DNA from: Candidatus Saccharimonadales bacterium
Lineage (GTDB): Bacteria; Patescibacteriota; Saccharimonadia; Saccharimonadales; UBA4665
Assembly: GCA_036388415.1 (NCBI GenBank)
Contig: DASVRW010000002.1
Span: forward strand, 665,396 to 729,395
Direction of reading: 5' to 3'
Length of the DNA: 64,000 nt
Shown: positions 1 to 64,000 of the stretch, piece by piece
Numbering within the stretch: the stretch's first letter is position 1
How the letters are laid out: every line of letters starts with the position of its first letter
Position numbers and translations under genes: made by a program
The notes under the pieces: model-generated
Databases searched by the model: none
What the model was told of the DNA's origin: nothing
Seen by the model: the letters and a program-made list of their open reading frames with translations, nothing else

Positions 1-26
1 TGCGTTTATATACGCTCCCGTGTATT

Positions 27-227
27 TTAGATAAATCGACTCGTATTATTTGTCCGTCCATTTTCATCTCCATTTACATATGCGCTCTTCTTAATTGGTC
101 GGTATACAAGCTCCATCTGTCTTACGAGCAGAGTCAGTTTCTTGAAGGCATCCTTCCTATCTATTGGCCTGCCGAACTGCTTTTCGTACAAACCCTGGAA
201 TTCGGCCACATCCGCATCCGTAATCAT
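27..227 (-). CDS. small mobile-element-type protein, 66 aa
   Basis: The protein starts MITDADVAEFQGLYEKQFG and has a helical, charged middle ending near VYRP. I recall similar 60-70 aa proteins from conjugative plasmids and integrative elements of Patescibacteria, but no function is known to me. The ATG lies 2 nt after the stop of the DUF5659-like gene on the same strand, so the two are probably co-transcribed and translationally coupled. The stop lies close to the window edge, so further genes of the element may continue to the left. Function is not assigned. Confidence 0.55.
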   Translation of the reverse strand: MITDADVAEFQGLYEKQFGRPIDRKDAFKKLTLLVRQMELVYRPIKKSAYVNGDENGRTNNTSRFI

Positions 228-229
228 AA

Positions 230-484
230 CTAGATCCCAGCATGAAGCCTGCCTTTCACAAGCTTGGCATTGGTTAATATCGTCCTTGGATTCAGGGTGA
301 GCCTGTCCTGGAAAAATGCCTCGGCGTCATGCCTGATATGGCTGGCATGCTCAAATTGAAATAAGGCACGCGCGGGATTACTTTTATCAACATAGATAAG
401 CCGATACCCTAATGCTGAAAGGGTTACGGCGAGTTGATAATCTGATGTGTCGAATGTATTCATTTGCAGCCTCATTTCCGCCAT
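230..484 (-). CDS. DUF5659-like small protein
   Basis: This 84-aa protein contains an FDTSDYQLAVTLSALGYRL segment followed by DKSNPARALFQFEH. The order of an aspartate-containing start, a hydrophobic alanine/leucine helix and a basic F-E strand fits the small DUF5659 family found on mobile elements. Role unknown; a DNA- or replication-related accessory role is only a guess. It is the first gene of a two-gene unit with the 66-aa protein downstream. An internal ATG near MNTFDT could also be the start. Confidence 0.5.
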   Translation of the reverse strand: MAEMRLQMNTFDTSDYQLAVTLSALGYRLIYVDKSNPARALFQFEHASHIRHDAEAFFQDRLTLNPRTILTNAKLVKGRLHAGI

Positions 485-837
485 TTCACCAGCAGTTCAT
501 GCTAGAAGCGGACTCAATGCTGCCCATACTAACCACCAGTTTCTGAAGTGTAAAAGTTTATTAGACAACAATCTTGACAAAGCTCGTAAACTCTTGATAA
601 CTCTTGGATATTGTTGTCGCGCTAATATTTAGGGCTTGGAATTGATATTATCGGTCGTTCAGTCGTTTTTACACCTTAAACCAACATGAAAAACGGACGT
701 AGAAGTACAGCTACTACTTAGGGAGGCGTTAACGGAGACGACTTAGGCGCAATGATGTTAAAAGCACTTCAATCGACTTGTTTTTGCTACTAATTCAATT
801 GGTATGACTGGCAGGAGGCTAGGAAACGTTTTGCAAC
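485..837. other. intergenic stretch without a supported gene
   Basis: About 350 bp between the small DUF5659-like gene and the recombinase stop codon. Open frames here are short and have no recognisable motif or ribosome site. It could hold the promoter for the leftward small operon, but I see no convincing -35/-10 pair and no tRNA or repeat. Confidence 0.5.
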
Positions 838-1770
838 CTAAAGCACGCCGGTGAATATACGGTCATGTATCGGATACTGTGCTTCGTGGAGTACCTCATC
901 GTTATAAACCTGGAGCATCGCTAAGTTCTTATGGCGAGTAAACTGCATCACCCTGAACAAGTCTCCCCGATAAGCCTTAACAAGCTGCGTGCAGTAGTAA
1001 TGCCTAAAGCCATGAACGGTCCGGTCTATCTCCAGCCTTTCCAATACAGTCATGACTATGCGCCGTAGCCCTCTAGTGGTTAAGGGCATGCCGTAAGAAC
1101 TGTTACTGGTGCTAAAGAACAGTGGACCGCTCGCGACGGCATATTCAGCGCAATACAGCCGAAGGATTTCAATAACCGCTTCATGCAAGTGCACAGGCTG
1201 CTTATCATGCTGTCCCTTTCCTTGAACCATAGCCCTAGAGTTGTTGAAATCAATATCCTCATACCGAAGCCTGCATATTTCGATTTGGCGGAAGCCCTGG
1301 TAAGACAACAAAAGCAGCAGCGCATATGTGCGAATACGTCGGCTTGTAAGCGGTTGCCCATCATGGAACCAGTCCCTAATCTTTTTGATGTCGCGGCTAT
1401 CTAATCCATTGGTCTTGTGGAGACCACTTTGCTTGAAGTTCTTTACCCCTACCGTGATGTCACGATCCAACATGCCCCTCCGGTAAGCTTCTCTCAGAAT
1501 CAGTCGTGCAACGGTTAGACGTTTGTTTTTGGTAGAAACACTCGTGGAGTTATCAGTGGCAAGAAGCCGTTTATAGTCGAGCAACGAGTTAATATTCACT
1601 CCCTGCATCTGAAGAAGATGCATGAATTCAATTGAGCGTGCCTGATATTCAAGCTGGGTTTCAAAGCTAATGTCGGCCTTACTGAATACTTGCCCGAGAA
1701 ACCGCTCCAAGAGCGAATATTCAACCAAGCTGGTCTGCAACATCGATGAGTTCGGCTTTATGCGCTTCAC
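838..1770 (-). CDS. tyrosine recombinase / phage-type integrase
   Basis: The catalytic domain shows the tyrosine-recombinase signature. The box I arginine is in QGFRQIEICRLRYEDID, the H-x-x-R of box II is in HGFRHYYCTQLV, a later conserved histidine is in TRHKNL, and the nucleophile Tyr is in LQVYNDE. An N-terminal SAM-like core-binding domain spans roughly residues 10-110. The frame is open further upstream but overlaps the preceding gene, so I take the GTG 1 nt after that gene's stop (310 aa) or the ATG at 1743. It likely catalyses integration or excision of the surrounding island. It could also act on the repeat array further right, which is untested. Confidence 0.85.
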   Translation of the reverse strand: MKRIKPNSSMLQTSLVEYSLLERFLGQVFSKADISFETQLEYQARSIEFMHLLQMQGVNINSLLDYKRLLATDNSTSVSTKNKRLTVARLILREAYRRGMLDRDITVGVKNFKQSGLHKTNGLDSRDIKKIRDWFHDGQPLTSRRIRTYALLLLLSYQGFRQIEICRLRYEDIDFNNSRAMVQGKGQHDKQPVHLHEAVIEILRLYCAEYAVASGPLFFSTSNSSYGMPLTTRGLRRIVMTVLERLEIDRTVHGFRHYYCTQLVKAYRGDLFRVMQFTRHKNLAMLQVYNDEVLHEAQYPIHDRIFTGVL

Positions 1771-1771
1771 G

Positions 1772-2407
1772 TTATTCACCGCTGGCTTCCAGTACCGGTA
1801 ATTGCGACTCTGAATCATCCTGTCCCAGTAGCTCCTTATACTCCTCCCAGTATACAAAGAACTCCTCATCCGGATACTCGTCCGGGTCAAGCCTACCGTA
1901 CCTGTCCCATAGATACTTAGTCTTTTGCCTGCCAGCGTCCGTACCGCTGAATCTGTCGTCATACGCTCGGCCCTGTTTTTTAGCAATAGCACCTTTGGCT
2001 GTATGTAAATCTAGCGCAAAACTTGGTATGACCTTGGGGCATTTCTTCAAAGTGCCTACCGCTTTACTCCAAAGGTAATCAACTTCCACGCCGAGTGGCT
2101 CCTCCCACCACTTGGTAGCTCTGGCCATTCTGGCGACTAGAAAGAATATATGGTCTGTTTCATTCACTTTGCCCGCCATCTGATATACGGCGTATGCTCG
2201 CATTACGATAGCTTCGTCGAAGATGTCTTCTGCCGCCATGATCCACAGCTGCTTCGTTACAATCTTCTGGCCTGACGGGCTTCCCGTCAAAATCACATTC
2301 GCCCAATAGATAGCATCCTCGACCATGCCTAGTTTGATACACTTCCGAAGTGCCGACACTACTTCATAATAATCGTACTGATTTAGCTTGGGTTGTGCAT
2401 ATGACAT
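1772..2407 (-). CDS. RarA/MgsA C-terminal-domain-like protein
   Basis: This 211-aa protein has VVSALRKCIKLGMVEDAIYW, then WIMAAEDIFDEAIVMRAYAVYQ, and a final IPSFALDLHTAKG segment. These resemble the tetramerisation/C-terminal region of the RarA/MgsA (WRNIP1) clamp-loader-like ATPases, but the AAA+ domain is absent, so this is a stand-alone module. A role in replication or repair of the mobile element is inference. It is directly upstream of the recombinase (1-nt gap) and probably co-transcribed. A TATAGT hexamer lies upstream of the ATG with a short leader. Confidence 0.5.
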   Translation of the reverse strand: MSYAQPKLNQYDYYEVVSALRKCIKLGMVEDAIYWANVILTGSPSGQKIVTKQLWIMAAEDIFDEAIVMRAYAVYQMAGKVNETDHIFFLVARMARATKWWEEPLGVEVDYLWSKAVGTLKKCPKVIPSFALDLHTAKGAIAKKQGRAYDDRFSGTDAGRQKTKYLWDRYGRLDPDEYPDEEFFVYWEEYKELLGQDDSESQLPVLEASGE

Positions 2408-2489
2408 AGTGGGATTCGCCTCTGTTACTATAAGCGTATTCTGCTTGCACCATGCTCCAAGTCAAGTGTTATTTGTTATGATTATGGCA

Positions 2490-2924
2490 ATGGAAGCAAA
2501 CATAGAAACAGAGCTGACAAAACACTACTGGCTATATGCATTAAAACTTGAGGATGACAAATACTATGTCGGCATAACAACCAAAGCTGACCCTGGTTCA
2601 AGGATAAAAATGCATGGTGGCTTTTACGGTGCTAAATGGACTCATAAACACAAGCCAGTTGAAACGCTTGAGACAAGAGAACTTGGTTTCGTTACTGAAA
2701 CTGAAGCGGCTAGGCAGGAGCAAGTACTTACACTTGACTACATGAAGCGGTATGGCTACAAAAACGTCCGTGGCGGCACGCTAAGTTATAGCGGCAATTA
2801 TACGAAACTTGGGGACCGTTATTTTACTGAGGAGCAATGGTACGCGTTCCGAGCGGTCAGTATTTTAACTTTCTTGATGCTGCTCACACTTATTGCCATC
2901 TTATTTCAGAAGTTCAGTGACTGA
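2490..2924 (+). CDS. GIY-YIG-like protein with C-terminal membrane helix
   Basis: The first ~90 residues resemble a GIY-YIG nuclease fold: WLYALKLEDDKYYVGIT supplies the two motif strands, RIKMH a conserved Arg, and GAKWTHKHKPVE the segment typical of such domains. The last ~25 residues (ILTFLMLLTLIAILF) form a transmembrane helix, which is unusual for this fold. Several in-frame ATGs exist; I chose 2490 because a TATGAT hexamer ends 8 nt before it, giving a leaderless transcript. It is divergent from the RarA-like gene. Function uncertain; a membrane-tethered nuclease acting on incoming DNA is speculative. Confidence 0.55.
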   Translation: MEANIETELTKHYWLYALKLEDDKYYVGITTKADPGSRIKMHGGFYGAKWTHKHKPVETLETRELGFVTETEAARQEQVLTLDYMKRYGYKNVRGGTLSYSGNYTKLGDRYFTEEQWYAFRAVSILTFLMLLTLIAILFQKFSD

Positions 2925-2969
2925 CAACCATAACCGTTAACGAGCCTTTCGTGGCATAATAAGACTAAT

Positions 2970-3785
2970 ATGCAATATGACCTACCTGACCCAGATTCCG
3001 AAGAGCTTCTCGAATTAGTGCACAATACATCAGAACGAGGCATTTACAGGGCTTTATACGAGAATCGTGACCGGTCTCTGACGATGGCGCAAATCCGTTC
3101 AGAAATGGGCCTACAATCTGGCGAACAGGAACAGCTAGGACGACGGCTTAGGAGCCTGTATGCCAACTTTGAAATTGAAGGTAGTAGAAATGGGAATGAT
3201 TACCAATATAAACTCGTAGCAAGACGTGAAATCGCCCTCAACACAGAATCCATCAGTAATAGGGTCAGGGCGGAAGTTCTCCAAGACCAGCGGTGTGTGC
3301 AGTGTGGTAAAACACCTAGCGAAGACCATGTGCGGTTGCATGTCGACCACAAGATCCCACAGGCATGGGGCGGTACAAACGACATAGAAAATCTTCAAGC
3401 TTTATGCTCCGACTGCAATGAGGGTAAGAAAAATTTGTATGCCACCTATGATGAGTTCGCAGACAAGATTAAGTTGGCTGCAAACTATGACGAAGTCCAC
3501 CAGCGGATTGGCGAATTATTGAAGGCTTTCAATGGCAAGCCAGTGCCAGCTGAACTCGTCGAAATTGTGGCAAAGTCAAAGCAGTATCAAGACGACTGGC
3601 AAAAACGCATGCGTGAGCTTCGAGAACTTGGCTGGGAGTATTCATTCACTAAGAAACGTGAGGGCGACCGAGTACGGTCTTCGTTCATACTGGAAAAATG
3701 GAATCCCTGGCCGGAAGGCAGTATCCGTGCAGCTATAAGGCAGCAGGAGCTTCGGAAGAAACAAGCCCAGCCGGAATCTGACTAG
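2970..3785 (+). CDS. HNH restriction-type endonuclease
   Basis: The HNH core is clear: CVQCGK and CSDCNEGKKN provide two zinc-binding Cys pairs, and VDHKIPQAWGG with DIENLQALC holds the catalytic His and the Asn-type residues. About 90 N-terminal residues look like a winged-helix region (LTMAQIRSEMGLQSGE...LGRRLRSLY) that may read DNA. The last 50 bp overlap, convergently, the 3' end of the cytosine methyltransferase gene. That arrangement suggests a type II restriction enzyme paired with the methylase. Target sequence cannot be read from the protein. A CATAAT hexamer ends 10 nt before the ATG. Confidence 0.8.
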   Translation: MQYDLPDPDSEELLELVHNTSERGIYRALYENRDRSLTMAQIRSEMGLQSGEQEQLGRRLRSLYANFEIEGSRNGNDYQYKLVARREIALNTESISNRVRAEVLQDQRCVQCGKTPSEDHVRLHVDHKIPQAWGGTNDIENLQALCSDCNEGKKNLYATYDEFADKIKLAANYDEVHQRIGELLKAFNGKPVPAELVEIVAKSKQYQDDWQKRMRELRELGWEYSFTKKREGDRVRSSFILEKWNPWPEGSIRAAIRQQELRKKQAQPESD

Positions 3786-4782
3786 CGTCTTCATCCTCAT
3801 CATCAGTAGTCGTAACAGTCGTTTGAATAGGAACCATCAGCAATGCATTACTAATTGCGGTACCGACTTGAGCTGCGACTGGCGGCGGAAAGGCATTACC
3901 GACTTGCTTGTAGGCGCTGGTCTTGCGCCCTGCTAGCTTCCAATTTTTAGGGAAGCCTTGCACTATGGCCGTCATTTGAACCGTTAGTCGTGGCATGCCT
4001 TCGAAATCCTCATGAGGAGCCTCGTCTGCTACACCCTTGCCGTCAACACCCAATTTTGCCCATGCAGCCTTCGCTCGTGTCGGGCCTAAATCAGCTCCGC
4101 CATGCTTCTTGGATCCTCCTACTAATGTAGGAGCAACCTTGTTAGCCGTCATTTTCCATTCGTCGGCAAGTTTCCAGCCGTTACTAGCCATTTCTTCATA
4201 CAGCGCTTCACCTACAGTAACTTGATCTTCTATGGGGCGTGCATCCGGCCATTTAAAGTATTCCCAGTATTCAGGACGTAAAGCAACTAGTATGGAACGC
4301 GGCCTCAACTGTGGAACGCCATGACTAGCAGCCTGGATTAGTTTCCATTCAGCCTTATATCCCAGTTCTTTAAGTCTGGCTAATATTTTTTCCCGGTAAT
4401 CTTCAAACTTGGGGTCTAGCAATCCACGAACATTTTCCAATAATACAGCCTTAGGCTTTGTGTCCTCTACGAGCTTCAGTGCGGCAGGAAACAAGTCACG
4501 CTCATCTAAGTGGCCAAGCTGTTTGCCAGCATGGGAGAACGGAGGGCAAGGCACGCCACCAGCTACTAAATCGACACCTGCGTAAGGTTTGCCGTCAAAT
4601 TTGTTAAGGTCTTCCTCGATGACATTCCACTCAGGTCGGTTCAATTTAAGGGTCTCGCAGCAGCGAGCATCATATTCAACTAGGGCAACATGGTCGAAGC
4701 CAGCCATCTCTAATCCTAGAGCCTGCCCACCGGCTCCCGCACACACTTCAATAGATGTCAGTTTCTTCTGCTTTTTCCCCAT
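3733..4782 (-). CDS. DNA (cytosine-5) methyltransferase
   Basis: All main C5-methyltransferase motifs are visible: motif I EVCAGAGGQALGLEMAG (SAM binding), motif IV GGVPCPPFS with the catalytic Cys near residue 80, motif VI ENVRGL, motif VIII QLRPRS, and motif X QVGNAFPPPVA. The target-recognition region lies between VIII and X. An acidic, Thr-rich tail after motif X overlaps the HNH gene. It would methylate a specific site to protect the host from the HNH nuclease. It is divergent from vsr with a short shared upstream region. It lacks a fused regulatory HTH. Confidence 0.93.
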   Translation of the reverse strand: MGKKQKKLTSIEVCAGAGGQALGLEMAGFDHVALVEYDARCCETLKLNRPEWNVIEEDLNKFDGKPYAGVDLVAGGVPCPPFSHAGKQLGHLDERDLFPAALKLVEDTKPKAVLLENVRGLLDPKFEDYREKILARLKELGYKAEWKLIQAASHGVPQLRPRSILVALRPEYWEYFKWPDARPIEDQVTVGEALYEEMASNGWKLADEWKMTANKVAPTLVGGSKKHGGADLGPTRAKAAWAKLGVDGKGVADEAPHEDFEGMPRLTVQMTAIVQGFPKNWKLAGRKTSAYKQVGNAFPPPVAAQVGTAISNALLMVPIQTTVTTTDDEDEDASQIPAGLVSSEAPAAL

Positions 4783-4860
4783 AATTCTTACCCTTTCGTA
4801 CTATCTACTATACCAATAAATGACTAGCTATAAAATGGCGGCGCAAATAAAATCAAGTGT

Positions 4861-5277
4861 ATGGCCGACATGTATACCCCAGAAAAACGTAGCGACATTA
4901 TGTCCCGCATCCGTTCAAAAGAAACGAAGGCCGAGAAAACGGTATTCCGATATCTACGGGAGCAAAAAATATATTTCCAGAAGCATTACACCAGAGCACC
5001 CGGCAAGCCTGATATCGCTCTGCCTCGTAAGAAGCTTGCCGTGTTCATAGACGGAGACTTCTGGCATGGCCGCACATTCGACAAAGTTGTCTTGAATCAT
5101 GCGCCGGACAGTTACTGGGTCACGAAGATTACTCGCAACATGGAGCGTGACTATCAGCAGCGTGCTTCATTAGAGGCGGCAGGATGGAAGGTGCTGGCGG
5201 TATGGGATAGTGACTTGAATCGCAAGCGCACACAAACTCAGGAATTGGAACGAATCGCTGATTTTCTTACAAGTTAG
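4861..5277 (+). CDS. vsr: very short patch repair (Vsr) endonuclease
   Basis: This 138-aa protein has the Vsr signature: a start of the DIMSRIRSKETKAE type, then GKPDIALPRKKLAVFIDGDF-WHG with the catalytic Asp residues, and a C-terminal AGWKVLAVWDSDL strand. Vsr nicks beside T:G mismatches that arise when 5-methylcytosine deaminates, so it normally travels with a C5 methylase, as here. It is transcribed divergently from the methyltransferase, 78 nt away, so the two may share regulation. Length matches the family. Confidence 0.92.
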   Translation: MADMYTPEKRSDIMSRIRSKETKAEKTVFRYLREQKIYFQKHYTRAPGKPDIALPRKKLAVFIDGDFWHGRTFDKVVLNHAPDSYWVTKITRNMERDYQQRASLEAAGWKVLAVWDSDLNRKRTQTQELERIADFLTS

Positions 5278-5292
5278 ACTCCTGATTACCCC

Positions 5293-7551
5293 TTAAACTT
5301 CCACGCTTACGCCGACTTCAACATCAATCATCTGAGATATTTCCTGATATATGTCAGTAGCCTCATCATGCACCATATCTTCGATAGTAATCGCAACGCT
5401 ATATGACTGAATTAGGCTTGCGTCAACCTGGTCATTTAACGCCTCCGCCGTTACTTCAAGCTGCCAAAATACACCCATGTGCTCCCTTGTATTTTTTTCG
5501 ACTGTCGGATAGCTTTTAACATTTGCTTTTTTGGCAGCCCCATCAAGATAGCTTTGAGTCGTGCCATTATCAACGGGCTGGTCATCACTCCTGACAATCT
5601 TCGCAGATATTAAGATTGGATTGTACAGTCCAGGCGCAACTGGATTAACAAGAGGGTTATATACCAGCGTCTTACGCAATCGCAGCCTTTTGCGCGATGA
5701 ACCCGCCAATGCGGCCGGAATGGGTATCTTAACCCGTTTGCGACTATTCACCTTTATCGTGTCCTCAATGATAATCGTGGTCGATGTGCTCAGTGAGTTC
5801 AGCGTACGGTCAAGGTCTGGAAGGCCATGACCGGTTAAAGCTTTAAGCATATTTTCGTCACTAATCTGGGCTGATGCCAGCGGCTGCGCGAAGTGTATCA
5901 GCAGGGCTTTTAATGAGTTTGCGGTGTACGCCGGGTACTTTTTGGAAAGCACGGCTAGATCGTGAGCCACCAGTGGTGTAGCGAAGCTAGTCCCAGGGCC
6001 ACGGATGAGCCCACCGTCTGGGTGCGCCATATAAGGACCGTCATCCTCAGATGAGAAGTTTGTGTCAAAGTTAGAATCATAATGCATCAAGTCAGGCTTG
6101 ACGAGATGATAGCCCTTTGTCTTCAAGAATCCTCGACGAGTAATAGGCGTTGGTTCCTTCGGGCCAGCTAATGAGTTGGGACTAGACCTGTACGCAATCG
6201 AGCCAACGGAAATTGGATTAAGCCCATCGGCCGGTGGCAATACGCAGGTTATCGGGTGATTGAAATAGTTTGGGTAGCCCATGTCCAAAACTTGGTCAAT
6301 CACGGGCTGAGGCCAGCCAGTAAACAGATTTCCTGCCGATACTACGAAGATGCAATTATGCTTTACGGACAGTTCATCAAATAGTACAGTGAGCCGATGA
6401 ATTTTCCGACGGTCATAAAATCCATAATTATTGACTGAGAAATTGGCTATAAGAACTCTATCGGGAGCAGTGTTTTTTTGAACTGCATCAATTATTGCCT
6501 GCTCGTTTAGTAGCCTCTTCCCATTTACGAGTGGAAAGACATTGATTGGTCTAACCTTATTGTCCATTACTAGCCGGCCACTCGAATTGAGCTTTGTGCC
6601 ATGAACTACAAGGCTGGCGACCTGGTTGCCGTGCGTTTCGCCGCCGGTTACATACTCATCGCCAACCTGATCCATGCACGCAGGGGCTAACAACTCATGG
6701 TCGGTATTCACTGGGTAGTCGAGTATCAGCACGGGGTTGCTACCCTCAGTCTCATCGACCAGCTCATAGCTTCCGTCCATGGCTTTTTGAGTACCGCTGC
6801 TCAGTATGACCTCGATTGGCTTTTCGATGCCAATAATTCCCGAATACGAAGCCACTACTTCTTCTAATTTGTCCTTGTCGATGTGCACCCTACAATAGTG
6901 AACCAGCTCAGTATTAACCTCACTAATGAAGCTGTCGCCGAGCCAGTCCTGCATATCCTCGAACTTCCTGGCACTTGTAGCTCGGTCATCACCAAAAACT
7001 ATATCGATATATTCTTCATCTTGCTGAGCTTCAAGCTTGGCGAGCAGTTCGGGGTCAGTAACTTCCTTTACATCAAGCGGCACCAGCTCCTCGATAAGCC
7101 CAAACTTGGACCTACCCTCGTCTGTCTGTATATAATTATCGAGATCCAAGCTCAATTGTTCGTAGTTAGACCTCGCCTGTCGTGGCAACCGACGATTACT
7201 GACCTTACCAAGCACAACCTCGTTGGTATGCTCCTGACCCTCTGGAGTGTCATCGTATTTTGCATACACTGCAACACCATAGCGCTTAATAAGACCTTTA
7301 TTCGCCGCACCTTGGAATCGTAGCTTAATATCCACTACTTCCTTGTCTGAATCGAGCCTCTTCTGTGGCAAAACGGCTTCTTCGTACCGCTTCAATTTGT
7401 TAACTTCGCTTGCAAGCCGGTGTTTATAGGCAGCCTGGTCAGGAAAGCCAGGTAACGGTTGGCCGAATGGCGTCGGAGCGGTCGGCGTGTGTGTCGCAGG
7501 CGTACCGATTAAAGAATTAGGAAGTCGTATATGGTCGTATTTACTTGGCAT
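5293..7551 (-). CDS. ietS: subtilisin-like (S8) protease of an ietAS-type module
   Basis: This 752-aa protein has an S8 catalytic triad in the usual order: Asp in VLILDYPVNTD (about residue 278), His in GETHGNQVAS (about 307), the oxyanion Asn in VVSAGN, and Ser in GTSFATP (about 522). It has no signal peptide, so it is probably cytoplasmic. About 200 residues precede and 200 follow the protease core. Its start overlaps the end of the AAA+ ATPase gene by 11 nt. The pair ATPase + cytoplasmic subtilase is the ietAS arrangement, reported as an anti-phage system and earlier as a plasmid incompatibility locus. Its location beside restriction genes supports a defence role. Confidence 0.85.
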   Translation of the reverse strand: MPSKYDHIRLPNSLIGTPATHTPTAPTPFGQPLPGFPDQAAYKHRLASEVNKLKRYEEAVLPQKRLDSDKEVVDIKLRFQGAANKGLIKRYGVAVYAKYDDTPEGQEHTNEVVLGKVSNRRLPRQARSNYEQLSLDLDNYIQTDEGRSKFGLIEELVPLDVKEVTDPELLAKLEAQQDEEYIDIVFGDDRATSARKFEDMQDWLGDSFISEVNTELVHYCRVHIDKDKLEEVVASYSGIIGIEKPIEVILSSGTQKAMDGSYELVDETEGSNPVLILDYPVNTDHELLAPACMDQVGDEYVTGGETHGNQVASLVVHGTKLNSSGRLVMDNKVRPINVFPLVNGKRLLNEQAIIDAVQKNTAPDRVLIANFSVNNYGFYDRRKIHRLTVLFDELSVKHNCIFVVSAGNLFTGWPQPVIDQVLDMGYPNYFNHPITCVLPPADGLNPISVGSIAYRSSPNSLAGPKEPTPITRRGFLKTKGYHLVKPDLMHYDSNFDTNFSSEDDGPYMAHPDGGLIRGPGTSFATPLVAHDLAVLSKKYPAYTANSLKALLIHFAQPLASAQISDENMLKALTGHGLPDLDRTLNSLSTSTTIIIEDTIKVNSRKRVKIPIPAALAGSSRKRLRLRKTLVYNPLVNPVAPGLYNPILISAKIVRSDDQPVDNGTTQSYLDGAAKKANVKSYPTVEKNTREHMGVFWQLEVTAEALNDQVDASLIQSYSVAITIEDMVHDEATDIYQEISQMIDVEVGVSVEV

Positions 7552-8617
7552 AATTTATAAGTGAGTTACGATGGATACCCAAGAAGTCTGCGACGTCTGA
7601 CTTTGTCACATTGCTAGTTAGATACGTCATCAATTTTTTAAGCATTTCGGGATTAGTATCATGAATCTTCTTGATAATGTCAGCCGTTAGTATCCCATCA
7701 GTCGTCGCCGCTTCAAGTATGTCGGAAATGTCCCCAAGATTTTTTTTATTGATGTGAATGCTGATTTGAGCAGATTCGAAAACGCCCTTTATGGCATCGA
7801 CTGTCCTAAGATTGGCCGCAAAAAGCAAATCAACAAGCAGGGTTTTCTCCACCGGCTTAACTTGTAATTGTTCCTTGAAAACTTCCTCGAGCAAAAAGTC
7901 CACATAGTCCTTTATATCTTTTTTGGTAAGTTCTGGGATATTCAGCTTAATGGGAAATCTTCTTAGAATTGCAGGGTCAATCGTGTCAACAAGATTGGTC
8001 GCTACAATCACTATTCGGTCGCTCGATACTACGTCAAGGGTCTGTATCAGCGAGTTCACGATCCTTTTCAATTCACCAACGTCATTAGTGTCCGAGCGGC
8101 TTTTAGCGAAAGCATCGAATTCATCGATGAAGATTATCGAATTGCCCTTATCTTCAAAAATGTTCGCCATATTTTTGAGCGTCTCACCAAACTTGAAAGA
8201 TATAACGTCTGATACTTTCACATATTCCAGTTTCCTATTGAGTCGCTGTGCAATGTAGAATCCGACCGTAGTCTTGCCAGTGCCAGGAGGTCCATACAAG
8301 AGAATTTTATTGAATTTACCCTTTAAAGAAGCGGGCATTGTCGGATCTTCACACAAATTAACGAGCTTGTCCAACCGTTTTTGCATTACCTTATTGAACC
8401 AAAGATTCTCTTGAGAAGCGCTGTTCTGTCGGGTGTATCCCGAGGCCATTACCACCTGGTTTTCTTGAGATTCGATAATCTCCACTAAGCCGTGATAAAG
8501 GCTGATTTTCTTCTTGTTGGCGCTGTCAGCTGCCAAAAATTTAAGGTAGTCAAGTAGGGCGACCTTGTCTCCCGACAAACCCAGCTTTGCCAAATTGATT
8601 ACAGATTCAGTATTCAT
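7541..8617 (-). CDS. ietA: AAA+ ATPase of an ietAS-type module
   Basis: A single AAA+ domain is visible: Walker A GPPGTGKTT (about residue 110), Walker B SIIFIDEFDAF, sensor-1 VIVATN and an arginine-finger-like AILRRFP. About 100 N-terminal residues have no motif I know. The C-terminus ends in a short HTH-like stretch (KSDVADFLGIHRNSLINY). It is the promoter-proximal gene of the pair; a TATACT hexamer lies ~35 nt upstream and a purine-rich GAAGGGCGG sits before the ATG. It presumably senses or unfolds a target for the overlapping protease; that division of labour is inference. Confidence 0.85.
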   Translation of the reverse strand: MNTESVINLAKLGLSGDKVALLDYLKFLAADSANKKKISLYHGLVEIIESQENQVVMASGYTRQNSASQENLWFNKVMQKRLDKLVNLCEDPTMPASLKGKFNKILLYGPPGTGKTTVGFYIAQRLNRKLEYVKVSDVISFKFGETLKNMANIFEDKGNSIIFIDEFDAFAKSRSDTNDVGELKRIVNSLIQTLDVVSSDRIVIVATNLVDTIDPAILRRFPIKLNIPELTKKDIKDYVDFLLEEVFKEQLQVKPVEKTLLVDLLFAANLRTVDAIKGVFESAQISIHINKKNLGDISDILEAATTDGILTADIIKKIHDTNPEMLKKLMTYLTSNVTKSDVADFLGIHRNSLINYAK

Positions 8618-8839
8618 AGTCCGCCCTTCTTTTGCACAATTTTAGTATAACTCTTAATATTTGTGCAGTAAAGAATCATAACCGATATTTTTATCACTTA
8701 GGCATTAGGAGCTCACCATACCGCCATAATTCATTGCCGCCATGCTAGCTGGCGGATTTTCGGTAAGTTTAGTCCTGATAACCTCCACGATGGCCCTCCA
8801 ATAAGGTTATGCTTAGAACGGAGTCAATACTTCTCTGTT
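8618..8839. other. intergenic region carrying repeat copy 1
   Basis: This stretch separates the defence island from the repeat-delimited gene array. It contains the promoter of the ATPase gene (TATACT on the minus strand near 8645), repeat copy 1 and, just after it, a weak 7-bp hairpin followed by TTTT on the plus strand around 8817-8840. No coding frame is convincing. Confidence 0.6.
8777..8811 (+). repeat. intergenic repeat copy R1
   Basis: First copy of the dispersed element with core CGATGGCCCTCCA. Here the ends form a perfect 7-bp inverted repeat, ATAACCT at 8778-8784 and AGGTTAT at 8804-8810. The copy also reads ATG-GCC-CTC-CAA-TAA. It marks the left edge of the array. Confidence 0.85.
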
Positions 8840-9571
8840 TTAAGATTCTAACATGAGTTTAAAATGATTCAGTAAGCGTACCGCTGTCTTACGTACATCT
8901 GAGCGATTATCATAGGTTTGATTTTCGTCCACTACACTGTCTACTACGGCTCTGGCACAGTCGTAAGGGTTGGCCGTAGAGTTATCAATTAGCGAAACAT
9001 CATTCTGGCCTAAAGCCCATTCTATATTGCTAATTCCTTCTTGTAGTCGTTTTTTAATATTATCTTCATCGCCAATTATAAGACGTTCCTGAACTCTTTC
9101 TTTCCAAACCCCAGGCTCTACAGCTAGACAAATTTTAGCCAAGCTTTTAAATGGTAAGTCTTCAAGTTGCGGTATTGAACCCGGTAAGGCTTCAAGCAGA
9201 CAATACCTGGTCGCATATTGATCGGCATGAGAACCATACACATCACCTGTAGTGGGATGTACGACATATTGCACTATCTGGCCTTCTTTGATCTCAGTTG
9301 CTATCTTACGAAGGGCATCAGTTGAGTTTCCTCTGAAATCATAGGCATCCTCACCTTCGGTTGGTCTTATGCTGCGTGTCGTAAAACAGCGCACACGACT
9401 AAAATCAGTGTCGATATCACATATAGTCTTTGAAATTGTTGATTTACCAACCGCAAACGGCGCAACCATAGCTACCAGACCTACTCGTCCAATCTGATCC
9501 ACTATTTCTGAAGCTGGCTGATAGATTGATTCTTCTCGGAGAATCCCTTGCAAAGCTTCTGTAGCATTCAT
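8840..9571 (-). CDS. guanylate-kinase-like P-loop kinase
   Basis: An NMP-kinase fold is indicated by a variant Walker A (APFAVGKST; canonical Gmk has GPSGVGKGT) near residue 41 and by the guanylate-binding stretch FTTRSIRPTEGEDAYDF. At 243 aa it is longer than Gmk (~200), with an unrecognised C-terminal ~60 residues. It is the last gene of a leftward cluster with NUDIX, DegT and Gfo/Idh genes. This context suggests a nucleotide or nucleoside-linked metabolite substrate rather than housekeeping GMP phosphorylation. A TACTCT hexamer 6 nt before the ATG may give a separate leaderless transcript. Confidence 0.7.
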   Translation of the reverse strand: MNATEALQGILREESIYQPASEIVDQIGRVGLVAMVAPFAVGKSTISKTICDIDTDFSRVRCFTTRSIRPTEGEDAYDFRGNSTDALRKIATEIKEGQIVQYVVHPTTGDVYGSHADQYATRYCLLEALPGSIPQLEDLPFKSLAKICLAVEPGVWKERVQERLIIGDEDNIKKRLQEGISNIEWALGQNDVSLIDNSTANPYDCARAVVDSVVDENQTYDNRSDVRKTAVRLLNHFKLMLES

Positions 9572-9616
9572 GAGAGTAGAGTACGAATATTATTTATAAC
9601 AGTCCCGTATAATCTA

Positions 9617-10141
9617 CTATATTCTGCTTTGCTCATATGTGAATGGCTCCTCTCTTTCCAGCTTTTCTAACAAATTTATAGCCAACGTCTGCGTAGAGAG
9701 AAACATCGAGGTATTATCACGTATTTCTTGTAAGTTAAACCAGCCTATATCATTTGATTCTTCTACTCGATGCATTATGGAATCATCATCAACTACACCA
9801 ACATAACAACAGTCGAGATGATAATGCTCGGCCTCGTCTTTTCGGGCCGGGATAAGCTGCTCAAAGAAAAATTCTGGTGGTAATAGCCACGTGGAGTCAG
9901 TACCAGGTACTTCACGATTAATGAAAGAAATGAGTTTAGGAGTAGTTTGCGTCTCCTCAAACGTTTCTCTGAGCACTGCCTCTACGGGATTTTCATAGTC
10001 TTCGACGTGCCCTCCTGGAATCATCCATCTATCAAACTTCTTATGATGAACAAATAGTATTTTCCAGCCCTTACTAGACTTGTTCATCACGAACATACTC
10101 GCCGTATAGTGTTTGGTTCTTTGATCGCTATTCATGTTCAT
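9617..10141 (-). CDS. NUDIX hydrolase
   Basis: The Nudix box is complete: GGHVEDYENPVEAVLRETFE followed by ET, matching G-x5-E-x7-R-E-x2-E-E. The protein is 174 aa and probably hydrolyses a nucleoside-diphosphate-X substrate; the exact one cannot be read. It overlaps the stop of the DegT gene. Two ATGs (10141 and 10135) follow an AAGGAG, and the second has the better spacing. It sits between a sugar-aminotransferase-like enzyme and a GMP-kinase-like protein. Confidence 0.88.
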   Translation of the reverse strand: MNMNSDQRTKHYTASMFVMNKSSKGWKILFVHHKKFDRWMIPGGHVEDYENPVEAVLRETFEETQTTPKLISFINREVPGTDSTWLLPPEFFFEQLIPARKDEAEHYHLDCCYVGVVDDDSIMHRVEESNDIGWFNLQEIRDNTSMFLSTQTLAINLLEKLEREEPFTYEQSRI

Positions 10142-11253
10142 ACTCCTTGTTTTATTAAACCCTCGTTGAATGTATCAGCTATATAGCTTAAATCATCTTC
10201 GCTCAGTCCTTCATGGGTTGGCAACGTAATTATAGAACTAATAAGCCTTTCAGCTACCTCACATTTTACTTTAAACTCATTAAATAAGGGCATCTCGTAA
10301 AGCGGTTTATAATTATATGCATAGGTATCAGAAACAATACTGTGTAAATTTAAATAATCAGCCAATGCACTTACATTAATAATGGAATCATCCAAGACTA
10401 CTGCCAATGAATAGTAGTTACTTATTCCGGCGACCTTTACTTCGTACGATAGGCTAGGCAATTTAATCATTTTGATGATTCTTTGAGCATTGCTGGTTCT
10501 AGTTTCAATTTTGTCGTCCAGCTTACTAAGCTGAGTTATCCCTAATGCTCCATTTATCCCACACAAACGGTAATTGAGTCCAAACTCAACACCATATTCA
10601 TACGATGTACCTACACCAAATGATCGGTAGCCAACCAGCGCTCTGCGCATATCCTCGTCGTCGGTTAAAATAAATCCCCCCTCTCCAGTCGTAATCATTT
10701 TGCGTTCATGCGTACTGAAGATCGATATGTGGCCGCTAGAACCCATAATCTTTCCATCCGCAAGCTTACTCCCGTGACAGTGCGATAAATCTTCAATTAA
10801 TGTAATACCCCTTGCCTGGCAAAAATCTTTTAGCTCGTTACTATTATTTGGATACCCCCACATGGGTACATTCAATAAAACTTTGGTTAAATGAGTTATC
10901 TTTTTGCTTATGTCGTCGATTGATATGTCGAAATTCTCAATTGATTTAAGGTCCACGAATACCGGCTTTGCACCGAGACTCAGTATGGGCAAAATAGACA
11001 TTATAGGGGCTGTAGGAGGAAGCATTACCTCGTCCCCATTCCTTACACCTGCTACATATAGCGCCATCACAATCGCTGATGTGCCATTTGAACAGGTAAT
11101 TGCGTATTGTGTTCCAAAGTAGTCAGCGAGTCGACGTTCATATTCATCAATAAATGAACTCTTGCCAGAAATAACATCACTTTTAAGGGATTTACATACA
11201 TATGCAATGTCTTCATCAGTGATATTCACGAAGCAGTTTCGCAGTATATTCAT
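10138..11253 (-). CDS. DegT/DnrJ/EryC1 family PLP aminotransferase
   Basis: The family signature FSTHERKMITTGEGGF contains the PLP-binding Lys followed by the conserved TGEGG loop. SNGTSAIVMALYVAGV near residue 60 is the phosphate-binding region and LIEDLSHCHGS holds the PLP Asp. At 371 aa it has the usual length. Members aminate keto-sugars on nucleotide carriers or related cyclitols. The start ATG overlaps the stop of the upstream Gfo/Idh frame (ATGA), showing translational coupling. Together with a dehydrogenase, this would make a ketone and then an amine, a common amino-sugar logic. Confidence 0.9.
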   Translation of the reverse strand: MNILRNCFVNITDEDIAYVCKSLKSDVISGKSSFIDEYERRLADYFGTQYAITCSNGTSAIVMALYVAGVRNGDEVMLPPTAPIMSILPILSLGAKPVFVDLKSIENFDISIDDISKKITHLTKVLLNVPMWGYPNNSNELKDFCQARGITLIEDLSHCHGSKLADGKIMGSSGHISIFSTHERKMITTGEGGFILTDDEDMRRALVGYRSFGVGTSYEYGVEFGLNYRLCGINGALGITQLSKLDDKIETRTSNAQRIIKMIKLPSLSYEVKVAGISNYYSLAVVLDDSIINVSALADYLNLHSIVSDTYAYNYKPLYEMPLFNEFKVKCEVAERLISSIITLPTHEGLSEDDLSYIADTFNEGLIKQGV

Positions 11254-12258
11254 TTTTTATACTTCCCGTTTAATTCAGTTGATAGATATGAAATGATCTC
11301 ATATGTTGGCACCATACTCTCTAGACTATTTTTAAAACTCAAACCACGACGTACGTCGCGAAAGAAATTGTCCAGCTCGTTTGAGAATCCTGCATTTTTG
11401 GCGGAGGAAGATAGTGGAGAATTATTGAAATTCAAAGACGGCGCTTTACCAAAAATAATTCTTTCTTTCTACTTCGGCAACAATCTTCATCTGATTTATA
11501 TTGTCAACGGAGGCAACAAGACCGTTCGAACCGTAAATTTCTACCCGGTGTTCAAAATACGGATAATATGTGCTGCACTTCAAAATGCCAATGGTGCCGC
11601 TAGTAAAGTCAAGAATTACATCAACAAAAAGAGGGCTGTCGTGCATGGACGAACGAAACGATACATCTCTGACCTTTCCTCCGATCTCTAACATTTGGTG
11701 CAATGGGTGAATAAGTTGAGCTAAGAGAAAAGAATCTGCTATGCTTTCGTATCCCCAAAGTGGTTCACGAGGCTTGCTAGAATGGTGGTTAATCTCGATC
11801 CTAGTTATATCACCAAAATACGCTGTATCCCGGATGATTTTGGTTAGCGCACCTGACATCTCTGTAAAGCCGAAATTCATACCGACACCCGTCATTGCGG
11901 AGCGATATTTTTTGTTCAAATCAATCAATTCCGTTAACTGCTCGATATTCTCTACCGGTGGCTTCTCCACAAATACATGCTTGCCTTTTTCTATTGCTTT
12001 CTTGGCAACCAAGTAATGCACATTTGGGTGACTTGCGACTATTATAGCTTCGATGCTGGGGTCGTTAACTAAATCTACGTAGTTCGTATAGGTATTTTCA
12101 ACGTTATATCTGCGGGACGCTGTTTTCAATTCTTTAGTATCGATGTCACATATTGCCATAAGATTTGCAAATGAGGAGGTTAGAACTGCTGGGATTAAGT
12201 TATCGTTACTTTGTTGACCGATACCAACCACACCAACTTTGACTAACTGCTTGTTCAT
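11250..12258 (-). pseudogene. Gfo/Idh/MocA oxidoreductase, frameshifted
   Basis: The 5' part (from 12258 to a stop at 11446) encodes the NAD-binding Rossmann domain (VGVVGIGQQS...AICDID) and the EKPPV motif of this family, but ends about 65 residues early. The following frame, to 11250, encodes a plausible C-terminus (ELDNFFRDVRRGLSF...). The two join if one base is removed from the five-A run at 11451-11455 (T5 on the coding strand), giving ~335 aa, the normal family length. So this is a recent +1 insertion, a sequencing error, or programmed slippage. It heads the amino-sugar-like cluster. A TATACT hexamer lies just upstream of the start. Confidence 0.75.
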
Positions 12259-12337
12259 ATCTTAGATAGTATATAAATTAACATTGTTTAGTTATAGCCA
12301 ATTTCATTTTATTATCGGTAGCTACTAATCTAGTTGC

Positions 12338-12376
12338 AATAACGTCTACGATGGCCCTCCAAGCATAAACATTATG
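12338..12376 (+). repeat. intergenic repeat copy R2
   Basis: Core AACGTCTACGATGGCCCTCC, followed by AGCATAAACATTATG. It reads ATG-GCC-CTC-CAA-GCA-TAA. It lies between the divergent Gfo/Idh and Ham1 genes and shares its right half (AGCATAAxCA) with copy R4. Confidence 0.9.
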
Positions 12377-12377
12377 A

Positions 12378-12405
12378 GATCTCTGTATATCAGAGGTCTT
12401 TTTGT
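12378..12405 (+). terminator. hairpin with T-run after R2
   Basis: AGATCTCTG and CAGAGGTCT form a 9-bp stem (one G-U) around TATAT, followed by TTTTG. It reads as a rho-independent terminator on the plus strand, although the gene immediately upstream is on the minus strand. It would end transcripts crossing the repeat. Confidence 0.7.
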
Positions 12406-12418
12406 TATAATTCGTAAA
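12406..12418 (+). promoter_or_regulatory. leaderless promoter of the Ham1 gene
   Basis: TATAAT at 12406-12411 ends 7 nt before the ATG, so transcription should start on the A of the start codon. It begins in the T-run of the preceding hairpin. Confidence 0.75.
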
Positions 12419-12960
12419 TGATCGATATCACGTTTATAACTGGCAATCAAAATAAAGCTGATTACCTAGCAAGATATTTGGAACTCCCCGTCAAACATCA
12501 CAAGATGGATCTGGACGAAATCCAGAGCTTAGACTTGCGCACCATCGTGAAGCACAAGCTATTACAGGCCTATGATGAAGTGAAGCAGCCAGTTCTCGTC
12601 GAAGATGTCTCTCTTGAATTTGAAGCATTAGGCAGGCTGCCTGGTACATTCATAAGATTCTATGTCGACGAAGTACCCTTCGAAACTATTTGTAGAACTT
12701 TGGATGGACTCAGTCGTAATGCCACGGCTAAAAGCATCTACGGCTACTACGACGGCACAAGTATGGAATTCTTTGAGAGCGGCATGAAGGGCGTTATCGC
12801 AGACCATCCACGAGGCGAGAATGGCTGGGGCTGGGATAAGATATTCATACCTGTCGGCTACACGCAGACGAGAGCTGAACTGGATGAGGAAGAAGATAAG
12901 AAAACTTATATGATAATTAAGCCTTTTGATAAATTGAAGGCTTTTCTTGAAAGCAAATAG
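12418..12960 (+). CDS. Ham1/RdgB non-canonical purine NTP pyrophosphatase
   Basis: The start FITGNQNKADYL is the family substrate-binding motif ([ST]-x-N-x-x-K). VEDVSLEFEALGRLPGTFI carries the metal-binding acidic residues, and GENGWGWDKIFIP the conserved F/W-G-x-D-P-type stretch. At 180 aa it has the usual length. It would hydrolyse ITP, XTP and dITP to the monophosphates and keep the nucleotide pool clean. It stands alone between repeats R2 and R3 with its own promoter, like a cassette gene. Whether it is the cell's main RdgB or an accessory version is not clear. Confidence 0.88.
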   Translation: MIDITFITGNQNKADYLARYLELPVKHHKMDLDEIQSLDLRTIVKHKLLQAYDEVKQPVLVEDVSLEFEALGRLPGTFIRFYVDEVPFETICRTLDGLSRNATAKSIYGYYDGTSMEFFESGMKGVIADHPRGENGWGWDKIFIPVGYTQTRAELDEEEDKKTYMIIKPFDKLKAFLESK

Positions 12961-12964
12961 TTCC

Positions 12965-12999
12965 AATAGCGTCTACAATGGCCCTCCATACCGGTTATG
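12965..12999 (+). repeat. intergenic repeat copy R3
   Basis: Starts 5 nt after the Ham1 stop: AATAGCGTCTACAATGGCC, then CTCCATACCGGTTATG. It reads ATG-GCC-CTC-CAT-ACC-GGT-TAT-GTT-TAA from 12978. It is most similar to copy R5. Confidence 0.9.
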
Positions 13000-13002
13000 T
13001 TT

Positions 13003-13031
13003 AAACTCCTCTTTTTGAGGAGTTTTTTTAT
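13003..13031 (+). terminator. rho-independent terminator after Ham1 and R3
   Basis: AAACTCCTC and GAGGAGTTT form a perfect 9-bp stem around TTTTT, followed by TTTTTATTTTT. It lies directly after the repeat and ends the Ham1 transcript. Confidence 0.88.
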
Positions 13032-13078
13032 TTTTCTAATTGACTTTTTGTTATGTTAACGCAATAATTCGTTATGTG

Positions 13079-13315
13079 ATGATACACAACAGAATCGCAT
13101 TGTTACGAACTGCAATGGGCATGTCTCGTCAGGAACTCGCCAAGTTAATAGACGTTAACTACCAAACAGTAGGATTTATAGAACGCGGCGACTATTCACC
13201 GAGCCTTGAGTTAGCTTTCAAGATTGCTAAGGCTTTTGATACAGATATTACAACCGTTTTCTCAGACAAACCTTTCGAGCCGCTATTCACTAAAAAGGAG
13301 AATGATAATGGTTAA
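13079..13315 (+). CDS. XRE-family HTH regulator
   Basis: A compact 78-aa HTH_3 protein: ALLRTAMGMSRQELAKLIDV and NYQTVGFIERGDYSPSLELA give helices 2 and 3, with the recognition helix around YQTVGFIE. The ATG at 13079 is chosen because the HTH starts immediately after it and a TTGACT / AATAAT pair (13040-13068) lies close upstream, leaving at most a ~5-nt leader. It overlaps the membrane-protein gene that follows. The pairing of a short Cro-like regulator with a small membrane protein is common; the regulator probably controls the pair. Confidence 0.85.
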   Translation: MIHNRIALLRTAMGMSRQELAKLIDVNYQTVGFIERGDYSPSLELAFKIAKAFDTDITTVFSDKPFEPLFTKKENDNG

Positions 13316-13799
13316 ATTAACTGCCCCGATACATGAAGTATTTCCTCCAAACGGAAAGCTCGCAAAAACATTAACTATCATGTACATTTTGTCGCTAATC
13401 GTAGGAATCGCTGCAATAATTCAGTCCTACAACTATGTTTTCTTCAATGAGAGAGCAATCGCTTTACAAAATACAGGGCGTTTTATGGGGTTACTACAAA
13501 TCGTACTTCTTCCCCTGATATCTGGCATACAAAATGATACATATCGCGCTATACGATTAAAAAAGAAGCAATTAGACGAGCGACAAATCCAAGTCAGACG
13601 AAGGATATTAGAAAAAAGCTACGCTTTTATGACAGTCGTGAGCATTGCCTCACTTTACATTGTGGTTTCGAGTAAGGATTGGGTAATACAAATGCAGCTA
13701 CGCCCCTTCGGCAATGACATGCTTTGGTTGCCTTTTTACGTTTCTCTTCTATTCTTCGCCCTGCCCCCTATTTTTGCCGCCTGGCAAAAAGACAGCTAA
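13308..13799 (+). CDS. membrane protein paired with XRE regulator
   Basis: This 163-aa protein has four predicted membrane segments: two in the first 75 residues (TIMYILSLIVGIAAII; LLQIVLLPLISGI) and two after a charged loop (LKKKQLDERQIQVRRR). An AAAAGGAG ribosome site precedes the ATG and the gene overlaps the end of the regulator by 8 nt. No enzymatic motif is visible. The layout resembles DUF2178-type proteins that follow short XRE repressors, but I cannot confirm the family. Confidence 0.75.
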   Translation: MVKLTAPIHEVFPPNGKLAKTLTIMYILSLIVGIAAIIQSYNYVFFNERAIALQNTGRFMGLLQIVLLPLISGIQNDTYRAIRLKKKQLDERQIQVRRRILEKSYAFMTVVSIASLYIVVSSKDWVIQMQLRPFGNDMLWLPFYVSLLFFALPPIFAAWQKDS

Positions 13800-13828
13800 G
13801 TATCCATTGAAATTTGGATTTTGGTTGC

Positions 13829-13867
13829 GATAACGTCTACGATGGCCCTCCAAGCATAAGCACTATA
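13829..13867 (+). repeat. intergenic repeat copy R4
   Basis: GATAACGTCTACGATGGCCC then TCCAAGCATAAGCACTATAAG. It lies ~30 nt after the stop of the membrane-protein gene. The core is identical to R2 over more than 25 nt. It reads MALQA-stop. No clear terminator follows. Confidence 0.9.
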
Positions 13868-13905
13868 AGATACGCCTAAACTGACTTTTCTGGTATTCTA
13901 TTTAC

Positions 13906-14478
13906 ATGAAATTAACCAAAAAAGGTTTGTTAATTGCTTATGCGATTATATTCATGGCTGCGATTATCACGGGAATTGTATTTTATAATGCTGCTATAGG
14001 TGACGACAGTACCAATATTTTTAGTGTCATTTTCGGATGGCAGTGGCTTTACCTTGCTATTTTTAGTTTTATTATTCTATTGGGGGCAGCCCTCAGCAAA
14101 CGCAAGAACTCATATACTATACCTGGAGTCATCTTAATTTCGCTTACGATAGTTTTTCTACCAGCCCGCTTAGTGGAATCAAGCCATTTGTACGTCACTG
14201 GCGGAGCAGGCCCTTCCGGGCCTCACTTTGCTTGTTTAACGTGGAAAAACTCAGCGATAAATCTTCGTAGCGGAGCCTATGGAGATAATTTAGGCTTATG
14301 TACCCTTATGTCCATTCCTAGTTATAACAAATTTCTTATCGATAGAAGTATTGATGCCGATAGTACGTATGCAACAGCAACAGCTTCGTATTACACTATG
14401 CTAGCAATAAATCAGATGATTATTCTGGTTGGCGGATGGTTTTCCTATCGTACTTTGTCAAAATCAGCTGGATCTTAA
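13906..14478 (+). CDS. polytopic membrane protein, unknown
   Basis: A 190-aa protein with about four hydrophobic segments (residues ~7-28, 45-65, 75-92 and 160-182) and one larger extracytoplasmic loop between the third and last, containing GGAGPSGPHFACLTW and a second Cys near GLCTLM. The loop cysteines could form a disulfide. TATTCT ends 7 nt before the ATG, giving a leaderless mRNA. It is the only gene between repeats R4 and R5. I do not recognise the family. Confidence 0.75.
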   Translation: MKLTKKGLLIAYAIIFMAAIITGIVFYNAAIGDDSTNIFSVIFGWQWLYLAIFSFIILLGAALSKRKNSYTIPGVILISLTIVFLPARLVESSHLYVTGGAGPSGPHFACLTWKNSAINLRSGAYGDNLGLCTLMSIPSYNKFLIDRSIDADSTYATATASYYTMLAINQMIILVGGWFSYRTLSKSAGS

Positions 14479-14495
14479 ATCATAAGTTTAGCTCA

Positions 14496-14530
14496 AATAG
14501 CGTCTACGATGGCCCTCCATTTCGGTTATG
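14496..14530 (+). repeat. intergenic repeat copy R5
   Basis: AATAGCGTCTACGATGGCCC then TCCATTTCGGTTATG, starting ~18 nt after the membrane-protein stop. It reads MALHFGYD-stop from 14509, closely matching the mini-frame of R3. Confidence 0.9.
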
Positions 14531-14652
14531 ATTAAACGTCACACGGGAGGTTTTCTACAATTATTTTAAGTGTGAACGTGCAGGTCGCTATCAACTGAGC
14601 CGTTAATCTAATTGCAATAGTCACCAGACTATCTCTGCGGTATTATGTACAG

Positions 14653-14961
14653 ATGGTAAACATTGACGAAAACTGGCTAAGCGAGCTTGGAGTAATGGCA
14701 TCTAGCGAGAAGGAAACCGAAGCTTTGCTGGACATCATTGAAGAAGAGCTTGAAATTAGAGTCGGAACGAAAGTCATAAACAGCATGAACAAAACCCAGC
14801 TGGAAGAATTTGAGAAGCTTGACGACGACAAACGCGAAAGCTTTATTGACAAGGTCTTTCCAAATTACGATGAGGTTGTCGTACAAGAATACAATTTCAT
14901 CGGTTACCAGATCACGAAGTCAAAAGACAAAACCGAACTTATTAAGAGTTGGGCTGCGTAA
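14653..14961 (+). CDS. DUF5663-type acidic helical protein
   Basis: A 102-aa acidic protein with the pattern WLSELGVM...KETEALLDIIEEELEIRVG...LEEFEKL, which matches small DUF5663-type proteins I associate with Patescibacteria. It has no catalytic motif and is probably cytoplasmic and helical. TATTAT at 14641-14646 ends 7 nt before the ATG (leaderless). Function unknown. Flanked by repeat R5 upstream and a degenerate copy downstream. Confidence 0.75.
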   Translation: MVNIDENWLSELGVMASSEKETEALLDIIEEELEIRVGTKVINSMNKTQLEEFEKLDDDKRESFIDKVFPNYDEVVVQEYNFIGYQITKSKDKTELIKSWAA

Positions 14962-14998
14962 TCGTCGTCAACTGATATTTTTCATAATTTTATGCACT

Positions 14999-15033
14999 AA
15001 GGTCTGCGATGACGCTTTAAGCATAGACCTTTT
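14999..15033 (+). repeat. degenerate repeat copy R5b forming a terminator
   Basis: GGTCTGCGATGACGCTTTAA then GCATAGACC aligns with the R2/R4 form at about 20 of 26 positions. Its ends pair as AAGGTCT / AGACCTT and are followed by TTTT, so this copy itself makes a rho-independent terminator after the DUF5663 gene. Confidence 0.65.
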
Positions 15034-15095
15034 GAACTGACATAATCATGAACTACTGATTTATGATACGCATAAATTTATGATACGTTAGGCCT

Positions 15096-15554
15096 ATGGC
15101 AAGCATACGCATAAAAGGCAAAACTTCTGTCAGTCCGGAACAGTTCATAGCCTCTCTGACTGACTTTGGGCCAAATAGGGAAAAGGTTTGGGGAAATAGT
15201 CAGTCAAGATTTATGGTTGTACATGACCGAGGAACCACATGGACCGAGGTAACAGAAGGCTCGAACTTTTTAGGGGGCATGTGGGAACGGGTGCATTACA
15301 ACTGGTCGGAACCAAATACCATAGTTTTGCGTACTATCACTAGTAATGTCTGGAATGACAAAAGCGGCTGGCAGTACCAGCTGAATGAGGCGCCAGATGG
15401 CTCTGGCACTATGATCGAGTATACGATTACGCGTTTTGCGAAGAACAGAAAAGGACGCTGTATACTCATCCTGATGCGGATTATTGGTAAGCCTTTACTT
15501 ACCCGAAACTTCCGTCAGACATTGAGGGCCATTGAAAAAAGTGTTACTTATTAA
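15096..15554 (+). CDS. SRPBCC (START-like) domain protein
   Basis: This 152-aa protein has the beta-rich pattern of small SRPBCC proteins: an N-terminal SIRIKGKTSVSPEQFIASLTD (strand plus helix), a central WTEVTEGSNF...WERVHYNW, strands such as GSGTMIEYTITRF, and a long C-terminal helix (FRQTLRAIEKSV). Such folds bind hydrophobic ligands; no ligand can be named. A TATGAT hexamer ends 12 nt before the ATG, so the leader is very short. It overlaps the next membrane-protein gene by 23 nt. Confidence 0.7.
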   Translation: MASIRIKGKTSVSPEQFIASLTDFGPNREKVWGNSQSRFMVVHDRGTTWTEVTEGSNFLGGMWERVHYNWSEPNTIVLRTITSNVWNDKSGWQYQLNEAPDGSGTMIEYTITRFAKNRKGRCILILMRIIGKPLLTRNFRQTLRAIEKSVTY

Positions 15555-16122
15555 AAAATCACGACCACATCACATCTTTGCAGCAGGTCAGATCACATTA
15601 GGCATCTGTTTGTTACTATGCCTAATATTGGTGCCTCGTTATTTCTTTTCCTTGAACCAGGGTGGGATAAGTAATTACGGCACTGAACCACAAACGAAGT
15701 GGCTATACGCCGCCGGTTTCAGTGGCGCCACGATCGGTACTATGCTAGCGGCCATAGTACTGCCGAAAGCCACAAAGCGACGATTGCAATTACGGTTTAT
15801 TCTATTAATTCTGAGCGCCCTCTATCTGGTAGTCATGGTCAGTACTTTTTCCTATAAGCTCAGCCCGTCATTCCAGCAATTTCATGAATTATCTGCACTT
15901 GTTCTGTTTATTAGCATGCTTCTAACCTCTCTCTGGTTGAGGTTTATTGCAGTAAAAAACAGCTACATAAATCGGTTATTCATATTTTTATGCATATGCA
16001 TGGCCCTTGGTGTCCTCAATTACCTTGAAGTGTTACATATATTGTTCGTCATTGAAGTGGTAACTGGTGTAATATTTGCCTTGCAGCTGACACATTGGTT
16101 GCAAACTTCAGCAGCACGCTGA
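15532..16122 (+). CDS. polytopic membrane protein, unknown
   Basis: A 196-aa hydrophobic protein with about six membrane segments and no enzyme motif. The gene overlaps the 3' end of the SRPBCC gene, so they form one operon and may work together. The start is either TTG 15532 or GTG 15541; a GAGGG precedes both. Nothing in the loops identifies a family. Confidence 0.65.
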   Translation: MKKVLLIKKSRPHHIFAAGQITLGICLLLCLILVPRYFFSLNQGGISNYGTEPQTKWLYAAGFSGATIGTMLAAIVLPKATKRRLQLRFILLILSALYLVVMVSTFSYKLSPSFQQFHELSALVLFISMLLTSLWLRFIAVKNSYINRLFIFLCICMALGVLNYLEVLHILFVIEVVTGVIFALQLTHWLQTSAAR

Positions 16123-16147
16123 TGTTGTAGTAGCTTGCATTTGTTCC

Positions 16148-16181
16148 GATAACATCTATGATGGATCTCCAATCCGGTGAG
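16148..16181 (+). repeat. divergent repeat copy R6
   Basis: GATAACATCTATGATGGATC then TCCAATCCGGTGAG, ~25 nt after the membrane-protein stop. It differs from the consensus at several positions but keeps spacing and the ATG. Here the frame starting at the conserved ATG runs on for over 30 codons instead of stopping. Confidence 0.75.
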
Positions 16182-16342
16182 TCTTTGATTAAGTTAGCAC
16201 ATACACGGCAAAAACCTCCTCCTACCCACTTGCGGTTTCTTTTTATGTCGAACCTACCATAGTTGAGACGGTATAAAATGACAATAATACGACTTGCAAC
16301 TGGTTGCTTTTATAAATATTTTATTATATTATATCGTGCATT

Positions 16343-17335
16343 ATGAGTAATGAAGCGATGAAAATATCCGATGGATCAATACTTTTGTCGCCGGGTCGTC
16401 GTATGTGCGCTTATGACGACAGCAATCGTTATCTTGATGCTATGGAATTACACTTCGAAGAAATAAAGGAACATGGCTTTAATTCTGTACTACTCTGTAT
16501 TACAGAGGCGGATTTGGCTCAGCGAACTGCAATGTATCCAAACAGATCACATATCTCTAAAATGTTCGAGCTTGCGCATGACCACGGTTTATACCCTGGC
16601 ATAGACCCTTGGAAGCTCGGCAATATATTCGGTGGCGAGGCGATGAGCGGACTCGGTACTCAGACACTGCATAAAAACGGCCGAATAAAGGAAGTTGGTA
16701 TCGCAGACCCACATCGGCAAGAAACAGTAGACCTAATGGAACTGTTCCTCGACACGGCAGCAATAGCCAATACAAAATATGTGTTTTTCGACGAACCAAA
16801 TTTCGGTCCTGAAAGCACTGCCGCAGAAATAGAGTTCATAGATAGATGGACGGAGTATGCCCATAGCTTGGGTATAGCCACTTCAGTCTGTCTCACGTCC
16901 GGTAGAAAATTACATGCACTCGCCGAAAAAGTCGTAGCTCTTACTCACGTTGACGAGATAGCAACCGATCCGATATATAGTGGTCCTGCCATTGTTTCCC
17001 TTCTTCCTGGCAGCAATAATGACTCAGTTGAAACATATGTAGGTAATGCTGCTATGACAGTCAGTAAAATAGCACAGGACGCAGGCAAACAAGCGGCCGT
17101 ATGGATTCAAGGTCATATTATCGGGGATGGACATGAACAAGTAATTGTTCATGATGGAGCTACTGAAGCTGCCAAGTATGTAAAAAATCTGGGATTTTGG
17201 GGATTCAGAGGCTGTACCACATATAGCAATATTTCTTCCGTCAACCCCGAACTAGTGTGGCAGATTGCTGGAAGAACCTTTAGCGAACTAGCAAAAACCA
17301 CTCCACAATATTCTCGGCACGATGGTGAATTATAG
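16343..17335 (+). CDS. putative TIM-barrel hydrolase, unassigned
   Basis: A 330-aa protein with the strand/helix rhythm of a TIM barrel: GFNSVLLCITEAD, GLYPGIDPWKLG, TKYVFFDEPNFG, GIATSVCLTSG, AAVWIQGHIIGDG and NLGFWGFRGCTTY. The acidic ends of strands (TEAD, DEPNFG) resemble catalytic positions of glycosidases, but I cannot assign a GH family. It has no signal peptide, so it would be cytoplasmic. It is the sole gene between repeats R6 and R7. TATATT-like hexamers lie just before the ATG. Sugar metabolism is the best guess. Confidence 0.55.
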   Translation: MSNEAMKISDGSILLSPGRRMCAYDDSNRYLDAMELHFEEIKEHGFNSVLLCITEADLAQRTAMYPNRSHISKMFELAHDHGLYPGIDPWKLGNIFGGEAMSGLGTQTLHKNGRIKEVGIADPHRQETVDLMELFLDTAAIANTKYVFFDEPNFGPESTAAEIEFIDRWTEYAHSLGIATSVCLTSGRKLHALAEKVVALTHVDEIATDPIYSGPAIVSLLPGSNNDSVETYVGNAAMTVSKIAQDAGKQAAVWIQGHIIGDGHEQVIVHDGATEAAKYVKNLGFWGFRGCTTYSNISSVNPELVWQIAGRTFSELAKTTPQYSRHDGEL

Positions 17336-17345
17336 TTTGAATTCC

Positions 17346-17372
17346 GATAGCGTCTACTATGGCCTTCATGGC
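17346..17372 (+). repeat. divergent repeat copy R7
   Basis: GATAGCGTCTACTATGGCCT then TCATGGC, ~10 nt after the TIM-barrel gene stop. The right half differs from other copies. It is the right-hand edge of the recognisable array. Confidence 0.75.
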
Positions 17373-17449
17373 ACTTGAATTCTATCAAAAATACATTTCC
17401 TAATTTAGTGACTCCATTATTTCAGGTCCCCTTTGCTATCATATAACCT

Positions 17450-17980
17450 ATGACTAATCAATTTGCTGAAATGCTATCCGTCGGAGGAAAATCAAACTCA
17501 CTCGGCAAGGTGTCTGAAATCATTGATGCGACCCTCAGTGACCAGTCCCGACTTAACGAGTTATATGAATGTTTATTTGACGATGATGCATGGGTAAGAA
17601 TGCGCGCCGCCGATGCGATTGAAAAAGTATGTCGCCAAAAACCTGATTGGCTACTATCGTACATTGATAAGTTCATAGCAAAATTAGCAGAAAGTAACCA
17701 GCCATCGATACAATGGCATTTATCGCAAATCTATGCTCAAGTTGATTTAACACTTACTCAAAAGCAATTTGTTATAAAATGGCTTGAAAATCTTTTAGCT
17801 AACTCCCGGATCGACTGGATCGTCGCAGCAAACGCAATGGACACGCTTGCCCAATTTACAAGAGACGGTTCTTTTAAAAAAGATAAAATGCTTGCTTTAC
17901 TCGCAATCCAGCAGCAGCATAAATCTAACGCTGTCGTTCGGCGGGCTACTAAACTGCTTACGGAATTATCTGCAAAATAA
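17450..17980 (+). CDS. HEAT-repeat-like protein
   Basis: A 176-aa all-helical protein. DDAWVRMRAADAIEKVC followed by SIQWHLSQIYAQV and WIVAANAMDTLAQF has the paired-helix, Asp/Arg-containing pattern of HEAT or HEAT_2 repeats (about four). Such repeats mediate protein binding; partner unknown. An extended -10 (TGC-TATCAT, 17434-17442) lies 8 nt before the ATG, so the mRNA is leaderless or nearly so. There is no partner gene in an operon. Confidence 0.65.
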   Translation: MTNQFAEMLSVGGKSNSLGKVSEIIDATLSDQSRLNELYECLFDDDAWVRMRAADAIEKVCRQKPDWLLSYIDKFIAKLAESNQPSIQWHLSQIYAQVDLTLTQKQFVIKWLENLLANSRIDWIVAANAMDTLAQFTRDGSFKKDKMLALLAIQQQHKSNAVVRRATKLLTELSAK

Positions 17981-18122
17981 AAGCAGCTATCTGTGTTTGC
18001 GCAGATCAACGAATCGATAAGCGGCACGCACTATTCTTGTTGATACGAAGCTTGCTATAGTCATTCAAGAATGAGTATTATGAAAACCCCTGTCACGGAA
18101 GTGTATTTGTTATTATGTAGGA

Positions 18123-18644
18123 ATGTCAGAAATACATTCAGACGCAGAACGGGCACCAATTGGCTTATCGAAGAATGGTATCCCTGTTTGGTACGACAAA
18201 ACATCTTCTCATGCTGCCACCCATATAAATGATACCCCTGATCTCGAAGCACTCGCAGCAGAGATTACAAGAAGCACAGAACTAAATGGTGATTATATGC
18301 AATTTCATACAGATATGGGCCGCGTTGTCGGTACTTCTGATTTAGTTGATGTTGAGCCTGGAGACAAACTGGTTTATGCGAAACGATTAAACCGAGAAAG
18401 CTATACGGTGTTCAACTTGTCTAAGTTGCCACAGCCATCATCATTGGTAACAACAGCGTATGAGGCCAGCAAAGACGGGTCTTATGAACTTATAAGTACG
18501 TGGATTGGGCCAAGCGATTCTCCATCGTTCCCAGGAACTGAACGAGAAACACCCGATAGCAAAGAATTTTGGGCGAAACATGCGCTGGCGTGGGGAAACC
18601 AAGCGATTCAACCAACTTCAAAAACCGATGTTTGCCCTTGGTAA
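18123..18644 (+). CDS. conserved hypothetical protein, 173 aa
   Basis: A soluble protein beginning MSEIHSDAERAPIG and ending TDVCPW, with a central STWIGPSDSPSFPGTERETP segment and FWAKHALAWG. I have an impression of similar C-terminal segments in other bacterial small proteins but cannot name the family. TATTAT at 18111-18116 ends 7 nt before the ATG (leaderless). Neighbours give no clue. Confidence 0.6.
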   Translation: MSEIHSDAERAPIGLSKNGIPVWYDKTSSHAATHINDTPDLEALAAEITRSTELNGDYMQFHTDMGRVVGTSDLVDVEPGDKLVYAKRLNRESYTVFNLSKLPQPSSLVTTAYEASKDGSYELISTWIGPSDSPSFPGTERETPDSKEFWAKHALAWGNQAIQPTSKTDVCPW

Positions 18645-18923
18645 TATTTCGTTTTTAGTTCCAATAATAACTACAGACGTCATCTGCAATAGTCTAAAAC
18701 GGACATAAAACTACTCAGCCTTAGAAAGCTAAGATAAATACACAAGCTCAGCCAGTAACTAATCTTATATCAAGACACTGTCAAACATTACAATCAGCTT
18801 CTGTTACTGAAAATCAACACACCAGCTAGCCGCAAAGTCTTTACGATTTCAGCATTTAGATTTACACTAGCATAGCAAGCATAAGCAAAATATAAATCGT
18901 TTGTTATATCTATAGATACTTTA
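18645..18923. other. intergenic stretch, no gene seen
   Basis: About 280 bp, AT-rich, with no frame that looks coding. TTCCAATAATAACTACAGAC near 18659 vaguely recalls the left end of the array repeat but is too divergent to count. The right end runs into the GH43 promoter. Confidence 0.5.
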
Positions 18924-18952
18924 TTGACAAATATATAAATTTATGATATAAT
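18924..18952 (+). promoter_or_regulatory. perfect sigma70 promoter, leaderless GH43 mRNA
   Basis: TTGACA at 18924-18929, a 17-bp spacer, and TATAAT at 18947-18952: full consensus. The ATG follows 6 nt later, placing +1 on the start codon. It is the clearest leaderless promoter in the window. Confidence 0.9.
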
Positions 18953-18958
18953 AACTAA

Positions 18959-19924
18959 ATGAAAACAATGTTAAATATAAAAACACAATTACGTCGAATT
19001 TATCATCCAAAAACAGCTCGTCAAGTTAGCGGAGTTTTACTCGATTCTGGCGAAGATCCATGGGTTACAACCTACGCAGGTATTTCATACTTCTGTACTG
19101 TCGATCGGGACAAAAGAGGTATTTCAGTATCAAAATTTGAAGAACTATCAGAACTGCCTGAATCCGAATTAAAATCAATTTGGCCAGCCACCCAATCCGA
19201 ACTGCCACCGTATAAAGAAATTTGGGCCCCTGAACTACAACGAGTCGACGACAAATGGTATGTGTACTTTGCGCTCAATAATGGCGATCCCGGCGAAGAA
19301 CGGATGCACGTACTAGAGGCGATGACCGATAACCCGCAGGGCAAGTATGTCTACAAAGGCAAGATTGCGGCAGAAACTGATAGGTGGGCGATTGACGGAT
19401 CAGTCCTAACGCTGCCAGGTTCAAATGAAAAATATTTCGTATGGTCCGGGTGGGACGGCGTCATGAATGAGCAACAAAACATATATATTGCCGCTATGGC
19501 AGATCCCTGCACGCTCAAAAGTGACCGGGTTTGCATTTCAAAACCAGAGCATACTTGGGAAAAACAAGGCTATCCGTATGTCAACGAAGGCCCTCAACCC
19601 CTATGCAATGACCAGGGTGATACATTTATTATCTACTCTGCCAGTGGTAGTTGGACGGACGATTATTGTCTTGGCCAGCTTCGCTTGGTTGGAGATAATC
19701 CACTTGATCCAGCTGCCTGGGCAAAACACTCCCAACCGGTTTTTAAGAAGACTGACACCATATTTGGCCCCGGCCATTGTTCGTTTGTCAAAAACAAGGA
19801 CGGCACTGATAGTATCGTCTATCATACTGCCCGCGCAAAAGGTTCGGGTTGGGACCGCCAGATCAGGGCGCAAGCATTCACCTGGAACGCCGACGGTAGC
19901 CCCGATTTCGGAAAACCCCAATAG
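18959..19924 (+). CDS. GH43 family glycosidase
   Basis: The five-bladed-propeller GH43 hallmarks are present: DPWVTTYAG (catalytic base Asp, about residue 24), APELQRVDDKWYVYF, AIDGSVL (pKa-modulating Asp), NEGP (general acid Glu) and a late FGPGHCSFVK...HTA. Length (321 aa) fits single-domain GH43 arabinofuranosidases or xylosidases. No signal peptide is visible, so it would act on imported oligosaccharides in the cytoplasm. Substrate preference is uncertain. It is driven by a consensus promoter and is monocistronic. Confidence 0.85.
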   Translation: MKTMLNIKTQLRRIYHPKTARQVSGVLLDSGEDPWVTTYAGISYFCTVDRDKRGISVSKFEELSELPESELKSIWPATQSELPPYKEIWAPELQRVDDKWYVYFALNNGDPGEERMHVLEAMTDNPQGKYVYKGKIAAETDRWAIDGSVLTLPGSNEKYFVWSGWDGVMNEQQNIYIAAMADPCTLKSDRVCISKPEHTWEKQGYPYVNEGPQPLCNDQGDTFIIYSASGSWTDDYCLGQLRLVGDNPLDPAAWAKHSQPVFKKTDTIFGPGHCSFVKNKDGTDSIVYHTARAKGSGWDRQIRAQAFTWNADGSPDFGKPQ

Positions 19925-20013
19925 TCGACATTAGGCCTACACCTCAACAATCTAAGCTGATAGCTCCGTGCGTAAAATAAACGCCTGATTTTGGGTTTTG
20001 CTATAGTTGGTAT

Positions 20014-20472
20014 ATGGGCGACACCACATATGCAGATAATTACCGCAATATTGACTTTCGGCTTCATCCGGAAAAATATCGGATAGGTAGAGGTGAGCAA
20101 GGCGTCTTAATAGCTCAGCCCTACAAGGACGAGATTTTGCCGCATTGGAAATTTGCAACGCCAGAAGCTGCGACAATATCGGCACAGAAGATATTTAGTC
20201 TGTTTGAAGCCTATAAGCAACAATCAGATTTCGTCGGCATGGACATGGCCAGAAAATTCCTGCAAATGGGATTTACCCGGTCACGGCGCTATGCCAATCA
20301 TGCTTCGGGACGCAAGTATAATGCCGACGGCACTGCCAAGCCGCAGGATGCTGCCTCGGAGACATCCGACAAAGCAGCCTCGGCCCGGATATTTTATGAA
20401 TACTATACGAGGGCCAAGGAAGATACTATCTATCAAAGCCTGAAAGCTGAACATGTAGCCCGGCAATCGTAA
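20014..20472 (+). CDS. DUF4385 family protein
   Basis: This 152-aa protein contains YRIGRGEQGVLIAQPYK, ILPHWKFATPE, and DFVGMDMARKFLQMGFTRSR-RYANH, the conserved blocks I know from DUF4385. The family is widespread and uncharacterised; the GMDMARKFLQMGFTR block is its most conserved part. An extended -10 (TGC-TATAGT) ends 7 nt before the ATG, so the mRNA is leaderless. It lies upstream of a DUF2945/photolyase pair, which may hint at stress biology, but no direct link is visible. Confidence 0.82.
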   Translation: MGDTTYADNYRNIDFRLHPEKYRIGRGEQGVLIAQPYKDEILPHWKFATPEAATISAQKIFSLFEAYKQQSDFVGMDMARKFLQMGFTRSRRYANHASGRKYNADGTAKPQDAASETSDKAASARIFYEYYTRAKEDTIYQSLKAEHVARQS

Positions 20473-20547
20473 CTAAGGTAGTTATATTTTTTATTTCTCT
20501 GATGCGAGCCGTACCCTATACTGACAATCAAACTAAGGAGTAAGCCA

Positions 20548-20754
20548 ATGACAGATTTTTCTAAAGTCGATAAAGTGAGCTGGAATACTCCGCAGGGCAA
20601 AACTCACGGCCATGTAACCCGCAAGCTAATCGACGACACAACCGTCGGCGGTCACCACGCCAAAGCCAGCGCAAGTGATCCGCAGTATGAAGTAGAGAGC
20701 GATACCTCCAGTAAAAAAGCCGCTCACAAGCCAGAAAGCCTGGACAAATCATAG
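20548..20754 (+). CDS. DUF2945 / HVA1-type small protein
   Basis: This 68-aa protein reads KVSWNTPQGKTHGHVTRKL near the start and ASDPQYEVESDTSSKKAAHK towards the end, the pattern of the DUF2945 (hypervirulence-associated, TUDOR-like) family. It has an AAGGAG site before the ATG. Its TAG is immediately followed by the photolyase ATG with no gap, so the two are co-translated. Family members often sit near stress genes; a nucleic-acid or chaperone-like role is conjecture. Confidence 0.85.
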   Translation: MTDFSKVDKVSWNTPQGKTHGHVTRKLIDDTTVGGHHAKASASDPQYEVESDTSSKKAAHKPESLDKS

Positions 20755-22176
20755 ATGCCCACTATTGTTTGGTTTCGAAACGACTTACGGCTGCACGACC
20801 ACCCTGCTCTGTCTACTGCCGCGCAGGACGGTGAAGTAATCCCGGTATTTGTGTTCGACCCGAAACTTCTACATGGGCCGCGCGCCAGCTCAAACCGCAA
20901 CCGCTTCCTACTTGAATCACTCCAGGATCTGCAAAATGGCCTGCGCACGCGCGGCGCTGACCTGGTCGTACTGCACGGTAATGCAGTGGAGGAACTAAGC
21001 AAACTGGCAAAACTGACTGGTACTGAGCATGTCTACTGCACTGCTGACTATACGCCGTTCGCACTCAAACGTGATAAAGCCGTCAAAGCCGCATTACATG
21101 CTCAATCTATCGAGCTACGATTATTTCCTGGACGACTAATAGTCAGCAAAATGGAAGGACTGCAAACGAAAGCCGGTACACCGCATAAAGTATTCACGCC
21201 GTTCTACAAGCAGTGGCTGACGATATCACGGCGCCGACTGGCAGAATTACCTAACTCCCTGCATATGCCGAGCGGCATCGGATCAACGGCCTTGGCTGAG
21301 TTGAGCGATATAGCCAAGCCAACCGAGCTCTCGCCTGATGCCCTGCCCGGTGGCGAAGCCGCCGCCCTGCGCCGTCTGAATAGCTTTCTACAAAACGGCG
21401 TCCAGGATTATGTCGACAAGAATAATGATCTGGGTGCAGAAGGTACCTCGCGGATGAGCCCGTATTTGCACTTCGGCTGTATCAGCCCATTATACATCGA
21501 GAGCATATTACCGCAGGACAATCCAGGACCGCGTGCCTGGCATCGCCAACTAGCCTGGCGTGAATTTTATAATTTCATATTGTTTCATTTTCCCGACAAT
21601 GCCCGCTTGGAGTTCCAAGAGCGCTTCCGGAACCTTGAGTGGACCGACAGCACGGCGCTACTTGATGCCTGGAAGGCTGGTCAAACTGGTTATCCAATCG
21701 TCGATGCCGCTATGCGCCAGCTGCGACAAGAAGGTTGGATGCATAATCGCAGCCGGTTGATCGTCGGATCATTTCTTACGAAAGACCTGGGCTTAGATTG
21801 GCGACTAGGTGAAGCTCATTTCCTGCAGATGCTGATGGACGGCGACGAAGCCAACAATAACGGCAACTGGCAATGGATTACCAGCGTCGGCGTCGATCCG
21901 GCACCTGTTTTTCGCCGTTTGTACAATCCCGTAACCCAGCAGTTACGACACGATCCTGAAGGCACCTATGTCCGGCGCTACCTACCTGAACTCGCCGACG
22001 TGCCGACAAAGTACATTGCCGAGCCATGGACTATGCCGGACGATATACAGCAGAGCGCTGGCTGCATCATTGGCCAGCACTATCCTGCGCCGATTGTCGA
22101 CCATAGCGAGGCACGCAAAATTGCGCTTGAACGCTTTCGAGTGGCAAGCGAAATATACAATCAACAGACGGTATGA
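20755..22176 (+). CDS. phrB: deoxyribodipyrimidine photolyase (cryptochrome/photolyase family)
   Basis: The N-terminal antenna domain starts IVWFRNDLRLHDHPAL. The FAD domain shows TSRMSPYLHFGCISP, RQLAWREFYNFILFHFP, GYPIVDAAMRQLRQEGWMHN-RSR, and GDEANNNGNWQWITSVGVDP with the FAD-contacting Asn/Asp and the Trp residues of the electron-transfer path. At 473 aa it matches class I CPD photolyases. It repairs UV pyrimidine dimers with blue light, which implies a surface-exposed habitat. It is translationally coupled to the DUF2945 gene. Confidence 0.93.
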   Translation: MPTIVWFRNDLRLHDHPALSTAAQDGEVIPVFVFDPKLLHGPRASSNRNRFLLESLQDLQNGLRTRGADLVVLHGNAVEELSKLAKLTGTEHVYCTADYTPFALKRDKAVKAALHAQSIELRLFPGRLIVSKMEGLQTKAGTPHKVFTPFYKQWLTISRRRLAELPNSLHMPSGIGSTALAELSDIAKPTELSPDALPGGEAAALRRLNSFLQNGVQDYVDKNNDLGAEGTSRMSPYLHFGCISPLYIESILPQDNPGPRAWHRQLAWREFYNFILFHFPDNARLEFQERFRNLEWTDSTALLDAWKAGQTGYPIVDAAMRQLRQEGWMHNRSRLIVGSFLTKDLGLDWRLGEAHFLQMLMDGDEANNNGNWQWITSVGVDPAPVFRRLYNPVTQQLRHDPEGTYVRRYLPELADVPTKYIAEPWTMPDDIQQSAGCIIGQHYPAPIVDHSEARKIALERFRVASEIYNQQTV

Positions 22177-22345
22177 CGCTTCGCACAGGTTCAATACATA
22201 CCAGGATCATATGTTCGTATTGCGCGAGATTTTTGCTGCAAATGACGCCAAGTAAGATGGTTGTGTCAGTAAACTGCACTTGTAGCCGGTTGTTATAACG
22301 GTTATGCTGTAAAGTAGATATCTGAGCAATTGTTGGTGGACAATT

Positions 22346-25042
22346 ATGAAATTACAAACATCTTTTCAAAAACAAACTTCCATGGCGTTTGGAGTGCTCA
22401 TCGTAATATGCAGCCTTTTTGCTGCTATTGGTTGGCAATATGCTCGTTTTTCACTACAAACCATGCCTGGCCTGCAACTCGGCGAGTTGCTCTGCGCTGT
22501 CGGACTACTGATCTGCGGCGTGGCAATTATTGCCCGAAGCTGGGCACAACCAAGGCTGTTTGCTGTGCTTGTATTTGCTTTGGCATGTACAGGAGCGCTC
22601 ATATTATTACAAAGTTGGTTTGAAGTTGGTTTGTTACCAAATACACTTGAAGAAACTCCAGGGGTAAAGCGATTCATTGAGTCAACGGGGGTAGTGTATG
22701 TGATACTTTCCTGCACGCTGATACTCATGCAGTATCAAAGTCACAAAACCATGCGCATCGCATCTCGTATTCTACCGACAATTGCAGTACCAATTTCAAT
22801 CATCGGTATGTTTGGAATGTTGTATTTTAATCTTGACATTGCTTTTGTACAGCCATTAGTTGTATCTTTACTTTTTCGAGCCGGATTAGCGCTGACTGCC
22901 CTCTACATCGTCTGTATCACCAACCAGTCGCTCATAAACCGACTGTACGTCGGTAAGCTCGGAATCCTGACAATCATTGTTCTGCTTGTCGTACAAATTG
23001 TGACTTTTTCAGCGTGGAGACAAGCTGAGCGGAATAATAACCTTGAGTCATCGGCAGCTATTGATAATGAAGTTCATAAATTTCATGATAAATTTGAACA
23101 AACGATTACAGCTTATGTCAGTGCGTTGCAAGGCTTTAAGGGTTTGTATGCTGCAAGTGAGGCGGTCGATCAAAATGAGTTTCAAAACTTTTATGATTCG
23201 CTTGATGACATTCGGACGTTTTCTGGCCTCAGAAACATAACATATGTTCAAATAGTGCAGTCAAAAGATCTTAGTAAATTTGCCCAAAACCAAAAAGCCG
23301 ATGACAGTCTTGGTATTCAGGCAAATAAAAATTTCAGTTACAAAAATCTTAGCAATAATCAGACTCATTACATCGTTAGCTATCTTGCGTCGGCCGCTCA
23401 ATCAACATCTGTCGGATTGGATCTCTCATCGGAATCAGATCGAAAACAAGTTTTTGATACAGTCTTAACAACAAACATGCCCCAAGCATCTCAGTCTGTT
23501 GTATTTAATGCCAACAACTTGATCGGGAGTGAAAAAGGCTTTTTTATCGTCATGCCAGTCATTCTCAAAAATACGATAACCCCTGTCGGGTTTGCGAATG
23601 CGAGCTTTGGCTACCAGCGTCTATTTGATCAGATAGACAAAGATATGGAGCAAACGGGTATCAGCTATATCATTCGCGACACTGCAGGCATAGAAATCTA
23701 CAACAACGGGAGCAAATCTTCATCTAATTCTGAAGCCGCCACGACGATGCAGGTCACCAAATCAACCTTACCTGTTTTGTCTACATCTTTTGAGCTTAGC
23801 ATTATTACTCCATCGAATTTTGGTATAACCGCCACCAAACACGCGCCCCTCTACACATTTTTAATTGGCCAACTGTTTTCAGTCATATTATTGATAGCAT
23901 TTCTTGTACAAAGCACAACACTTCGACGAGCCGTGGATTATGCAAAGCTGATCAGGAAAGATCAGTTGCAACTTCAATCATCAATTAACAGTTTGCGTGT
24001 CGGCTATATACTCACCGAATCAACAGGCACAATTGTCATTATCAATGCAATGGCAGAAAAAATGCTACACATGCAGCAAAATACGCAGCATATAGAAAGT
24101 ATTAAAGACAAGCAACTTCTACCAGCAATCTTATCATTGATCAAAAAGTCGGAACGGGCTGGGAAACATATGCGTCAGACAAATTTGCAGGTTGGCTCAA
24201 AATCCTATGCCATTGACGTCAATCCAGTTTTTGACGACAACCATACGCAAATTGGATCTGTTACACTTATCGAGGATATTACTGAATCAGTTGTTATAGC
24301 CCGGTCACGAGATGAGTTTTTCTCCATCGCGTCACATGAACTTCGAACGCCGCTGACTGCCATACGTGGCAACACGACGATGATACAGGATTACTACGGC
24401 GACCAAATACACGATGCCGACTTTAGGCAGATGATAGCCGACATACACGAATCCAGCGTCCGGCTGATAGATATCGTCAATGACTTTCTTGATGCGTCGC
24501 GGCTTGAGCAAAACAAGATCCAGCTCAGTATGGAAGTGTTTGACATCAACCATATTCTTGAGAGTGTTATTCATGAAATGGCGGCAACGGCTGCCGAGAA
24601 GCACAATCGTTTGGGCAGCGACACGACGACACTGCATTTGCCTGAAATATATGCAGATCGGAACCGAGTCAAGCAAATAGTCTACAACCTTGTTGGCAAT
24701 GCAATGAAATTTACTGAATCTGGTACTATTACGCTCAGCGCAGCTGTCATAGATAGCAAAATTAAAATCTCGGTAACAGATAGCGGACCTGGTATCTCAG
24801 AAGTGAATCAAAAATTGTTGTTTCACAAATTCCAGCAAGCGAATGACAACCTGCTTACCCGCGAAGGCAGTCGCGGTACTGGCCTCGGGCTCTACATATC
24901 AAAACTGCTCTGTGAAAAAATGGGCGGCAATCTATCGCTCGATCAGTCAAAACTTGGCGTCGGCAGCACATTCTCTTTCAGCGTCCCTATTGCGACAGCG
25001 CTGCATAAAAAGCCTGGCTCGACAACCAATCTCACGAAGTAA
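22346..25042 (+). CDS. membrane histidine kinase with CHASE and PAS domains
   Basis: An 898-aa sensor. Residues ~15-225 hold about seven hydrophobic helices (a MASE1-like region). Residues ~240-480 look like an extracytoplasmic CHASE domain (DKFEQTITAYVSALQGFKGLYA...VTYVQ-type pattern), followed by a membrane helix near 505 and a PAS-like segment. HisKA has the phospho-acceptor in SIASHELRTPLTAIRGN (about residue 663). HATPase_c shows NAMKFTESG, DSGPGIS and GTGLGLYIS. No response regulator is adjacent. It precedes the polysaccharide locus, which it might control. GGTGGA lies before the ATG. Confidence 0.9.
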   Translation: MKLQTSFQKQTSMAFGVLIVICSLFAAIGWQYARFSLQTMPGLQLGELLCAVGLLICGVAIIARSWAQPRLFAVLVFALACTGALILLQSWFEVGLLPNTLEETPGVKRFIESTGVVYVILSCTLILMQYQSHKTMRIASRILPTIAVPISIIGMFGMLYFNLDIAFVQPLVVSLLFRAGLALTALYIVCITNQSLINRLYVGKLGILTIIVLLVVQIVTFSAWRQAERNNNLESSAAIDNEVHKFHDKFEQTITAYVSALQGFKGLYAASEAVDQNEFQNFYDSLDDIRTFSGLRNITYVQIVQSKDLSKFAQNQKADDSLGIQANKNFSYKNLSNNQTHYIVSYLASAAQSTSVGLDLSSESDRKQVFDTVLTTNMPQASQSVVFNANNLIGSEKGFFIVMPVILKNTITPVGFANASFGYQRLFDQIDKDMEQTGISYIIRDTAGIEIYNNGSKSSSNSEAATTMQVTKSTLPVLSTSFELSIITPSNFGITATKHAPLYTFLIGQLFSVILLIAFLVQSTTLRRAVDYAKLIRKDQLQLQSSINSLRVGYILTESTGTIVIINAMAEKMLHMQQNTQHIESIKDKQLLPAILSLIKKSERAGKHMRQTNLQVGSKSYAIDVNPVFDDNHTQIGSVTLIEDITESVVIARSRDEFFSIASHELRTPLTAIRGNTTMIQDYYGDQIHDADFRQMIADIHESSVRLIDIVNDFLDASRLEQNKIQLSMEVFDINHILESVIHEMAATAAEKHNRLGSDTTTLHLPEIYADRNRVKQIVYNLVGNAMKFTESGTITLSAAVIDSKIKISVTDSGPGISEVNQKLLFHKFQQANDNLLTREGSRGTGLGLYISKLLCEKMGGNLSLDQSKLGVGSTFSFSVPIATALHKKPGSTTNLTK

Positions 25043-25477
25043 TTCAAACTAAACCGTCAGTCGACTAATCACCATAAATTGTAAACGCTTATGAATGCAT
25101 AATTTGCAAGTATAGTATATGCTAATAAAGTTACTCTGTAGTTGCTTGAGGTCATCATTGCTACAAATAAGCAAGCATAGAATAACACCTTGCAAAAACA
25201 AAACATTGTCACTAAATCATCGGCTATAAAATGACGCAAATATATCCTCTGTAATATTTTTTACAGATTTTTTTGCAAATTTCGACAAGAATATGAAGAT
25301 AATCATATCTTATAACGGTGAAAAAACAATTTATAAATACTTATTCTTGTGGCAACCATGCTGGCAGAAATAAGGTGGAGTTAAATGTTATGGACGTGGA
25401 CACGACTATTTTAGAGAAGCATTGCCGTGTAGCGTCCAAGAGCAACGTAGCGGGACGGTGAAAGGTAGAAGCTGTTT
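25043..25477. other. long leader region upstream of the cellulose-synthase-like gene
   Basis: About 435 bp without a large gene. AT-rich first half with several TATAAT-like sites (for example TATAGTATAT near 25112). The second half contains a mini-frame with its own ribosome site (25385-25414) and a GC-richer segment where CCGT...GTCC can pair with GGGACGG just before the GT2 start. It looks like a regulatory 5' leader. I see no match to a riboswitch I can name. Confidence 0.5.
25385..25414 (+). CDS. possible leader peptide MLWTWTRLF
   Basis: A nine-codon frame, ATG to TAG, preceded by AAGGTGGAG at good spacing. The two Trp codons and the hairpin potential downstream, before the GT2 gene, recall attenuator leader peptides. 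It could equally be chance. Confidence 0.35.
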   Translation: MLWTWTRLF

Positions 25478-27349
25478 ATGAGTAAACGTCGTACGACACA
25501 ATCGAAACTGATGCATCGTTTTAGCCGTCTCGCCGGACCGTTCGAAAAACTTTCGAAATACCAGCGAAACGCCTACACAGTAGAATTTGTGTCAATTCTT
25601 AGTAAGACACAACCAATTTATAGGTATTGGGCAAAAATTTTATCATATGGCGCCCTGCTACTGACAATCGCATTTGCAGTTGTATTGTTTCAACCGGAAC
25701 ACTGGATTATTAATCAGCAGCCAAATTCACCGACAAAAGTCGGCAATATAGCCATGCTTGTCTGTCTGGCTTTGCTGCAGATATTCGCAATTCTTGGCAC
25801 AATCTCCGCCACTCGGTCAACGCTGCGCGCCAAAGATCCGGTACCGGTGCGCCCATTGCCTGGACTCCAGGTTGCATTCGCGACAACCCGCGCGCCTGGC
25901 GAACCAATCAGTATGGTTGAATCTACCCTGCAATCCATGCTAAGAGTTCGCTACGCCCGTGGAAAAGTTGACGTATGGCTGCTGGACGAAACCGGGGATG
26001 CATCGTTGCAGGAAATTTGTCGCAAGCTGAACGTTAAATATTTTAGCCGGGCAGGCGTACCAGAGTGGAACACGCTCAAACAGAAACACCCTCTCCTGCG
26101 AAAAGTATATGTGACTCTTACTCACTTTATTTTGCACGGTGACCTTGAGGAACTTCGGGGCCAGTCCTCTCATGATCCATTTTTTGCAGCGAAATCAAAA
26201 CATGGCAATTTTAATTCGTGGATGCAATACATACAGTCGGAAGGCATTGAGTACGACATTTTGGCTGGCGTCGACACCGATCAGGTACCTGAGCAAAATT
26301 ATCTTGAACGACTGCTTGGGTATTTCCGTGACCGCGATGTCGCCTACGCGGTTGGTCCACAGGTGTACGGCAACTACAGCGCAGGCTTAAAGGGCCTTGT
26401 AGCCCGATGGGCAGAATCGCAAGCCTCATTTTTCCAAAGTACGATTCAACGCGCCGGCAACGACAGTCAATCGGCTATGTTCGTCGGCACAAATTATGCG
26501 GTACGCATGACTGCACTGCGGCAAATAAATGGCTTTCAACCCTGTATAACCGAAGATATGGCGACAGGTCTGGCCATACATACCACGCGCAATCCTCAAA
26601 CCGGCAACCGCTGGAAATCTGTCTACACACCTGACGTGCTGGCGCGCGGTGAAGGGCCTGACTTTTGGGGGCCGTACTTTACGCAGCAGTGGCGATGGGC
26701 CGCCGGGACATTTGATACTTGGAAACGAACAGTCTGGAGGGTATTTTTTAAATTATCTCCCAAGGCAATGTTGCACTATTTCTTGATTCTGACGTATTAT
26801 CCACTTACGGCGCTAACCTGGCTGCTGGCATCAATCAGCAGCATCATCTACCTGACCACCGGATCGACCGCCATTTTAGCACCCTGGAGCGAATTCCTAT
26901 CGCTTTATGCTATGACACTTGTTATGCAACTCAGTCTGTATTTCTGGAACAGACAAAATAACGTTTCGCCACACGAAGCGCCTGGCTCGTACGGCGTAGC
27001 TGGCATGGCGATATCAAGCCTGACAGCACCAATATATCTATCGGCGTTAATTGGAATCATAATTGGCAAAAAATCGAACTTTGTAGTCACTACCAAAGGT
27101 GGCAGCGACAATCCCGATTGGTTCCCATCTTTTAGAACCCATCTACAATGGGCGGGAATTTTAGGCATCGCGCTCATATTTGGCGTAGCGAATGGTCATA
27201 ATCATCCGGCTATGCTGCTTTGGGCCGGTATATTAGTATTGCTTTGTTTGATACCCTTTGTTCTCGGTATGTCACTAGCCGCTCCGGAACGGTTCAATAA
27301 ATATACGTCAGCAAAACAATTTAAAACGGAGGATGTTCCACATGTCTAA
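25478..27349 (+). CDS. cellulose-synthase-like glycosyltransferase (GT2)
   Basis: A 623-aa processive GT2. Two N-terminal membrane helices (~45-70, 88-108) are followed by the catalytic domain with WLLDETGD (about 168), the metal-binding D-x-D in AGVDTDQ (about 266), TEDM (about 356) and QQWRW (about 401, the QxxRW motif). Four to five C-terminal helices form the export channel. No PilZ domain is present, unlike proteobacterial BcsA. It would polymerise UDP-glucose into a beta-glucan and extrude it. Its end overlaps the start of the GlxA-like oxidase gene, as in the Streptomyces cslA-glxA pair. Confidence 0.9.
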   Translation: MSKRRTTQSKLMHRFSRLAGPFEKLSKYQRNAYTVEFVSILSKTQPIYRYWAKILSYGALLLTIAFAVVLFQPEHWIINQQPNSPTKVGNIAMLVCLALLQIFAILGTISATRSTLRAKDPVPVRPLPGLQVAFATTRAPGEPISMVESTLQSMLRVRYARGKVDVWLLDETGDASLQEICRKLNVKYFSRAGVPEWNTLKQKHPLLRKVYVTLTHFILHGDLEELRGQSSHDPFFAAKSKHGNFNSWMQYIQSEGIEYDILAGVDTDQVPEQNYLERLLGYFRDRDVAYAVGPQVYGNYSAGLKGLVARWAESQASFFQSTIQRAGNDSQSAMFVGTNYAVRMTALRQINGFQPCITEDMATGLAIHTTRNPQTGNRWKSVYTPDVLARGEGPDFWGPYFTQQWRWAAGTFDTWKRTVWRVFFKLSPKAMLHYFLILTYYPLTALTWLLASISSIIYLTTGSTAILAPWSEFLSLYAMTLVMQLSLYFWNRQNNVSPHEAPGSYGVAGMAISSLTAPIYLSALIGIIIGKKSNFVVTTKGGSDNPDWFPSFRTHLQWAGILGIALIFGVANGHNHPAMLLWAGILVLLCLIPFVLGMSLAAPERFNKYTSAKQFKTEDVPHV

Positions 27350-29324
27350 TCAGCCGGCAGGCGTACGGCGCGGCCAACCATTTGTATTACTAATAACGAC
27401 TATACTGGCGCTTTTGTTTGCATCCGCTCCAATATCAGTGCCGGCGCTAGCTGAATACGAGCACAATCAGCAGATCAATGATCCGGCATATATAAAAGAA
27501 AAGGGTCGATGGGACATCATTGATTTGCCTGAAGAATTTCGGATCAATACAATACATGCTGCACTGCTGCCAACTGGAAAAGTACTACTTGTAGCCGGTA
27601 GTGGGAACAATGAAGAAAACTTCAATAAATTCCACGAAGATGGGAAAATTGCCGTACTTAGAACGGTGGTATTTAATCCTGAAGATAATAGCGTTAAAAA
27701 CGTTGTAACACCCGAAGATTTCTTTTGTGGCGGCCATTCGATGCTGCAATCAGGCAATTTATTAGTTGCGGGCGGTACAAGTGGGTATGAAAAGCTTGAA
27801 GGAAAAGTATCGAAGCCAGCTGGAAGTATGACGATACATAATGAAGATCCTGACAGCCAACAGCGTACCTTTAAAAAGGGAACAAAATTTATAAGTCCGG
27901 CGGGTAAAGCATATATATCCACCAATGATGTGGTAGTGGAGCCAGCTTCCAAAATGGATCACGGTGACGGCGACGTCATGATCCACCACAGTTCAGCAAC
28001 AGTATTTGTCGAGGCCGAGAAGGCCGATGTATCGTATATTACAAAAGGTCAAAATCAATACCAGATCGAAGGACTGAAAGGCAGTGATGTGCAAAACATT
28101 TACGGCCAGGCCGGACCGATGACGCTCAACAAACAGGATTTCCGCGGCGATAATGTATCTTATGAATTTGACCCCGTCAGAGAAGAGTATGTTAAGACCA
28201 GCGATTTAAACGTCAGCCGCTGGTACCCGACGCTGACAACTTTGACAGATGGTAACGTCATTGCAACGTCCGGTCTTGATAACGCGGGTGTCATTACCAC
28301 CACAACCGAAGAATACAACCCGGCAACTAAAAAATGGACGCTCGGCCCAAATCAGCAATTTCCAACCTATCCAGCGTTATTCCGAACTCAGAATCCAGAT
28401 GTACTATTTTATTCTGGATCAAGTGCGGGATATGGGCCTGTAGACAAAGGTCGTAGTCCCGGCTTCTGGAACTATAAGTCAAACACCTTTAGTCCAGTAG
28501 CCGGTCTCAGGCAGCAAAATATACTCGAAACCAGCGGATCAGTTGCATTGCCGCCAGCCAAAGCCTCAAATGACGGCAGTCAAAGCCACCGCATCATGGT
28601 GGCAGGTGGTGGCGGAATTGGCGAATCGCCTCTCGCCACAGCGCGTACTGACATAATCGACTTATCGAATGCCCAGCCACACTACACGCCCGGTCCTGAC
28701 TTGCCGGCTGCCTTGCGTTATTTGAACCTGGTAGTTACGCCGTGGGACGAAGTCATTGCAAATGGCGGCTCAGCAAACTATAGAGCCAAGGATAATAGCT
28801 ACTCGAAACAAACATTTTCTATAGATCCTGCGACTAACAAAATTACCCCGCTCGCTGATGAACTTGTCGGTAGGAGTTATCACTCAGGTTCCCTGCTATT
28901 GCCTGATGGCCGTATTATCGTATTTGGCAATGACCCACTGTACAGCGACAAAGACAACACGGCTCCTGGAAAATTTGATCAGCGGCTTGAGATCTATACC
29001 CCGCCACAACTATACCGTGGCGATCGTCCCACATTGACCGGCGGTCCTGCATTACAACAGGTACAACGTGGGCAAACATTGTCATATGCGTTTTCGAACG
29101 CCAGTACAATTCGAACTGGCCGCATGATTCCACCAAGTTCAACTACGCACGTTACCAATGTCGAACAGCGTTCAATTGGGGTAATTGTCAAACAGGAAAA
29201 TGACCAGGTAACCTTTACGCTACCGGGTGATAAGAATCTGATGCCCAATGGTTGGTACATGTTATTTGCAGTCAATGAATCTGGCACTCCATCTATCGCA
29301 AAAATGATACAAGTGACTGACTAA
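27342..29324 (+). CDS. GlxA/galactose-oxidase-like radical copper oxidase
   Basis: A 660-aa secreted protein with a signal peptide (hydrophobic FVLLITTILALLFASA). Kelch-type repeats are followed by a DUF1929 C-terminal domain. Expected active-site residues are present: Cys in FFCGGHS (~130), the cross-linked Tyr in SRWYPTL (~290), Tyr-His in RSYHSGS (~511) and the last His in THVTNVEQR (~602). It would oxidise terminal sugars of a glucan or aldehydes, releasing H2O2. I chose the ATG 9 nt after GGAGG. It overlaps the GT2 gene, so synthesis and modification are coupled. Confidence 0.88.
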   Translation: MSNQPAGVRRGQPFVLLITTILALLFASAPISVPALAEYEHNQQINDPAYIKEKGRWDIIDLPEEFRINTIHAALLPTGKVLLVAGSGNNEENFNKFHEDGKIAVLRTVVFNPEDNSVKNVVTPEDFFCGGHSMLQSGNLLVAGGTSGYEKLEGKVSKPAGSMTIHNEDPDSQQRTFKKGTKFISPAGKAYISTNDVVVEPASKMDHGDGDVMIHHSSATVFVEAEKADVSYITKGQNQYQIEGLKGSDVQNIYGQAGPMTLNKQDFRGDNVSYEFDPVREEYVKTSDLNVSRWYPTLTTLTDGNVIATSGLDNAGVITTTTEEYNPATKKWTLGPNQQFPTYPALFRTQNPDVLFYSGSSAGYGPVDKGRSPGFWNYKSNTFSPVAGLRQQNILETSGSVALPPAKASNDGSQSHRIMVAGGGGIGESPLATARTDIIDLSNAQPHYTPGPDLPAALRYLNLVVTPWDEVIANGGSANYRAKDNSYSKQTFSIDPATNKITPLADELVGRSYHSGSLLLPDGRIIVFGNDPLYSDKDNTAPGKFDQRLEIYTPPQLYRGDRPTLTGGPALQQVQRGQTLSYAFSNASTIRTGRMIPPSSTTHVTNVEQRSIGVIVKQENDQVTFTLPGDKNLMPNGWYMLFAVNESGTPSIAKMIQVTD

Positions 29325-29462
29325 AAGTCGAAGCGTGACTTGGCTTAGTCAGATACATAGCTCGCTATATTACTTTCTATACTAATGACTTGAAGTAAAG
29401 TTCGGGTAATTATTAGAAATATACATACCTTCGTCAGGACGTCTGTAGACAGGTAGCAGGAT

Positions 29463-30533
29463 TTACCTTTTAGCGTTACGGGCAAGTTCGAGAGCCAGGC
29501 GCGCATCCAGTGTCCCAGCCGGTGGATTACCAAAACAGTCACCGTCACTCTCGCCAGCATTCTTAACCCAAATATATGCATCAATGTACGCTTTATCGGT
29601 AGTGGTGGTGGGCACCGTCCCGAGCCCACGGCCCGCTGGATTACACCACCTGGCAGTTCCAGTAACATTCTTGGGAGCAGCCCCCGTACCATTTCGGCTG
29701 GTGTCAATAATGATACCCTTGTCAGATCCCAAACGATCAATAATAGCCTGAGACCAAGAAATTGTTTGATCGGTATCTACAAACGATGAGACATTTACGG
29801 CTATACCTCGTGCCTGGTCAATACCCGACTTCCGCAAGTGATCGATCAGCGTCTTTGGATCAGGTTTCCATTCAGCATTCCCGGCATCGAGGTATACCCC
29901 GAGGACCTGTTGGCTACTACTCAGTGTTTCAACGGTGGACTTTAGCAAACTGTATCGGGCCTCCCTTTTTTCAGTTGTCAAACAGCCTTGTTCATCGGCA
30001 TGAGCAATTGAATCCGGCTCCAGTATAATAATGCTAGGTGTCTGTAAACTATCACGGATTTGGGCAATCCACTGCACGTATTGCTCGTTAGTCACAAAAC
30101 CGCCTTTTGAAAATCCGGCACAGGCATCACGTCCAGGCAGTGCATAAAGTACGTATACTGGGGTCGTATCCGATGCGGCCGCTTCCTGTGAAGTGCGCGC
30201 AGCATCAGATACGTCGTTGGCAGCCGTTGGATCTGATTCTGATGGCCCTGTCAACCATGTTGATCCCGGCTGACTGGTGATACGGGACAGCAATGCCGCA
30301 TCATCTGCCTTTCCTTGCTTTGTAAATTCGGCAGCCAACTTTGTAATCGATCGTTGGTCGTCACGGTATAGCGCCTTACCAAGCAGCGGGCTCGTACTAC
30401 GTTCATCGGCCAGCATAGACATAGCATTTTCTTCCTTACCTTTGCTATCTGATATTGTATTTCGAATTATCATAAATCCGGCCAATATGAGCACGATGCT
30501 ACCGGCGGCTAGTATCATTTGTTTGGTTGTCAT
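29463..30533 (-). CDS. GH6 glucanase, membrane-anchored
   Basis: GH6 motifs are clear: LPGRDACAGFSKGG (Asp of the RDC-type motif), ILEPDSIA (proton-donor Asp of EPD), VYLDAGNAEW, VNVSSF, DTSRNG, WCNPAGRGLG and NAGESDG. An N-terminal helix (MILAAGSIVLILAGFMII) acts as signal anchor, and ~60 linker residues follow. The frame opens upstream at a TTG (30584) that lies 7 nt after a TATACT; I prefer the ATG at 30533. It would cut beta-1,4-glucan at the cell surface. It is convergent to the oxidase gene and back-to-back with a second GH6. Confidence 0.9.
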   Translation of the reverse strand: MTTKQMILAAGSIVLILAGFMIIRNTISDSKGKEENAMSMLADERSTSPLLGKALYRDDQRSITKLAAEFTKQGKADDAALLSRITSQPGSTWLTGPSESDPTAANDVSDAARTSQEAAASDTTPVYVLYALPGRDACAGFSKGGFVTNEQYVQWIAQIRDSLQTPSIIILEPDSIAHADEQGCLTTEKREARYSLLKSTVETLSSSQQVLGVYLDAGNAEWKPDPKTLIDHLRKSGIDQARGIAVNVSSFVDTDQTISWSQAIIDRLGSDKGIIIDTSRNGTGAAPKNVTGTARWCNPAGRGLGTVPTTTTDKAYIDAYIWVKNAGESDGDCFGNPPAGTLDARLALELARNAKR

Positions 30534-30687
30534 TTGAAAATCTCTAATATCTGTCCTGTTAAACTTATATGTTATTGGCCGCAAAGAACTAGTATAGTCA
30601 AAATTAAGTTATCTAGCTGTGAAAATTTCCTTAGTGACGTAGTCTTTCGGGTATTGTATTTTAGCCATATCCATTATAATTGTGCTT

Positions 30688-32232
30688 ATGCCATTTCACA
30701 TGATAGTAACTGCAAAAAAAAATAATACCACAAAACAGAAATTTTATTTCTTATACGCACTTACATTTATCGCTGCATTGTTTGCACCTATCTATATTTC
30801 AATCAGTACTTACGCGTCAAACAATCCATTGACTGGCTCATCATTATTTGTAGACCCTAATGGAAACAATGCGACCGCCCAAGCGGCAGCCTGGCGCTCA
30901 ACCCGGCCAATCGACGCCGCGCTCATGGATACGATTGCAAACCAACCAAAAGCATTTTGGATGGGTAATTGGACAGCAGATAGCCAGCAGGCAGCGAATG
31001 ATTACGTCAGCCGCGCAGCTGGTGCGGGAAAAATGGGCGTGATAGTGGCCTACAACATTCCAAATCGTGACTGCGGCAGCCATTCCGCGGGTGGCGCCAG
31101 CTCACATGCCACCTACAAAAGCTGGATCGATGGCATGGCAACCGGTATTGGCGGTCGGCGAACGGTTGTTATTATCGAACCGGACGCAATTTCGCAGTTA
31201 GACTGTCTTGACCCTAGAGGCAAACAAGCCCGGCTCGATTCACTCAGTTATGCAGTGACAAAGCTAAAGGCAAGTAATGCCGTTGCTTACCTTGATGCTG
31301 GCAATAAGGGGTGGATTGGCGCCGCCGAAACCGCCGGTAGACTAGCTCGAGCAAATATCGGTGCCGCTGACGGCTTCAGTCTGAATGTATCAAATTTTTA
31401 CACCGCCAATGAAACGATGCCATATGGCAGTGACGTCGCAAGTCGCCTTGGCGGGAAGCATTTTGTTATCGACACATCGCGCAGCGGCCTTGGGGCGAAC
31501 GGTGAATGGTGCAATCCATCGGGACGGGCGCTTGGCAACCTACCTTCGTCGAGTACCGGTTCAGCTTTAGTTGACGCATATTTGTGGATCAAAGCGCCTG
31601 GAGAAAGCGATGGACCCTGCAACGGCGGCCCGGCTGCGGGAAACTGGTGGCCAGAATACGCCCTCGGACTTGCCCAAAGAGCACAGCAGTCAAGCAACGC
31701 TCCGTCGCGGCCCACATCCCCTCCGCCAGCACCTGCAACAGTGGCCAGTCCAGCAACAGTTACGCCGAAGCCAGTAGCCCCAAGCCTAGAGCCGTCCGCC
31801 AAAAAATCTTCACCAGTTATTACACAACCAGTACAATCAAATGTGCAGGGCACCTTCAATGTAGTGTCAGCACCATTAAAACCCGGTGAAAAGGTTGCCG
31901 TACTCGTTAACGGTAACCCGATTAAAGGCACAACCATAGATACCAAGAAATTAAAAAACGGCAAACATATCATAACGATACATAAGACAGATAAAAGTGG
32001 GCGTGCCACGACCACGCAACAGCATATACTGGTTGCAAACAAATTATCTCTGACCGATAAAATACGGAACAGTAGTGCGCCGATTGCCACTCTAGCCTTT
32101 GCCACCCCGATTCGAACATCGATAGTAGCAGTCATCGCTGGTTTTGTGATCAGTATACCGTCATATTTCCTGTACCTACGCAGTAAACCATCGCGGCACC
32201 GTACGAAACTCGTACGATATTCTAGCAAGTAA
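30688..32232 (+). CDS. GH6 glucanase with Ig-like module and C-terminal anchor
   Basis: A signal peptide-like start (YALTFIAALFAPIYISIS) is followed by a GH6 domain with IPNRDCGSHSAGG, IIEPDAIS, AYLDAGNKGW, LNVSNFY, DTSRSGLG, WCNPSGRALG and APGESDG. Then come a Pro/Ala/Ser linker, an Ig-like or Big-type module (LKPGEKVAVLVNGNPIKGTT), and a C-terminal membrane helix plus basic tail, so the enzyme is surface-tethered. TATAAT (30675-30680) ends 8 nt before the chosen ATG; an in-frame GTG 6 nt earlier is possible. It resembles the GH6 (cslZ) of Streptomyces loci. Confidence 0.9.
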   Translation: MPFHMIVTAKKNNTTKQKFYFLYALTFIAALFAPIYISISTYASNNPLTGSSLFVDPNGNNATAQAAAWRSTRPIDAALMDTIANQPKAFWMGNWTADSQQAANDYVSRAAGAGKMGVIVAYNIPNRDCGSHSAGGASSHATYKSWIDGMATGIGGRRTVVIIEPDAISQLDCLDPRGKQARLDSLSYAVTKLKASNAVAYLDAGNKGWIGAAETAGRLARANIGAADGFSLNVSNFYTANETMPYGSDVASRLGGKHFVIDTSRSGLGANGEWCNPSGRALGNLPSSSTGSALVDAYLWIKAPGESDGPCNGGPAAGNWWPEYALGLAQRAQQSSNAPSRPTSPPPAPATVASPATVTPKPVAPSLEPSAKKSSPVITQPVQSNVQGTFNVVSAPLKPGEKVAVLVNGNPIKGTTIDTKKLKNGKHIITIHKTDKSGRATTTQQHILVANKLSLTDKIRNSSAPIATLAFATPIRTSIVAVIAGFVISIPSYFLYLRSKPSRHRTKLVRYSSK

Positions 32233-32299
32233 TCAGCATATGTTCACACCAGCGCAGGTTGCTGTCGCCGTAACGCCTGCTGTACCGGCAGGTACCCAC

Positions 32300-33427
32300 T
32301 TATGGATGCCGTGGTCGGTGTGATGGGTGTTTTGCGCCAACCAGTTTCAAAAATTCGCGTCGTTCGCCAAGCCAAAAACTGGCAATCATAATAGCAACGA
32401 TAACATATGTCCACCAAGCAAGTTGCAGCCACCCAAATCCATTATCTTGCGGACCGACTGGCCCAACGGGCGGGATAATTGCACCACTAATCGGCTTATC
32501 CCCTGGCTTTCTGATAAATGCGACAAGTTGCATGGATGTTGTTCGCTTATTCGCGTCAGTGCCTTGTACTGAAATGATATAGACGCCGCTATCTGTATAG
32601 GTGTGGACCATTTTGAAAGCATCGTGCGACGATACGGTCTTATCGGAGGTCTGGCCATCACCCCATTCAACATGTGTCGCAATAGGTAGCGCGCCCGTTC
32701 TGTACTGCAACCGGAGTTCAAAAACGTCAAATGTCGCTGCCACCGCGAATTCATACTCCGTTGATAGCAAAAATGGCAATATCGCTCTGTCTTCCAAGGA
32801 AATAGCGGTAGTAGATAGTGGTGGGATATATTTTAACGGCGATACCATTGCAGTGGTAGGGGCTGCAGGGGGCGCTGTCAGCACAGACTCTGGCGTGCCG
32901 GCCGGTGGTGTATAGGTGACGGTAACGCTCGCAGTCGCCGGTCCCGGCTGATCGGTAATATTATAGGCCTGCGCCTGCAAGGCATTTAAGCCAACAAATA
33001 AATCTGTTTCGATTTGAAACATGCCATTTGTGCATATGGCTGTACCGCTAAACGCGTCGTTCCGGATTAGTTTAATATAGGCGTCGTTCGGACAAGTACC
33101 AGCAATGATAATTGGTTTTGACGTAAACACCTCATTATCATTCGGACTGGTAATAAAGGCACCGGACTGCAATGGAGCTGCTTCGACAACCGCGTTAACC
33201 GAATAATCAGTAGCCGCTGCGCTATATGTCATCCCGGCCAGCAATACGCCAATGATTAAGAGTCCAAAAGTACTAGTCGGGTGCATGAAAAGCCGTTTGG
33301 TCCACGAGCGATTCGATCGAATGGCATGCCTGGCCCGCGTGTGCACGCTAGCTTTCGATATAACTTTTGGAGTACGACGACGAACAGTACTGGTACGACC
33401 GGCAGCTGATAATTTTTTTTGTTTCAT
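32300..33427 (-). CDS. membrane-anchored PKD/Ig-domain protein
   Basis: A 375-aa protein with a basic N-terminus (residues 1-45), a signal anchor (FGLLIIGVLLAGMTYSA), an Ig-like module with a possible disulfide (GTCPNDAY...ICTNGMF), a PKD-like module (THVEWGDGQTSDKTVSSHD...HTYTDSGVYIISV), and a C-terminal membrane helix (TYVIVAIMIASFWLG). It has no catalytic residues. It may display or bind the glucan made and cut by neighbouring enzymes. An extended -10 TGC-TACAAT lies ~30 nt upstream with no clear ribosome site. Confidence 0.75.
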   Translation of the reverse strand: MKQKKLSAAGRTSTVRRRTPKVISKASVHTRARHAIRSNRSWTKRLFMHPTSTFGLLIIGVLLAGMTYSAAATDYSVNAVVEAAPLQSGAFITSPNDNEVFTSKPIIIAGTCPNDAYIKLIRNDAFSGTAICTNGMFQIETDLFVGLNALQAQAYNITDQPGPATASVTVTYTPPAGTPESVLTAPPAAPTTAMVSPLKYIPPLSTTAISLEDRAILPFLLSTEYEFAVAATFDVFELRLQYRTGALPIATHVEWGDGQTSDKTVSSHDAFKMVHTYTDSGVYIISVQGTDANKRTTSMQLVAFIRKPGDKPISGAIIPPVGPVGPQDNGFGWLQLAWWTYVIVAIMIASFWLGERREFLKLVGAKHPSHRPRHP

Positions 33428-33586
33428 TGTTTGTGTACGTGCTTACTACGCGTATTGTAGCACACTAGTGGTCGGCAATAACGGCGCTGTCACGGGCTAC
33501 AACTTCGACCGCATAAGCTGATAACTGCATGTACTGCCGTCGAAACGATCGTGCTATGCTGAAACTACATAACTTGGAGTACATAC

Positions 33587-34513
33587 ATGGCATATATTTA
33601 TCCGCAGGCATACCTCAAAGACCACATTGTACCTATTGAGAGCGCCACGCTCAGTGTGGCGAGTTCAGCGGTACTGTATGGACTCAGCGTCTATACGGTG
33701 TTTCAGATCCAAGTTGGCGACGATGGTTCAGTCCGTGCCTTTCGACTATCCGACCACTACCGGCGGCTCATTAACTCGGCCCGGATCATTGGAATTGATA
33801 CTTTTGAACCCGACTGGCCAGCTGAGCGCTTTACTGAGGCAGTACAACAATTGGTAGCTGCCAACGAATTGACTGAAAATGCTTTTGTGCGGGCTACCAT
33901 TCACGTCGATGAGCTGGTACCCGGTACGCGGTCTCGCGGCATGTCGACGGCACTTAGTATGTTTATATACGAGGCACAGTCAATTCTGCCGCAGGGTGGT
34001 GCCCGTCTCAAAACAAGTGTCTGGCGCCGAATACCGGATTATTCTATCCCGTCCCGCGCCAAGGTGAACGGAGCCTATATTAATTCAGTCCTTGGCAAAC
34101 AGGACGCCCTGGACAGTGGTTATGATGACTGCATATTTCTGGACGCCGCCGGGCACGTATGCGAGCTAAGCGCTGCCAATATATTCCTTGTCCGTAACAA
34201 TGTACTTATCACGCCGGACGCCACCAGCGATTTGCTAGAAGGTATCAATCGGCAGACTATTTTGCAGCTCGCTAAAGATATGGATCTACAAGTAGTAGAA
34301 CGCACCGTCGACCTAACGGAACTCTATATCGCAGATGAACTATTTGCCTGCGGAACATCAGCCTACATTGCACCGGTACTCGAAGTTGACGCCCGGCGGA
34401 TTGGCAACGGCCAAATCGGACCCATCACGCAGAACCTCAAAGAAAAGTACTCGTCCATACTACAAGGCCATGATGCCGACTACAAAGATCTTTTAACCGT
34501 TGTCAGTAGCTAA
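33587..34513 (+). CDS. ilvE: branched-chain amino-acid aminotransferase (class IV)
   Basis: Class IV fold: the PLP Lys is in RAKVNGAYINSVLGKQDAL, with GYDDCIFLDAAGHVCELSAANIF (E-x-x-x-x-N) and DLLEGINRQTILQLA, followed by DELFACGTSAYIAPV. At 308 aa it matches IlvE. It interconverts branched-chain amino acids and 2-oxo acids. No other branched-chain genes are nearby, so it may scavenge rather than synthesise. It has an extended -10 (TGC-TATGCT) and a GGAG site before the ATG. Confidence 0.9.
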   Translation: MAYIYPQAYLKDHIVPIESATLSVASSAVLYGLSVYTVFQIQVGDDGSVRAFRLSDHYRRLINSARIIGIDTFEPDWPAERFTEAVQQLVAANELTENAFVRATIHVDELVPGTRSRGMSTALSMFIYEAQSILPQGGARLKTSVWRRIPDYSIPSRAKVNGAYINSVLGKQDALDSGYDDCIFLDAAGHVCELSAANIFLVRNNVLITPDATSDLLEGINRQTILQLAKDMDLQVVERTVDLTELYIADELFACGTSAYIAPVLEVDARRIGNGQIGPITQNLKEKYSSILQGHDADYKDLLTVVSS

Positions 34514-34524
34514 CGCTAAGTCAG

Positions 34525-35358
34525 CTACTTGAAGGTGTTGCAGCTTGCCGGCTTGCCCGTGGATAAACCTGTATTGAACCACTGTACCCGCTGGGCTGAC
34601 GAGCCGTGCGTCCAGGTCTCCGGTGTTACCCTGCCCTGTACAGTCTTCTGGATACGGTCGTCACCGACTGCTTCAGCAGCAGCAATAGCTTCATTAATTT
34701 CACCAGGCTGGAAGACACCCTCATTAGCTACCGAATGGGCCCAAACTCCTGCAAAGCAGTCAGCCTGCAGTTCCAATTTGATCGAATCGGCATTTGACGT
34801 CACATTGTCTGTGGTCCCGAGTATATGTTGGACATGGTGCCCGACCTCGTGCGCAATGACGTAAGCTTGAGCTACATCTCCCTTGGCACCTTCACTGGCA
34901 CCAAGCTTGGCGGTTAGCTCGTCAAAGAATGTTTCATCGAGATATATCGTTCCATTGGCTGGACAGTAATGCGGACCGACCTCAGACGTCGCTCCACCAC
35001 AGGCAGACTGGGTAGCATTCCGAAACAATACGAGCTTCGGCGGCTGGTACGTCTTGTTGCTTTGCTCAAATACACCGGTCCAGGTGTCGTTAGTCGATCC
35101 TAGAACCGTTGATGCAAAGGTTTCATAACTGTCCTGGCCTTCGAATTGCTGCGACTGGCCAGTTTGCGGCCTGGCTTGAGACTGTTGCAATTGATTAAGC
35201 GTGCTGTTCAGATCGACCGAGCCGCCAGACAATATGTTGAACAGCAGTATTATAGCTGTGCCCGCCAAACCTAAGCCACCGCCGCCCAGCAGCAATGGGC
35301 TGGCACCGCGCCGGTCTTCGACATCGCCGCGAGAAGTGATTCTGTCCCAGTTAGCCAT
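34525..35358 (-). CDS. YpfJ-type neutral zinc metallopeptidase
   Basis: The family pattern is complete: a short cytoplasmic start (MANWDRITSRGDVEDRRG), one membrane helix (GGLGLAGTAIILLFNIL), and an extracytoplasmic domain with the HEVGHH zinc motif and YLDETFFDEL. The C-terminal CFAGVWA plus ALEAA-like segment is also as expected. At 277 aa it has normal length. Substrates of this family are unknown. It is convergent with ilvE and divergent from nothing; a leader with a GC-rich ribosome site precedes it. Confidence 0.87.
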   Translation of the reverse strand: MANWDRITSRGDVEDRRGASPLLLGGGGLGLAGTAIILLFNILSGGSVDLNSTLNQLQQSQARPQTGQSQQFEGQDSYETFASTVLGSTNDTWTGVFEQSNKTYQPPKLVLFRNATQSACGGATSEVGPHYCPANGTIYLDETFFDELTAKLGASEGAKGDVAQAYVIAHEVGHHVQHILGTTDNVTSNADSIKLELQADCFAGVWAHSVANEGVFQPGEINEAIAAAEAVGDDRIQKTVQGRVTPETWTHGSSAQRVQWFNTGLSTGKPASCNTFK

Positions 35359-35399
35359 GTATTCCCCGCTTTCTTACGCATAGTATATCGATAATTGCC

Positions 35400-36389
35400 T
35401 CAATCTGCCGTTGTATCAGCATCGGTCACCTCCTCAAGTTTGTTATTGACCTGTGCACCAATGAGGACAATGAGCGACGAGAGATTAAACCAGGTCATGA
35501 GTACGATAATACCCGCAAAGATACCGTACGATTTGTTAAAATTTCCAAATTTTTGTGCATAATAGAAAAACAAAGCCGTACCAAGCAGCCAGATGATAGT
35601 AGCGGCTGCCGCTCCCCAACTCACCCAAGACCAGCCGGGTGTTTGTCGATTCGGCGCATAGCGGTAAATCACCGATAGCATGATAGAAATGAGTACGATT
35701 AATATCGGCCAGCGCAGCCAGGGGAAAATCGTCGCAATCATATGCGGAGCACCGAGTTTATCAAGTGCCGTGCCTTGTAGCAGCAACATGACAAGAATTG
35801 CCGTACCCAGCAGTAGCAGCACCAGGCTAAGTACTATGCTTGTCAGTCGAAGCTTGACGAGCCCGCGCGTCTCCTTGACGCCGTAGGCAACATTTGTGGC
35901 TTTGATCAGGTTTTGCAGTCCGCCGGACGTCGTCCAGAGCAGTGCCAGCACACTGACGATAGCCGCGATTCCCAGCGATCCTTTGTGGGCACTCGCGAGC
36001 GGGCTAAGCTGCTGGTCGATAACATCGTATATTGCCGGGGGTACAATGCCTTGCAGACCGGCAATAAAATCCAGCAATGTCTGCGGACTGGTGAAGGTGG
36101 CGTACACAGTGGCCAAGCCGAGGAGGGCCGGAAAGAATGTCAGCGTCGTGTAATATGCCAGTCCGGCGGCCTGGGTGCTCAGCTGTTTGTCCTTGAGTGC
36201 CACTTTGGTACGCCGCAAAGCGTCTTTCCAGCCAGATGGTGATAAATCGGCTGGGCTGTCAGCGTCTTCACCATCAGCGGCCTGGGGCCCGGAAACAGTA
36301 TTTCGAAAATTGAGACGGCCAACCGTGCTCCGAAGGCCAAGTAGCAATAATCCTGCCACGACGACAATCAGGCTTTTGAGATATTTCAT
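35400..36389 (-). CDS. YihY/BrkB family membrane protein
   Basis: Six membrane segments with the family motif QAAGLAYYTTLTFFPALLGL at the first core helix, then ALLWTTSGGLQNLIKATNVAY and PGWSWVSWGAAAATIIWLLG. YihY proteins are conserved in bacteria, once annotated as RNase BN, with unknown transport or envelope function. It carries an extra N-terminal helix. CATACT on the minus strand ends 7 nt before the ATG, so the mRNA should be leaderless. Confidence 0.88.
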   Translation of the reverse strand: MKYLKSLIVVVAGLLLLGLRSTVGRLNFRNTVSGPQAADGEDADSPADLSPSGWKDALRRTKVALKDKQLSTQAAGLAYYTTLTFFPALLGLATVYATFTSPQTLLDFIAGLQGIVPPAIYDVIDQQLSPLASAHKGSLGIAAIVSVLALLWTTSGGLQNLIKATNVAYGVKETRGLVKLRLTSIVLSLVLLLLGTAILVMLLLQGTALDKLGAPHMIATIFPWLRWPILIVLISIMLSVIYRYAPNRQTPGWSWVSWGAAAATIIWLLGTALFFYYAQKFGNFNKSYGIFAGIIVLMTWFNLSSLIVLIGAQVNNKLEEVTDADTTAD

Positions 36390-36471
36390 AGCGCAAGTAT
36401 GTAATGATGGTTAATTTTTGTAAGTGAAATATTTACAGTCACAAGCGTAGAACCAGCGGTACACTACAGCT

Positions 36472-37185
36472 ATGTTTTTCATACCATATGGCACCCGCGA
36501 AGATCAGCCGCGTCAGATATTTCCAGTTGTTACCGTCTTGCTCGTTTTGATTAATATCGTCCTGTTTGGTCTTGAGGCACACATACTGGCTACTTCGGGC
36601 GAAACGGGGCTGAGTAACTTCCTGAATACCTACGCTGTCATCCCCGCAACAATCACTGGTGGCAATCCGTTACAAATTGGATTATTAACTTCTATGTTCC
36701 TGCATGCCGGTTTACTGCATCTTCTTGGTAATATGATCTATCTGTTACCATTTGGTGATAACGTCGAAGACCGGCTTGGCCATCTGCGGTATTTGGTTTT
36801 CTATATACTCTGTGGCCTTTTTGCCACCTTTGCTTTCATTCTAACGGAACCGAATACCACGACGCCGCTACTTGGGGCCAGCGGCGCCATCGCTGGAGTG
36901 CTTGGCGGTTATCTGGCATTACATCGGCGAGGCGTCGTCAAAGGCTTTTTGTTTATCGTTATCGTATTCATCCGCGTTGATCTGCCAGCAATATTATTCA
37001 TTGGTTATTGGTTTATCATGCAGCTTTTCAGTAGCTTCGCATCACTAGGCGGTGAAACCGTCGAATCAACCAGCGTGGCATTCGTTGCCCATGTCGGCGG
37101 CTTTATTGCCGGACTCATACTCGCTCCCATTTTTGCCGCTAGCCGGCCTAAGAAGTCTGTACCGCAGTCGACTGTATATTCTTAA
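36472..37185 (+). CDS. rhomboid intramembrane serine protease
   Basis: Six to seven membrane helices. The catalytic Ser lies in GASGAIAGVLGGYLALH (about residue 135) and the His in FVAHVGGFIAGL (about 206). The long first loop after helix 1 and HLLGNMIYLLPFGDNVE are typical. It cleaves membrane proteins within or near the bilayer. TACACT at 36460-36465 ends 7 nt before the ATG (leaderless). Length (237 aa) fits bacterial rhomboids. Confidence 0.92.
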   Translation: MFFIPYGTREDQPRQIFPVVTVLLVLINIVLFGLEAHILATSGETGLSNFLNTYAVIPATITGGNPLQIGLLTSMFLHAGLLHLLGNMIYLLPFGDNVEDRLGHLRYLVFYILCGLFATFAFILTEPNTTTPLLGASGAIAGVLGGYLALHRRGVVKGFLFIVIVFIRVDLPAILFIGYWFIMQLFSSFASLGGETVESTSVAFVAHVGGFIAGLILAPIFAASRPKKSVPQSTVYS

Positions 37186-37230
37186 ATTTACTCAGCGTAT
37201 AGCTGGGCACTAGTACGAACGAAATATTTA

Positions 37231-37359
37231 TGCTATGATACTAGTAATTGTTTTGATGGATCCATGGTTTAGATAGTACGTTACCAAGGCTTCACTCTTG
37301 GCAATACTCGGCAATTTTCGCATTCCGAGCACACTAACTAAACATAAGGATTCTTTTTT
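37231..37359 (+). promoter_or_regulatory. promoter and structured 5' leader of the DEAD-box gene
   Basis: Extended -10 TGC-TATGAT (37231-37239) predicts a start near 37246 and a ~114-nt leader. Two hairpins are visible: CCAAG/CTTGG and CTCGG/CCGAG (37288-37330). A TAAGGA site lies before the ATG. This contrasts with leaderless neighbours and suggests post-transcriptional control. Confidence 0.6.
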
Positions 37360-38595
37360 ATGCCGTACAACAACACATCAAGCCGTGGCTCATCATATGG
37401 GGGACGCAGTAGCTCTAGTCGTGGCGCCAGCTTCGGCGGACGCTCATCAGGAGGCTCACGCGGCCGTTCCGGTGGTAGCAAATTCAGCAAACAGTACATC
37501 AACCCCTCCCGCTTCATTCAGGCTGCAAAGCCGAGTGACGCAGTCGAGTATGTATCCAAGCACACGTTCAATGATTTTAATTTTGATGACCTACTCAAGC
37601 GCAACGTGATTGCCAAAGGTTACATCAACCCGTCTCCTATCCAAGACCAGGCGATTCCACTTGGCCTCGAAGGCAAAGACATCGTTGGCATCGCTAACAC
37701 TGGCACCGGCAAGACAGCCGCCTTCGGACTACCGATGCTGCACAAACTCATGAACGACAAAGACTCACACGCCTTGGTCATCGCCCCTACCCGCGAACTT
37801 GCACAGCAGATCGAGGAAGAATGCCGGTCGATTGCCCGTGGCAGCGGCTTGGCAGCAGCTATTCTCATTGGCGGCTCGCCAATGGGCCCACAGCTCCGCG
37901 ACCTGCGCTTCAATCCAAACCTCGTTATCGGCACACCTGGCCGCATCAAGGACCACATTGAACGCGGTACGCTCGATCTCAGCAAGTTTGACATCGTCGT
38001 ACTCGACGAGGTCGACCGTATGCTCGACATGGGCTTCATTACTGACATTCGTTTCATTCTTGACGTACTGGCGACACCGCGTCAGTCATTCTTCTTTTCC
38101 GCCACAATGGAGCCGAGCATCGAACAGCTGATCCGTACTTTCCTCCATGACCCAGTTATGATTTCCGTCAAAACTGGCGTTACCAGCGATAATGTCGAAC
38201 AAGCGGTCGTAGAATATGGCAGCTCGCACGAAAAAATCGAAAAACTGCATGACATCTTAAACAAAGAAGAGGTCGCAAAAGTTTTAGTTTTTGACGACAC
38301 ACAGCGCAGCGTAGAGCGTCTCAGTGAAGAGCTGGTAGCCCGCGGCTTCAAAGCCAACGCCATCCACGGCGGCAAAAGCCAGGGCCAACGACAGCGCGCT
38401 CTCAAACAGTTCAAAGATAACCACATCAATGTTTTGGTTGCGACCGACGTTGCCGCCCGCGGTATCGACGTTGCTGACATCACGCATGTCATCAACTACA
38501 GTCAGCCACAGACATATGATGACTATGTCCACCGTATTGGCCGAGCTGGTCGTGCTGGCCGCACCGGCAACGCTTTGACGTTCGTTGAACGCTAA
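37360..38595 (+). CDS. DEAD-box RNA helicase with RGS-rich N-terminus
   Basis: Motifs in order: Q-motif region PSPIQDQAIP, Walker A ANTGTGKTAAF (~112), PTRELAQQI, TPGR, DEVD in place of DEAD (~216), SATM, ARGIDV and HRIGRAGRAG (~391). The first ~45 residues are Arg/Gly/Ser-rich, replacing the usual basic C-terminal tail, and probably bind RNA. It unwinds RNA, for instance in ribosome assembly or cold adaptation. It is convergent with a small RRM protein across a shared terminator. Confidence 0.93.
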   Translation: MPYNNTSSRGSSYGGRSSSSRGASFGGRSSGGSRGRSGGSKFSKQYINPSRFIQAAKPSDAVEYVSKHTFNDFNFDDLLKRNVIAKGYINPSPIQDQAIPLGLEGKDIVGIANTGTGKTAAFGLPMLHKLMNDKDSHALVIAPTRELAQQIEEECRSIARGSGLAAAILIGGSPMGPQLRDLRFNPNLVIGTPGRIKDHIERGTLDLSKFDIVVLDEVDRMLDMGFITDIRFILDVLATPRQSFFFSATMEPSIEQLIRTFLHDPVMISVKTGVTSDNVEQAVVEYGSSHEKIEKLHDILNKEEVAKVLVFDDTQRSVERLSEELVARGFKANAIHGGKSQGQRQRALKQFKDNHINVLVATDVAARGIDVADITHVINYSQPQTYDDYVHRIGRAGRAGRTGNALTFVER

Positions 38596-38620
38596 AGTCT
38601 CACTGCTGACAATAGCCAAC

Positions 38621-38652
38621 AAAAAACCCTCTCATTACTGAGAGGGTTTTTT
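38621..38652. terminator. bidirectional rho-independent terminator
   Basis: AAAAAACCCTCTCA and TGAGAGGGTTTTTT form a long perfect stem around TTAC. T-runs exist on both strands, so it ends both the helicase and the RRM-protein transcripts. Confidence 0.92.
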
Positions 38653-38685
38653 GTTTAAGCCGAAGCTTAGGGGTCTAGTGGGATA

Positions 38686-39057
38686 CTAGAAGCGTGAACG
38701 GCCACCGCCGTTGCCGCCACCGTAACCACCACCGCCACCTGAGTTGCGATCACGGTTGTAACCACCGCCACCACCACCCTGGCCACCGAAGTCGCGACGA
38801 GGTCGGTCTTCTTGTGGGCGAGCTTCGTTGACAACGATTGAGCGTCCACCGATTTCGCTGTTGTTCAGCTTGTCGATAGCAGTCTTTGCAGCTGCGTCGT
38901 CGTTGAATTCAACAAATCCAAAGCCTTTTGAGCGGTTGGTTTCGCGGTCAAAGATGACCTTGGCTGAAGCGACTTCACCGAACTCTTTGAAAAGTTCTGC
39001 AAGATCATCGTCAGTCATGCTGTATGGCAGTGAGCCAACAAATAGTTTAGTTGCCAT
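38686..39057 (-). CDS. RRM-domain RNA-binding protein with Gly-rich tail
   Basis: One RRM: RNP2 KLFVGSLPYS at the start and RNP1 KGFGFVEF in the middle, then a Gly/Arg-rich tail (residues ~90-123). This matches the small Rbp proteins of cyanobacteria and other bacteria, often cold-induced. It is convergent with the DEAD-box helicase, with which it may act on structured RNAs. It has a ~160-nt 5' leader, unlike most genes here. Confidence 0.93.
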   Translation of the reverse strand: MATKLFVGSLPYSMTDDDLAELFKEFGEVASAKVIFDRETNRSKGFGFVEFNDDAAAKTAIDKLNNSEIGGRSIVVNEARPQEDRPRRDFGGQGGGGGGYNRDRNSGGGGGYGGGNGGGRSRF

Positions 39058-39228
39058 TTATATTACTTCCTTCTTCTGTTTACTTCGAGTAACCTGGCAA
39101 CACTCACGTACGCACACAGTTAGCTGCTCTCATCCGTTAAACTACAATTGTTAAATATTCTAGAACCTGTCCCTCATTGCATTAACGCGGGATATTACTA
39201 GCAGCTTATTTCTAGTAGTAGTATTGTA
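39058..39228 (-). promoter_or_regulatory. promoter and long 5' leader of the RRM gene
   Basis: On the minus strand, extended -10 TGC-TACAAT (39228-39223) predicts a start near 39216 and a leader of ~159 nt ending in GAAGGAAG before the ATG. It has several inverted segments. Long leaders are typical of cold-shock mRNAs. Confidence 0.6.
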
Positions 39229-39428
39229 GCACATTTGATAGATCTTTACTACATTCACCTCTGACGTATTGTTTATCACACTGGACAAAAAAGCTCATGC
39301 TTAGTTATTGAGCCCGTCAAGTGCACATTTATGAGACTTTAATCACAAGCAGCATGTCGAAATTTTCACAGTACGTGTTTGCTTGTGCTGTCATGATAGA
39401 AATACTAATAAGCCATAAGGAGAATGCG

Positions 39429-39578
39429 GTGAAAAAAACTCATTTATTAACAAAGCCAACCCGAATTCAGGACATCAATTTTGACGATCTTGATGACGGT
39501 ATTGATACAAGAGGTGCAGAACGAGTCGAACGTTCCCGCATCAGAAGTTACCGCAAACTCCGTCGTGCTGAGTCATAA
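39429..39578 (+). CDS. small basic protein, 49 aa
   Basis: The frame is open further upstream, but the only good ribosome site (ATAAGGAG) lies 6 nt before the GTG at 39429, which gives MKKTHLLTKPTRIQDINFDD. The protein has an acidic middle (DDLDDG) and a basic end (RSRIRSYRKLRR). No family is recognised. It is possibly regulatory or RNA-binding, given its neighbours. Confidence 0.55.
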   Translation: MKKTHLLTKPTRIQDINFDDLDDGIDTRGAERVERSRIRSYRKLRRAES

Positions 39579-39697
39579 ATCTACTTACATTTCGTCGTTC
39601 AAAACAGGGGCTTTCGGGTCCTTGTTTTTATATTCAGGCGATCAGGTTATAATAACACTTTCCACCAACCCATAACCACGGTATGATAGATAGAGAT

Positions 39698-40330
39698 ATG
39701 CAGAAACTCGACGAATTCATCCAGCGCTACCCCCTGCGCAAATTTGACAAGGATCAAATCCTCCTCGTGCAGGACGAACGTCCGCGCGATATTTTTTATG
39801 TCAAAACTGGCTTTATCAAGGGATATGACATCAACGTCGACGGTATCGAGCAGCACATATGGCTCGGCGCGAAATCTGACATAATTCCCTACGAATGGCT
39901 GTTTTCTGCAGTCGATAGTACGCAGCTGTTCTACAGTGCTTTTACCGAGCTGGAAGTATACGTCGTCAACCGCCAGGAACTGATCGAATTCTTCTCAAAA
40001 AACCCGGACGTCCTGCTTCATGTCGCTCATGACCTGGCTATAAAACTCAGCGAACTCACCGAGAAGTTGACTGCCACCGAAAAGCCAAAAGCCAGCGAAA
40101 AAATCGTCTACATGCTCAACATCCTAGCCAAGCGTTTTGGCGACGAAAACGAAGCCGGCGACAAAACGCAGATTACTGTACCACTGACACAGCAGGACAT
40201 CGCCAATCTACTCGGCCTGACCCGTGAAACCGTTGCTACGGAACTCAAAAAGCTCAAAGACAAAGGCTACGTCTACTACGACAAATGGCAGTTCGTCGTC
40301 CACACCGACAAAATTTCCGAACTTATGTAG
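39698..40330 (+). CDS. Crp/Fnr-family transcriptional regulator
   Basis: An N-terminal cyclic-nucleotide-binding-type beta roll (FIQRYPLRKFDKDQILLVQ...FYVKTGFIKGYDIN) is joined to a C-terminal HTH_Crp (PLTQQDIANLLGLTRETVATELKKLKDKG). The ligand pocket lacks the cAMP-binding RS pair and there is no Cys cluster, so the signal is unknown. The start is ATG 39698 (TATGAT ends 11 nt before) or an in-frame ATG at 39683, which lies inside the hexamer. Its regulon cannot be read. Confidence 0.88.
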   Translation: MQKLDEFIQRYPLRKFDKDQILLVQDERPRDIFYVKTGFIKGYDINVDGIEQHIWLGAKSDIIPYEWLFSAVDSTQLFYSAFTELEVYVVNRQELIEFFSKNPDVLLHVAHDLAIKLSELTEKLTATEKPKASEKIVYMLNILAKRFGDENEAGDKTQITVPLTQQDIANLLGLTRETVATELKKLKDKGYVYYDKWQFVVHTDKISELM

Positions 40331-40341
40331 CCTAAACAACT

Positions 40342-40641
40342 TTAGCGTTCAGTGCCGTCTTGTTCGTCAGCCGGATCCATGTCACCTAGGTGGTCACTGT
40401 CCGGATCAGCATCTTCGGGATAGTTGCCATCCGCTTCGTCATGTTTTGAGCCACCGTCGGCTGCCTCTAGTTCTGGTATTGTCCCCCGGTCATCATCACC
40501 AAGTTCCGGTGTGAATATAGACTGGCTCGGATCGTCAGCTTCGTCACCTGGCAGTTCTGTCGCACCACTCACCGTGTCGTCGGTCTCCGCCAAGATATTA
40601 TCGGGATCGTCGTATACTTCATCAGCTGTGTTGTCTGTCAT
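40342..40641 (-). CDS. highly acidic Asp/Glu-rich protein
   Basis: A 99-aa protein made almost entirely of Asp, Glu, Gly, Ser and Pro (for example DEADGNYPEDADPDSDHLGD), probably disordered and cytoplasmic. An AAGGAG site precedes the ATG. It is convergent with the Crp/Fnr gene, 11 nt apart. No family is recognised. Its composition could suit metal or cation binding, but that is a guess. Confidence 0.6.
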   Translation of the reverse strand: MTDNTADEVYDDPDNILAETDDTVSGATELPGDEADDPSQSIFTPELGDDDRGTIPELEAADGGSKHDEADGNYPEDADPDSDHLGDMDPADEQDGTER

Positions 40642-40806
40642 GCACTGTCTCCTTCATAAATTTAAAACGGTAGTAGCCATCTGAGTCATAGTACGTAGCC
40701 TCGCTAATTCCGACTATCAAATAGTTCACTCGTCGAAAGTCTGCCCTTCATTTATCGGCTCCCGCAGTTTATTGAAAATCGTCAGAGGTGGTACACTGTA
40801 TGGAAT

Positions 40807-40883
40807 GCGCCCGTAGCTCAGCGGATTAGAGTACTTGGCTTCGAACCAAGGGGTCGTAGGTTCGAATCCTGCCGGGCGCACCA
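40807..40883 (+). tRNA. tRNA-Arg(TCG)
   Basis: Acceptor GCGCCCG pairs with CGGGCGC. D-arm GTAGCTCAGCGGATTAGAGT. Anticodon stem CTTGG/CCAAG around CTTCGAA gives anticodon TCG. T-loop TTCGAAT. CCA is encoded. A TACACT hexamer lies just upstream. Confidence 0.95.
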
Positions 40884-40922
40884 TGTGTATGTAATCGAAG
40901 ATGTATGTATGAAAGAGGAAAT

Positions 40923-41024
40923 ATGGAATTAATTATTGTACTATTACTCGCAGTAATTGTTCTACAGCTCGGGTGGATACGTGTTCGTATTGATAAAGTA
41001 AACGAAACCCTGACAAAAAAATAG
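40923..41024 (+). CDS. single-pass membrane micropeptide, 33 aa
   Basis: Sequence begins MELIIVLLLAVIVLQLGWI and continues with a basic, Asn-containing tail ending TLTKK. A GAAAGAGGAA ribosome site lies before the ATG. One membrane helix fills most of the protein. Short, so moderate confidence; no known family. Confidence 0.5.
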   Translation: MELIIVLLLAVIVLQLGWIRVRIDKVNETLTKK

Positions 41025-41057
41025 CTCGGCCGTACCAACAATAGGTATACTGAGCTT

Positions 41058-41687
41058 ATGAAGATAGTTATATTCGGTGCCAGCGGCAAAGTCGGACGAC
41101 AGGTCGCACAGGAAGCGTTGAAGCGAGGACACGATATAACCGTGTTTGTTCATCATACTCCACCGAGTGATGATCCACATTTACGTATTATTCGCGGAGA
41201 CGTGCATGACAAAGCCAGTATCGAGCAGGCACTCGATGGACAGGATGCCGTCATCTGCACACTGGGCAGCTGGGGAACCAAGCAAAAAGATATTTTATCG
41301 TCAGCCATGCACAGCATCGTGCCAGCGATGGAACAGCGCGGTATACACCGCATAGTTTCGTTAACCGGCAATGTGGCCGCGGCGCCAAATGAGAAGCTCA
41401 GCTTTGCCTTTATTGCCGCCCGCACGGTACTCGGTAAGCTTGCGCCCAAAATACTCCGTGACAGCGAAAATCACATTGCGCAGCTCGCAGCCAGTCAGCT
41501 TGACTGGACCGTCGTTCGGTCGCCCGTCATGGTGCCACATGGCAGTCCGACCTATGCACTCAAGCACACTGGCTCACTACTATCAGCCACTGTCAATCGC
41601 ACGGCCGTGGCATACAGCCTGATTGATTTACTTGAATCTACATCGACCGAATGGCACCGTCAGGCCCCGTACATAGCACGTGCCTAA
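41058..41687 (+). CDS. NAD(P)-binding NmrA/SDR-like protein
   Basis: Rossmann start MKIVIFGASGKVGRQVAQEA gives the atypical-SDR GxxGxxG, followed by DAVICTLGSWG and LDWTVVRSPVM, the usual NAD(P)-binding NmrA-like blocks. No Tyr-x-x-x-Lys pair, so it may be a regulator or an atypical reductase. 209 aa. TATACT at 41046-41051 ends 7 nt before the ATG (leaderless). Confidence 0.85.
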   Translation: MKIVIFGASGKVGRQVAQEALKRGHDITVFVHHTPPSDDPHLRIIRGDVHDKASIEQALDGQDAVICTLGSWGTKQKDILSSAMHSIVPAMEQRGIHRIVSLTGNVAAAPNEKLSFAFIAARTVLGKLAPKILRDSENHIAQLAASQLDWTVVRSPVMVPHGSPTYALKHTGSLLSATVNRTAVAYSLIDLLESTSTEWHRQAPYIARA

Positions 41688-41696
41688 AGACTCAGG

Positions 41697-41702
41697 TATA
41701 AT
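41697..41702 (+). promoter_or_regulatory. -10 of tRNA-Arg(CCG)
   Basis: TATAAT 12 nt before the tRNA 5' end; transcription would begin ~6 nt upstream of the mature tRNA. Confidence 0.7.
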
Positions 41703-41714
41703 AACTTAGGTTAT

Positions 41715-41791
41715 GCACCCGTAGCTCAGCTGGATAGAGCGTTGGTTTCCGGTACCAAAGGTCGGGGGTTCAAATCCCTTCGGGTGTACCA
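41715..41791 (+). tRNA. tRNA-Arg(CCG)
   Basis: Acceptor GCACCCG with CGGGTGT (terminal G-U). Anticodon stem TTGGT/ACCAA around TTCCGGT gives CCG. T-loop TTCAAAT. CCA is encoded. Confidence 0.93.
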
Positions 41792-41887
41792 CTTAAGATC
41801 TAATCCGTAGATACTGCAACAATACCTACTTTTATCATTAAAAAGTCACGATCGATTTCGCTATATTCAACTCACTTGTATAACAAG

Positions 41888-42463
41888 CTAAAGCCTCAGT
41901 ACTCGTCGCCGATCACTATATATCTGAGCGGCAGTGGTTAGATCCTGTTCGAACGCCTGCAATATTACTCCGCCGTATTCGCAAACATCTGGACGAACAA
42001 GCTCTTTATCGCCTAAGGCATGATTTAAATCCCACCCCGATCGATGATTCCCTCTTTGGGCTTCGTCTAGTTCTTTACTAATAAAACAAAGTCTGCCGGC
42101 GTCAGTTACGACTATATGCCGTTGCCAGCGAGACGTAACACCATGGGTTCCATCAAGCTGATCTTGCGCCTTATCGACCTCTAATGGATTACCCATGTAA
42201 TCCTTACCGCTTCTGATTACCCAGATGCCATATTCCCGAATGGTTACACCGTCCCATGTGCGAGCATAGGCAGTGTCATGACCTGCGTCTTTCCGATGCA
42301 TAGAAGTTGCAAAGTCTGAAGCTTGTTTTCGCATCAACCTGACAATCATTATCTGTTCTGATAACTCTTCCTGACTCGCGTCTAGTCTAAGGCCTGGCAA
42401 TTCTAAGATTGTGTCGGTAGGCGCTTGCGGTGGACTTAGTAGTACTTGATCGGGAGTTGCCAT
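41888..42463 (-). CDS. hypothetical soluble protein, 191 aa
   Basis: Starts MATPDQVLLSPPQAP and contains an Asp/His-rich stretch (MHRKDAGHDTAYARTWDG) and a beta-rich middle (WQRHIVVTDAGRLCFISKEL). No signal peptide. I do not recognise the family and see no catalytic set. Monocistronic on the minus strand. Confidence 0.6.
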   Translation of the reverse strand: MATPDQVLLSPPQAPTDTILELPGLRLDASQEELSEQIMIVRLMRKQASDFATSMHRKDAGHDTAYARTWDGVTIREYGIWVIRSGKDYMGNPLEVDKAQDQLDGTHGVTSRWQRHIVVTDAGRLCFISKELDEAQRGNHRSGWDLNHALGDKELVRPDVCEYGGVILQAFEQDLTTAAQIYSDRRRVLRL

Positions 42464-42649
42464 AATCTATATTTTTTCTCTATATAATTAAGCTACAAAT
42501 TTTAGTATTTAATAAATTTATTGTCAACTAACTTACATGTACGGATAGACGCAGATGGCGCTAAGTTAAAACGCTTGAAAATGACTGGTCTCGTGCTAAG
42601 CACAAGCATTATTGTCTAACAGTAGGTACTTATTGTACAATCGGAATTA

Positions 42650-43243
42650 ATGGCAAAAATATCAAACAAAAACGTTAAGGGATTTAACTTCCGCAGACTA
42701 TTGCTACCTACATTAGTCGTCCTGCTCGCCATAGGTTTCATCATGCAAGCCTTGTTTATTCATACACTTTACCAACAGAGTCATGTGCAAGCCAATGTTT
42801 CCATTGCCAGATTAATTGTTGATGCTGTGGACAATATGAACAGCCCACTGCCGAAAGATCCGAAAACTGGTGTCGTTTACTTCAGCGAGGCGAAACTGGC
42901 CTTGCCGCCTACACCGACGAATATAGGCCCCATAACGTACTCCTATCACACTGCACTCGACGGCTTTGATCCTGCGCTACGGCTAGCCCAAAATAACGAC
43001 ATACAGTCTGCCAAATCACCCGTATTAGCAGCACAGGCGTCACTCGATAAAACTTTTGAAGGCGTTCCCAAGCTACAAGCCTGCGCCCGTGGGGTTTTGA
43101 TTACCTACAATCAAAAAGACGTCCAGCATGCTGCTGGCAGCAAAGTACTGTCCGATGGCAAAACTGTGTATTTCTCTACGGAACCACTCTGCCCAAGCGA
43201 AAGCTTGCTTACATATGCGAAGACGATTGATAGCTATAATTAG
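42650..43243 (+). CDS. membrane-anchored extracytoplasmic protein, unknown
   Basis: A basic start, one membrane helix (RLLLPTLVVLLAIGFIMQALF), then ~155 extracytoplasmic residues with three Cys, including an ACARG and a PLCPS segment. The single anchor with a short helix after it recalls minor pilins, but no prepilin cleavage site is visible. TACAAT ends 9 nt before the ATG. Function unknown. Confidence 0.65.
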   Translation: MAKISNKNVKGFNFRRLLLPTLVVLLAIGFIMQALFIHTLYQQSHVQANVSIARLIVDAVDNMNSPLPKDPKTGVVYFSEAKLALPPTPTNIGPITYSYHTALDGFDPALRLAQNNDIQSAKSPVLAAQASLDKTFEGVPKLQACARGVLITYNQKDVQHAAGSKVLSDGKTVYFSTEPLCPSESLLTYAKTIDSYN

Positions 43244-43259
43244 TCCATACCATATATGC

Positions 43260-43946
43260 TTACATTGGCATACGCATCAAAACCTTAGCTCTCTTCTGCG
43301 AATAAATATGCAGCTGCTCACGGGTCAGTGATCCCGTCTGCAATGCCCGGAAATTTTTCCAGGCCGAGAAGCGCCATAGCTTTGCGAGCGCAGACATCGT
43401 CAGTTTTGCTGGCAGGCGTAGCGGACGTTGCTTCGGATTAAGTAATTTGTCGGTTCCATGGAGCGCTGCAATTGCCTCATCAATACTGGCGTGAATGATG
43501 GCATTGATCCGCCGATAATCTTTCCTATGCTTGTCTTTGGCACCGCAATCGTACAGTACCTGCGGTATGTCGTTATTGATGTGCGCATTGACTCCGAGGG
43601 CCATAATAGACAGCGGCGACGTGCGGCCGCTTCTAGCAGCGTCAAAAGCAATCCGCCAGGCAAATACTGTTTCTTCATCGTGTACGTAGCGACGCAGGGC
43701 CTCAAAATAATACCAGGCAAACCGAACGTCAAATTTTTGCAGAAACTCCGGATGCTCGAATGCGCCTGCCGCCATGTTGCGACGGACGTTATGCGTTATA
43801 ATTCGGTAGACTTCAGTAAAATTATGCAATTGCTCGAGTTCTGTCGACACTAATGTTTGATCCAGCTTTTTAAGAGCTCGTTCGACATCGGCAATACTAT
43901 TAAAATGATTGTTACCAAGTTCGCCGTCTACTGCGTTCGTATGCAT
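43260..43946 (-). CDS. DUF5995 family protein
   Basis: A 228-aa helical protein with GVNAHINNDIPQ, AWYYFEALRRY and FAWRIAFDAARSGRTSP, blocks that match DUF5995. The conserved His/Asn/Asp of the GVNAHIN motif suggests an enzyme or metal site, but the family is uncharacterised. A TATGAT hexamer lies 8 nt before the ATG on the minus strand. Confidence 0.75.
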   Translation of the reverse strand: MHTNAVDGELGNNHFNSIADVERALKKLDQTLVSTELEQLHNFTEVYRIITHNVRRNMAAGAFEHPEFLQKFDVRFAWYYFEALRRYVHDEETVFAWRIAFDAARSGRTSPLSIMALGVNAHINNDIPQVLYDCGAKDKHRKDYRRINAIIHASIDEAIAALHGTDKLLNPKQRPLRLPAKLTMSALAKLWRFSAWKNFRALQTGSLTREQLHIYSQKRAKVLMRMPM

Positions 43947-44048
43947 GATTTATATCATATAGTGGGCAACGGCCGCATTCGGCAAGATATTTTATATTGA
44001 TACGTCAGGTTTTGGCATATGCTGGGTATGTAAACCAGGGAGGTACCT

Positions 44049-44414
44049 ATGGAAAAACCAATGTCCGTATCATTTGGAGTCGCACTCCTGATTCTTACGA
44101 TTGCTGGCTTCGTACTAGACACTAAGCACTTACTACGGCTGATGAACATAGACGATAATCATAGTATCATCCGTGTGCCGCTAACCGCCGCGTTACTACA
44201 CGCCGGTACCGACGCCAATTTGAAAACAACCCGTAAGATTCTACTTGGCACGGGACTATTGTATGTAGCTATCGGTTCAGCTGGGCTTATTGACAAAAAA
44301 CTTGGCGGCCTTTTGCCCTCCAAACTTACAAAGTTTGATATTGCCTACCATTTCGCCGCCGGCACGGCAGCAATCTGGATGGGTAGTCGTAGTAGCCGTA
44401 TGCTCAAGCCATAA
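44049..44414 (+). CDS. small membrane protein, 121 aa
   Basis: About three hydrophobic segments (residues ~6-25, 75-92 and a weaker one near 100-115). AGGGAGG precedes the ATG with good spacing. No motif is recognised. It is convergent with the Zn-dehydrogenase gene. Confidence 0.6.
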   Translation: MEKPMSVSFGVALLILTIAGFVLDTKHLLRLMNIDDNHSIIRVPLTAALLHAGTDANLKTTRKILLGTGLLYVAIGSAGLIDKKLGGLLPSKLTKFDIAYHFAAGTAAIWMGSRSSRMLKP

Positions 44415-44423
44415 GCCGGGACA

Positions 44424-45617
44424 CTACGGCTTAAGTACGATTTTAATAGCATTGTCTTGCTTCTTTTGAAAGATTTCATAGGCATGCGGCGCATCGCTCA
44501 GCGGTAAACGGTGGGTCGCGAAATTATCAACGTCGAATAAATTATCCTCAAGTAGCAGCGGCAGGATTTCCTGTGTCAAAAACGGCGCGTTCGCCTGGCC
44601 CATTCGCAACTGGATTTGCTTGTCAAACAGTGCATCGAGCGATATCGGGTCAGCCTGCCCAGCGTACACGCCGGACAATGATATCGTCCCGCCCCGCCCG
44701 ACCATTTCGATGGCACTATGCAGCGCAAACAAGCGGTCCATGCCGGCTGTCGTAAATATCTTTTGGGCTGCAGCATCAGGCAGCATGCCAGTCATCGTTT
44801 GGATTGCTTTGATATTTGGTGAGCCGTGCGCCTCCATCCCGACTGCATCGATGACCGCCGAAGGCCCGCGGCCGGCCGTCAAATCCCGGACAGCCTGAGC
44901 GAGTGCTTGTTGGTCGCCTTCGAATTCTCGGACGTCAATCGTATCAATACCGTTCGCCTTTGCCCTAGCCAAGCGCTCTGGCACAAGATCTATACCAATA
45001 ACGGTTTTAGCGCCGAAGTATCTGGCGATACGGGTAGCCATGTCACCGATCGGGCCGAGTCCAAGCACAGCTACAGTGTCATTTTCGGGAACGTTTGCAT
45101 ACTTCACTGCCTGCCAAGCCGTGGGCAGGACGTCCGAAAGATACAGAAACCGCTCATCGGGCGGGCCGACGGGAATTTTTTTAGCCATAAAGTCGGCATG
45201 CGGCACGCGGAGAAACTCTGCCTGACCGCCAGGTACATGTCCGTACAATTTCGTGTAGCCGAACAGTGCGGCGCCGCGGTTGTGTTCTTTGACCTGCGTC
45301 ACCTCACACTGCGTGGTTAAGCCCCTTTTGCACATGTGGCAGGCGCCACAGGCAATATTGAATGGTATAACTACCCGGTCCCCCGGCTTGATTTGCTTAA
45401 CTGCCGCTCCCACCTCTTGCACTATTCCCATGGGCTCGTGTCCCATGATGTCTCCCTTGTCCATGAAGGGCGTCATAACTTCATAGAGATGCAGGTCTGA
45501 ACCACAGATGGCAGTGGAGGTAATCTTGATGATTGCATCTGTTGGATCTTGAATACGAGGATCGGGAACTTCTTCGATACTAATCTTTCGTTTGCCTTGC
45601 CAGGTTACAGCCCTCAT
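44424..45617 (-). CDS. zinc-dependent alcohol/formaldehyde-type dehydrogenase
   Basis: MDR fold: catalytic zinc ligands in TAICGSDLHLYE and GHEPMGIVQEVG, structural zinc Cys set in CGACHMCKRGLTTQC, and Rossmann VLGLGPIGDMATRIA. The glutathione-independent formaldehyde-dehydrogenase-like group fits best (~398 aa). The frame runs further upstream, but GGAGG lies right before ATG 45617, where the conserved MRAVTWQGKRKISIEEVPDP begins. Likely role: detoxification of aldehydes or polyol oxidation. Confidence 0.88.
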   Translation of the reverse strand: MRAVTWQGKRKISIEEVPDPRIQDPTDAIIKITSTAICGSDLHLYEVMTPFMDKGDIMGHEPMGIVQEVGAAVKQIKPGDRVVIPFNIACGACHMCKRGLTTQCEVTQVKEHNRGAALFGYTKLYGHVPGGQAEFLRVPHADFMAKKIPVGPPDERFLYLSDVLPTAWQAVKYANVPENDTVAVLGLGPIGDMATRIARYFGAKTVIGIDLVPERLARAKANGIDTIDVREFEGDQQALAQAVRDLTAGRGPSAVIDAVGMEAHGSPNIKAIQTMTGMLPDAAAQKIFTTAGMDRLFALHSAIEMVGRGGTISLSGVYAGQADPISLDALFDKQIQLRMGQANAPFLTQEILPLLLEDNLFDVDNFATHRLPLSDAPHAYEIFQKKQDNAIKIVLKP

Positions 45618-45726
45618 AGTCCCTCCTACATCAATTACATATCTTATACTGAGTATAGAAACTAAAAGAATTGCTACTAGTAAATTTCTCACTAGCCGAC
45701 AATTTGATGCATAGGAGGCAATTTTA

Positions 45727-45755
45727 TTGACATTATTACATTATTAGTGTATACT
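45727..45755 (+). promoter_or_regulatory. strong sigma70 promoter of a secreted-protein gene
   Basis: TTGACA (45727-45732), 17-bp spacer, TATACT (45750-45755). Start predicted near 45762, leaving a ~40-nt leader with TAGGAG before the ATG. Confidence 0.85.
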
Positions 45756-45801
45756 GTAGCAATTAACTTATATATTGGTTTTAAGCCACTTAGGAGAATA
45801 C

Positions 45802-46308
45802 ATGGTCCAACAAATTAAATTTACCCGTTCTGCGCCGTACCGCCGGACAGCAACCAGCCTTGCTCTCGCAATCGCGATGCTTGCACCTATGGGCATCGCC
45901 AGCGCAGCAGCTGCACCGAATGCCAAAGTATATGGCGCGCCAACTACTGCTACTTGCATGAGCGCGGCTAATTGCTTCGCACCTACTGCTGGCAACCGCG
46001 TCGATATCCGCATGAAGCTTGGTACGAAATTTACCAAGACTCAACAGTCATTAAATACTGTATGTCTGACCGTCAAGTTTAGTCAGGCCAACCCATTGAA
46101 CCCCGGTGAACAGTTCGAAGTGACTAATTTCGCTGGTGCCATGAACGTGAGTGATACACCACAGTACCAACGTTCCGTCTGTGTTGACGCTGACGCAACA
46201 AACAACTACCTTGCTGATTTCATGAAAGGCAAATCTTCAGTTTCACTGTTCAGCAACAATATTGGCGACAGCGTGACCGTGGAAAGCGCCCAAGTCAGCT
46301 ACCAATAA
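45802..46308 (+). CDS. secreted protein of unknown function
   Basis: A classical Sec signal peptide (basic start, ATSLALAIAMLAPMG, cleavage after ASAAA) and ~130 mature residues with four Cys (ATCMSAANCF, TVCLTV, SVCVDA), probably two disulfides, in a beta-rich fold. An in-frame ATG upstream at 45775 lacks a ribosome site. Near-consensus promoter, ribosome site and strong terminator suggest high expression. No family is recognised; a surface or matrix protein is plausible. Confidence 0.7.
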   Translation: MVQQIKFTRSAPYRRTATSLALAIAMLAPMGIASAAAAPNAKVYGAPTTATCMSAANCFAPTAGNRVDIRMKLGTKFTKTQQSLNTVCLTVKFSQANPLNPGEQFEVTNFAGAMNVSDTPQYQRSVCVDADATNNYLADFMKGKSSVSLFSNNIGDSVTVESAQVSYQ

Positions 46309-46350
46309 GCTCCAATCTTGTAGAGCTAGCCTCTGACCGAGTTATACAGG

Positions 46351-46385
46351 CGGACGATTTGGGATTACCTGAATCGTCCGTTTTA
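46351..46385 (+). terminator. rho-independent terminator
   Basis: CGGACGATT and AATCGTCCG form a 9-bp stem around a ~12-nt loop, followed by TTTTATT. It ends the secreted-protein transcript. Confidence 0.85.
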
Positions 46386-46676
46386 TTGATGACTGAAATA
46401 CATAGTCACGCGGCACGGTTCTTGGCTGAAATTCTGGAACTGATACAGCAGCACGTACTTTGATTCGCCCGGTATCTCGAATCGTTCGTGCGAGATACCC
46501 ATGTCATCGTGCATTTCCGGCTGGCAGACCAGTCGCACATACGGATCCTTGACCGCCGCATTATATACTCCTGCCTGCACTGCCTTACCACTACACGGTT
46601 GGACGGTGATTGTTTTCTTGGCAATGTTCTGTGGCAATTGCTCAAGATAGGGTGCAGATTTAGCCTGTTTAGCCAT
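46383..46676 (-). CDS. hypothetical protein, 97 aa
   Basis: Starts MAKQAKSAPYLEQLPQ with AAGGA before the ATG; the frame extends upstream without a ribosome site. It is beta-rich, with three Cys (QPCSGK, RLVCQPE, EPCRVTM) in a small soluble fold. No family is recognised. It is convergent with the secreted-protein gene across the terminator. Confidence 0.55.
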   Translation of the reverse strand: MAKQAKSAPYLEQLPQNIAKKTITVQPCSGKAVQAGVYNAAVKDPYVRLVCQPEMHDDMGISHERFEIPGESKYVLLYQFQNFSQEPCRVTMYFSHQ

Positions 46677-46956
46677 AATAATATCCTTATACATCATGGA
46701 GCACATTTTGTAGGCTCACTATAATTTTCGATTCCGTTGCCTGTGTCGCCGAATAAATATCACATATACGGAAGGCATCGCCTAAGCTACAATGAAAACG
46801 GTAATTAATATGTCATAATCTATTGATTAATGGCAACATTAATGTTACAGTAGCTTAAGAAACACTTTATAAACATTCAAGGCGAACCAACACTGTTTAT
46901 GATACCTCCGGAATCGGAAACATGTCAAGGATTTACCATAAGGACCTTACAACTCC

Positions 46957-48180
46957 ATGCTCTATTTTAGTAACCAAGAACTTGCCAACACACACCATGT
47001 CTCAGTTCGAACTGTACGTAACTGGATAGAATCAGCAAAAAGCGGAAAACTAGACATTACTCTACATACCAAAGGAGAACGAGTTTATATTGCTAATACA
47101 TCCAAAAATATAGCTGTTGTCCAGGGGCTAGCAAAAACCGGTAAAAAATTCAGGCCTCACCGATCCCAAAAGACCGTAACACCAAAATCCGAGTTTTACG
47201 AATTATATACACAGGGACAGTTATATGACATTGTATCTGATTTAGAGATTAACCACGAAATACCACGTAAATACAATTACTTCGGTAAAGGTGCAGACAA
47301 CTGGAATAATTATGCTAAGCGATTATCTCAAGAAGACACGCCAAATACGCTCAAAGCTTCAATAGAATTACTCCAAAACAACCAAGAATATCTTGATTAC
47401 TTATTAGAGCAATACGATCAAATCAACGTCATAGACGTTGGCGTAGGTAATTCTCTACCAGTCAGAGAGTTCTTAGGTCGATTGCTAGAAAAAAAGAAAA
47501 TTGGTCGTTATATTGGCCTCGATATTAGTCCGACCATGCTTAAAATTGCTGAATCAAATATACAAAGCTGGTTTGGAGGCGACATTATATTTGAAGGGCA
47601 TGAGGTAGACATAGATCATGAGCGTTTCGGAAATTTATTAGCAGAAGAATATATCAAGACTGATTCAAGTCGCACAACAAATCTGATTATGTTCTTGGGA
47701 GGTACAATTGCTAATTTCCGAAAACCAGAAACAGTACTGCAAGTCATACACGACAGCATGGGCGTCAATGACTTCTTTATCCATTCGCAAAAACTTGATA
47801 CTCTATCAAGCCGCCGTTACTTCGACTTCAATCCTACACCATCTACATCCCAATTAGCACCCCTCCATCAGTATATTTTTGATTTGCTCAATATTGACGA
47901 TTCCCTCTATGAAGTAGATATGGGATTAGATAAAACTCATCACGAGCGGTACATTAGAGTTATTTTGAAAGTCGGGCTAGACATACGATTCCGTTTCCAA
48001 GGCGGTGAGCGAGTCATAAGTTTTGACAAAAATGACAAAATTTTGCTTTGGCGAGCTCGACAAAATAATGTCACTGGCGTCGTAAACCAGTTAACTGAAA
48101 ACGAGTTCTATCCTATACATATAAGCCAGACTAGCAATCAGGAGTTTGTTTTAACCGTATCTCGTATCCGACGAGACTAA
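46957..48180 (+). CDS. HTH-fused EgtD-like SAM methyltransferase
   Basis: Residues ~1-55 form a MerR-like HTH (YFSNQELANTHHVSVRTVRN-WIES). From ~75 on lies an EgtD/histidine-N-methyltransferase-type domain: the SAM motif IDVGVGNSLPVREFLGRLL, GLDISPTML, and the family hallmark FLGGTIANF. It would methylate an amino-acid-like or protein substrate; whether ergothioneine chemistry is involved is unknown. No egtB-like gene is adjacent. AAGGA precedes the start. The DNA-binding fusion suggests enzyme-regulator coupling. Confidence 0.78.
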   Translation: MLYFSNQELANTHHVSVRTVRNWIESAKSGKLDITLHTKGERVYIANTSKNIAVVQGLAKTGKKFRPHRSQKTVTPKSEFYELYTQGQLYDIVSDLEINHEIPRKYNYFGKGADNWNNYAKRLSQEDTPNTLKASIELLQNNQEYLDYLLEQYDQINVIDVGVGNSLPVREFLGRLLEKKKIGRYIGLDISPTMLKIAESNIQSWFGGDIIFEGHEVDIDHERFGNLLAEEYIKTDSSRTTNLIMFLGGTIANFRKPETVLQVIHDSMGVNDFFIHSQKLDTLSSRRYFDFNPTPSTSQLAPLHQYIFDLLNIDDSLYEVDMGLDKTHHERYIRVILKVGLDIRFRFQGGERVISFDKNDKILLWRARQNNVTGVVNQLTENEFYPIHISQTSNQEFVLTVSRIRRD

Positions 48181-48239
48181 TTATGACTTCCGTCTCGCAT
48201 CGCCCCTGCATGTACACTCGTATTTGATATATTAATAAC

Positions 48240-48944
48240 ATGCAGGAACACATCAATCCTCCCCGATCACAGCGAAAGCCGCTACGGCAGCTCGTACCGA
48301 AGCTGTTACTCGTGTCTGCATATTTTTGGGTGCCGACACTTGTCTTTCTGTATCTCGCGAATCACATCAAAGCCAACGGACCGCTGCCTGGAGATATAGC
48401 CGTACTTAATGCACTGCGGCAGCTGTCAAGCCCCACCCTGGATACAGCCATGATTGCCATTACGACACTCGGCAGTGCCGTAGTGGTTATCGCTGGAGTG
48501 GCCATAGCTACCGGCATACTGGCATATTTGCATCGTCGCAGACAGGCAGTATTCCTGCTATTCAGTGCGGCCGGTACCGGGGCGATCAACATCGGTTTCA
48601 AATATTTATTCCAACGTGATCGGCCGTCGCTCTGGCAGCAGATCGTGACTGAAAACGGCTTTTCGTTCCCGAGCGGCCACGCCATGATATCAAGTGCACT
48701 TGCGCTCAGTGTCATACTGATATGCTGGAACACACGTTACCGTGTATGGGCAATCGTGGGTGGGAGTGTCTACTTCCTACTTGTCGGACTCAGCCGGTTG
48801 TATCTCGGCGTGCATTTCCCTTCTGATGTGCTCGGCGGCTGGTGTGTCAGCCTGCTCTGGATTCTGACACTGCACTACGCATTCGACCACTTCGGCAAGC
48901 GTAGAAATACATCGTCCACTACAGTGCCCGGTCGTACTACGTAA
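48240..48944 (+). CDS. PAP2 family lipid phosphatase
   Basis: The three phosphatase motifs are present: KYLFQRDRPS, FPSGHAM and SRLYLGVHFPSDVLGG, between six membrane helices. It probably dephosphorylates undecaprenyl diphosphate or phosphatidic acid at the outer face. TATATT with an upstream TG (48225-48233) ends 7 nt before the ATG (leaderless). 234 aa. Confidence 0.92.
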   Translation: MQEHINPPRSQRKPLRQLVPKLLLVSAYFWVPTLVFLYLANHIKANGPLPGDIAVLNALRQLSSPTLDTAMIAITTLGSAVVVIAGVAIATGILAYLHRRRQAVFLLFSAAGTGAINIGFKYLFQRDRPSLWQQIVTENGFSFPSGHAMISSALALSVILICWNTRYRVWAIVGGSVYFLLVGLSRLYLGVHFPSDVLGGWCVSLLWILTLHYAFDHFGKRRNTSSTTVPGRTT

Positions 48945-49035
48945 TTATTTCTGTAAGTTAAGTAAATAATTTAACTGGAAGTCTCTGTTTCTATTGATAT
49001 AGTTTGATGTATTAATTAATACGGAGGATACACCC

Positions 49036-49779
49036 ATGCGGGATAGCACAGATTCGGCAAGCCGATATTTGGATAATTTTTTAGAACATATTGTAAACGG
49101 AATACCGAAGTTGCTCGGTGCTCTTGTCGTACTGCTGATCGGCTATTTTGTTGCTAAAGCAATTTCTGCGGCTATACGCAAGTTGCTCCAAACCGCGAAG
49201 TTGAACCAGCACGTTCACGCTGGCAAGGGCGGTAACATCATTCAGCGGGCCGTACCAGATCCAACCAACCTGCTCGCGACTATCGTATACTGGGTTGTAT
49301 TTCTGTTTGCGATCTCCATTGCCGTATCAGTACTCGGTATACCGGTACTCGTCGACTTCGTTCGAGCCGTATACGGATATCTACCGAACATCTTCGCCGC
49401 AATCCTGATCTTCCTTGTGGCCGGCGCCATTTCAGCCGGAGTAGCCACACTCGTAACGACTGCGATGGGCGACACGCCAACTGGCAAAGTAATAGCCGCA
49501 GCCGCTCCAGTGCTCGTCATGGTAATCGCAGTATTCATGATTCTAAACCAACTCAAAATCGCCCCGGCTATCGTGACTATCACCTACGCGGCACTGCTCG
49601 GCAGTACTGCGCTTGGTATGGCGCTTGCCTTCGGACTTGGCGGGCGCGAAGTGGCAGGCCGGATGCTTCAGGACTTGTACGACAAAGGCCAGGACCAAAA
49701 AGGCCGTGTCGTAGCCGATTTCAAGCATGGCTCTAACGAAGCCAAGCAGCGAGGCAAAGACCTCCGCGGCAAAATGTAG
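49036..49779 (+). CDS. mechanosensitive-channel-like membrane protein
   Basis: 247 aa, about five helices with conserved-TM-helix (CmpX/MscS-associated) repeats: ALVVLLIGYFVAKAISAAIRK and a later LLGSTALGMALAFGLGGREVAGRML, the latter like the MscS pore lining. A basic cytoplasmic tail (KGRVVADFKHGSNEAKQRGK) follows. CGGAGG lies before the ATG. Likely a small ion channel or osmotic-response protein. Confidence 0.8.
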   Translation: MRDSTDSASRYLDNFLEHIVNGIPKLLGALVVLLIGYFVAKAISAAIRKLLQTAKLNQHVHAGKGGNIIQRAVPDPTNLLATIVYWVVFLFAISIAVSVLGIPVLVDFVRAVYGYLPNIFAAILIFLVAGAISAGVATLVTTAMGDTPTGKVIAAAAPVLVMVIAVFMILNQLKIAPAIVTITYAALLGSTALGMALAFGLGGREVAGRMLQDLYDKGQDQKGRVVADFKHGSNEAKQRGKDLRGKM

Positions 49780-49795
49780 CATAAGCTACGCTTAG

Positions 49796-49829
49796 TAAAA
49801 CACCCGGACCAACATCCGGGTGTTTTTAT
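49796..49829 (+). terminator. rho-independent terminator
   Basis: ACACCCGGA and TCCGGGTGT form a 9-bp GC-rich stem around CCAACA, followed by TTTTTAT. Ends the channel-protein transcript. Confidence 0.92.
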
Positions 49830-49855
49830 ACTATCGTAATTACAATACTACATAA

Positions 49856-49888
49856 AAATACCCCGTCAGTGCGGGGTATTTTTATTAG
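49856..49888. terminator. second, bidirectional terminator
   Basis: AAAATACCCCG and CGGGGTATTTT pair perfectly around TCAGTG. T-runs on both strands; it would also stop the leftward 35-aa gene. Confidence 0.88.
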
Positions 49889-49900
49889 TAATACATGGGG

Positions 49901-50008
49901 CTAGCGACCGCTTGTCAGCTGGTGTAAGTCGCTCCAGTCATCACGTATATCTTGATCAAGTGAGTTAAATTGATTATCTGCTACTCGTTGCCAATCTTTA
50001 CGTGTCAT
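49901..50008 (-). CDS. small acidic protein, 35 aa
   Basis: Reads MTRKDWQRVADNQFNSLDQD and ends HQLTSGR. A strong ribosome site (CTAAGGAG) lies 8 nt before the ATG, and a bidirectional terminator follows the stop. Such framing supports expression despite the size. No family is recognised. Confidence 0.55.
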   Translation of the reverse strand: MTRKDWQRVADNQFNSLDQDIRDDWSDLHQLTSGR

Positions 50009-50136
50009 ATCATCATCTCCTTAGTTCAGTACGTATAACTATACCGGCAATCAATGAGCTGTGTTGTGAATTATTTAGCTTAACCACATTAAATATTTGT
50101 AAAAATTACAAATATTTAAAGGCTGTGCTGCTACCT

Positions 50137-50712
50137 CTATTCGTTCGGCGATTGACGGTCACGTGGATCGGGTAACTGTTTCGGACCCTGGTAGCGTGCA
50201 TGCAGTAAGGCTTGCTGCAAAGCAGCAGAGACTGCTTCAGCCTGCTGCAGGCTCATGCCGACTCTAGCGATTGGTTGCGGCTGCGGCTGGCCATTGACCA
50301 TACCTCCGGCTTGCGTAAATGTCATAACGACACCGGCGTTATTAAGATGTATATCGACACCGTCGGTATACTGCGTCCTGGCGTCAAATGCCAGCAACAT
50401 AACAACCGGCTTGCCGGACTGCATGTCATCATGCAAATTTGAATGGAGTATATCCGGGTTGGAGCGGCGATCATAACCAGCAAGTTCCCACAGCTGCACA
50501 GCTTCGGTATCCTGCATGTTGAAATGGCTGATAAGCAGCATCAATATCTCTTCGCTCGGCCGTTCAATCCCCTGTTCTATCCGTTCCAGAATATCTTCGT
50601 TGATTTCAACGGCACCAGATACTTCAGCAAGTGTTTCAGAATTATGCTCGCGCAAATACTTCAGATGAGTTCCGAGTGTCTTGAATGGTGGGGTGTATTT
50701 GGACTCTTGCAC
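50137..50712 (-). CDS. XRE HTH regulator with C-terminal extension
   Basis: HTH_3 at residues ~12-70 (LKYLREHNSETLAEVSGAVE-INEDILERIEQG), then ~120 residues with no known fold (beta-rich, QPQPQPIARVGMSLQQAE). It starts with GTG; on the minus strand TATTAT ends 7 nt before it, so the mRNA is leaderless with a GTG start. Divergent from murB, with the two promoters ~60 bp apart, so it may control murB. Confidence 0.8.
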   Translation of the reverse strand: MQESKYTPPFKTLGTHLKYLREHNSETLAEVSGAVEINEDILERIEQGIERPSEEILMLLISHFNMQDTEAVQLWELAGYDRRSNPDILHSNLHDDMQSGKPVVMLLAFDARTQYTDGVDIHLNNAGVVMTFTQAGGMVNGQPQPQPIARVGMSLQQAEAVSAALQQALLHARYQGPKQLPDPRDRQSPNE

Positions 50713-50793
50713 CCTTTTATAATAGCCTCGTTATCCGCATGAGGCAAGCACGAGCGGGGTGTACGTAGCCGATCTTATCTGTATACTACAAGC

Positions 50794-51822
50794 ATGAATA
50801 TCGTAGAAAATGTCGATCTGTCTCAATACACAACTATGCGTCTTGGCGGCAAAGCCCGTTATATGACGGAAGTAACATCTCGAGGTGACATCGAGGAAGC
50901 TGTCCAGTGGGCCGTCGATAACAAAATGCCACCGCTGATGATTGGTGGGGGCAGCAACATATTCTGGCGTGACGAAGGCTTCGACGGTTTGCTTATCGTC
51001 AATAAGATTATGAAATACGAGGATTTTGCCGAAGATGACATTAATCACTACGTTACGATTGGCGCGGGAGAAAATTGGGACCACGCAGTTGAACGCACCG
51101 TCAATGCAGGACTGTCTGGAATTGAAGCGCTGTCGCTAATACCGGGCACTACTGGTGCCACACCAATTCAAAATGTCGGCGCCTACGGCCAGGAGATCGC
51201 CGACGTGCTTGTCAGCGTCGAGGCCTACGATCTACATACAAGAACTTTTATGACCATACCAGCTATCGACTGCGCACTTGGCTATCGTACCAGCCGTTTC
51301 AAGACAGTTGACCGCGATCGGTTTCTGATCAGCAGTATCACGCTCCACCTCATGAAACAAAATCCGGCGCCGCCATTTTATAGAGCGCTCGCGGATTATT
51401 TTAGTTCTCAAAATATTACGGCTTATTCACCGCTTTCTGTTCGCAGTGCGGTTATTGATATTCGATCGCAAAAACTACCGGACCCGGCAATAGTCGCCAA
51501 TAACGGTTCGTTTTTTGCAAACCCTATCATTGACGGAGCAATTCTGACGCAGCTGCAGGCAGACTTTCCAGATATGCCACGCTGGCCAACTGATGACGGC
51601 CGTGTCAAAATACCGGCAGCCTGGCTGATTGAACATGCCGGATTTAAAGATTATCATGACCCAGAAACAGGTATGAGTACATGGGCACAGCAACCGCTCG
51701 TGCTCGTCAACGAAAGCGCCCATAGTACGGCAGACCTCCTAAAATTCAAAACCAAAATCGTTGACGCCATACAGGCAAAGTTTCAGATCGCCCTTGAACA
51801 AGAACCAGAATTATTGCCGTAG
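50794..51822 (+). CDS. murB: UDP-N-acetylmuramate dehydrogenase
   Basis: FAD-binding GGGSNIFWRDEGFDGLLIVN and LIPGTTGATPIQNVGAYGQE, the catalytic Ser in NNGSFFANPII, and the C-terminal HAGFKDY region are standard MurB. It reduces enolpyruvyl-UDP-GlcNAc to UDP-MurNAc in peptidoglycan synthesis. The 342-aa length with an extended C-terminus fits type I MurB. TATACT at 50782-50787 ends 7 nt before the ATG (leaderless). Confidence 0.94.
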   Translation: MNIVENVDLSQYTTMRLGGKARYMTEVTSRGDIEEAVQWAVDNKMPPLMIGGGSNIFWRDEGFDGLLIVNKIMKYEDFAEDDINHYVTIGAGENWDHAVERTVNAGLSGIEALSLIPGTTGATPIQNVGAYGQEIADVLVSVEAYDLHTRTFMTIPAIDCALGYRTSRFKTVDRDRFLISSITLHLMKQNPAPPFYRALADYFSSQNITAYSPLSVRSAVIDIRSQKLPDPAIVANNGSFFANPIIDGAILTQLQADFPDMPRWPTDDGRVKIPAAWLIEHAGFKDYHDPETGMSTWAQQPLVLVNESAHSTADLLKFKTKIVDAIQAKFQIALEQEPELLP

Positions 51823-51866
51823 TCAGTATCTGTCTTGTAGCCAACCGAGCAGATGCGGCGTTGCAG

Positions 51867-53171
51867 TCAGGCCTGCTGGGTATCACTCGGCAGCGGGAAT
51901 GTCAGTGCAAAGGCTATAACTTCGCTGTGAATTGCAGCTAGTTCCGTATCGTCCTCGCGGGCATCTATAGCGCGTTTCATCCAATCAGCTAACGTGGCCA
52001 TATCGTCTTCCGCTAGCCCGCGGGTTGTGATTGCTGGTGTGCCGAGCCGGATGCCGCTCGGACGGAACGGAGGCAGCGTATCGTCGGGGATCGAATTTTT
52101 GTTGAGTGTTAAGCCAATTTTATCGAGAGCTTCCTCGGCAATTTTGCCGTCGATGCCAAAGCTTTTATGTATGTCTGCCAATATAAGATGATTACTGGTG
52201 CCGCCAGTTACCAAGGAAAAGCCCCGTGATTGCAATTCATCAGCCAGACGAGCGGCATTTTTGACCACCTGCGCGGCATATGTCTTAAACTCGGGCTGTA
52301 GGGCTTCGCGGAATGCAACGGCTTTGGCAGCAATGATATGCTCATGCGGACCGCCTTGCATACCGGGAAACACAGCTCGGTCGATGAGCGTTGGAATGTT
52401 TTCCAACGTCTTGTCAGGAGCTTTGAGCGGGTTACCGACGGTACCCATAGACAGAATGAGCCCACCGCGTGGACCGCGCAGCGTCTTGTGTGTTGTTGTC
52501 GTGATGACATGAAATCCGTAATCAAATGGATTTTTGGCGACACCCGCAACGATCAAGCCGGCAATGTGAGCCATATCAGCCATCAGCAGACAGCCGTCGA
52601 TCGATTTGCCGATTTCTGCGAACTTTGCATAATCCAGTTCTCTCGGATAGGCACTGAATCCAGCCAGTATAATCTTCGGCTGATGCGTCCGGGCCAGCTC
52701 AGCCAGCTCGTCGTAGTCAATTTCGCCAGTTGCCGGATCTTTCATTTTGTAACGAATAAAGTTGTACAGCTTGGCGCTGCGCGTCACTGGTGCGCCGTGC
52801 GTCAAATGCCCGCCGTGTCCGAGGTCCATCGCCAGCACCGTGTCTCCCGGTTCAAGCCAGGCGCTGTAGACTGCCTCATTTGCCGGCGCACCAGAGTGCG
52901 GCTGGACATTGGCATGATCTGCTCCGAACAGCTGCTTGGCCCGCTCGATAGCGATCCGTTCGACTTTGTCGGTATTTTCCTGCCCGCCGTAGTAGCGTTT
53001 GCCCGGATAGCCCTCAGAATATTTATTCGTAAAGACGCTGCCCATGGCGGTGAGTATGTCGCGGCTGACATAATTTTCAGATGGAATCAGCTCTAAGCCT
53101 TCGCGTTGGCGTTTTTCTTCGGCAACGATCAAATTTCTAATGTCGCTGTCTTGCATATCATCAATATTCAT
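51867..53171 (-). CDS. glyA: serine hydroxymethyltransferase
   Basis: PLP Lys lies in TTTTHKTLRGPRGGLIL; the N-terminal PSENYVS, YPGKRYYGGQENTDKVE and NVQPHSGAPANEAVY are canonical GlyA. It makes glycine and methylene-THF from serine. 434 aa. A purine-rich AGGGGATT site lies before the ATG. Convergent with murB. Confidence 0.95.
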   Translation of the reverse strand: MNIDDMQDSDIRNLIVAEEKRQREGLELIPSENYVSRDILTAMGSVFTNKYSEGYPGKRYYGGQENTDKVERIAIERAKQLFGADHANVQPHSGAPANEAVYSAWLEPGDTVLAMDLGHGGHLTHGAPVTRSAKLYNFIRYKMKDPATGEIDYDELAELARTHQPKIILAGFSAYPRELDYAKFAEIGKSIDGCLLMADMAHIAGLIVAGVAKNPFDYGFHVITTTTHKTLRGPRGGLILSMGTVGNPLKAPDKTLENIPTLIDRAVFPGMQGGPHEHIIAAKAVAFREALQPEFKTYAAQVVKNAARLADELQSRGFSLVTGGTSNHLILADIHKSFGIDGKIAEEALDKIGLTLNKNSIPDDTLPPFRPSGIRLGTPAITTRGLAEDDMATLADWMKRAIDAREDDTELAAIHSEVIAFALTFPLPSDTQQA

Positions 53172-53368
53172 AGCAATCCCCTATTTACAGTAATTTATTT
53201 GAATGTGCAGTGAGCAAAGAGAATTAAACCATATTTCCATTGTAGCAAGCTTGCTGCCGGAGCGTGGAAGATCTATACTTTACACAGACATACGTAGACA
53301 TAAGCAACTAAAATTTTAGCAATAATTATCCTTGCGGCTACATATCATATATGGTAATATTAAGCCAT

Positions 53369-54892
53369 ATGGATAGTACAAACGAAAAAATTGGTCAACT
53401 TATTGCTCATATAAGGCAAGAACGTAACATTACTCAAGCGGAATTTGCCCGGCGGCTCAAGACATCGCAGTCGGCTGTCAACCGCATGGAACACGGCAAA
53501 CAAAATCTGAGCCTCGAGACACTCGGTCGTATCAGCGACGTACTGAACAAACAGCTTATCAGCGTCAATGGTGGCGGGTCGATGAACCTCAAGATCGAAG
53601 GCGGCCACGAATTATCCGGTGAAATTACGCTCAAAACCAGCAAAAACGCCGCCGTCGGTTTGCTCTGCGCATCACTACTGAACAAAGGTGTTACTAAGTT
53701 CAAATCTTTTCCGCGGATCGAAGAAGTCAACCGCATCATCGAAGTCCTCGAAAGCATGGGCGTCAGCGTCAAATGGCTTCCGGGTAATGACCTGGAGATC
53801 CGCCGGCCTGCCGAACTCAAACTCGACAAGATAAACGGCGTTGCGGCTCGTAAGACCCGCTCGGTTCTCATGATGATCGGGCCACTGCTCCACGACTACG
53901 AATCGTTCAAGATTCCTTACGCTGGCGGTTGTAAACTTGGAAGTCGCACAGTAGCGCCGCATCTGTATGCTCTCGAAGAGTTTGGTGTTTCTATCGCTGC
54001 AACGACCGGCAATTACCAAGTAACCGTCAACAAAAAGCCAGCTGGCCGCATCGTGCTGTACGAGTCCGGGGACACAGTTACTGAAAATGCCTTGCTGGCC
54101 GCTGCCCGCACACCCGAAGAAACTATTATTCAATTCGCCAGCGCCAATTATATGGTGCAGGACGTCTGCTATTTCCTGCAGAAACTCGGCGTCGCTATCG
54201 AAGGCATCGGCAGCAGCACGCTCCGCATCAAAGGCGTCAAAGACATTAAGAAGAATGTCATATTTGCACCATCTGAAGACCCGATCGAAGCCATGTTCTT
54301 TACGTCGGCTGCCGTCACCACCAACTCGAGCATCACCATCCGGCGTGTCCCGATCGACTTCATGTCTCTCGAACTGCTCAAACTCCGCAAAATGGGCCTC
54401 AGCTTCGACGAAAGCGACCGCTACAAAGCAACCAATGGCAAAACTGACCTAGTCGATCTGACAATTCACAAGCACAATGGCAAGCTCAAAGCTTTGACGG
54501 AAAAGATTCACGCCAATGTCTACCCAGGCCTCAACCAGGACAATCTGCCGTATTTCGTCCCAATCGCTGCCGTCGCAGCCGGCCGCACCCTGATACACGA
54601 CTGGACATACGAAAACCGCGCTATCTACTACACCGAAATGACCAAAGTCGGTGCCTCGGTCGAACTGGCAGATCCACACCGCGTATACGTCCAAGGCCCA
54701 ACCAAATTCCGATCGGCCGATGTCGTCTGCCCGCCTGCCCTGCGCCCGGCCAGCCTGCTGCTCATCGGTATGCTAGCCGCGAGTGGCACCAGCATCCTGC
54801 GTAATGTCTACACCATCAACCGCGGTTATGAAGACCTCGCCGAACGCCTTAACTCACTTGGTGCTCAGATATCTGTGTTGCACGAGCTTTAG
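53369..54892 (+). CDS. murA: HTH-fused UDP-GlcNAc 1-carboxyvinyltransferase
   Basis: Residues ~1-65 form an XRE-type HTH (IRQERNITQAEFARRLKTSQ-SAVNRMEHGKQNLSLETLGR). The MurA domain starts at MNLKIEGGHELSGEI, with conserved KNAAVG and the catalytic Cys in AGGCKLGSRTVAPH (fosfomycin-sensitive type). It catalyses the first committed step of peptidoglycan synthesis. The ATG is 53369; a TAATAT hexamer ends 9 nt earlier. The regulatory fusion suggests autoregulation and, to my knowledge, is typical of Saccharibacteria. Confidence 0.92.
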   Translation: MDSTNEKIGQLIAHIRQERNITQAEFARRLKTSQSAVNRMEHGKQNLSLETLGRISDVLNKQLISVNGGGSMNLKIEGGHELSGEITLKTSKNAAVGLLCASLLNKGVTKFKSFPRIEEVNRIIEVLESMGVSVKWLPGNDLEIRRPAELKLDKINGVAARKTRSVLMMIGPLLHDYESFKIPYAGGCKLGSRTVAPHLYALEEFGVSIAATTGNYQVTVNKKPAGRIVLYESGDTVTENALLAAARTPEETIIQFASANYMVQDVCYFLQKLGVAIEGIGSSTLRIKGVKDIKKNVIFAPSEDPIEAMFFTSAAVTTNSSITIRRVPIDFMSLELLKLRKMGLSFDESDRYKATNGKTDLVDLTIHKHNGKLKALTEKIHANVYPGLNQDNLPYFVPIAAVAAGRTLIHDWTYENRAIYYTEMTKVGASVELADPHRVYVQGPTKFRSADVVCPPALRPASLLLIGMLAASGTSILRNVYTINRGYEDLAERLNSLGAQISVLHEL

Positions 54893-55051
54893 ATCTGTAT
54901 ATTCGAACCAGCCCTAAACCTGATCGGTCGGATTATCAGCGCCCCAATCTTGATTTAACCACGAGCATAATAACAGTTTCTTACTATACTTGTATTTTTG
55001 TATAATTTGTTGTACATTAGTATCAACGTTATATGTTGAGAGGTTAATGTC
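54893..55051 (+). promoter_or_regulatory. intergenic promoter region of the second GT2
   Basis: TATAAT at 55001-55006 predicts a start near 55013 and a ~39-nt leader with GAGAGG before the ATG. The -35 region is poor. Confidence 0.5.
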
Positions 55052-56530
55052 ATGCGGTCGTACACGGCGGCTCCTATTATTATGCGAAACGCGGTATTTT
55101 ACCTGCCACGTTTTCAGTCAGATCGAATATCTGCGAAAAACATTCAATATATTCCGCGGGTAGCTACACCTTCTCGGCGACCCATCACATACTCCACTAA
55201 TCGTTCCAATGCGTCACGGCATACAAAGTCTATGACGATCAACCGACAATTATCAGCCGGTCAAGAAACATATACCACATCATACAAAAGCATAAATGAA
55301 CCATTGTTGACTTATAGTACAACTTATGATAATATAATAAACGATACCGAGATGCGATTCAGGGAAGGTGCGGACAATGATGGTATGTCTGATGTCATGT
55401 CAGAGAATCCCACTGCTCCGCTGCCTAAACAATCGGCCGACGATGAATTAAATAATGGAGATGTGACAATGGCACGTGCAAAAAAATATCCACTTCTTAT
55501 TGGGCTTATATCTTCAAAAAACCCAGTGCCAGCACTTGTTTTGACTGTACAATCCTTATTTGAAGGTGGCGCTGCTCGCGTCGTCGTTGTGGACGACGGA
55601 TCCGACGATCCCGAATCAATTGCTATTTTTGACCAAGCCGAAGCAGTTGGCGCAAAAGTAATCCATCTCAAAAAAAATGTCGGCAAATCAAAGGCACTCA
55701 AAAGAGGATTCAAAACCTTGCCGAAGAACTGTATTATCGTACAAACCGACGACGATACGCTGGCCGGCAGGCTGTCTGGCCCAGCACAACTTATTATTGA
55801 AGGTAAGGCTGATATCGTTGATATTCGAGTCGAGACCACCAAAACCCATTCCTTAATCGGTGTATTACAAGAGTTTAATTATTGGCTTGTAAATGCTGTC
55901 ACCAAACGCATTCAAGACATTTTCCGGGCACGATTATGGATGTCCGGCGCATCTGTGATGTACAGCTATCAAGCTGGAAAAGAGTTGATTCTTCACGAAG
56001 CCGAAACTATGACTGAAGATACCGAAGGTTTATTCCGGGCTCGAACAAAAGGCTGGAAAGTACGCTATTATGCAAAGCACGACGGCCAATTCCTGACAAT
56101 GGTCCCAGAAGATTTCTCCGGTCTGCACAAACAATGGAAAAGATGGTCTATTGGCAACGGCCAGGTCATTGGAATATATGGAATGGGTGGTGGCAATGCG
56201 CGTATTTCGACTATCAATATTATTTCATGGTTCAATTTACTCGTGTCACCCATACTCGTGTCACTTCAGTTTGGCGCAGCTTCAACTATGCTTTGGGCAT
56301 CAGGCTGGGGAATCATCATGGGATTCATTGGAGCTATCCGTTTGAAGCGCATGCGCGTTATGTTAGTCGGCATGTTTCTTCCATACATTACAGCAGTCTG
56401 GGCGCTCCATGCCTTCCAAGGCCTCCTGCTTGCATATTGGCGCGCCCGTTCAGGCGTCAAAACCTCTCTGACATGGGTATCTCCGAAGCGTACCACTATT
56501 GATGTTGATGCCATGCCGCTACAATCATAG
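55052..56530 (+). CDS. processive GT2 glycosyltransferase, NodC/PgaC-like
   Basis: GT2 motifs: VVVDDGSDD (~179), TDDDT (~231), TEDTE (~320) and KQWKRW (~359), with three C-terminal membrane helices. This order fits hyaluronan/chitin/PNAG synthase-like enzymes. About 139 N-terminal residues are basic, Ser/Thr-rich and unmatched. An internal ATG at 55469 with GGAG upstream starts right at the catalytic domain and may be the true start. The polysaccharide deacetylase gene follows 29 nt later, suggesting partly de-N-acetylated polymer production. Confidence 0.85.
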   Translation: MRSYTAAPIIMRNAVFYLPRFQSDRISAKNIQYIPRVATPSRRPITYSTNRSNASRHTKSMTINRQLSAGQETYTTSYKSINEPLLTYSTTYDNIINDTEMRFREGADNDGMSDVMSENPTAPLPKQSADDELNNGDVTMARAKKYPLLIGLISSKNPVPALVLTVQSLFEGGAARVVVVDDGSDDPESIAIFDQAEAVGAKVIHLKKNVGKSKALKRGFKTLPKNCIIVQTDDDTLAGRLSGPAQLIIEGKADIVDIRVETTKTHSLIGVLQEFNYWLVNAVTKRIQDIFRARLWMSGASVMYSYQAGKELILHEAETMTEDTEGLFRARTKGWKVRYYAKHDGQFLTMVPEDFSGLHKQWKRWSIGNGQVIGIYGMGGGNARISTINIISWFNLLVSPILVSLQFGAASTMLWASGWGIIMGFIGAIRLKRMRVMLVGMFLPYITAVWALHAFQGLLLAYWRARSGVKTSLTWVSPKRTTIDVDAMPLQS

Positions 56531-56559
56531 ACAACATAATCCCTGAAAGACAGATTCAC

Positions 56560-58758
56560 ATGCTCAATAAACTCCAACAACGTTCATTCTACCGACTACT
56601 GACTGGTTTACTAGTTATAAGCATTACGCTGACACCACTAGCAAGCCGCATGGTGTCAGCAGCAGGTACTAACCTGCTCGCAAATCCATCAGTCGAAACA
56701 CAGCAAGGTGCCGCACCAGTCAGTTGGCGGGCAGACGATTGGGGCACGAGCACCACTCGCTTAGGCGTGACGAACGACGCACGCAGCGGCACATACGCCC
56801 TGACCGTCAGCAGTTCCGCACGTACCAGCGGAGATGCAAAATGGATAGCTGATGCAGTCCCTGTTACTGCCGGCCAAAAGTACATATACACCGATTATTC
56901 TAAAGCATCAGTTACTACGCAGCTCATTGCTGCCTATACTGACGCGAGCGGCGCTGTGTCATATATGTACCTCGGCGACGTGCAGCCGAGTACTAACTGG
57001 CAAGCCAACAGTATTAGCTTTACCGTTCCAGCTGGCAAACAACAAGTTCGCATACTGCATATCTTGGGCACCGCCGGTACGCTGACGACGGATGATTTTA
57101 GCCTGACTGCCGAAGAGCAAGTCGTGCCGCCACCTGCAAGTAGCAATAACATGATCGCCAACCCATCAATGGAAGCGTCAAATGGCAGCGCACCAGCTGG
57201 ATGGCAATCTGATTCTTGGGGCACAAATACTGCGAGATTTACTTACCCTACCAACGATGGTCGCACGGGAACATCAAGCGCAAGCGTTCAAATCAGCAAT
57301 TACACTGATGGCGATGCAAAATGGTATTTCACGCCCGTCAGCGTCCAGCCAAACACCGCCTACAACTTTAGTGATTACTATAAATCAACCGCAACAACAC
57401 ACTTGGTCGTACGTTTTGATGACGGCGCGGGCAATTATACCTACAGCTGGCTCACGAGCCCGGCCCTTGCTAGTAGCTGGACGCAGCTGAGCGCCAGCTT
57501 CACTACACCGGCCGCCACCAAGTACGCTACAGTACTGCACGTCCTGGCAGCAAATGGAAGTTTACAAATGGATGACGTAGTACTCAAGCCAGCCGTACAG
57601 ACGACTCCGCCACCCGTTTCGACAAACAGCATGCCGAATCCATCATTCGAAACAGCCAACCCCAATAATCCAAACTTGCCTGATGGTTGGCAACCTGGCG
57701 GTTGGGGCACAAACTCGGCAAGCTACAGCTACCTTACGGGTGGGCATACCGGCTCTCGAAGTGCAAAAGTCCAGATCAATTCCTACACAAATGGCGCTGC
57801 TTACTGGCGCACGGCAGCTGTACCGGTAACCGGCGGACAGCTGTACGATTTTACAGATTACTACCAATCCGACGTATCGACTGAGATCGACGCCACAATA
57901 ATTATGAAGGATGGTAGCTACCGTGATGTTTATCTTGGCACAGCATTCAAAAGTCCGGACAGCTGGACCAAATACCAGCTGCAGTTCATGATTCCTGCCG
58001 GTGCAGCTTCCATTATTATCTATCACGTTATTTACAGTGTTGGCTACGTGACAACCGATGATTACAGTCTGTCACCGTTCAGCTATCAAGGTTTCGATAA
58101 AGCCATGGTTAGTATTACCAATGATGACGGTTTTGCCAGTCTGTACACTAACGGCTTGCCCGTGCTGCAAAAATACGGCGTACCGATGACCGCCTATGCT
58201 CTGTCCAGCTACATTGACGCACCAAAGTATATGACGACAACTCAACTGAAGAGTCTCGCAGCAGCGGGCATAGAAATCGGTTCGCACTCAGTGGATCATG
58301 CCGATCTGACGCAGCTGTCGGCCACAGCCCAAGACGCTCAGCTAAGGTCATCCCAGACAACGCTCCAAAACCTGCTTGGCTTGCCTGTAACAAATTATGC
58401 TGCTCCATACGGAGCCTATAATCAGCAGATAGTCAGCAGTGCTCAAAAGTACTATCAGAGCTACCGCGGCGTCCAGTCAGGCTACAATGCCCGGAACAAT
58501 TTTGACATCATGAATTTGCGGGTACAAAACGTCGAATCGACAACTGCTGTGTCCGACATACAAAATTGGCTGCAGCAGGCCGCCGTTACTAAAACCTGGT
58601 TGATTCTGGTGTATCACGAAATCGATGCCAACCCTGTTGATGCAACCCACAATACAATGCCAGCCAACTTTGATGCTCAAATGGCAGCGGTCAAAAACAG
58701 CGGCTTGACGCTCAAAACTGTTTCTCAGGCGTTAGCCGAACTCAAACCGCAACTTTAA
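56560..58758 (+). CDS. secreted polysaccharide deacetylase with three CBM-like modules
   Basis: Signal peptide (LLTGLLVISITLTPL, cut after MVSA) and three tandem ~155-residue jelly-roll modules of CBM4/9-like type, each opening NPS(V/M/F)E and containing a W...DxWGT pattern. A C-terminal NodB domain follows, with motif 1 ITNDDG (~519), motif 2 GSHSVDH (metal His pair, ~573), motif 3 APYG (~614, lacking the usual Arg) and motif 5 LILVYHE. It would bind and de-N-acetylate the polymer made by the upstream GT2. Confidence 0.88.
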   Translation: MLNKLQQRSFYRLLTGLLVISITLTPLASRMVSAAGTNLLANPSVETQQGAAPVSWRADDWGTSTTRLGVTNDARSGTYALTVSSSARTSGDAKWIADAVPVTAGQKYIYTDYSKASVTTQLIAAYTDASGAVSYMYLGDVQPSTNWQANSISFTVPAGKQQVRILHILGTAGTLTTDDFSLTAEEQVVPPPASSNNMIANPSMEASNGSAPAGWQSDSWGTNTARFTYPTNDGRTGTSSASVQISNYTDGDAKWYFTPVSVQPNTAYNFSDYYKSTATTHLVVRFDDGAGNYTYSWLTSPALASSWTQLSASFTTPAATKYATVLHVLAANGSLQMDDVVLKPAVQTTPPPVSTNSMPNPSFETANPNNPNLPDGWQPGGWGTNSASYSYLTGGHTGSRSAKVQINSYTNGAAYWRTAAVPVTGGQLYDFTDYYQSDVSTEIDATIIMKDGSYRDVYLGTAFKSPDSWTKYQLQFMIPAGAASIIIYHVIYSVGYVTTDDYSLSPFSYQGFDKAMVSITNDDGFASLYTNGLPVLQKYGVPMTAYALSSYIDAPKYMTTTQLKSLAAAGIEIGSHSVDHADLTQLSATAQDAQLRSSQTTLQNLLGLPVTNYAAPYGAYNQQIVSSAQKYYQSYRGVQSGYNARNNFDIMNLRVQNVESTTAVSDIQNWLQQAAVTKTWLILVYHEIDANPVDATHNTMPANFDAQMAAVKNSGLTLKTVSQALAELKPQL

Positions 58759-58761
58759 ATC

Positions 58762-60168
58762 CTAGTGCGCCGTATCGTAGAGCCAGATGCCAATTCCGGC
58801 GGCGGTCGTATCTGCAGCAAACGAGCTGAAGGCAGCGGCCGACGCCGCGTTGTCGCCCGGGCTATGCCAGTATGACCAATCAATGCCTTCGCTAAGATCG
58901 GCTTTGTTTTCGGCGAACACGTGAATAGCCACTGTGAAGCCCTGCGCTTTTGTCAGAATTGCCTGCTGCGTAATCCCCTTTAGCATGATCTGCCTATCTG
59001 CAGCCACCATCGACACAGTTGCCTTAGGCTGGCCCGCATAGATCCGGCCGAAAGTGCCGGAATTTAACCAGATTGCATTGACTCCCAGGTAGCGTGCTGC
59101 CTCGACCGCCAGATCACTTCTCAAAAATATTTTCGGATCATACAAAGTGCTTGGCGGCTGGTTGGCAGGCCCTGCCCATGGAAAGCCCTGGATACCAAAA
59201 CTGTCGATCAAACCCTTTGGAATACTACGCACATAGGGCACTAGACTGGCGTAGCTGCCCTGCCCCCATGTCTCACCGACTGGATATGTTTTACCATCTA
59301 GCATCAAAGCTGCCTGACTACCAGGAAAATGCTGCTTTAAGCTTGACGCTGTCCGCGTAACAACCTGGGCGTAGATTGTCGGATCTGTCGTACTCCACAC
59401 TGGTAAATTACCTTCTGGCAAAAATACCCATGTTCCCATTTCCGTACTGGTAACCCCTGCCGACTGCAATGCTTTGAAGTAGGTGTCTACCGCTCCGTCA
59501 TACGCCCCGCTTCCGTACGCACGCAAATCAAGCTTGGCACCTTGCAGATCATTCGGTTCCATAAAAACCAGCGGCGCAACACCGGCACGGGCAAATGCCT
59601 TCAATACACCGGCTATCCCGGCCGCACTGGTATGTGCCTGCTCGACTGTGCTCGGAGTCGGGACGAAAAATGATACTTTGCTGGCGACAGCACCGCCGCA
59701 CAACTGTTCGTACTCAGCTAATTTGCGCAGTTCAGGCACCGTTGATGAGCTTAATCCAGCATGTTTGGGGCCGTAGCCAGTACAGGCTACGTTCTTGACA
59801 GCAGCACCTTGAGCTGCGGATTGCTGGCTGGCGGCAGCTCTTTCCGTTGCGGCCGTAGAAGGTAGAGGCGGCTTTTCATTTGGGGCACTTTTGGGTGACT
59901 GCCCCTTTTTGATCGTCGGCATAGCAGACGAGCTATCGTCACTAGACTGACTGTTTGCCCCGAAGCCGAGCGCTTGTAAAATCGTATTTCTTCCTGGATG
60001 CATTGCTATTCCTATAGTTAATATCAGTACAATCGGCAAAAATATACTGAGTCTTGTGCGGTAATTAAGGGGCAGCCGACGCATCAGTCCTTTATGTATT
60101 CTCTGGCCGTATCTATATACCATGCTGATCTTATCATAAAGCATAAATTGGCGGAGACGCAATTTCAT
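58762..60168 (-). CDS. membrane-anchored putative TIM-barrel glycosidase
   Basis: A 468-aa protein: basic N-terminus, signal anchor (IFLPIVLILTIGIAM), Ser/Pro/Ala linker to ~125, then an alpha/beta-barrel-like domain with SKVSFFVPTPS, APLVFMEPNDLQGA, TWVFLPEGN, FGIQGFPWAG and AIHVFAENKADL. Acidic strand ends (MEPND, LPEGN) could be catalytic, but no GH family is certain. TATAAT on the minus strand ends 7 nt before the ATG (leaderless). It sits between a deacetylase and a GH16 gene, which supports a polysaccharide role. Confidence 0.6.
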   Translation of the reverse strand: MKLRLRQFMLYDKISMVYRYGQRIHKGLMRRLPLNYRTRLSIFLPIVLILTIGIAMHPGRNTILQALGFGANSQSSDDSSSAMPTIKKGQSPKSAPNEKPPLPSTAATERAAASQQSAAQGAAVKNVACTGYGPKHAGLSSSTVPELRKLAEYEQLCGGAVASKVSFFVPTPSTVEQAHTSAAGIAGVLKAFARAGVAPLVFMEPNDLQGAKLDLRAYGSGAYDGAVDTYFKALQSAGVTSTEMGTWVFLPEGNLPVWSTTDPTIYAQVVTRTASSLKQHFPGSQAALMLDGKTYPVGETWGQGSYASLVPYVRSIPKGLIDSFGIQGFPWAGPANQPPSTLYDPKIFLRSDLAVEAARYLGVNAIWLNSGTFGRIYAGQPKATVSMVAADRQIMLKGITQQAILTKAQGFTVAIHVFAENKADLSEGIDWSYWHSPGDNAASAAAFSSFAADTTAAGIGIWLYDTAH

Positions 60169-60267
60169 GTCTTTATTATAAGGCTTATGCTATCTATAAA
60201 CCACACGCATGTAAATTATACAGCGCCGCCATTACCTTATTATCAGTTGATCTGGGCAGTATGACAA

Positions 60268-61368
60268 CTATTTTTGATTGATGTACGGGTAGTACTGTAT
60301 TGACTCTACGCGCAATGAGGCCGGCAAGGCGTCACGGTCGATGCCATCAATCGGGAAGTTTTTTCGGTCCTGTCCGGCCCATGTTCCGCCCATGGCAATA
60401 TTTATAATCAGATAAAACCGCTGGTCGTATGGCCATGATCGATAGTCAGCGCCAGCTGGCTTGGCATACGAGAAAAATGTTTTGCCATCAACCTTATACG
60501 TCAGACTTGTTGGCGTCCACTGCACTTCATAGTTATGAAATGTTGTATCATTACCCGGAATTTTAACTGTATTAAAGTAGGTTCTATCGACACCATTACT
60601 GTCATACGACAGTGAGTGAGCCACGCCGTAAACGACGTTCGGTTGTCGGCCAATGGCCTCGGCGATGTCAATTTCCCCATCTGCCAAATGACTTGATTCG
60701 GTTGGTGAAATCAGGGCTGCGTACTTGGGTTGACTCGGCAACATCCATATCGCCGGCCACGTCCCCGTGGCTTTTGGCAGCTTAGCACGCACGACAATCC
60801 TACCGTATAAAAAGTCTTGTTTTGTCTTGGTATCGATTCTAGCCGAGGTATACGGCGCTCCCGGCTGCGCGCCATTCCGTGCTTCCAGCACAAGGCTACC
60901 ATTTTCAATTCGGACATTTTGCGGACTAGCAGTATATATCTGCTGTTCCTCGTTCGTCCCCGAGCGTCCTTTGAATATATTTAAAAATCTTTCGCTTACT
61001 GACCCATTAGCTGCTTGTCTATAATCGAGCACAAAACTCGGACAAGTAGCAAAATCCTGTGTATGACTCGGCGCGCTGGCAGTACATTTAGGTACAGTGG
61101 TGTCGCTGTATACGCTATCGTCTGGGACGAGCAACATCGTGGCCCCACCTGAAGATGAGAATATGGCAGATACCTTACTGACGATAGTGTCACGGACGAC
61201 ATCAAACGGCACAAACATGGCAAACGTGGCCACTGCCAATATAGCAGTTACGGCAACAGCCTTGAGGAATACAGCTATCTTTTGGCGATACGTTCGCAAG
61301 CTCTTGCTTCCAGTGCGGATTCGAGGGAATAGCCGCATAACACTACTCCGCATAAGCACTATGTTCAT
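60268..61368 (-). CDS. GH16 family endoglucanase-type enzyme, membrane-anchored
   Basis: The GH16 catalytic signature E-x-D-x-x-E is present in DGEIDIAEAIG, preceded by TWPAIWMLP and followed by HNYEVQWTPTSLTYKVDG and NIAMGGTWAG, typical of beta-1,3(-1,4)-glucanases or related enzymes. A signal anchor (AVAVTAILAVATFAMFVPF) and a ~50-residue linker precede it. On the minus strand TAGTAT ends 7 nt before the ATG. It would trim beta-glucan outside the cell. Confidence 0.9.
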   Translation of the reverse strand: MNIVLMRSSVMRLFPRIRTGSKSLRTYRQKIAVFLKAVAVTAILAVATFAMFVPFDVVRDTIVSKVSAIFSSSGGATMLLVPDDSVYSDTTVPKCTASAPSHTQDFATCPSFVLDYRQAANGSVSERFLNIFKGRSGTNEEQQIYTASPQNVRIENGSLVLEARNGAQPGAPYTSARIDTKTKQDFLYGRIVVRAKLPKATGTWPAIWMLPSQPKYAALISPTESSHLADGEIDIAEAIGRQPNVVYGVAHSLSYDSNGVDRTYFNTVKIPGNDTTFHNYEVQWTPTSLTYKVDGKTFFSYAKPAGADYRSWPYDQRFYLIINIAMGGTWAGQDRKNFPIDGIDRDALPASLRVESIQYYPYINQK

Positions 61369-61473
61369 AAATATATACTACATTATTATTGGTTATTTGT
61401 CAATGTTATACAATAAAAAGCTTATTTATAAACTGCACATTCTGAAAAACTATGACTCACACTAGTTTTCTGC

Positions 61474-61479
61474 TATAAT
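61474..61479 (+). promoter_or_regulatory. extended -10 upstream of tRNA-Gly
   Basis: TGC-TATAAT; the predicted start is near 61486, about 80 nt before the tRNA, so a precursor 5' leader is expected. Confidence 0.5.
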
Positions 61480-61566
61480 CGCCCCTGTTATTGCAATATT
61501 GCCATAATAGATATAACTTCGTCTATAACAAGACAAGTTGGCATTCATTTTGCTCGACAAGCACAT

Positions 61567-61641
61567 GCGGGTGTCGTATATCGGTTATTATCCCAGTTTT
61601 CCAAACTGGTGAGCGGAGTTCGACTCTCCGCACCCGCACCA
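61567..61641 (+). tRNA. tRNA-Gly(TCC)
   Basis: Acceptor GCGGGTG with CACCCGC. Anticodon stem CCAGT/ACTGG around TTTCCAA gives TCC. T-loop TTCGACT. CCA is encoded. Confidence 0.92.
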
Positions 61642-61655
61642 TCAAAGCAGGCAAT

Positions 61656-61898
61656 ATGAAGATCATAAGTATAATTTTTCAAGACATCGCCCCTATTCTA
61701 CTCCTCATAGGATCTGGCATCGTGCTACTATACACGGTTATTTCAATACAAAGCGGTGTGTTTGAATGGCTAACAATTAGTATCGGACTGATTTTGGTTA
61801 CTTTGGTTACTATGGCAATACTGATGGTCCGGTTTGTACAAAAACATAAGCAGATTAGCTGGAACGACGCTCTTTTCGGACTTTTTGTCTGGCCATAA
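61656..61898 (+). CDS. small membrane protein, 80 aa
   Basis: Two hydrophobic helices (IAPILLLIGSGIVLLYTVI and WLTISIGLILVTLVTMAILM) and a short basic tail. A GCAGG lies before the ATG at 61656; the upstream part of the open frame is the tRNA-Gly gene. No family is recognised. Lies between two tRNA genes. Confidence 0.6.
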   Translation: MKIISIIFQDIAPILLLIGSGIVLLYTVISIQSGVFEWLTISIGLILVTLVTMAILMVRFVQKHKQISWNDALFGLFVWP

Positions 61899-61910
61899 TA
61901 TTACATTCAG

Positions 61911-61916
61911 TATAAT
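61911..61916 (+). promoter_or_regulatory. -10 of tRNA-Arg(TCT)
   Basis: TATAAT, 15 nt before the tRNA 5' end. Confidence 0.65.
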
Positions 61917-61930
61917 ACAATTAGGTGCAT

Positions 61931-62007
61931 GCCCTGGTAGCTCAGCTGGATAGAGCAGGAGACTTCTAAGCTCAAGGTCACTGGTTCGAATCCAGTCCGG
62001 GGCACCA
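61931..62007 (+). tRNA. tRNA-Arg(TCT)
   Basis: Acceptor GCCCTGG with CCGGGGC. D-arm GCTCAGCTGGATAGAGC. Anticodon loop CTTCTAA gives TCT; the anticodon stem contains mismatches at its ends. T-arm ACTGG/CCAGT around TTCGAAT. CCA is encoded. Its 3' end is duplicated at 63288-63305. Confidence 0.9.
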
Positions 62008-62073
62008 TCGACTTTCGTATCTGTTATTTTTATTGACCCGAACATCACTTCCGAACTTTGCTATAGTTAGGTA

Positions 62074-63012
62074 ATGAATGAAATCAGAGTAATTGCCCCT
62101 TCAGATAGCTGGAAAGTTAAAAGAGAGGGTTCTTATACTAGAGCAAGAGAGCGTTTTGAAGAAGCTGGCTATAGAATTAGTTATAGTCAAAATATTAAAT
62201 CTTTATTACATCTAGGTACCGCTTCCGCAAAGCTTAGAGCTGAAGATTTCAATAATGCTTTTGCTGATAAAAATGTCAGTGCTGTTATAGCACTTCATGG
62301 CGGATTTTCAGCGAATGAAATTTTACCGCTCATTAACTGGGATATTGTCAAGAACAATCCTAAACCGCTTATTGGATACTCCGACATTACGGTACTGGTA
62401 AATGCAGTACATGCTAAAACTGGAAATACCGCGTTTCTAGGTCCAAACTTCGGAACTAATGGCTATGAAGACTTGTGGCAATACAGTATTGAGGGTGTGC
62501 TAAAAGTTTTGAGCGGTCAGACGTCATATACTCTACACGCTAGTAAAAAGCATATTGATGATGACGCTATCCATATTTCCAAGCCTTGGAACGTTCTTCA
62601 GAAAGGTACCGGAGAAGGAAAATTACTGGGCGGCAACATTCAGAGTTTCTTCCTGCTCCAAGGCACTGAGTATCTCCCTAAGTTTGACTGCGATTATATT
62701 TTAGCCATAGAAGATGACTCTTTATCAAAGGAGTACACTCTACACGGACTATCTCGTAACTTGGAATCTATTTTGCAGCTACCTGGTGCTCGTAAAAATA
62801 TAAAGGGCATTTTGATTGGTCGCTTTGAGTTAGCCAGTAAGGTAAGTGACTCTGACTTAAGGAGCGTTATCAGTTCCAAAAGTCTTGAAGTTCCGGTAGT
62901 TAGCAACGTAGATTTCGGGCACACAACGCCAATGGCAACCTTACCTATTGGCGGCACTTTAAGTATTGAGGCCCTTACAAATACTCCAGTTATAAAAGTA
63001 ATATCTTACTGA
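62074..63012 (+). CDS. S66 family LD-carboxypeptidase / MccF-like
   Basis: The nucleophile Ser lies in LIGYSDITVLVNAV (after ALHGG, the oxyanion region), with LLGGNIQSFFLLQGTEYLP and FGHTTPMATLPIGG later carrying the Glu and His partners. At 312 aa it fits S66. Members either trim murein tetrapeptides or inactivate microcin C7-like antibiotics (MccF). An extended -10 (TGC-TATAGT) ends 7 nt before the ATG (leaderless). Placed between a tRNA-Arg and a copy of its 3' end, so possibly acquired. Confidence 0.87.
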   Translation: MNEIRVIAPSDSWKVKREGSYTRARERFEEAGYRISYSQNIKSLLHLGTASAKLRAEDFNNAFADKNVSAVIALHGGFSANEILPLINWDIVKNNPKPLIGYSDITVLVNAVHAKTGNTAFLGPNFGTNGYEDLWQYSIEGVLKVLSGQTSYTLHASKKHIDDDAIHISKPWNVLQKGTGEGKLLGGNIQSFFLLQGTEYLPKFDCDYILAIEDDSLSKEYTLHGLSRNLESILQLPGARKNIKGILIGRFELASKVSDSDLRSVISSKSLEVPVVSNVDFGHTTPMATLPIGGTLSIEALTNTPVIKVISY

Positions 63013-63107
63013 TAAACTGACCCTTACTGTTTCGTGAACTACAAATACTGCCTACTCACAGTTAATCCTTTAGATATATCAACAATGGCCTGATAGTAAT
63101 CCGTTCG

Positions 63108-63134
63108 GAAAACGTCTACTACGGGGCACCAAAC
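63108..63134 (+). repeat. distant copy R8 of the array repeat
   Basis: AAAACGTCTACTACGGGGCACCAAAC keeps the left core (AACGTCTAC) of copies R2/R4 and then diverges into GGGGCACCA, a match to the tRNA-Arg(TCT) 3' end. ~95 nt after the S66 stop. Confidence 0.6.
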
Positions 63135-63168
63135 TAAAAGGGCTAGCCTTGGTTAGTCCTTTTAGTTT
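63131..63168 (+). terminator. 15-bp hairpin after R8
   Basis: AAACTAAAAGGGCTA pairs with TAGTCCTTTTAGTTT (one G-U) around an 8-nt loop. Very stable. It lacks a long T-run but likely ends the S66 transcript, as hairpins do after R2 and R3. Confidence 0.7.
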
Positions 63169-63287
63169 GGCTCGAATCGGATGCGAACCGGTGACGCAGA
63201 TTTGCTTTAGCAAAGATGCAAGTCACTGGTTTGGTCGCCAAGTCTGCCCGCAGATGCTTGCATCGAGGACGGGTGCAGGCGTGCGCT

Positions 63288-63305
63288 ATCCAGTCCAGGG
63301 CACCA
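63288..63305 (+). repeat. duplicated 3' end of tRNA-Arg(TCT), possible att site
   Basis: ATCCAGTCCAGGGCACCA matches tRNA positions 61990-62007 at 17 of 18 bases, in the same orientation. Such copies arise when an element integrates at a tRNA 3' end. The enclosed ~1.3 kb holds the S66 gene and repeat R8. Confidence 0.65.
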
Positions 63306-63402
63306 CTTCCGGAAACCTACTTTTTAATCAGTTATCCTAGTTCTGATATTAGCTACACCAAGCTGGACGAAAGTACTAAGCACTATCTGTTAATATATTG
63401 AC

Positions 63403-64000
63403 ATGATAGCTGCAGCAATATTTGATATGGATGGCTTGCTTATAGACAGCGAGCCTTTTTGGCATAAGGCCCACATTCAAACCGTACAAACGTACGGTCA
63501 TGAATTGAGCGCTGAGGACGTACGGCTTAAGGCAGGGCATAAGACGATTGAGATTGCACAAAATTGGATTGAGCGCTTTGAATTGGACGTTACTGCAGAC
63601 GACCTATGCGTACAAATCGTAGATAGAGTCATCGTTTTGATAGAAGAGGATGGTCGAACATTACCGGGCGTTTACGAAGCTCTCGAACTATTTGCACGGC
63701 ATGATGTACCTATGGCGATTGCTTCTTCAGCTTCTCCTGAAGTCATAGATGCAGTAATACAGAAACTAGAACTTAGCAAGTATATTCTTTTTGCTTACTC
63801 GGCAGTCCATGAATCCAAAGGCAAACCGGATCCTGCCGTATTCTTAACTACCGCAAAGAAGCTCGGCGTAGAACCCGCTGACTGCCTTGTGTTCGAAGAT
63901 GCTCTTTCAGGCATAAAAGCGGCTAAATCTGCAGGCATGAAGTGCATAGCAGTTCCGGAGAAAATAAACAGTAACAAACGAGAATTCATAGATGAAAGCG
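63403..64000 (+). CDS. HAD-superfamily phosphatase (cut by window end)
   Basis: HAD motif I FDMDGLLIDSEP at the start, motif II in AIASSAS, the Lys in SKGKPDPAVF and motif III FEDALSGIKAAKSAGM. This is the beta-phosphoglucomutase / YniC-like sugar-phosphatase subgroup with a helical cap. The reading frame is still open at 64000 (199 codons seen), so only the last few residues are missing. TAATAT at 63391-63396 ends 7 nt before the ATG (leaderless). Confidence 0.88.
   Translation, partial: MIAAAIFDMDGLLIDSEPFWHKAHIQTVQTYGHELSAEDVRLKAGHKTIEIAQNWIERFELDVTADDLCVQIVDRVIVLIEEDGRTLPGVYEALELFARHDVPMAIASSASPEVIDAVIQKLELSKYILFAYSAVHESKGKPDPAVFLTTAKKLGVEPADCLVFEDALSGIKAAKSAGMKCIAVPEKINSNKREFIDES

Follow-up and report, generated by a model that had tools for sequence, protein, structure and literature searches.

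The window, by which we mean the whole 64,000-nt stretch of DNA analysed here, carries a short repeat that recurs between unrelated genes. The question raised by this locus is what the repeat marks and what moves the genes between its copies. A sequence-only reading of the stretch had claimed repeat-bounded, modular and mobile cassettes with integron-like behaviour and an unfamiliar site, and the comparison with relatives bore these claims out. Judged from genome comparison, the region is very probably a tandem array of mobile gene cassettes anchored at tRNA-Lys.

The repeat and its relation to tRNA-Lys

Seven good copies of a 30-nt repeat, all on the same strand, were found in the window (Table 1). 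Matches to the core GTCTACGATGGCCCTCCA with 0 to 2 mismatches were located at five plus-strand places from 8783 to 14519, and one additional match with 3 mismatches lay within a gene at 19580; the chance expectation for this 18-nt core with up to 3 mismatches is 0.01 per window. The copies at 16148 and 17346 were added by repeat finding. A position weight matrix (PWM) built from the copies of relatives scored the seven sites at 18.4 to 50.0, the next best place in the 64 kb scored 1.3, and the reversed DNA of the loci (1.25 Mb) gave zero matches of at least 18. All seven copies are intergenic and most are preceded by a plus-strand stop codon, as the earlier reading had described. It had counted eight copies, but the one near 15000 (14990-15019) failed with a score of −5.8. 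The claimed division into repeat-bounded units therefore stood except that the DUF5663 and SRPBCC units may be a single unit. The search for the core that it had proposed was run on the whole genome and on relatives. No comparable copies were found elsewhere in the 1.14-Mb genome, the good ones being confined to the array region, and in relatives the copies were clustered on the same strand, 0.4-2 kb apart.

On its right side the repeat reads GGCCCTCCA, the 3' end of a tRNA-Lys gene with CCA included. In the alignment of all copies, some of the aligned sequences turned out to be tRNA genes (...GGGTTCGAGTCCCAGATGGCCCTCCA). Since GGCCCTCCA is common to the cassette sites and both tRNA-Lys genes, CCA was taken as the unit boundary. 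The full 30-nt site is AGTTGCGATAGCGTCTACGATGGCCCTCCA, and its last nine bases are the tRNA-Lys 3' end. With ARAGORN, a same-strand tRNA-Lys gene (CTT or TTT) was identified ahead of the arrays, no more than 13 kb upstream in 40 site-bearing loci; for the genome of the window (G000), G030 and G279 it came to light once neighbouring loci were joined or fetched. Among the 27 loci without tRNA-Lys, most begin within about 2.3 kb of the first site, at contig-end breaks. Five loci (L063, L080, L118, L122 and L135) had no tRNA-Lys despite at least 5 kb of upstream sequence, which counts against anchoring at this gene as the best explanation. An Rfam search of seven loci returned tRNAs only.

The short core was matched in 38 of the 93 genomes of the family, a few of them by chance. 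A stricter pattern was matched in 42 of 393 genomes of the class, distributed over 13 families of Saccharimonadia, with zero matches on the reversed control. Array genomes contained up to 19 sites, and the largest array, that of G279, held 19 sites in 15.2 kb behind tRNA-Lys. Named records with the site were nearly all Candidatus Saccharibacteria MAGs. Neither the site nor relatives of the serine recombinase of the window's genome were found in IMG/VR viral contigs.

Table 1. Positions of the cassette sites, units and neighbouring genes. Positions are those of the window unless a contig or locus is given.
Feature	Position	Strand	Remarks
tRNA-Lys(CTT), window's genome (G000)	C2:662893-662969		2.4 kb left of the window, which starts at C2:665396
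Large serine recombinase, window's genome	G000:C2:662928-664601 (= L061:7428-9101)	antisense to tRNA-Lys, reading into the tRNA	PF00239
Tyrosine recombinase, neighbouring serine-recombinase element	838..1992	-	PF00589; not IntI
Remaining part of the ~11-kb element, tRNA-Lys to site 1	1..8770		C5 methyltransferase 3733-4782, Vsr 4861-5277, subtilase 5293-7551, AAA ATPase 7541-8617
Cassette site 1	8771..8800	+	AGTCCTGATAACCTCCACGATGGCCCTCCA; PWM 36.3; also apparent right end of the serine-recombinase element starting at tRNA-Lys
Unit 1	8801..12361	-	minus-strand genes including NUDIX, DegT-type aminotransferase and Gfo/Idh/MocA oxidoreductase (Pfam); bounded by sites 1 and 2
Cassette site 2	12332..12361	+	PWM 50.0; core exact
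Unit 2	12362..12988	+	Ham1/ITPase-like gene 12418-12960 (PF01725, E=7.9e-30); ends in site 3
Cassette site 3	12959..12988	+	PWM 44.6
Unit 3	12989..13852	+	HTH_3 (XRE) regulator 13079-13315 (PF01381, E=9.7e-15); ends in site 4
Unit 3, second gene	13308-13799	+	small protein, probably membrane
Cassette site 4	13823..13852	+	PWM 49.1; core exact
Unit 4	13853..14519	+	protein 13906-14478, probably membrane, no Pfam match; ends in site 5
Cassette site 5	14490..14519	+	PWM 39.2; core exact
Unit 5, perhaps two old units	14520..16171	+	DUF5663 14653-14961 (PF18908); ORFs 15096-15554 and 15532-16122; ends in site 6
Cassette site 6, diverged	16142..16171	+	PWM 28.8
Unit 6	16172..17369	+	protein 16343-17335, no Pfam match, putative TIM barrel in the sequence-only reading; ends in site 7
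Cassette site 7, most diverged	17340..17369	+	PWM 18.4

Content of the units and their exchange between genomes

The 137 catalogued units had a median length of 782 bp (quartiles 640 and 1526) and typically contained one gene or a toxin-antitoxin pair. The longest ORF of units shorter than 1.3 kb pointed toward the site in 78 cases and away from it in 16, and the stop codon lay a median of 15 nt ahead of the 30-nt site, often within it. The 235 ORFs of the units fell into 191 clusters, 172 of them single. Toxin-antitoxin modules (RelBE/YafQ, YoeB-YefM, VapC/PIN) were the largest cargo group, followed by NUDIX, HAD, APH, ABC transport, methyltransferases and putative defence genes. The left ends of the units form classes (ATACGCTTATGCTTAA; AGCATAAGCACT; ATTTGGT...), often with a terminator-like hairpin just behind. 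Co-variation of the two ends of a cassette, examined by an inverted-repeat test, showed no significant excess, and no insertion polarity was seen as decay of the sites with distance from the tRNA (p=0.15); both negative results count against the scheme put forward below.

A comparison of gene order between strains had been proposed along with the sequence-only reading. In the genomes compared, the unit boundaries were homology breaks and the arrays differed, as expected of cassettes. Pairs from the same genus or family had a conserved chromosome up to and including the final base of tRNA-Lys, in some pairs a few bases beyond it; their arrays were unrelated, and the chromosome matched again downstream. 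The match between G155 and G335 extended to +15 and resumed at +6949/+5050, and that between G075 and G074 extended to 0 and resumed at +9156/+4853 (84-85%); the pairs G156/G312 and G064/G057 had the same pattern of tRNA end, array and flank. Twenty-six pairs of homologous units were available. Two of them, from the sister loci L054/L055, ran on across the sites, and in all 24 non-sister pairs homology stopped at, before or no more than 40 nt from the right boundary, in nine of them within 7 nt. One unit, in which a VapBC-like pair is combined with an entire tRNA-Lys(TTT) gene, was 95.6% identical over 850 ungapped bp between G003 of family f1 and G100 of family f3, and its neighbours in the two genomes were unrelated. 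As far as genome sequences can tell, these comparisons show the anchoring at tRNA-Lys, the unit boundaries, the exchange of units and their transfer between families. By the integron-type criterion, namely tandem small cassettes with the gene oriented to the site and clean gain or loss, the arrays behave as cassette arrays.

Candidate recombinases and competing explanations

An element of about 11 kb begins with a large serine recombinase at tRNA-Lys and apparently ends at site 1 of the window. The tyrosine recombinase that had been noticed left of the array is real, but it belongs to this neighbouring element and is not the likely enzyme. A linked recombinase, which the sequence-only reading had suggested looking for, was found in the serine recombinase that adjoins tRNA-Lys to the left of the window; its similarity to CcrB/CcrC is weak (41 bits vs a cut-off of 900). 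The closest homologues in the search of 393 genomes also sit at tRNA-Lys (G328, G030, G100, G057 and G308), and all six tRNA-Lys recombinases, that of G000 included, lie antisense at the tRNA 3' end. Other clades of serine recombinases occupy the same position at tRNA-Asn, Trp, Gln, Gly, Ser, Arg or Leu. A cassette-type site followed the element in all four tRNA-Lys cases with enough sequence. In G030, a homologous recombinase at tRNA-Lys has different cargo and its element ends at a canonical site (+11484). Behind the element of G308 comes one site, and next to it a strong terminator-like sequence, apparently the tRNA's own terminator; the site seems to form the right end of the element itself. 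In G233, a tRNA-Gly element and the 0.8-kb unit behind it both end on the right in another sequence, which is joined to the tail of tRNA-Gly; this tRNA-Gly site was found in one further genome of the class, G217. The right ends in G308, G233 and the Lys elements suggest that the right-end sequence is matched to the tRNA and the enzyme clade, which favours the serine recombinase as the enzyme and the cassettes as its non-autonomous partners.

The Lys-clade recombinase was present in 5 of 42 array genomes vs 1 of 351 others (Fisher p=6e-5, uncorrected for phylogeny). Six array genomes (G001, G006, G032, G155, G156 and G335), which are 75-99% and mostly more than 90% complete, gave no match to a serine recombinase and have one Xer-like tyrosine recombinase each, and the left ends of the cassettes are unlike those of serine-recombinase elements. 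Both facts count against a serine enzyme. A recombinase between tRNA-Lys and the first site, looked for in arrays whose first unit begins with a strong terminator, was rejected, as only cargo genes were found there. The large serine recombinase of the tRNA-Lys-specific clade is the best candidate enzyme.

In this reading a cassette begins directly after the CCA of the preceding unit or of tRNA-Lys, often carries its own terminator, a promoter and one gene or a small operon, and ends in the 30-nt site. Because the tail of the site equals the tRNA-Lys 3' end, the array can grow or shrink and leave the tRNA gene intact. The intermediate may be a circular cassette, with the crossover falling within GGCCCTCCA. 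The serine recombinase of the tRNA-Lys clade would act in trans, and the cassettes would be its non-autonomous partners, similar to cis-mobilizable elements. Arrays without a recombinase may be stranded or may be served by incoming elements. Taken as a whole, with the circular intermediate and this enzyme, the scheme is the one toward which we lean.

The same array could instead be worked by the single chromosomal Xer, in the manner of pdif modules and IMEX phages, or by an unrecognised host enzyme, and we regard this as unlikely. An Xer-like enzyme is the sole recognised site-specific recombinase in the six array genomes named above and occurs in nearly all genomes tested, most of which have a single Xer-like tyrosine recombinase; moreover, the commonest left end, CTTATGCTTAAA, has TTATG in common with the XerD arm. 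However, apart from this stretch the cassette site does not resemble the probable dif of the clade (ACTTAACATTATACCACTTATGTCAAGT in G067), the arm-like parts are about 25 bp apart and not 6, and Xer is just as common in array-free genomes. A dif-like origin of the cassette site was rejected, the putative dif in L148 differing from it in sequence and spacing.

Exchange by transformation and homologous recombination between the tRNA-Lys region and the flanks, with the repeats as relics, would agree with the several genomes that have no resident enzyme and with the conserved flanks. This is improbable, as the 30-nt sites at which the boundaries lie vary in sequence and offer too little length for RecA, single units occur in different neighbourhoods, and the site is conserved although its upstream half lies outside the tRNA.

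A true integron, or an integrase-less attC cluster (CALIN) with odd attC sites, would account for the size, orientation and stop-codon spacing of the cassettes and for the many toxin-antitoxin units. The attC logic that had been claimed did not hold, however, as no hairpin was found in 133 sites: attC-type folding was rejected, these sites being like shuffled DNA (mean z −0.2 for the top and 0.0 for the bottom strand). The same fold test gave z −6.0 and −5.2 for a control, the attC of aadA7. The complementary outer boxes reported earlier are not a general feature and come from one left-end class (23 of 115 units). The sequence-only reading had noted no IntI, and the tyrosine recombinase of the window scored 27 bits vs the cut-off of 265 (TIGR02249). 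No IntI linked to the arrays was found, only Xer-like enzymes, in most array genomes tested. As the sites also terminate in tRNA sequence, a true integron or CALIN is very improbable. Casposon-like insertion by a Cas1 casposase was likewise rejected, with Cas1 in 0 of 16 array genomes and the control giving a signal in 9 of 14.

That the repeat is a dispersed terminator-like or regulatory element behind unrelated genes, with no part in gene movement, is hardly credible: the copies are intergenic, behind stop codons and often next to terminators, but they are restricted to the region behind tRNA-Lys genes, homology breaks coincide with the unit boundaries, and the comparison of sister genomes contradicts it.

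The cassette array with a tRNA-Lys-clade serine recombinase invites a wider statement, which we put forward tentatively and at somewhat less than even chances. It may be an integron analogue run by a serine integrase, in which gene-sized cassettes are captured singly at a tRNA tail, class-wide in ultrasmall epibiotic bacteria, with parallel, less-used systems at further tRNAs (Gly, perhaps also Trp and Asn). Saccharibacteria have genomes of about 1 Mb and depend on a host, yet they possess a dedicated place for single-gene swaps between species and families, and the swapped genes include toxin-antitoxin, NUDIX, phosphotransferase, transporter and defence genes. If the proposal is true, integron-like gene capture has been built on a tRNA end, probably with a serine integrase, and this would explain how reduced genomes gain genes. 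The site together with tRNA-Lys would be a simple marker for cassettes in metagenomes and could provide landing sites for genetic tools in Saccharibacteria.

Comparison with known systems

Text searches confined to an open-access library, without subscription papers and preprints, turned up no account of arrays like these for Saccharibacteria or Patescibacteria. The closest precedent is the ssrA islands of Dehalococcoides, which lie in tandem behind the tmRNA gene and have direct repeats of its 3' end with a conserved upstream motif (McMurdie et al. 2011, PMC3146451). Their repeat is 20 bp, a CcrB-like large serine recombinase on the reverse strand adjoins the RNA gene, and many islands carry a six-gene integration module and reductive dehalogenase genes; many have no integrase and were read as cis-mobilizable elements (PMC3146451). 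Both systems have tandem units bounded by repeats of an RNA-gene 3' end, an array that begins at the RNA gene and, in some units, a large serine recombinase antisense beside that gene. Unlike the ssrA islands, the arrays of Saccharibacteria are anchored at tRNA-Lys, have a common tail of 9-12 bp and up to 19 sites, and consist mostly of single-gene units of about 0.8 kb, and most of these arrays have no linked integrase.

With integrons and CALIN the arrays share small same-strand cassettes, a stop codon near the recombination site, frequent toxin-antitoxin units and an enzyme often missing from the array. They differ in having a tRNA gene as anchor, no attC fold, attI or IntI, and cassettes that often seem to have their own promoters. 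In Streptococcus agalactiae, ICE, IME and CIME accrete at tRNA-Lys CTT; these are conjugative or mobilizable elements and decayed remnants of them, with tyrosine integrases and few elements per locus (PMC5704250). Site-specific tandem insertion at the tRNA-Lys 3' end and the retention of integrase-free elements between att sites are common to both, whereas gene-sized cassettes in long arrays are particular to Saccharibacteria. SCC elements (Ccr) resemble the arrays in the large serine recombinase, the tandem elements and the direct repeats at the end of one gene. The target of SCC is rlmH, however, and SCC elements measure tens of kb and are not gene cassettes.

The site is unfamiliar, as the earlier reading said, but related tandem islands anchored at tRNA or tmRNA genes are known in other bacteria, so that a new variant is a better description than a new kind of cassette system. 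The arrays stand apart from the known islands in their scale, with single-gene cassettes and up to 19 sites, in how seldom an integrase is linked to them, in the short common tail and in the class-wide spread in ultrasmall bacteria.

Recombinases at tRNA 3' ends

Saccharibacteria have a broad family of large serine recombinases (L160-L189) whose genes lie at the 3' end of a tRNA gene in antisense orientation; each clade is associated with one tRNA (Lys, Asn, Trp, Gln, Gly, Ser, Arg or Leu). The recombinase ORF beside tRNA-Lys(CTT) of the window's own genome, just left of the window, extends into the tRNA gene, and its final codons (RARRDSNPRHPA) are tRNA-Lys antisense. Another serine recombinase, in genome G087, contains four in-frame TAG codons and is either a pseudogene or a recoded gene. 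The dif site of the clade is probably ACTTAACATTATACCACTTATGTCAAGT, in a locus of genome G067.

Coordinates of the features
Feature	Locus	Position
Recombinase at tRNA-Lys(CTT)	L061	7428-9101
Recombinase with TAG codons	G087:C2	76108-76539
VapBC-like pair with tRNA-Lys(TTT)	L054	882-1731
VapBC-like pair with tRNA-Lys(TTT)	L111	~10212-11045, minus strand
dif candidate	L148 (G067:C2)	742406-742555
Right of last cassette site	window	17370-37000
Tail repeats, tRNA-Gly	L198 (G233)	+14956, +15774 from tRNA
Tail repeats, tRNA-Trp	L195 (G018)	+7787, +7972 from tRNA
Tail repeat, tRNA-Asn	L203 (G021)	

Sequences at tRNA-Lys

Seven loci (L108, L115, L122, L124, L126, L128 and L129) carry a strong palindromic terminator directly 3' of tRNA-Lys, followed by a short stretch similar to a tRNA T-arm in antisense, such as GGATTCGAACCC, for which Rfam gave tRNA only among the loci scanned. 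One mobile unit, present in L054 and L111, combines a VapBC-like pair with a complete tRNA-Lys(TTT) gene. The tRNA-Lys(TTT) of L054 ends in AGATGGCCCTCCA, mismatched to its own acceptor stem, and in L111 one array holds two tRNA-Lys(TTT) genes.

Islands and other tRNAs

At tRNA-Gly, tRNA-Trp and tRNA-Asn there are repeats of the tRNA tail whose upstream halves are conserved, which suggests that smaller cassette arrays are present there. The chromosome common to the window's genome and its sister G081 picks up again only near window 37.5 kb; the variable island from tRNA-Lys may therefore span ~40 kb, as against ~7.5 kb in G081.
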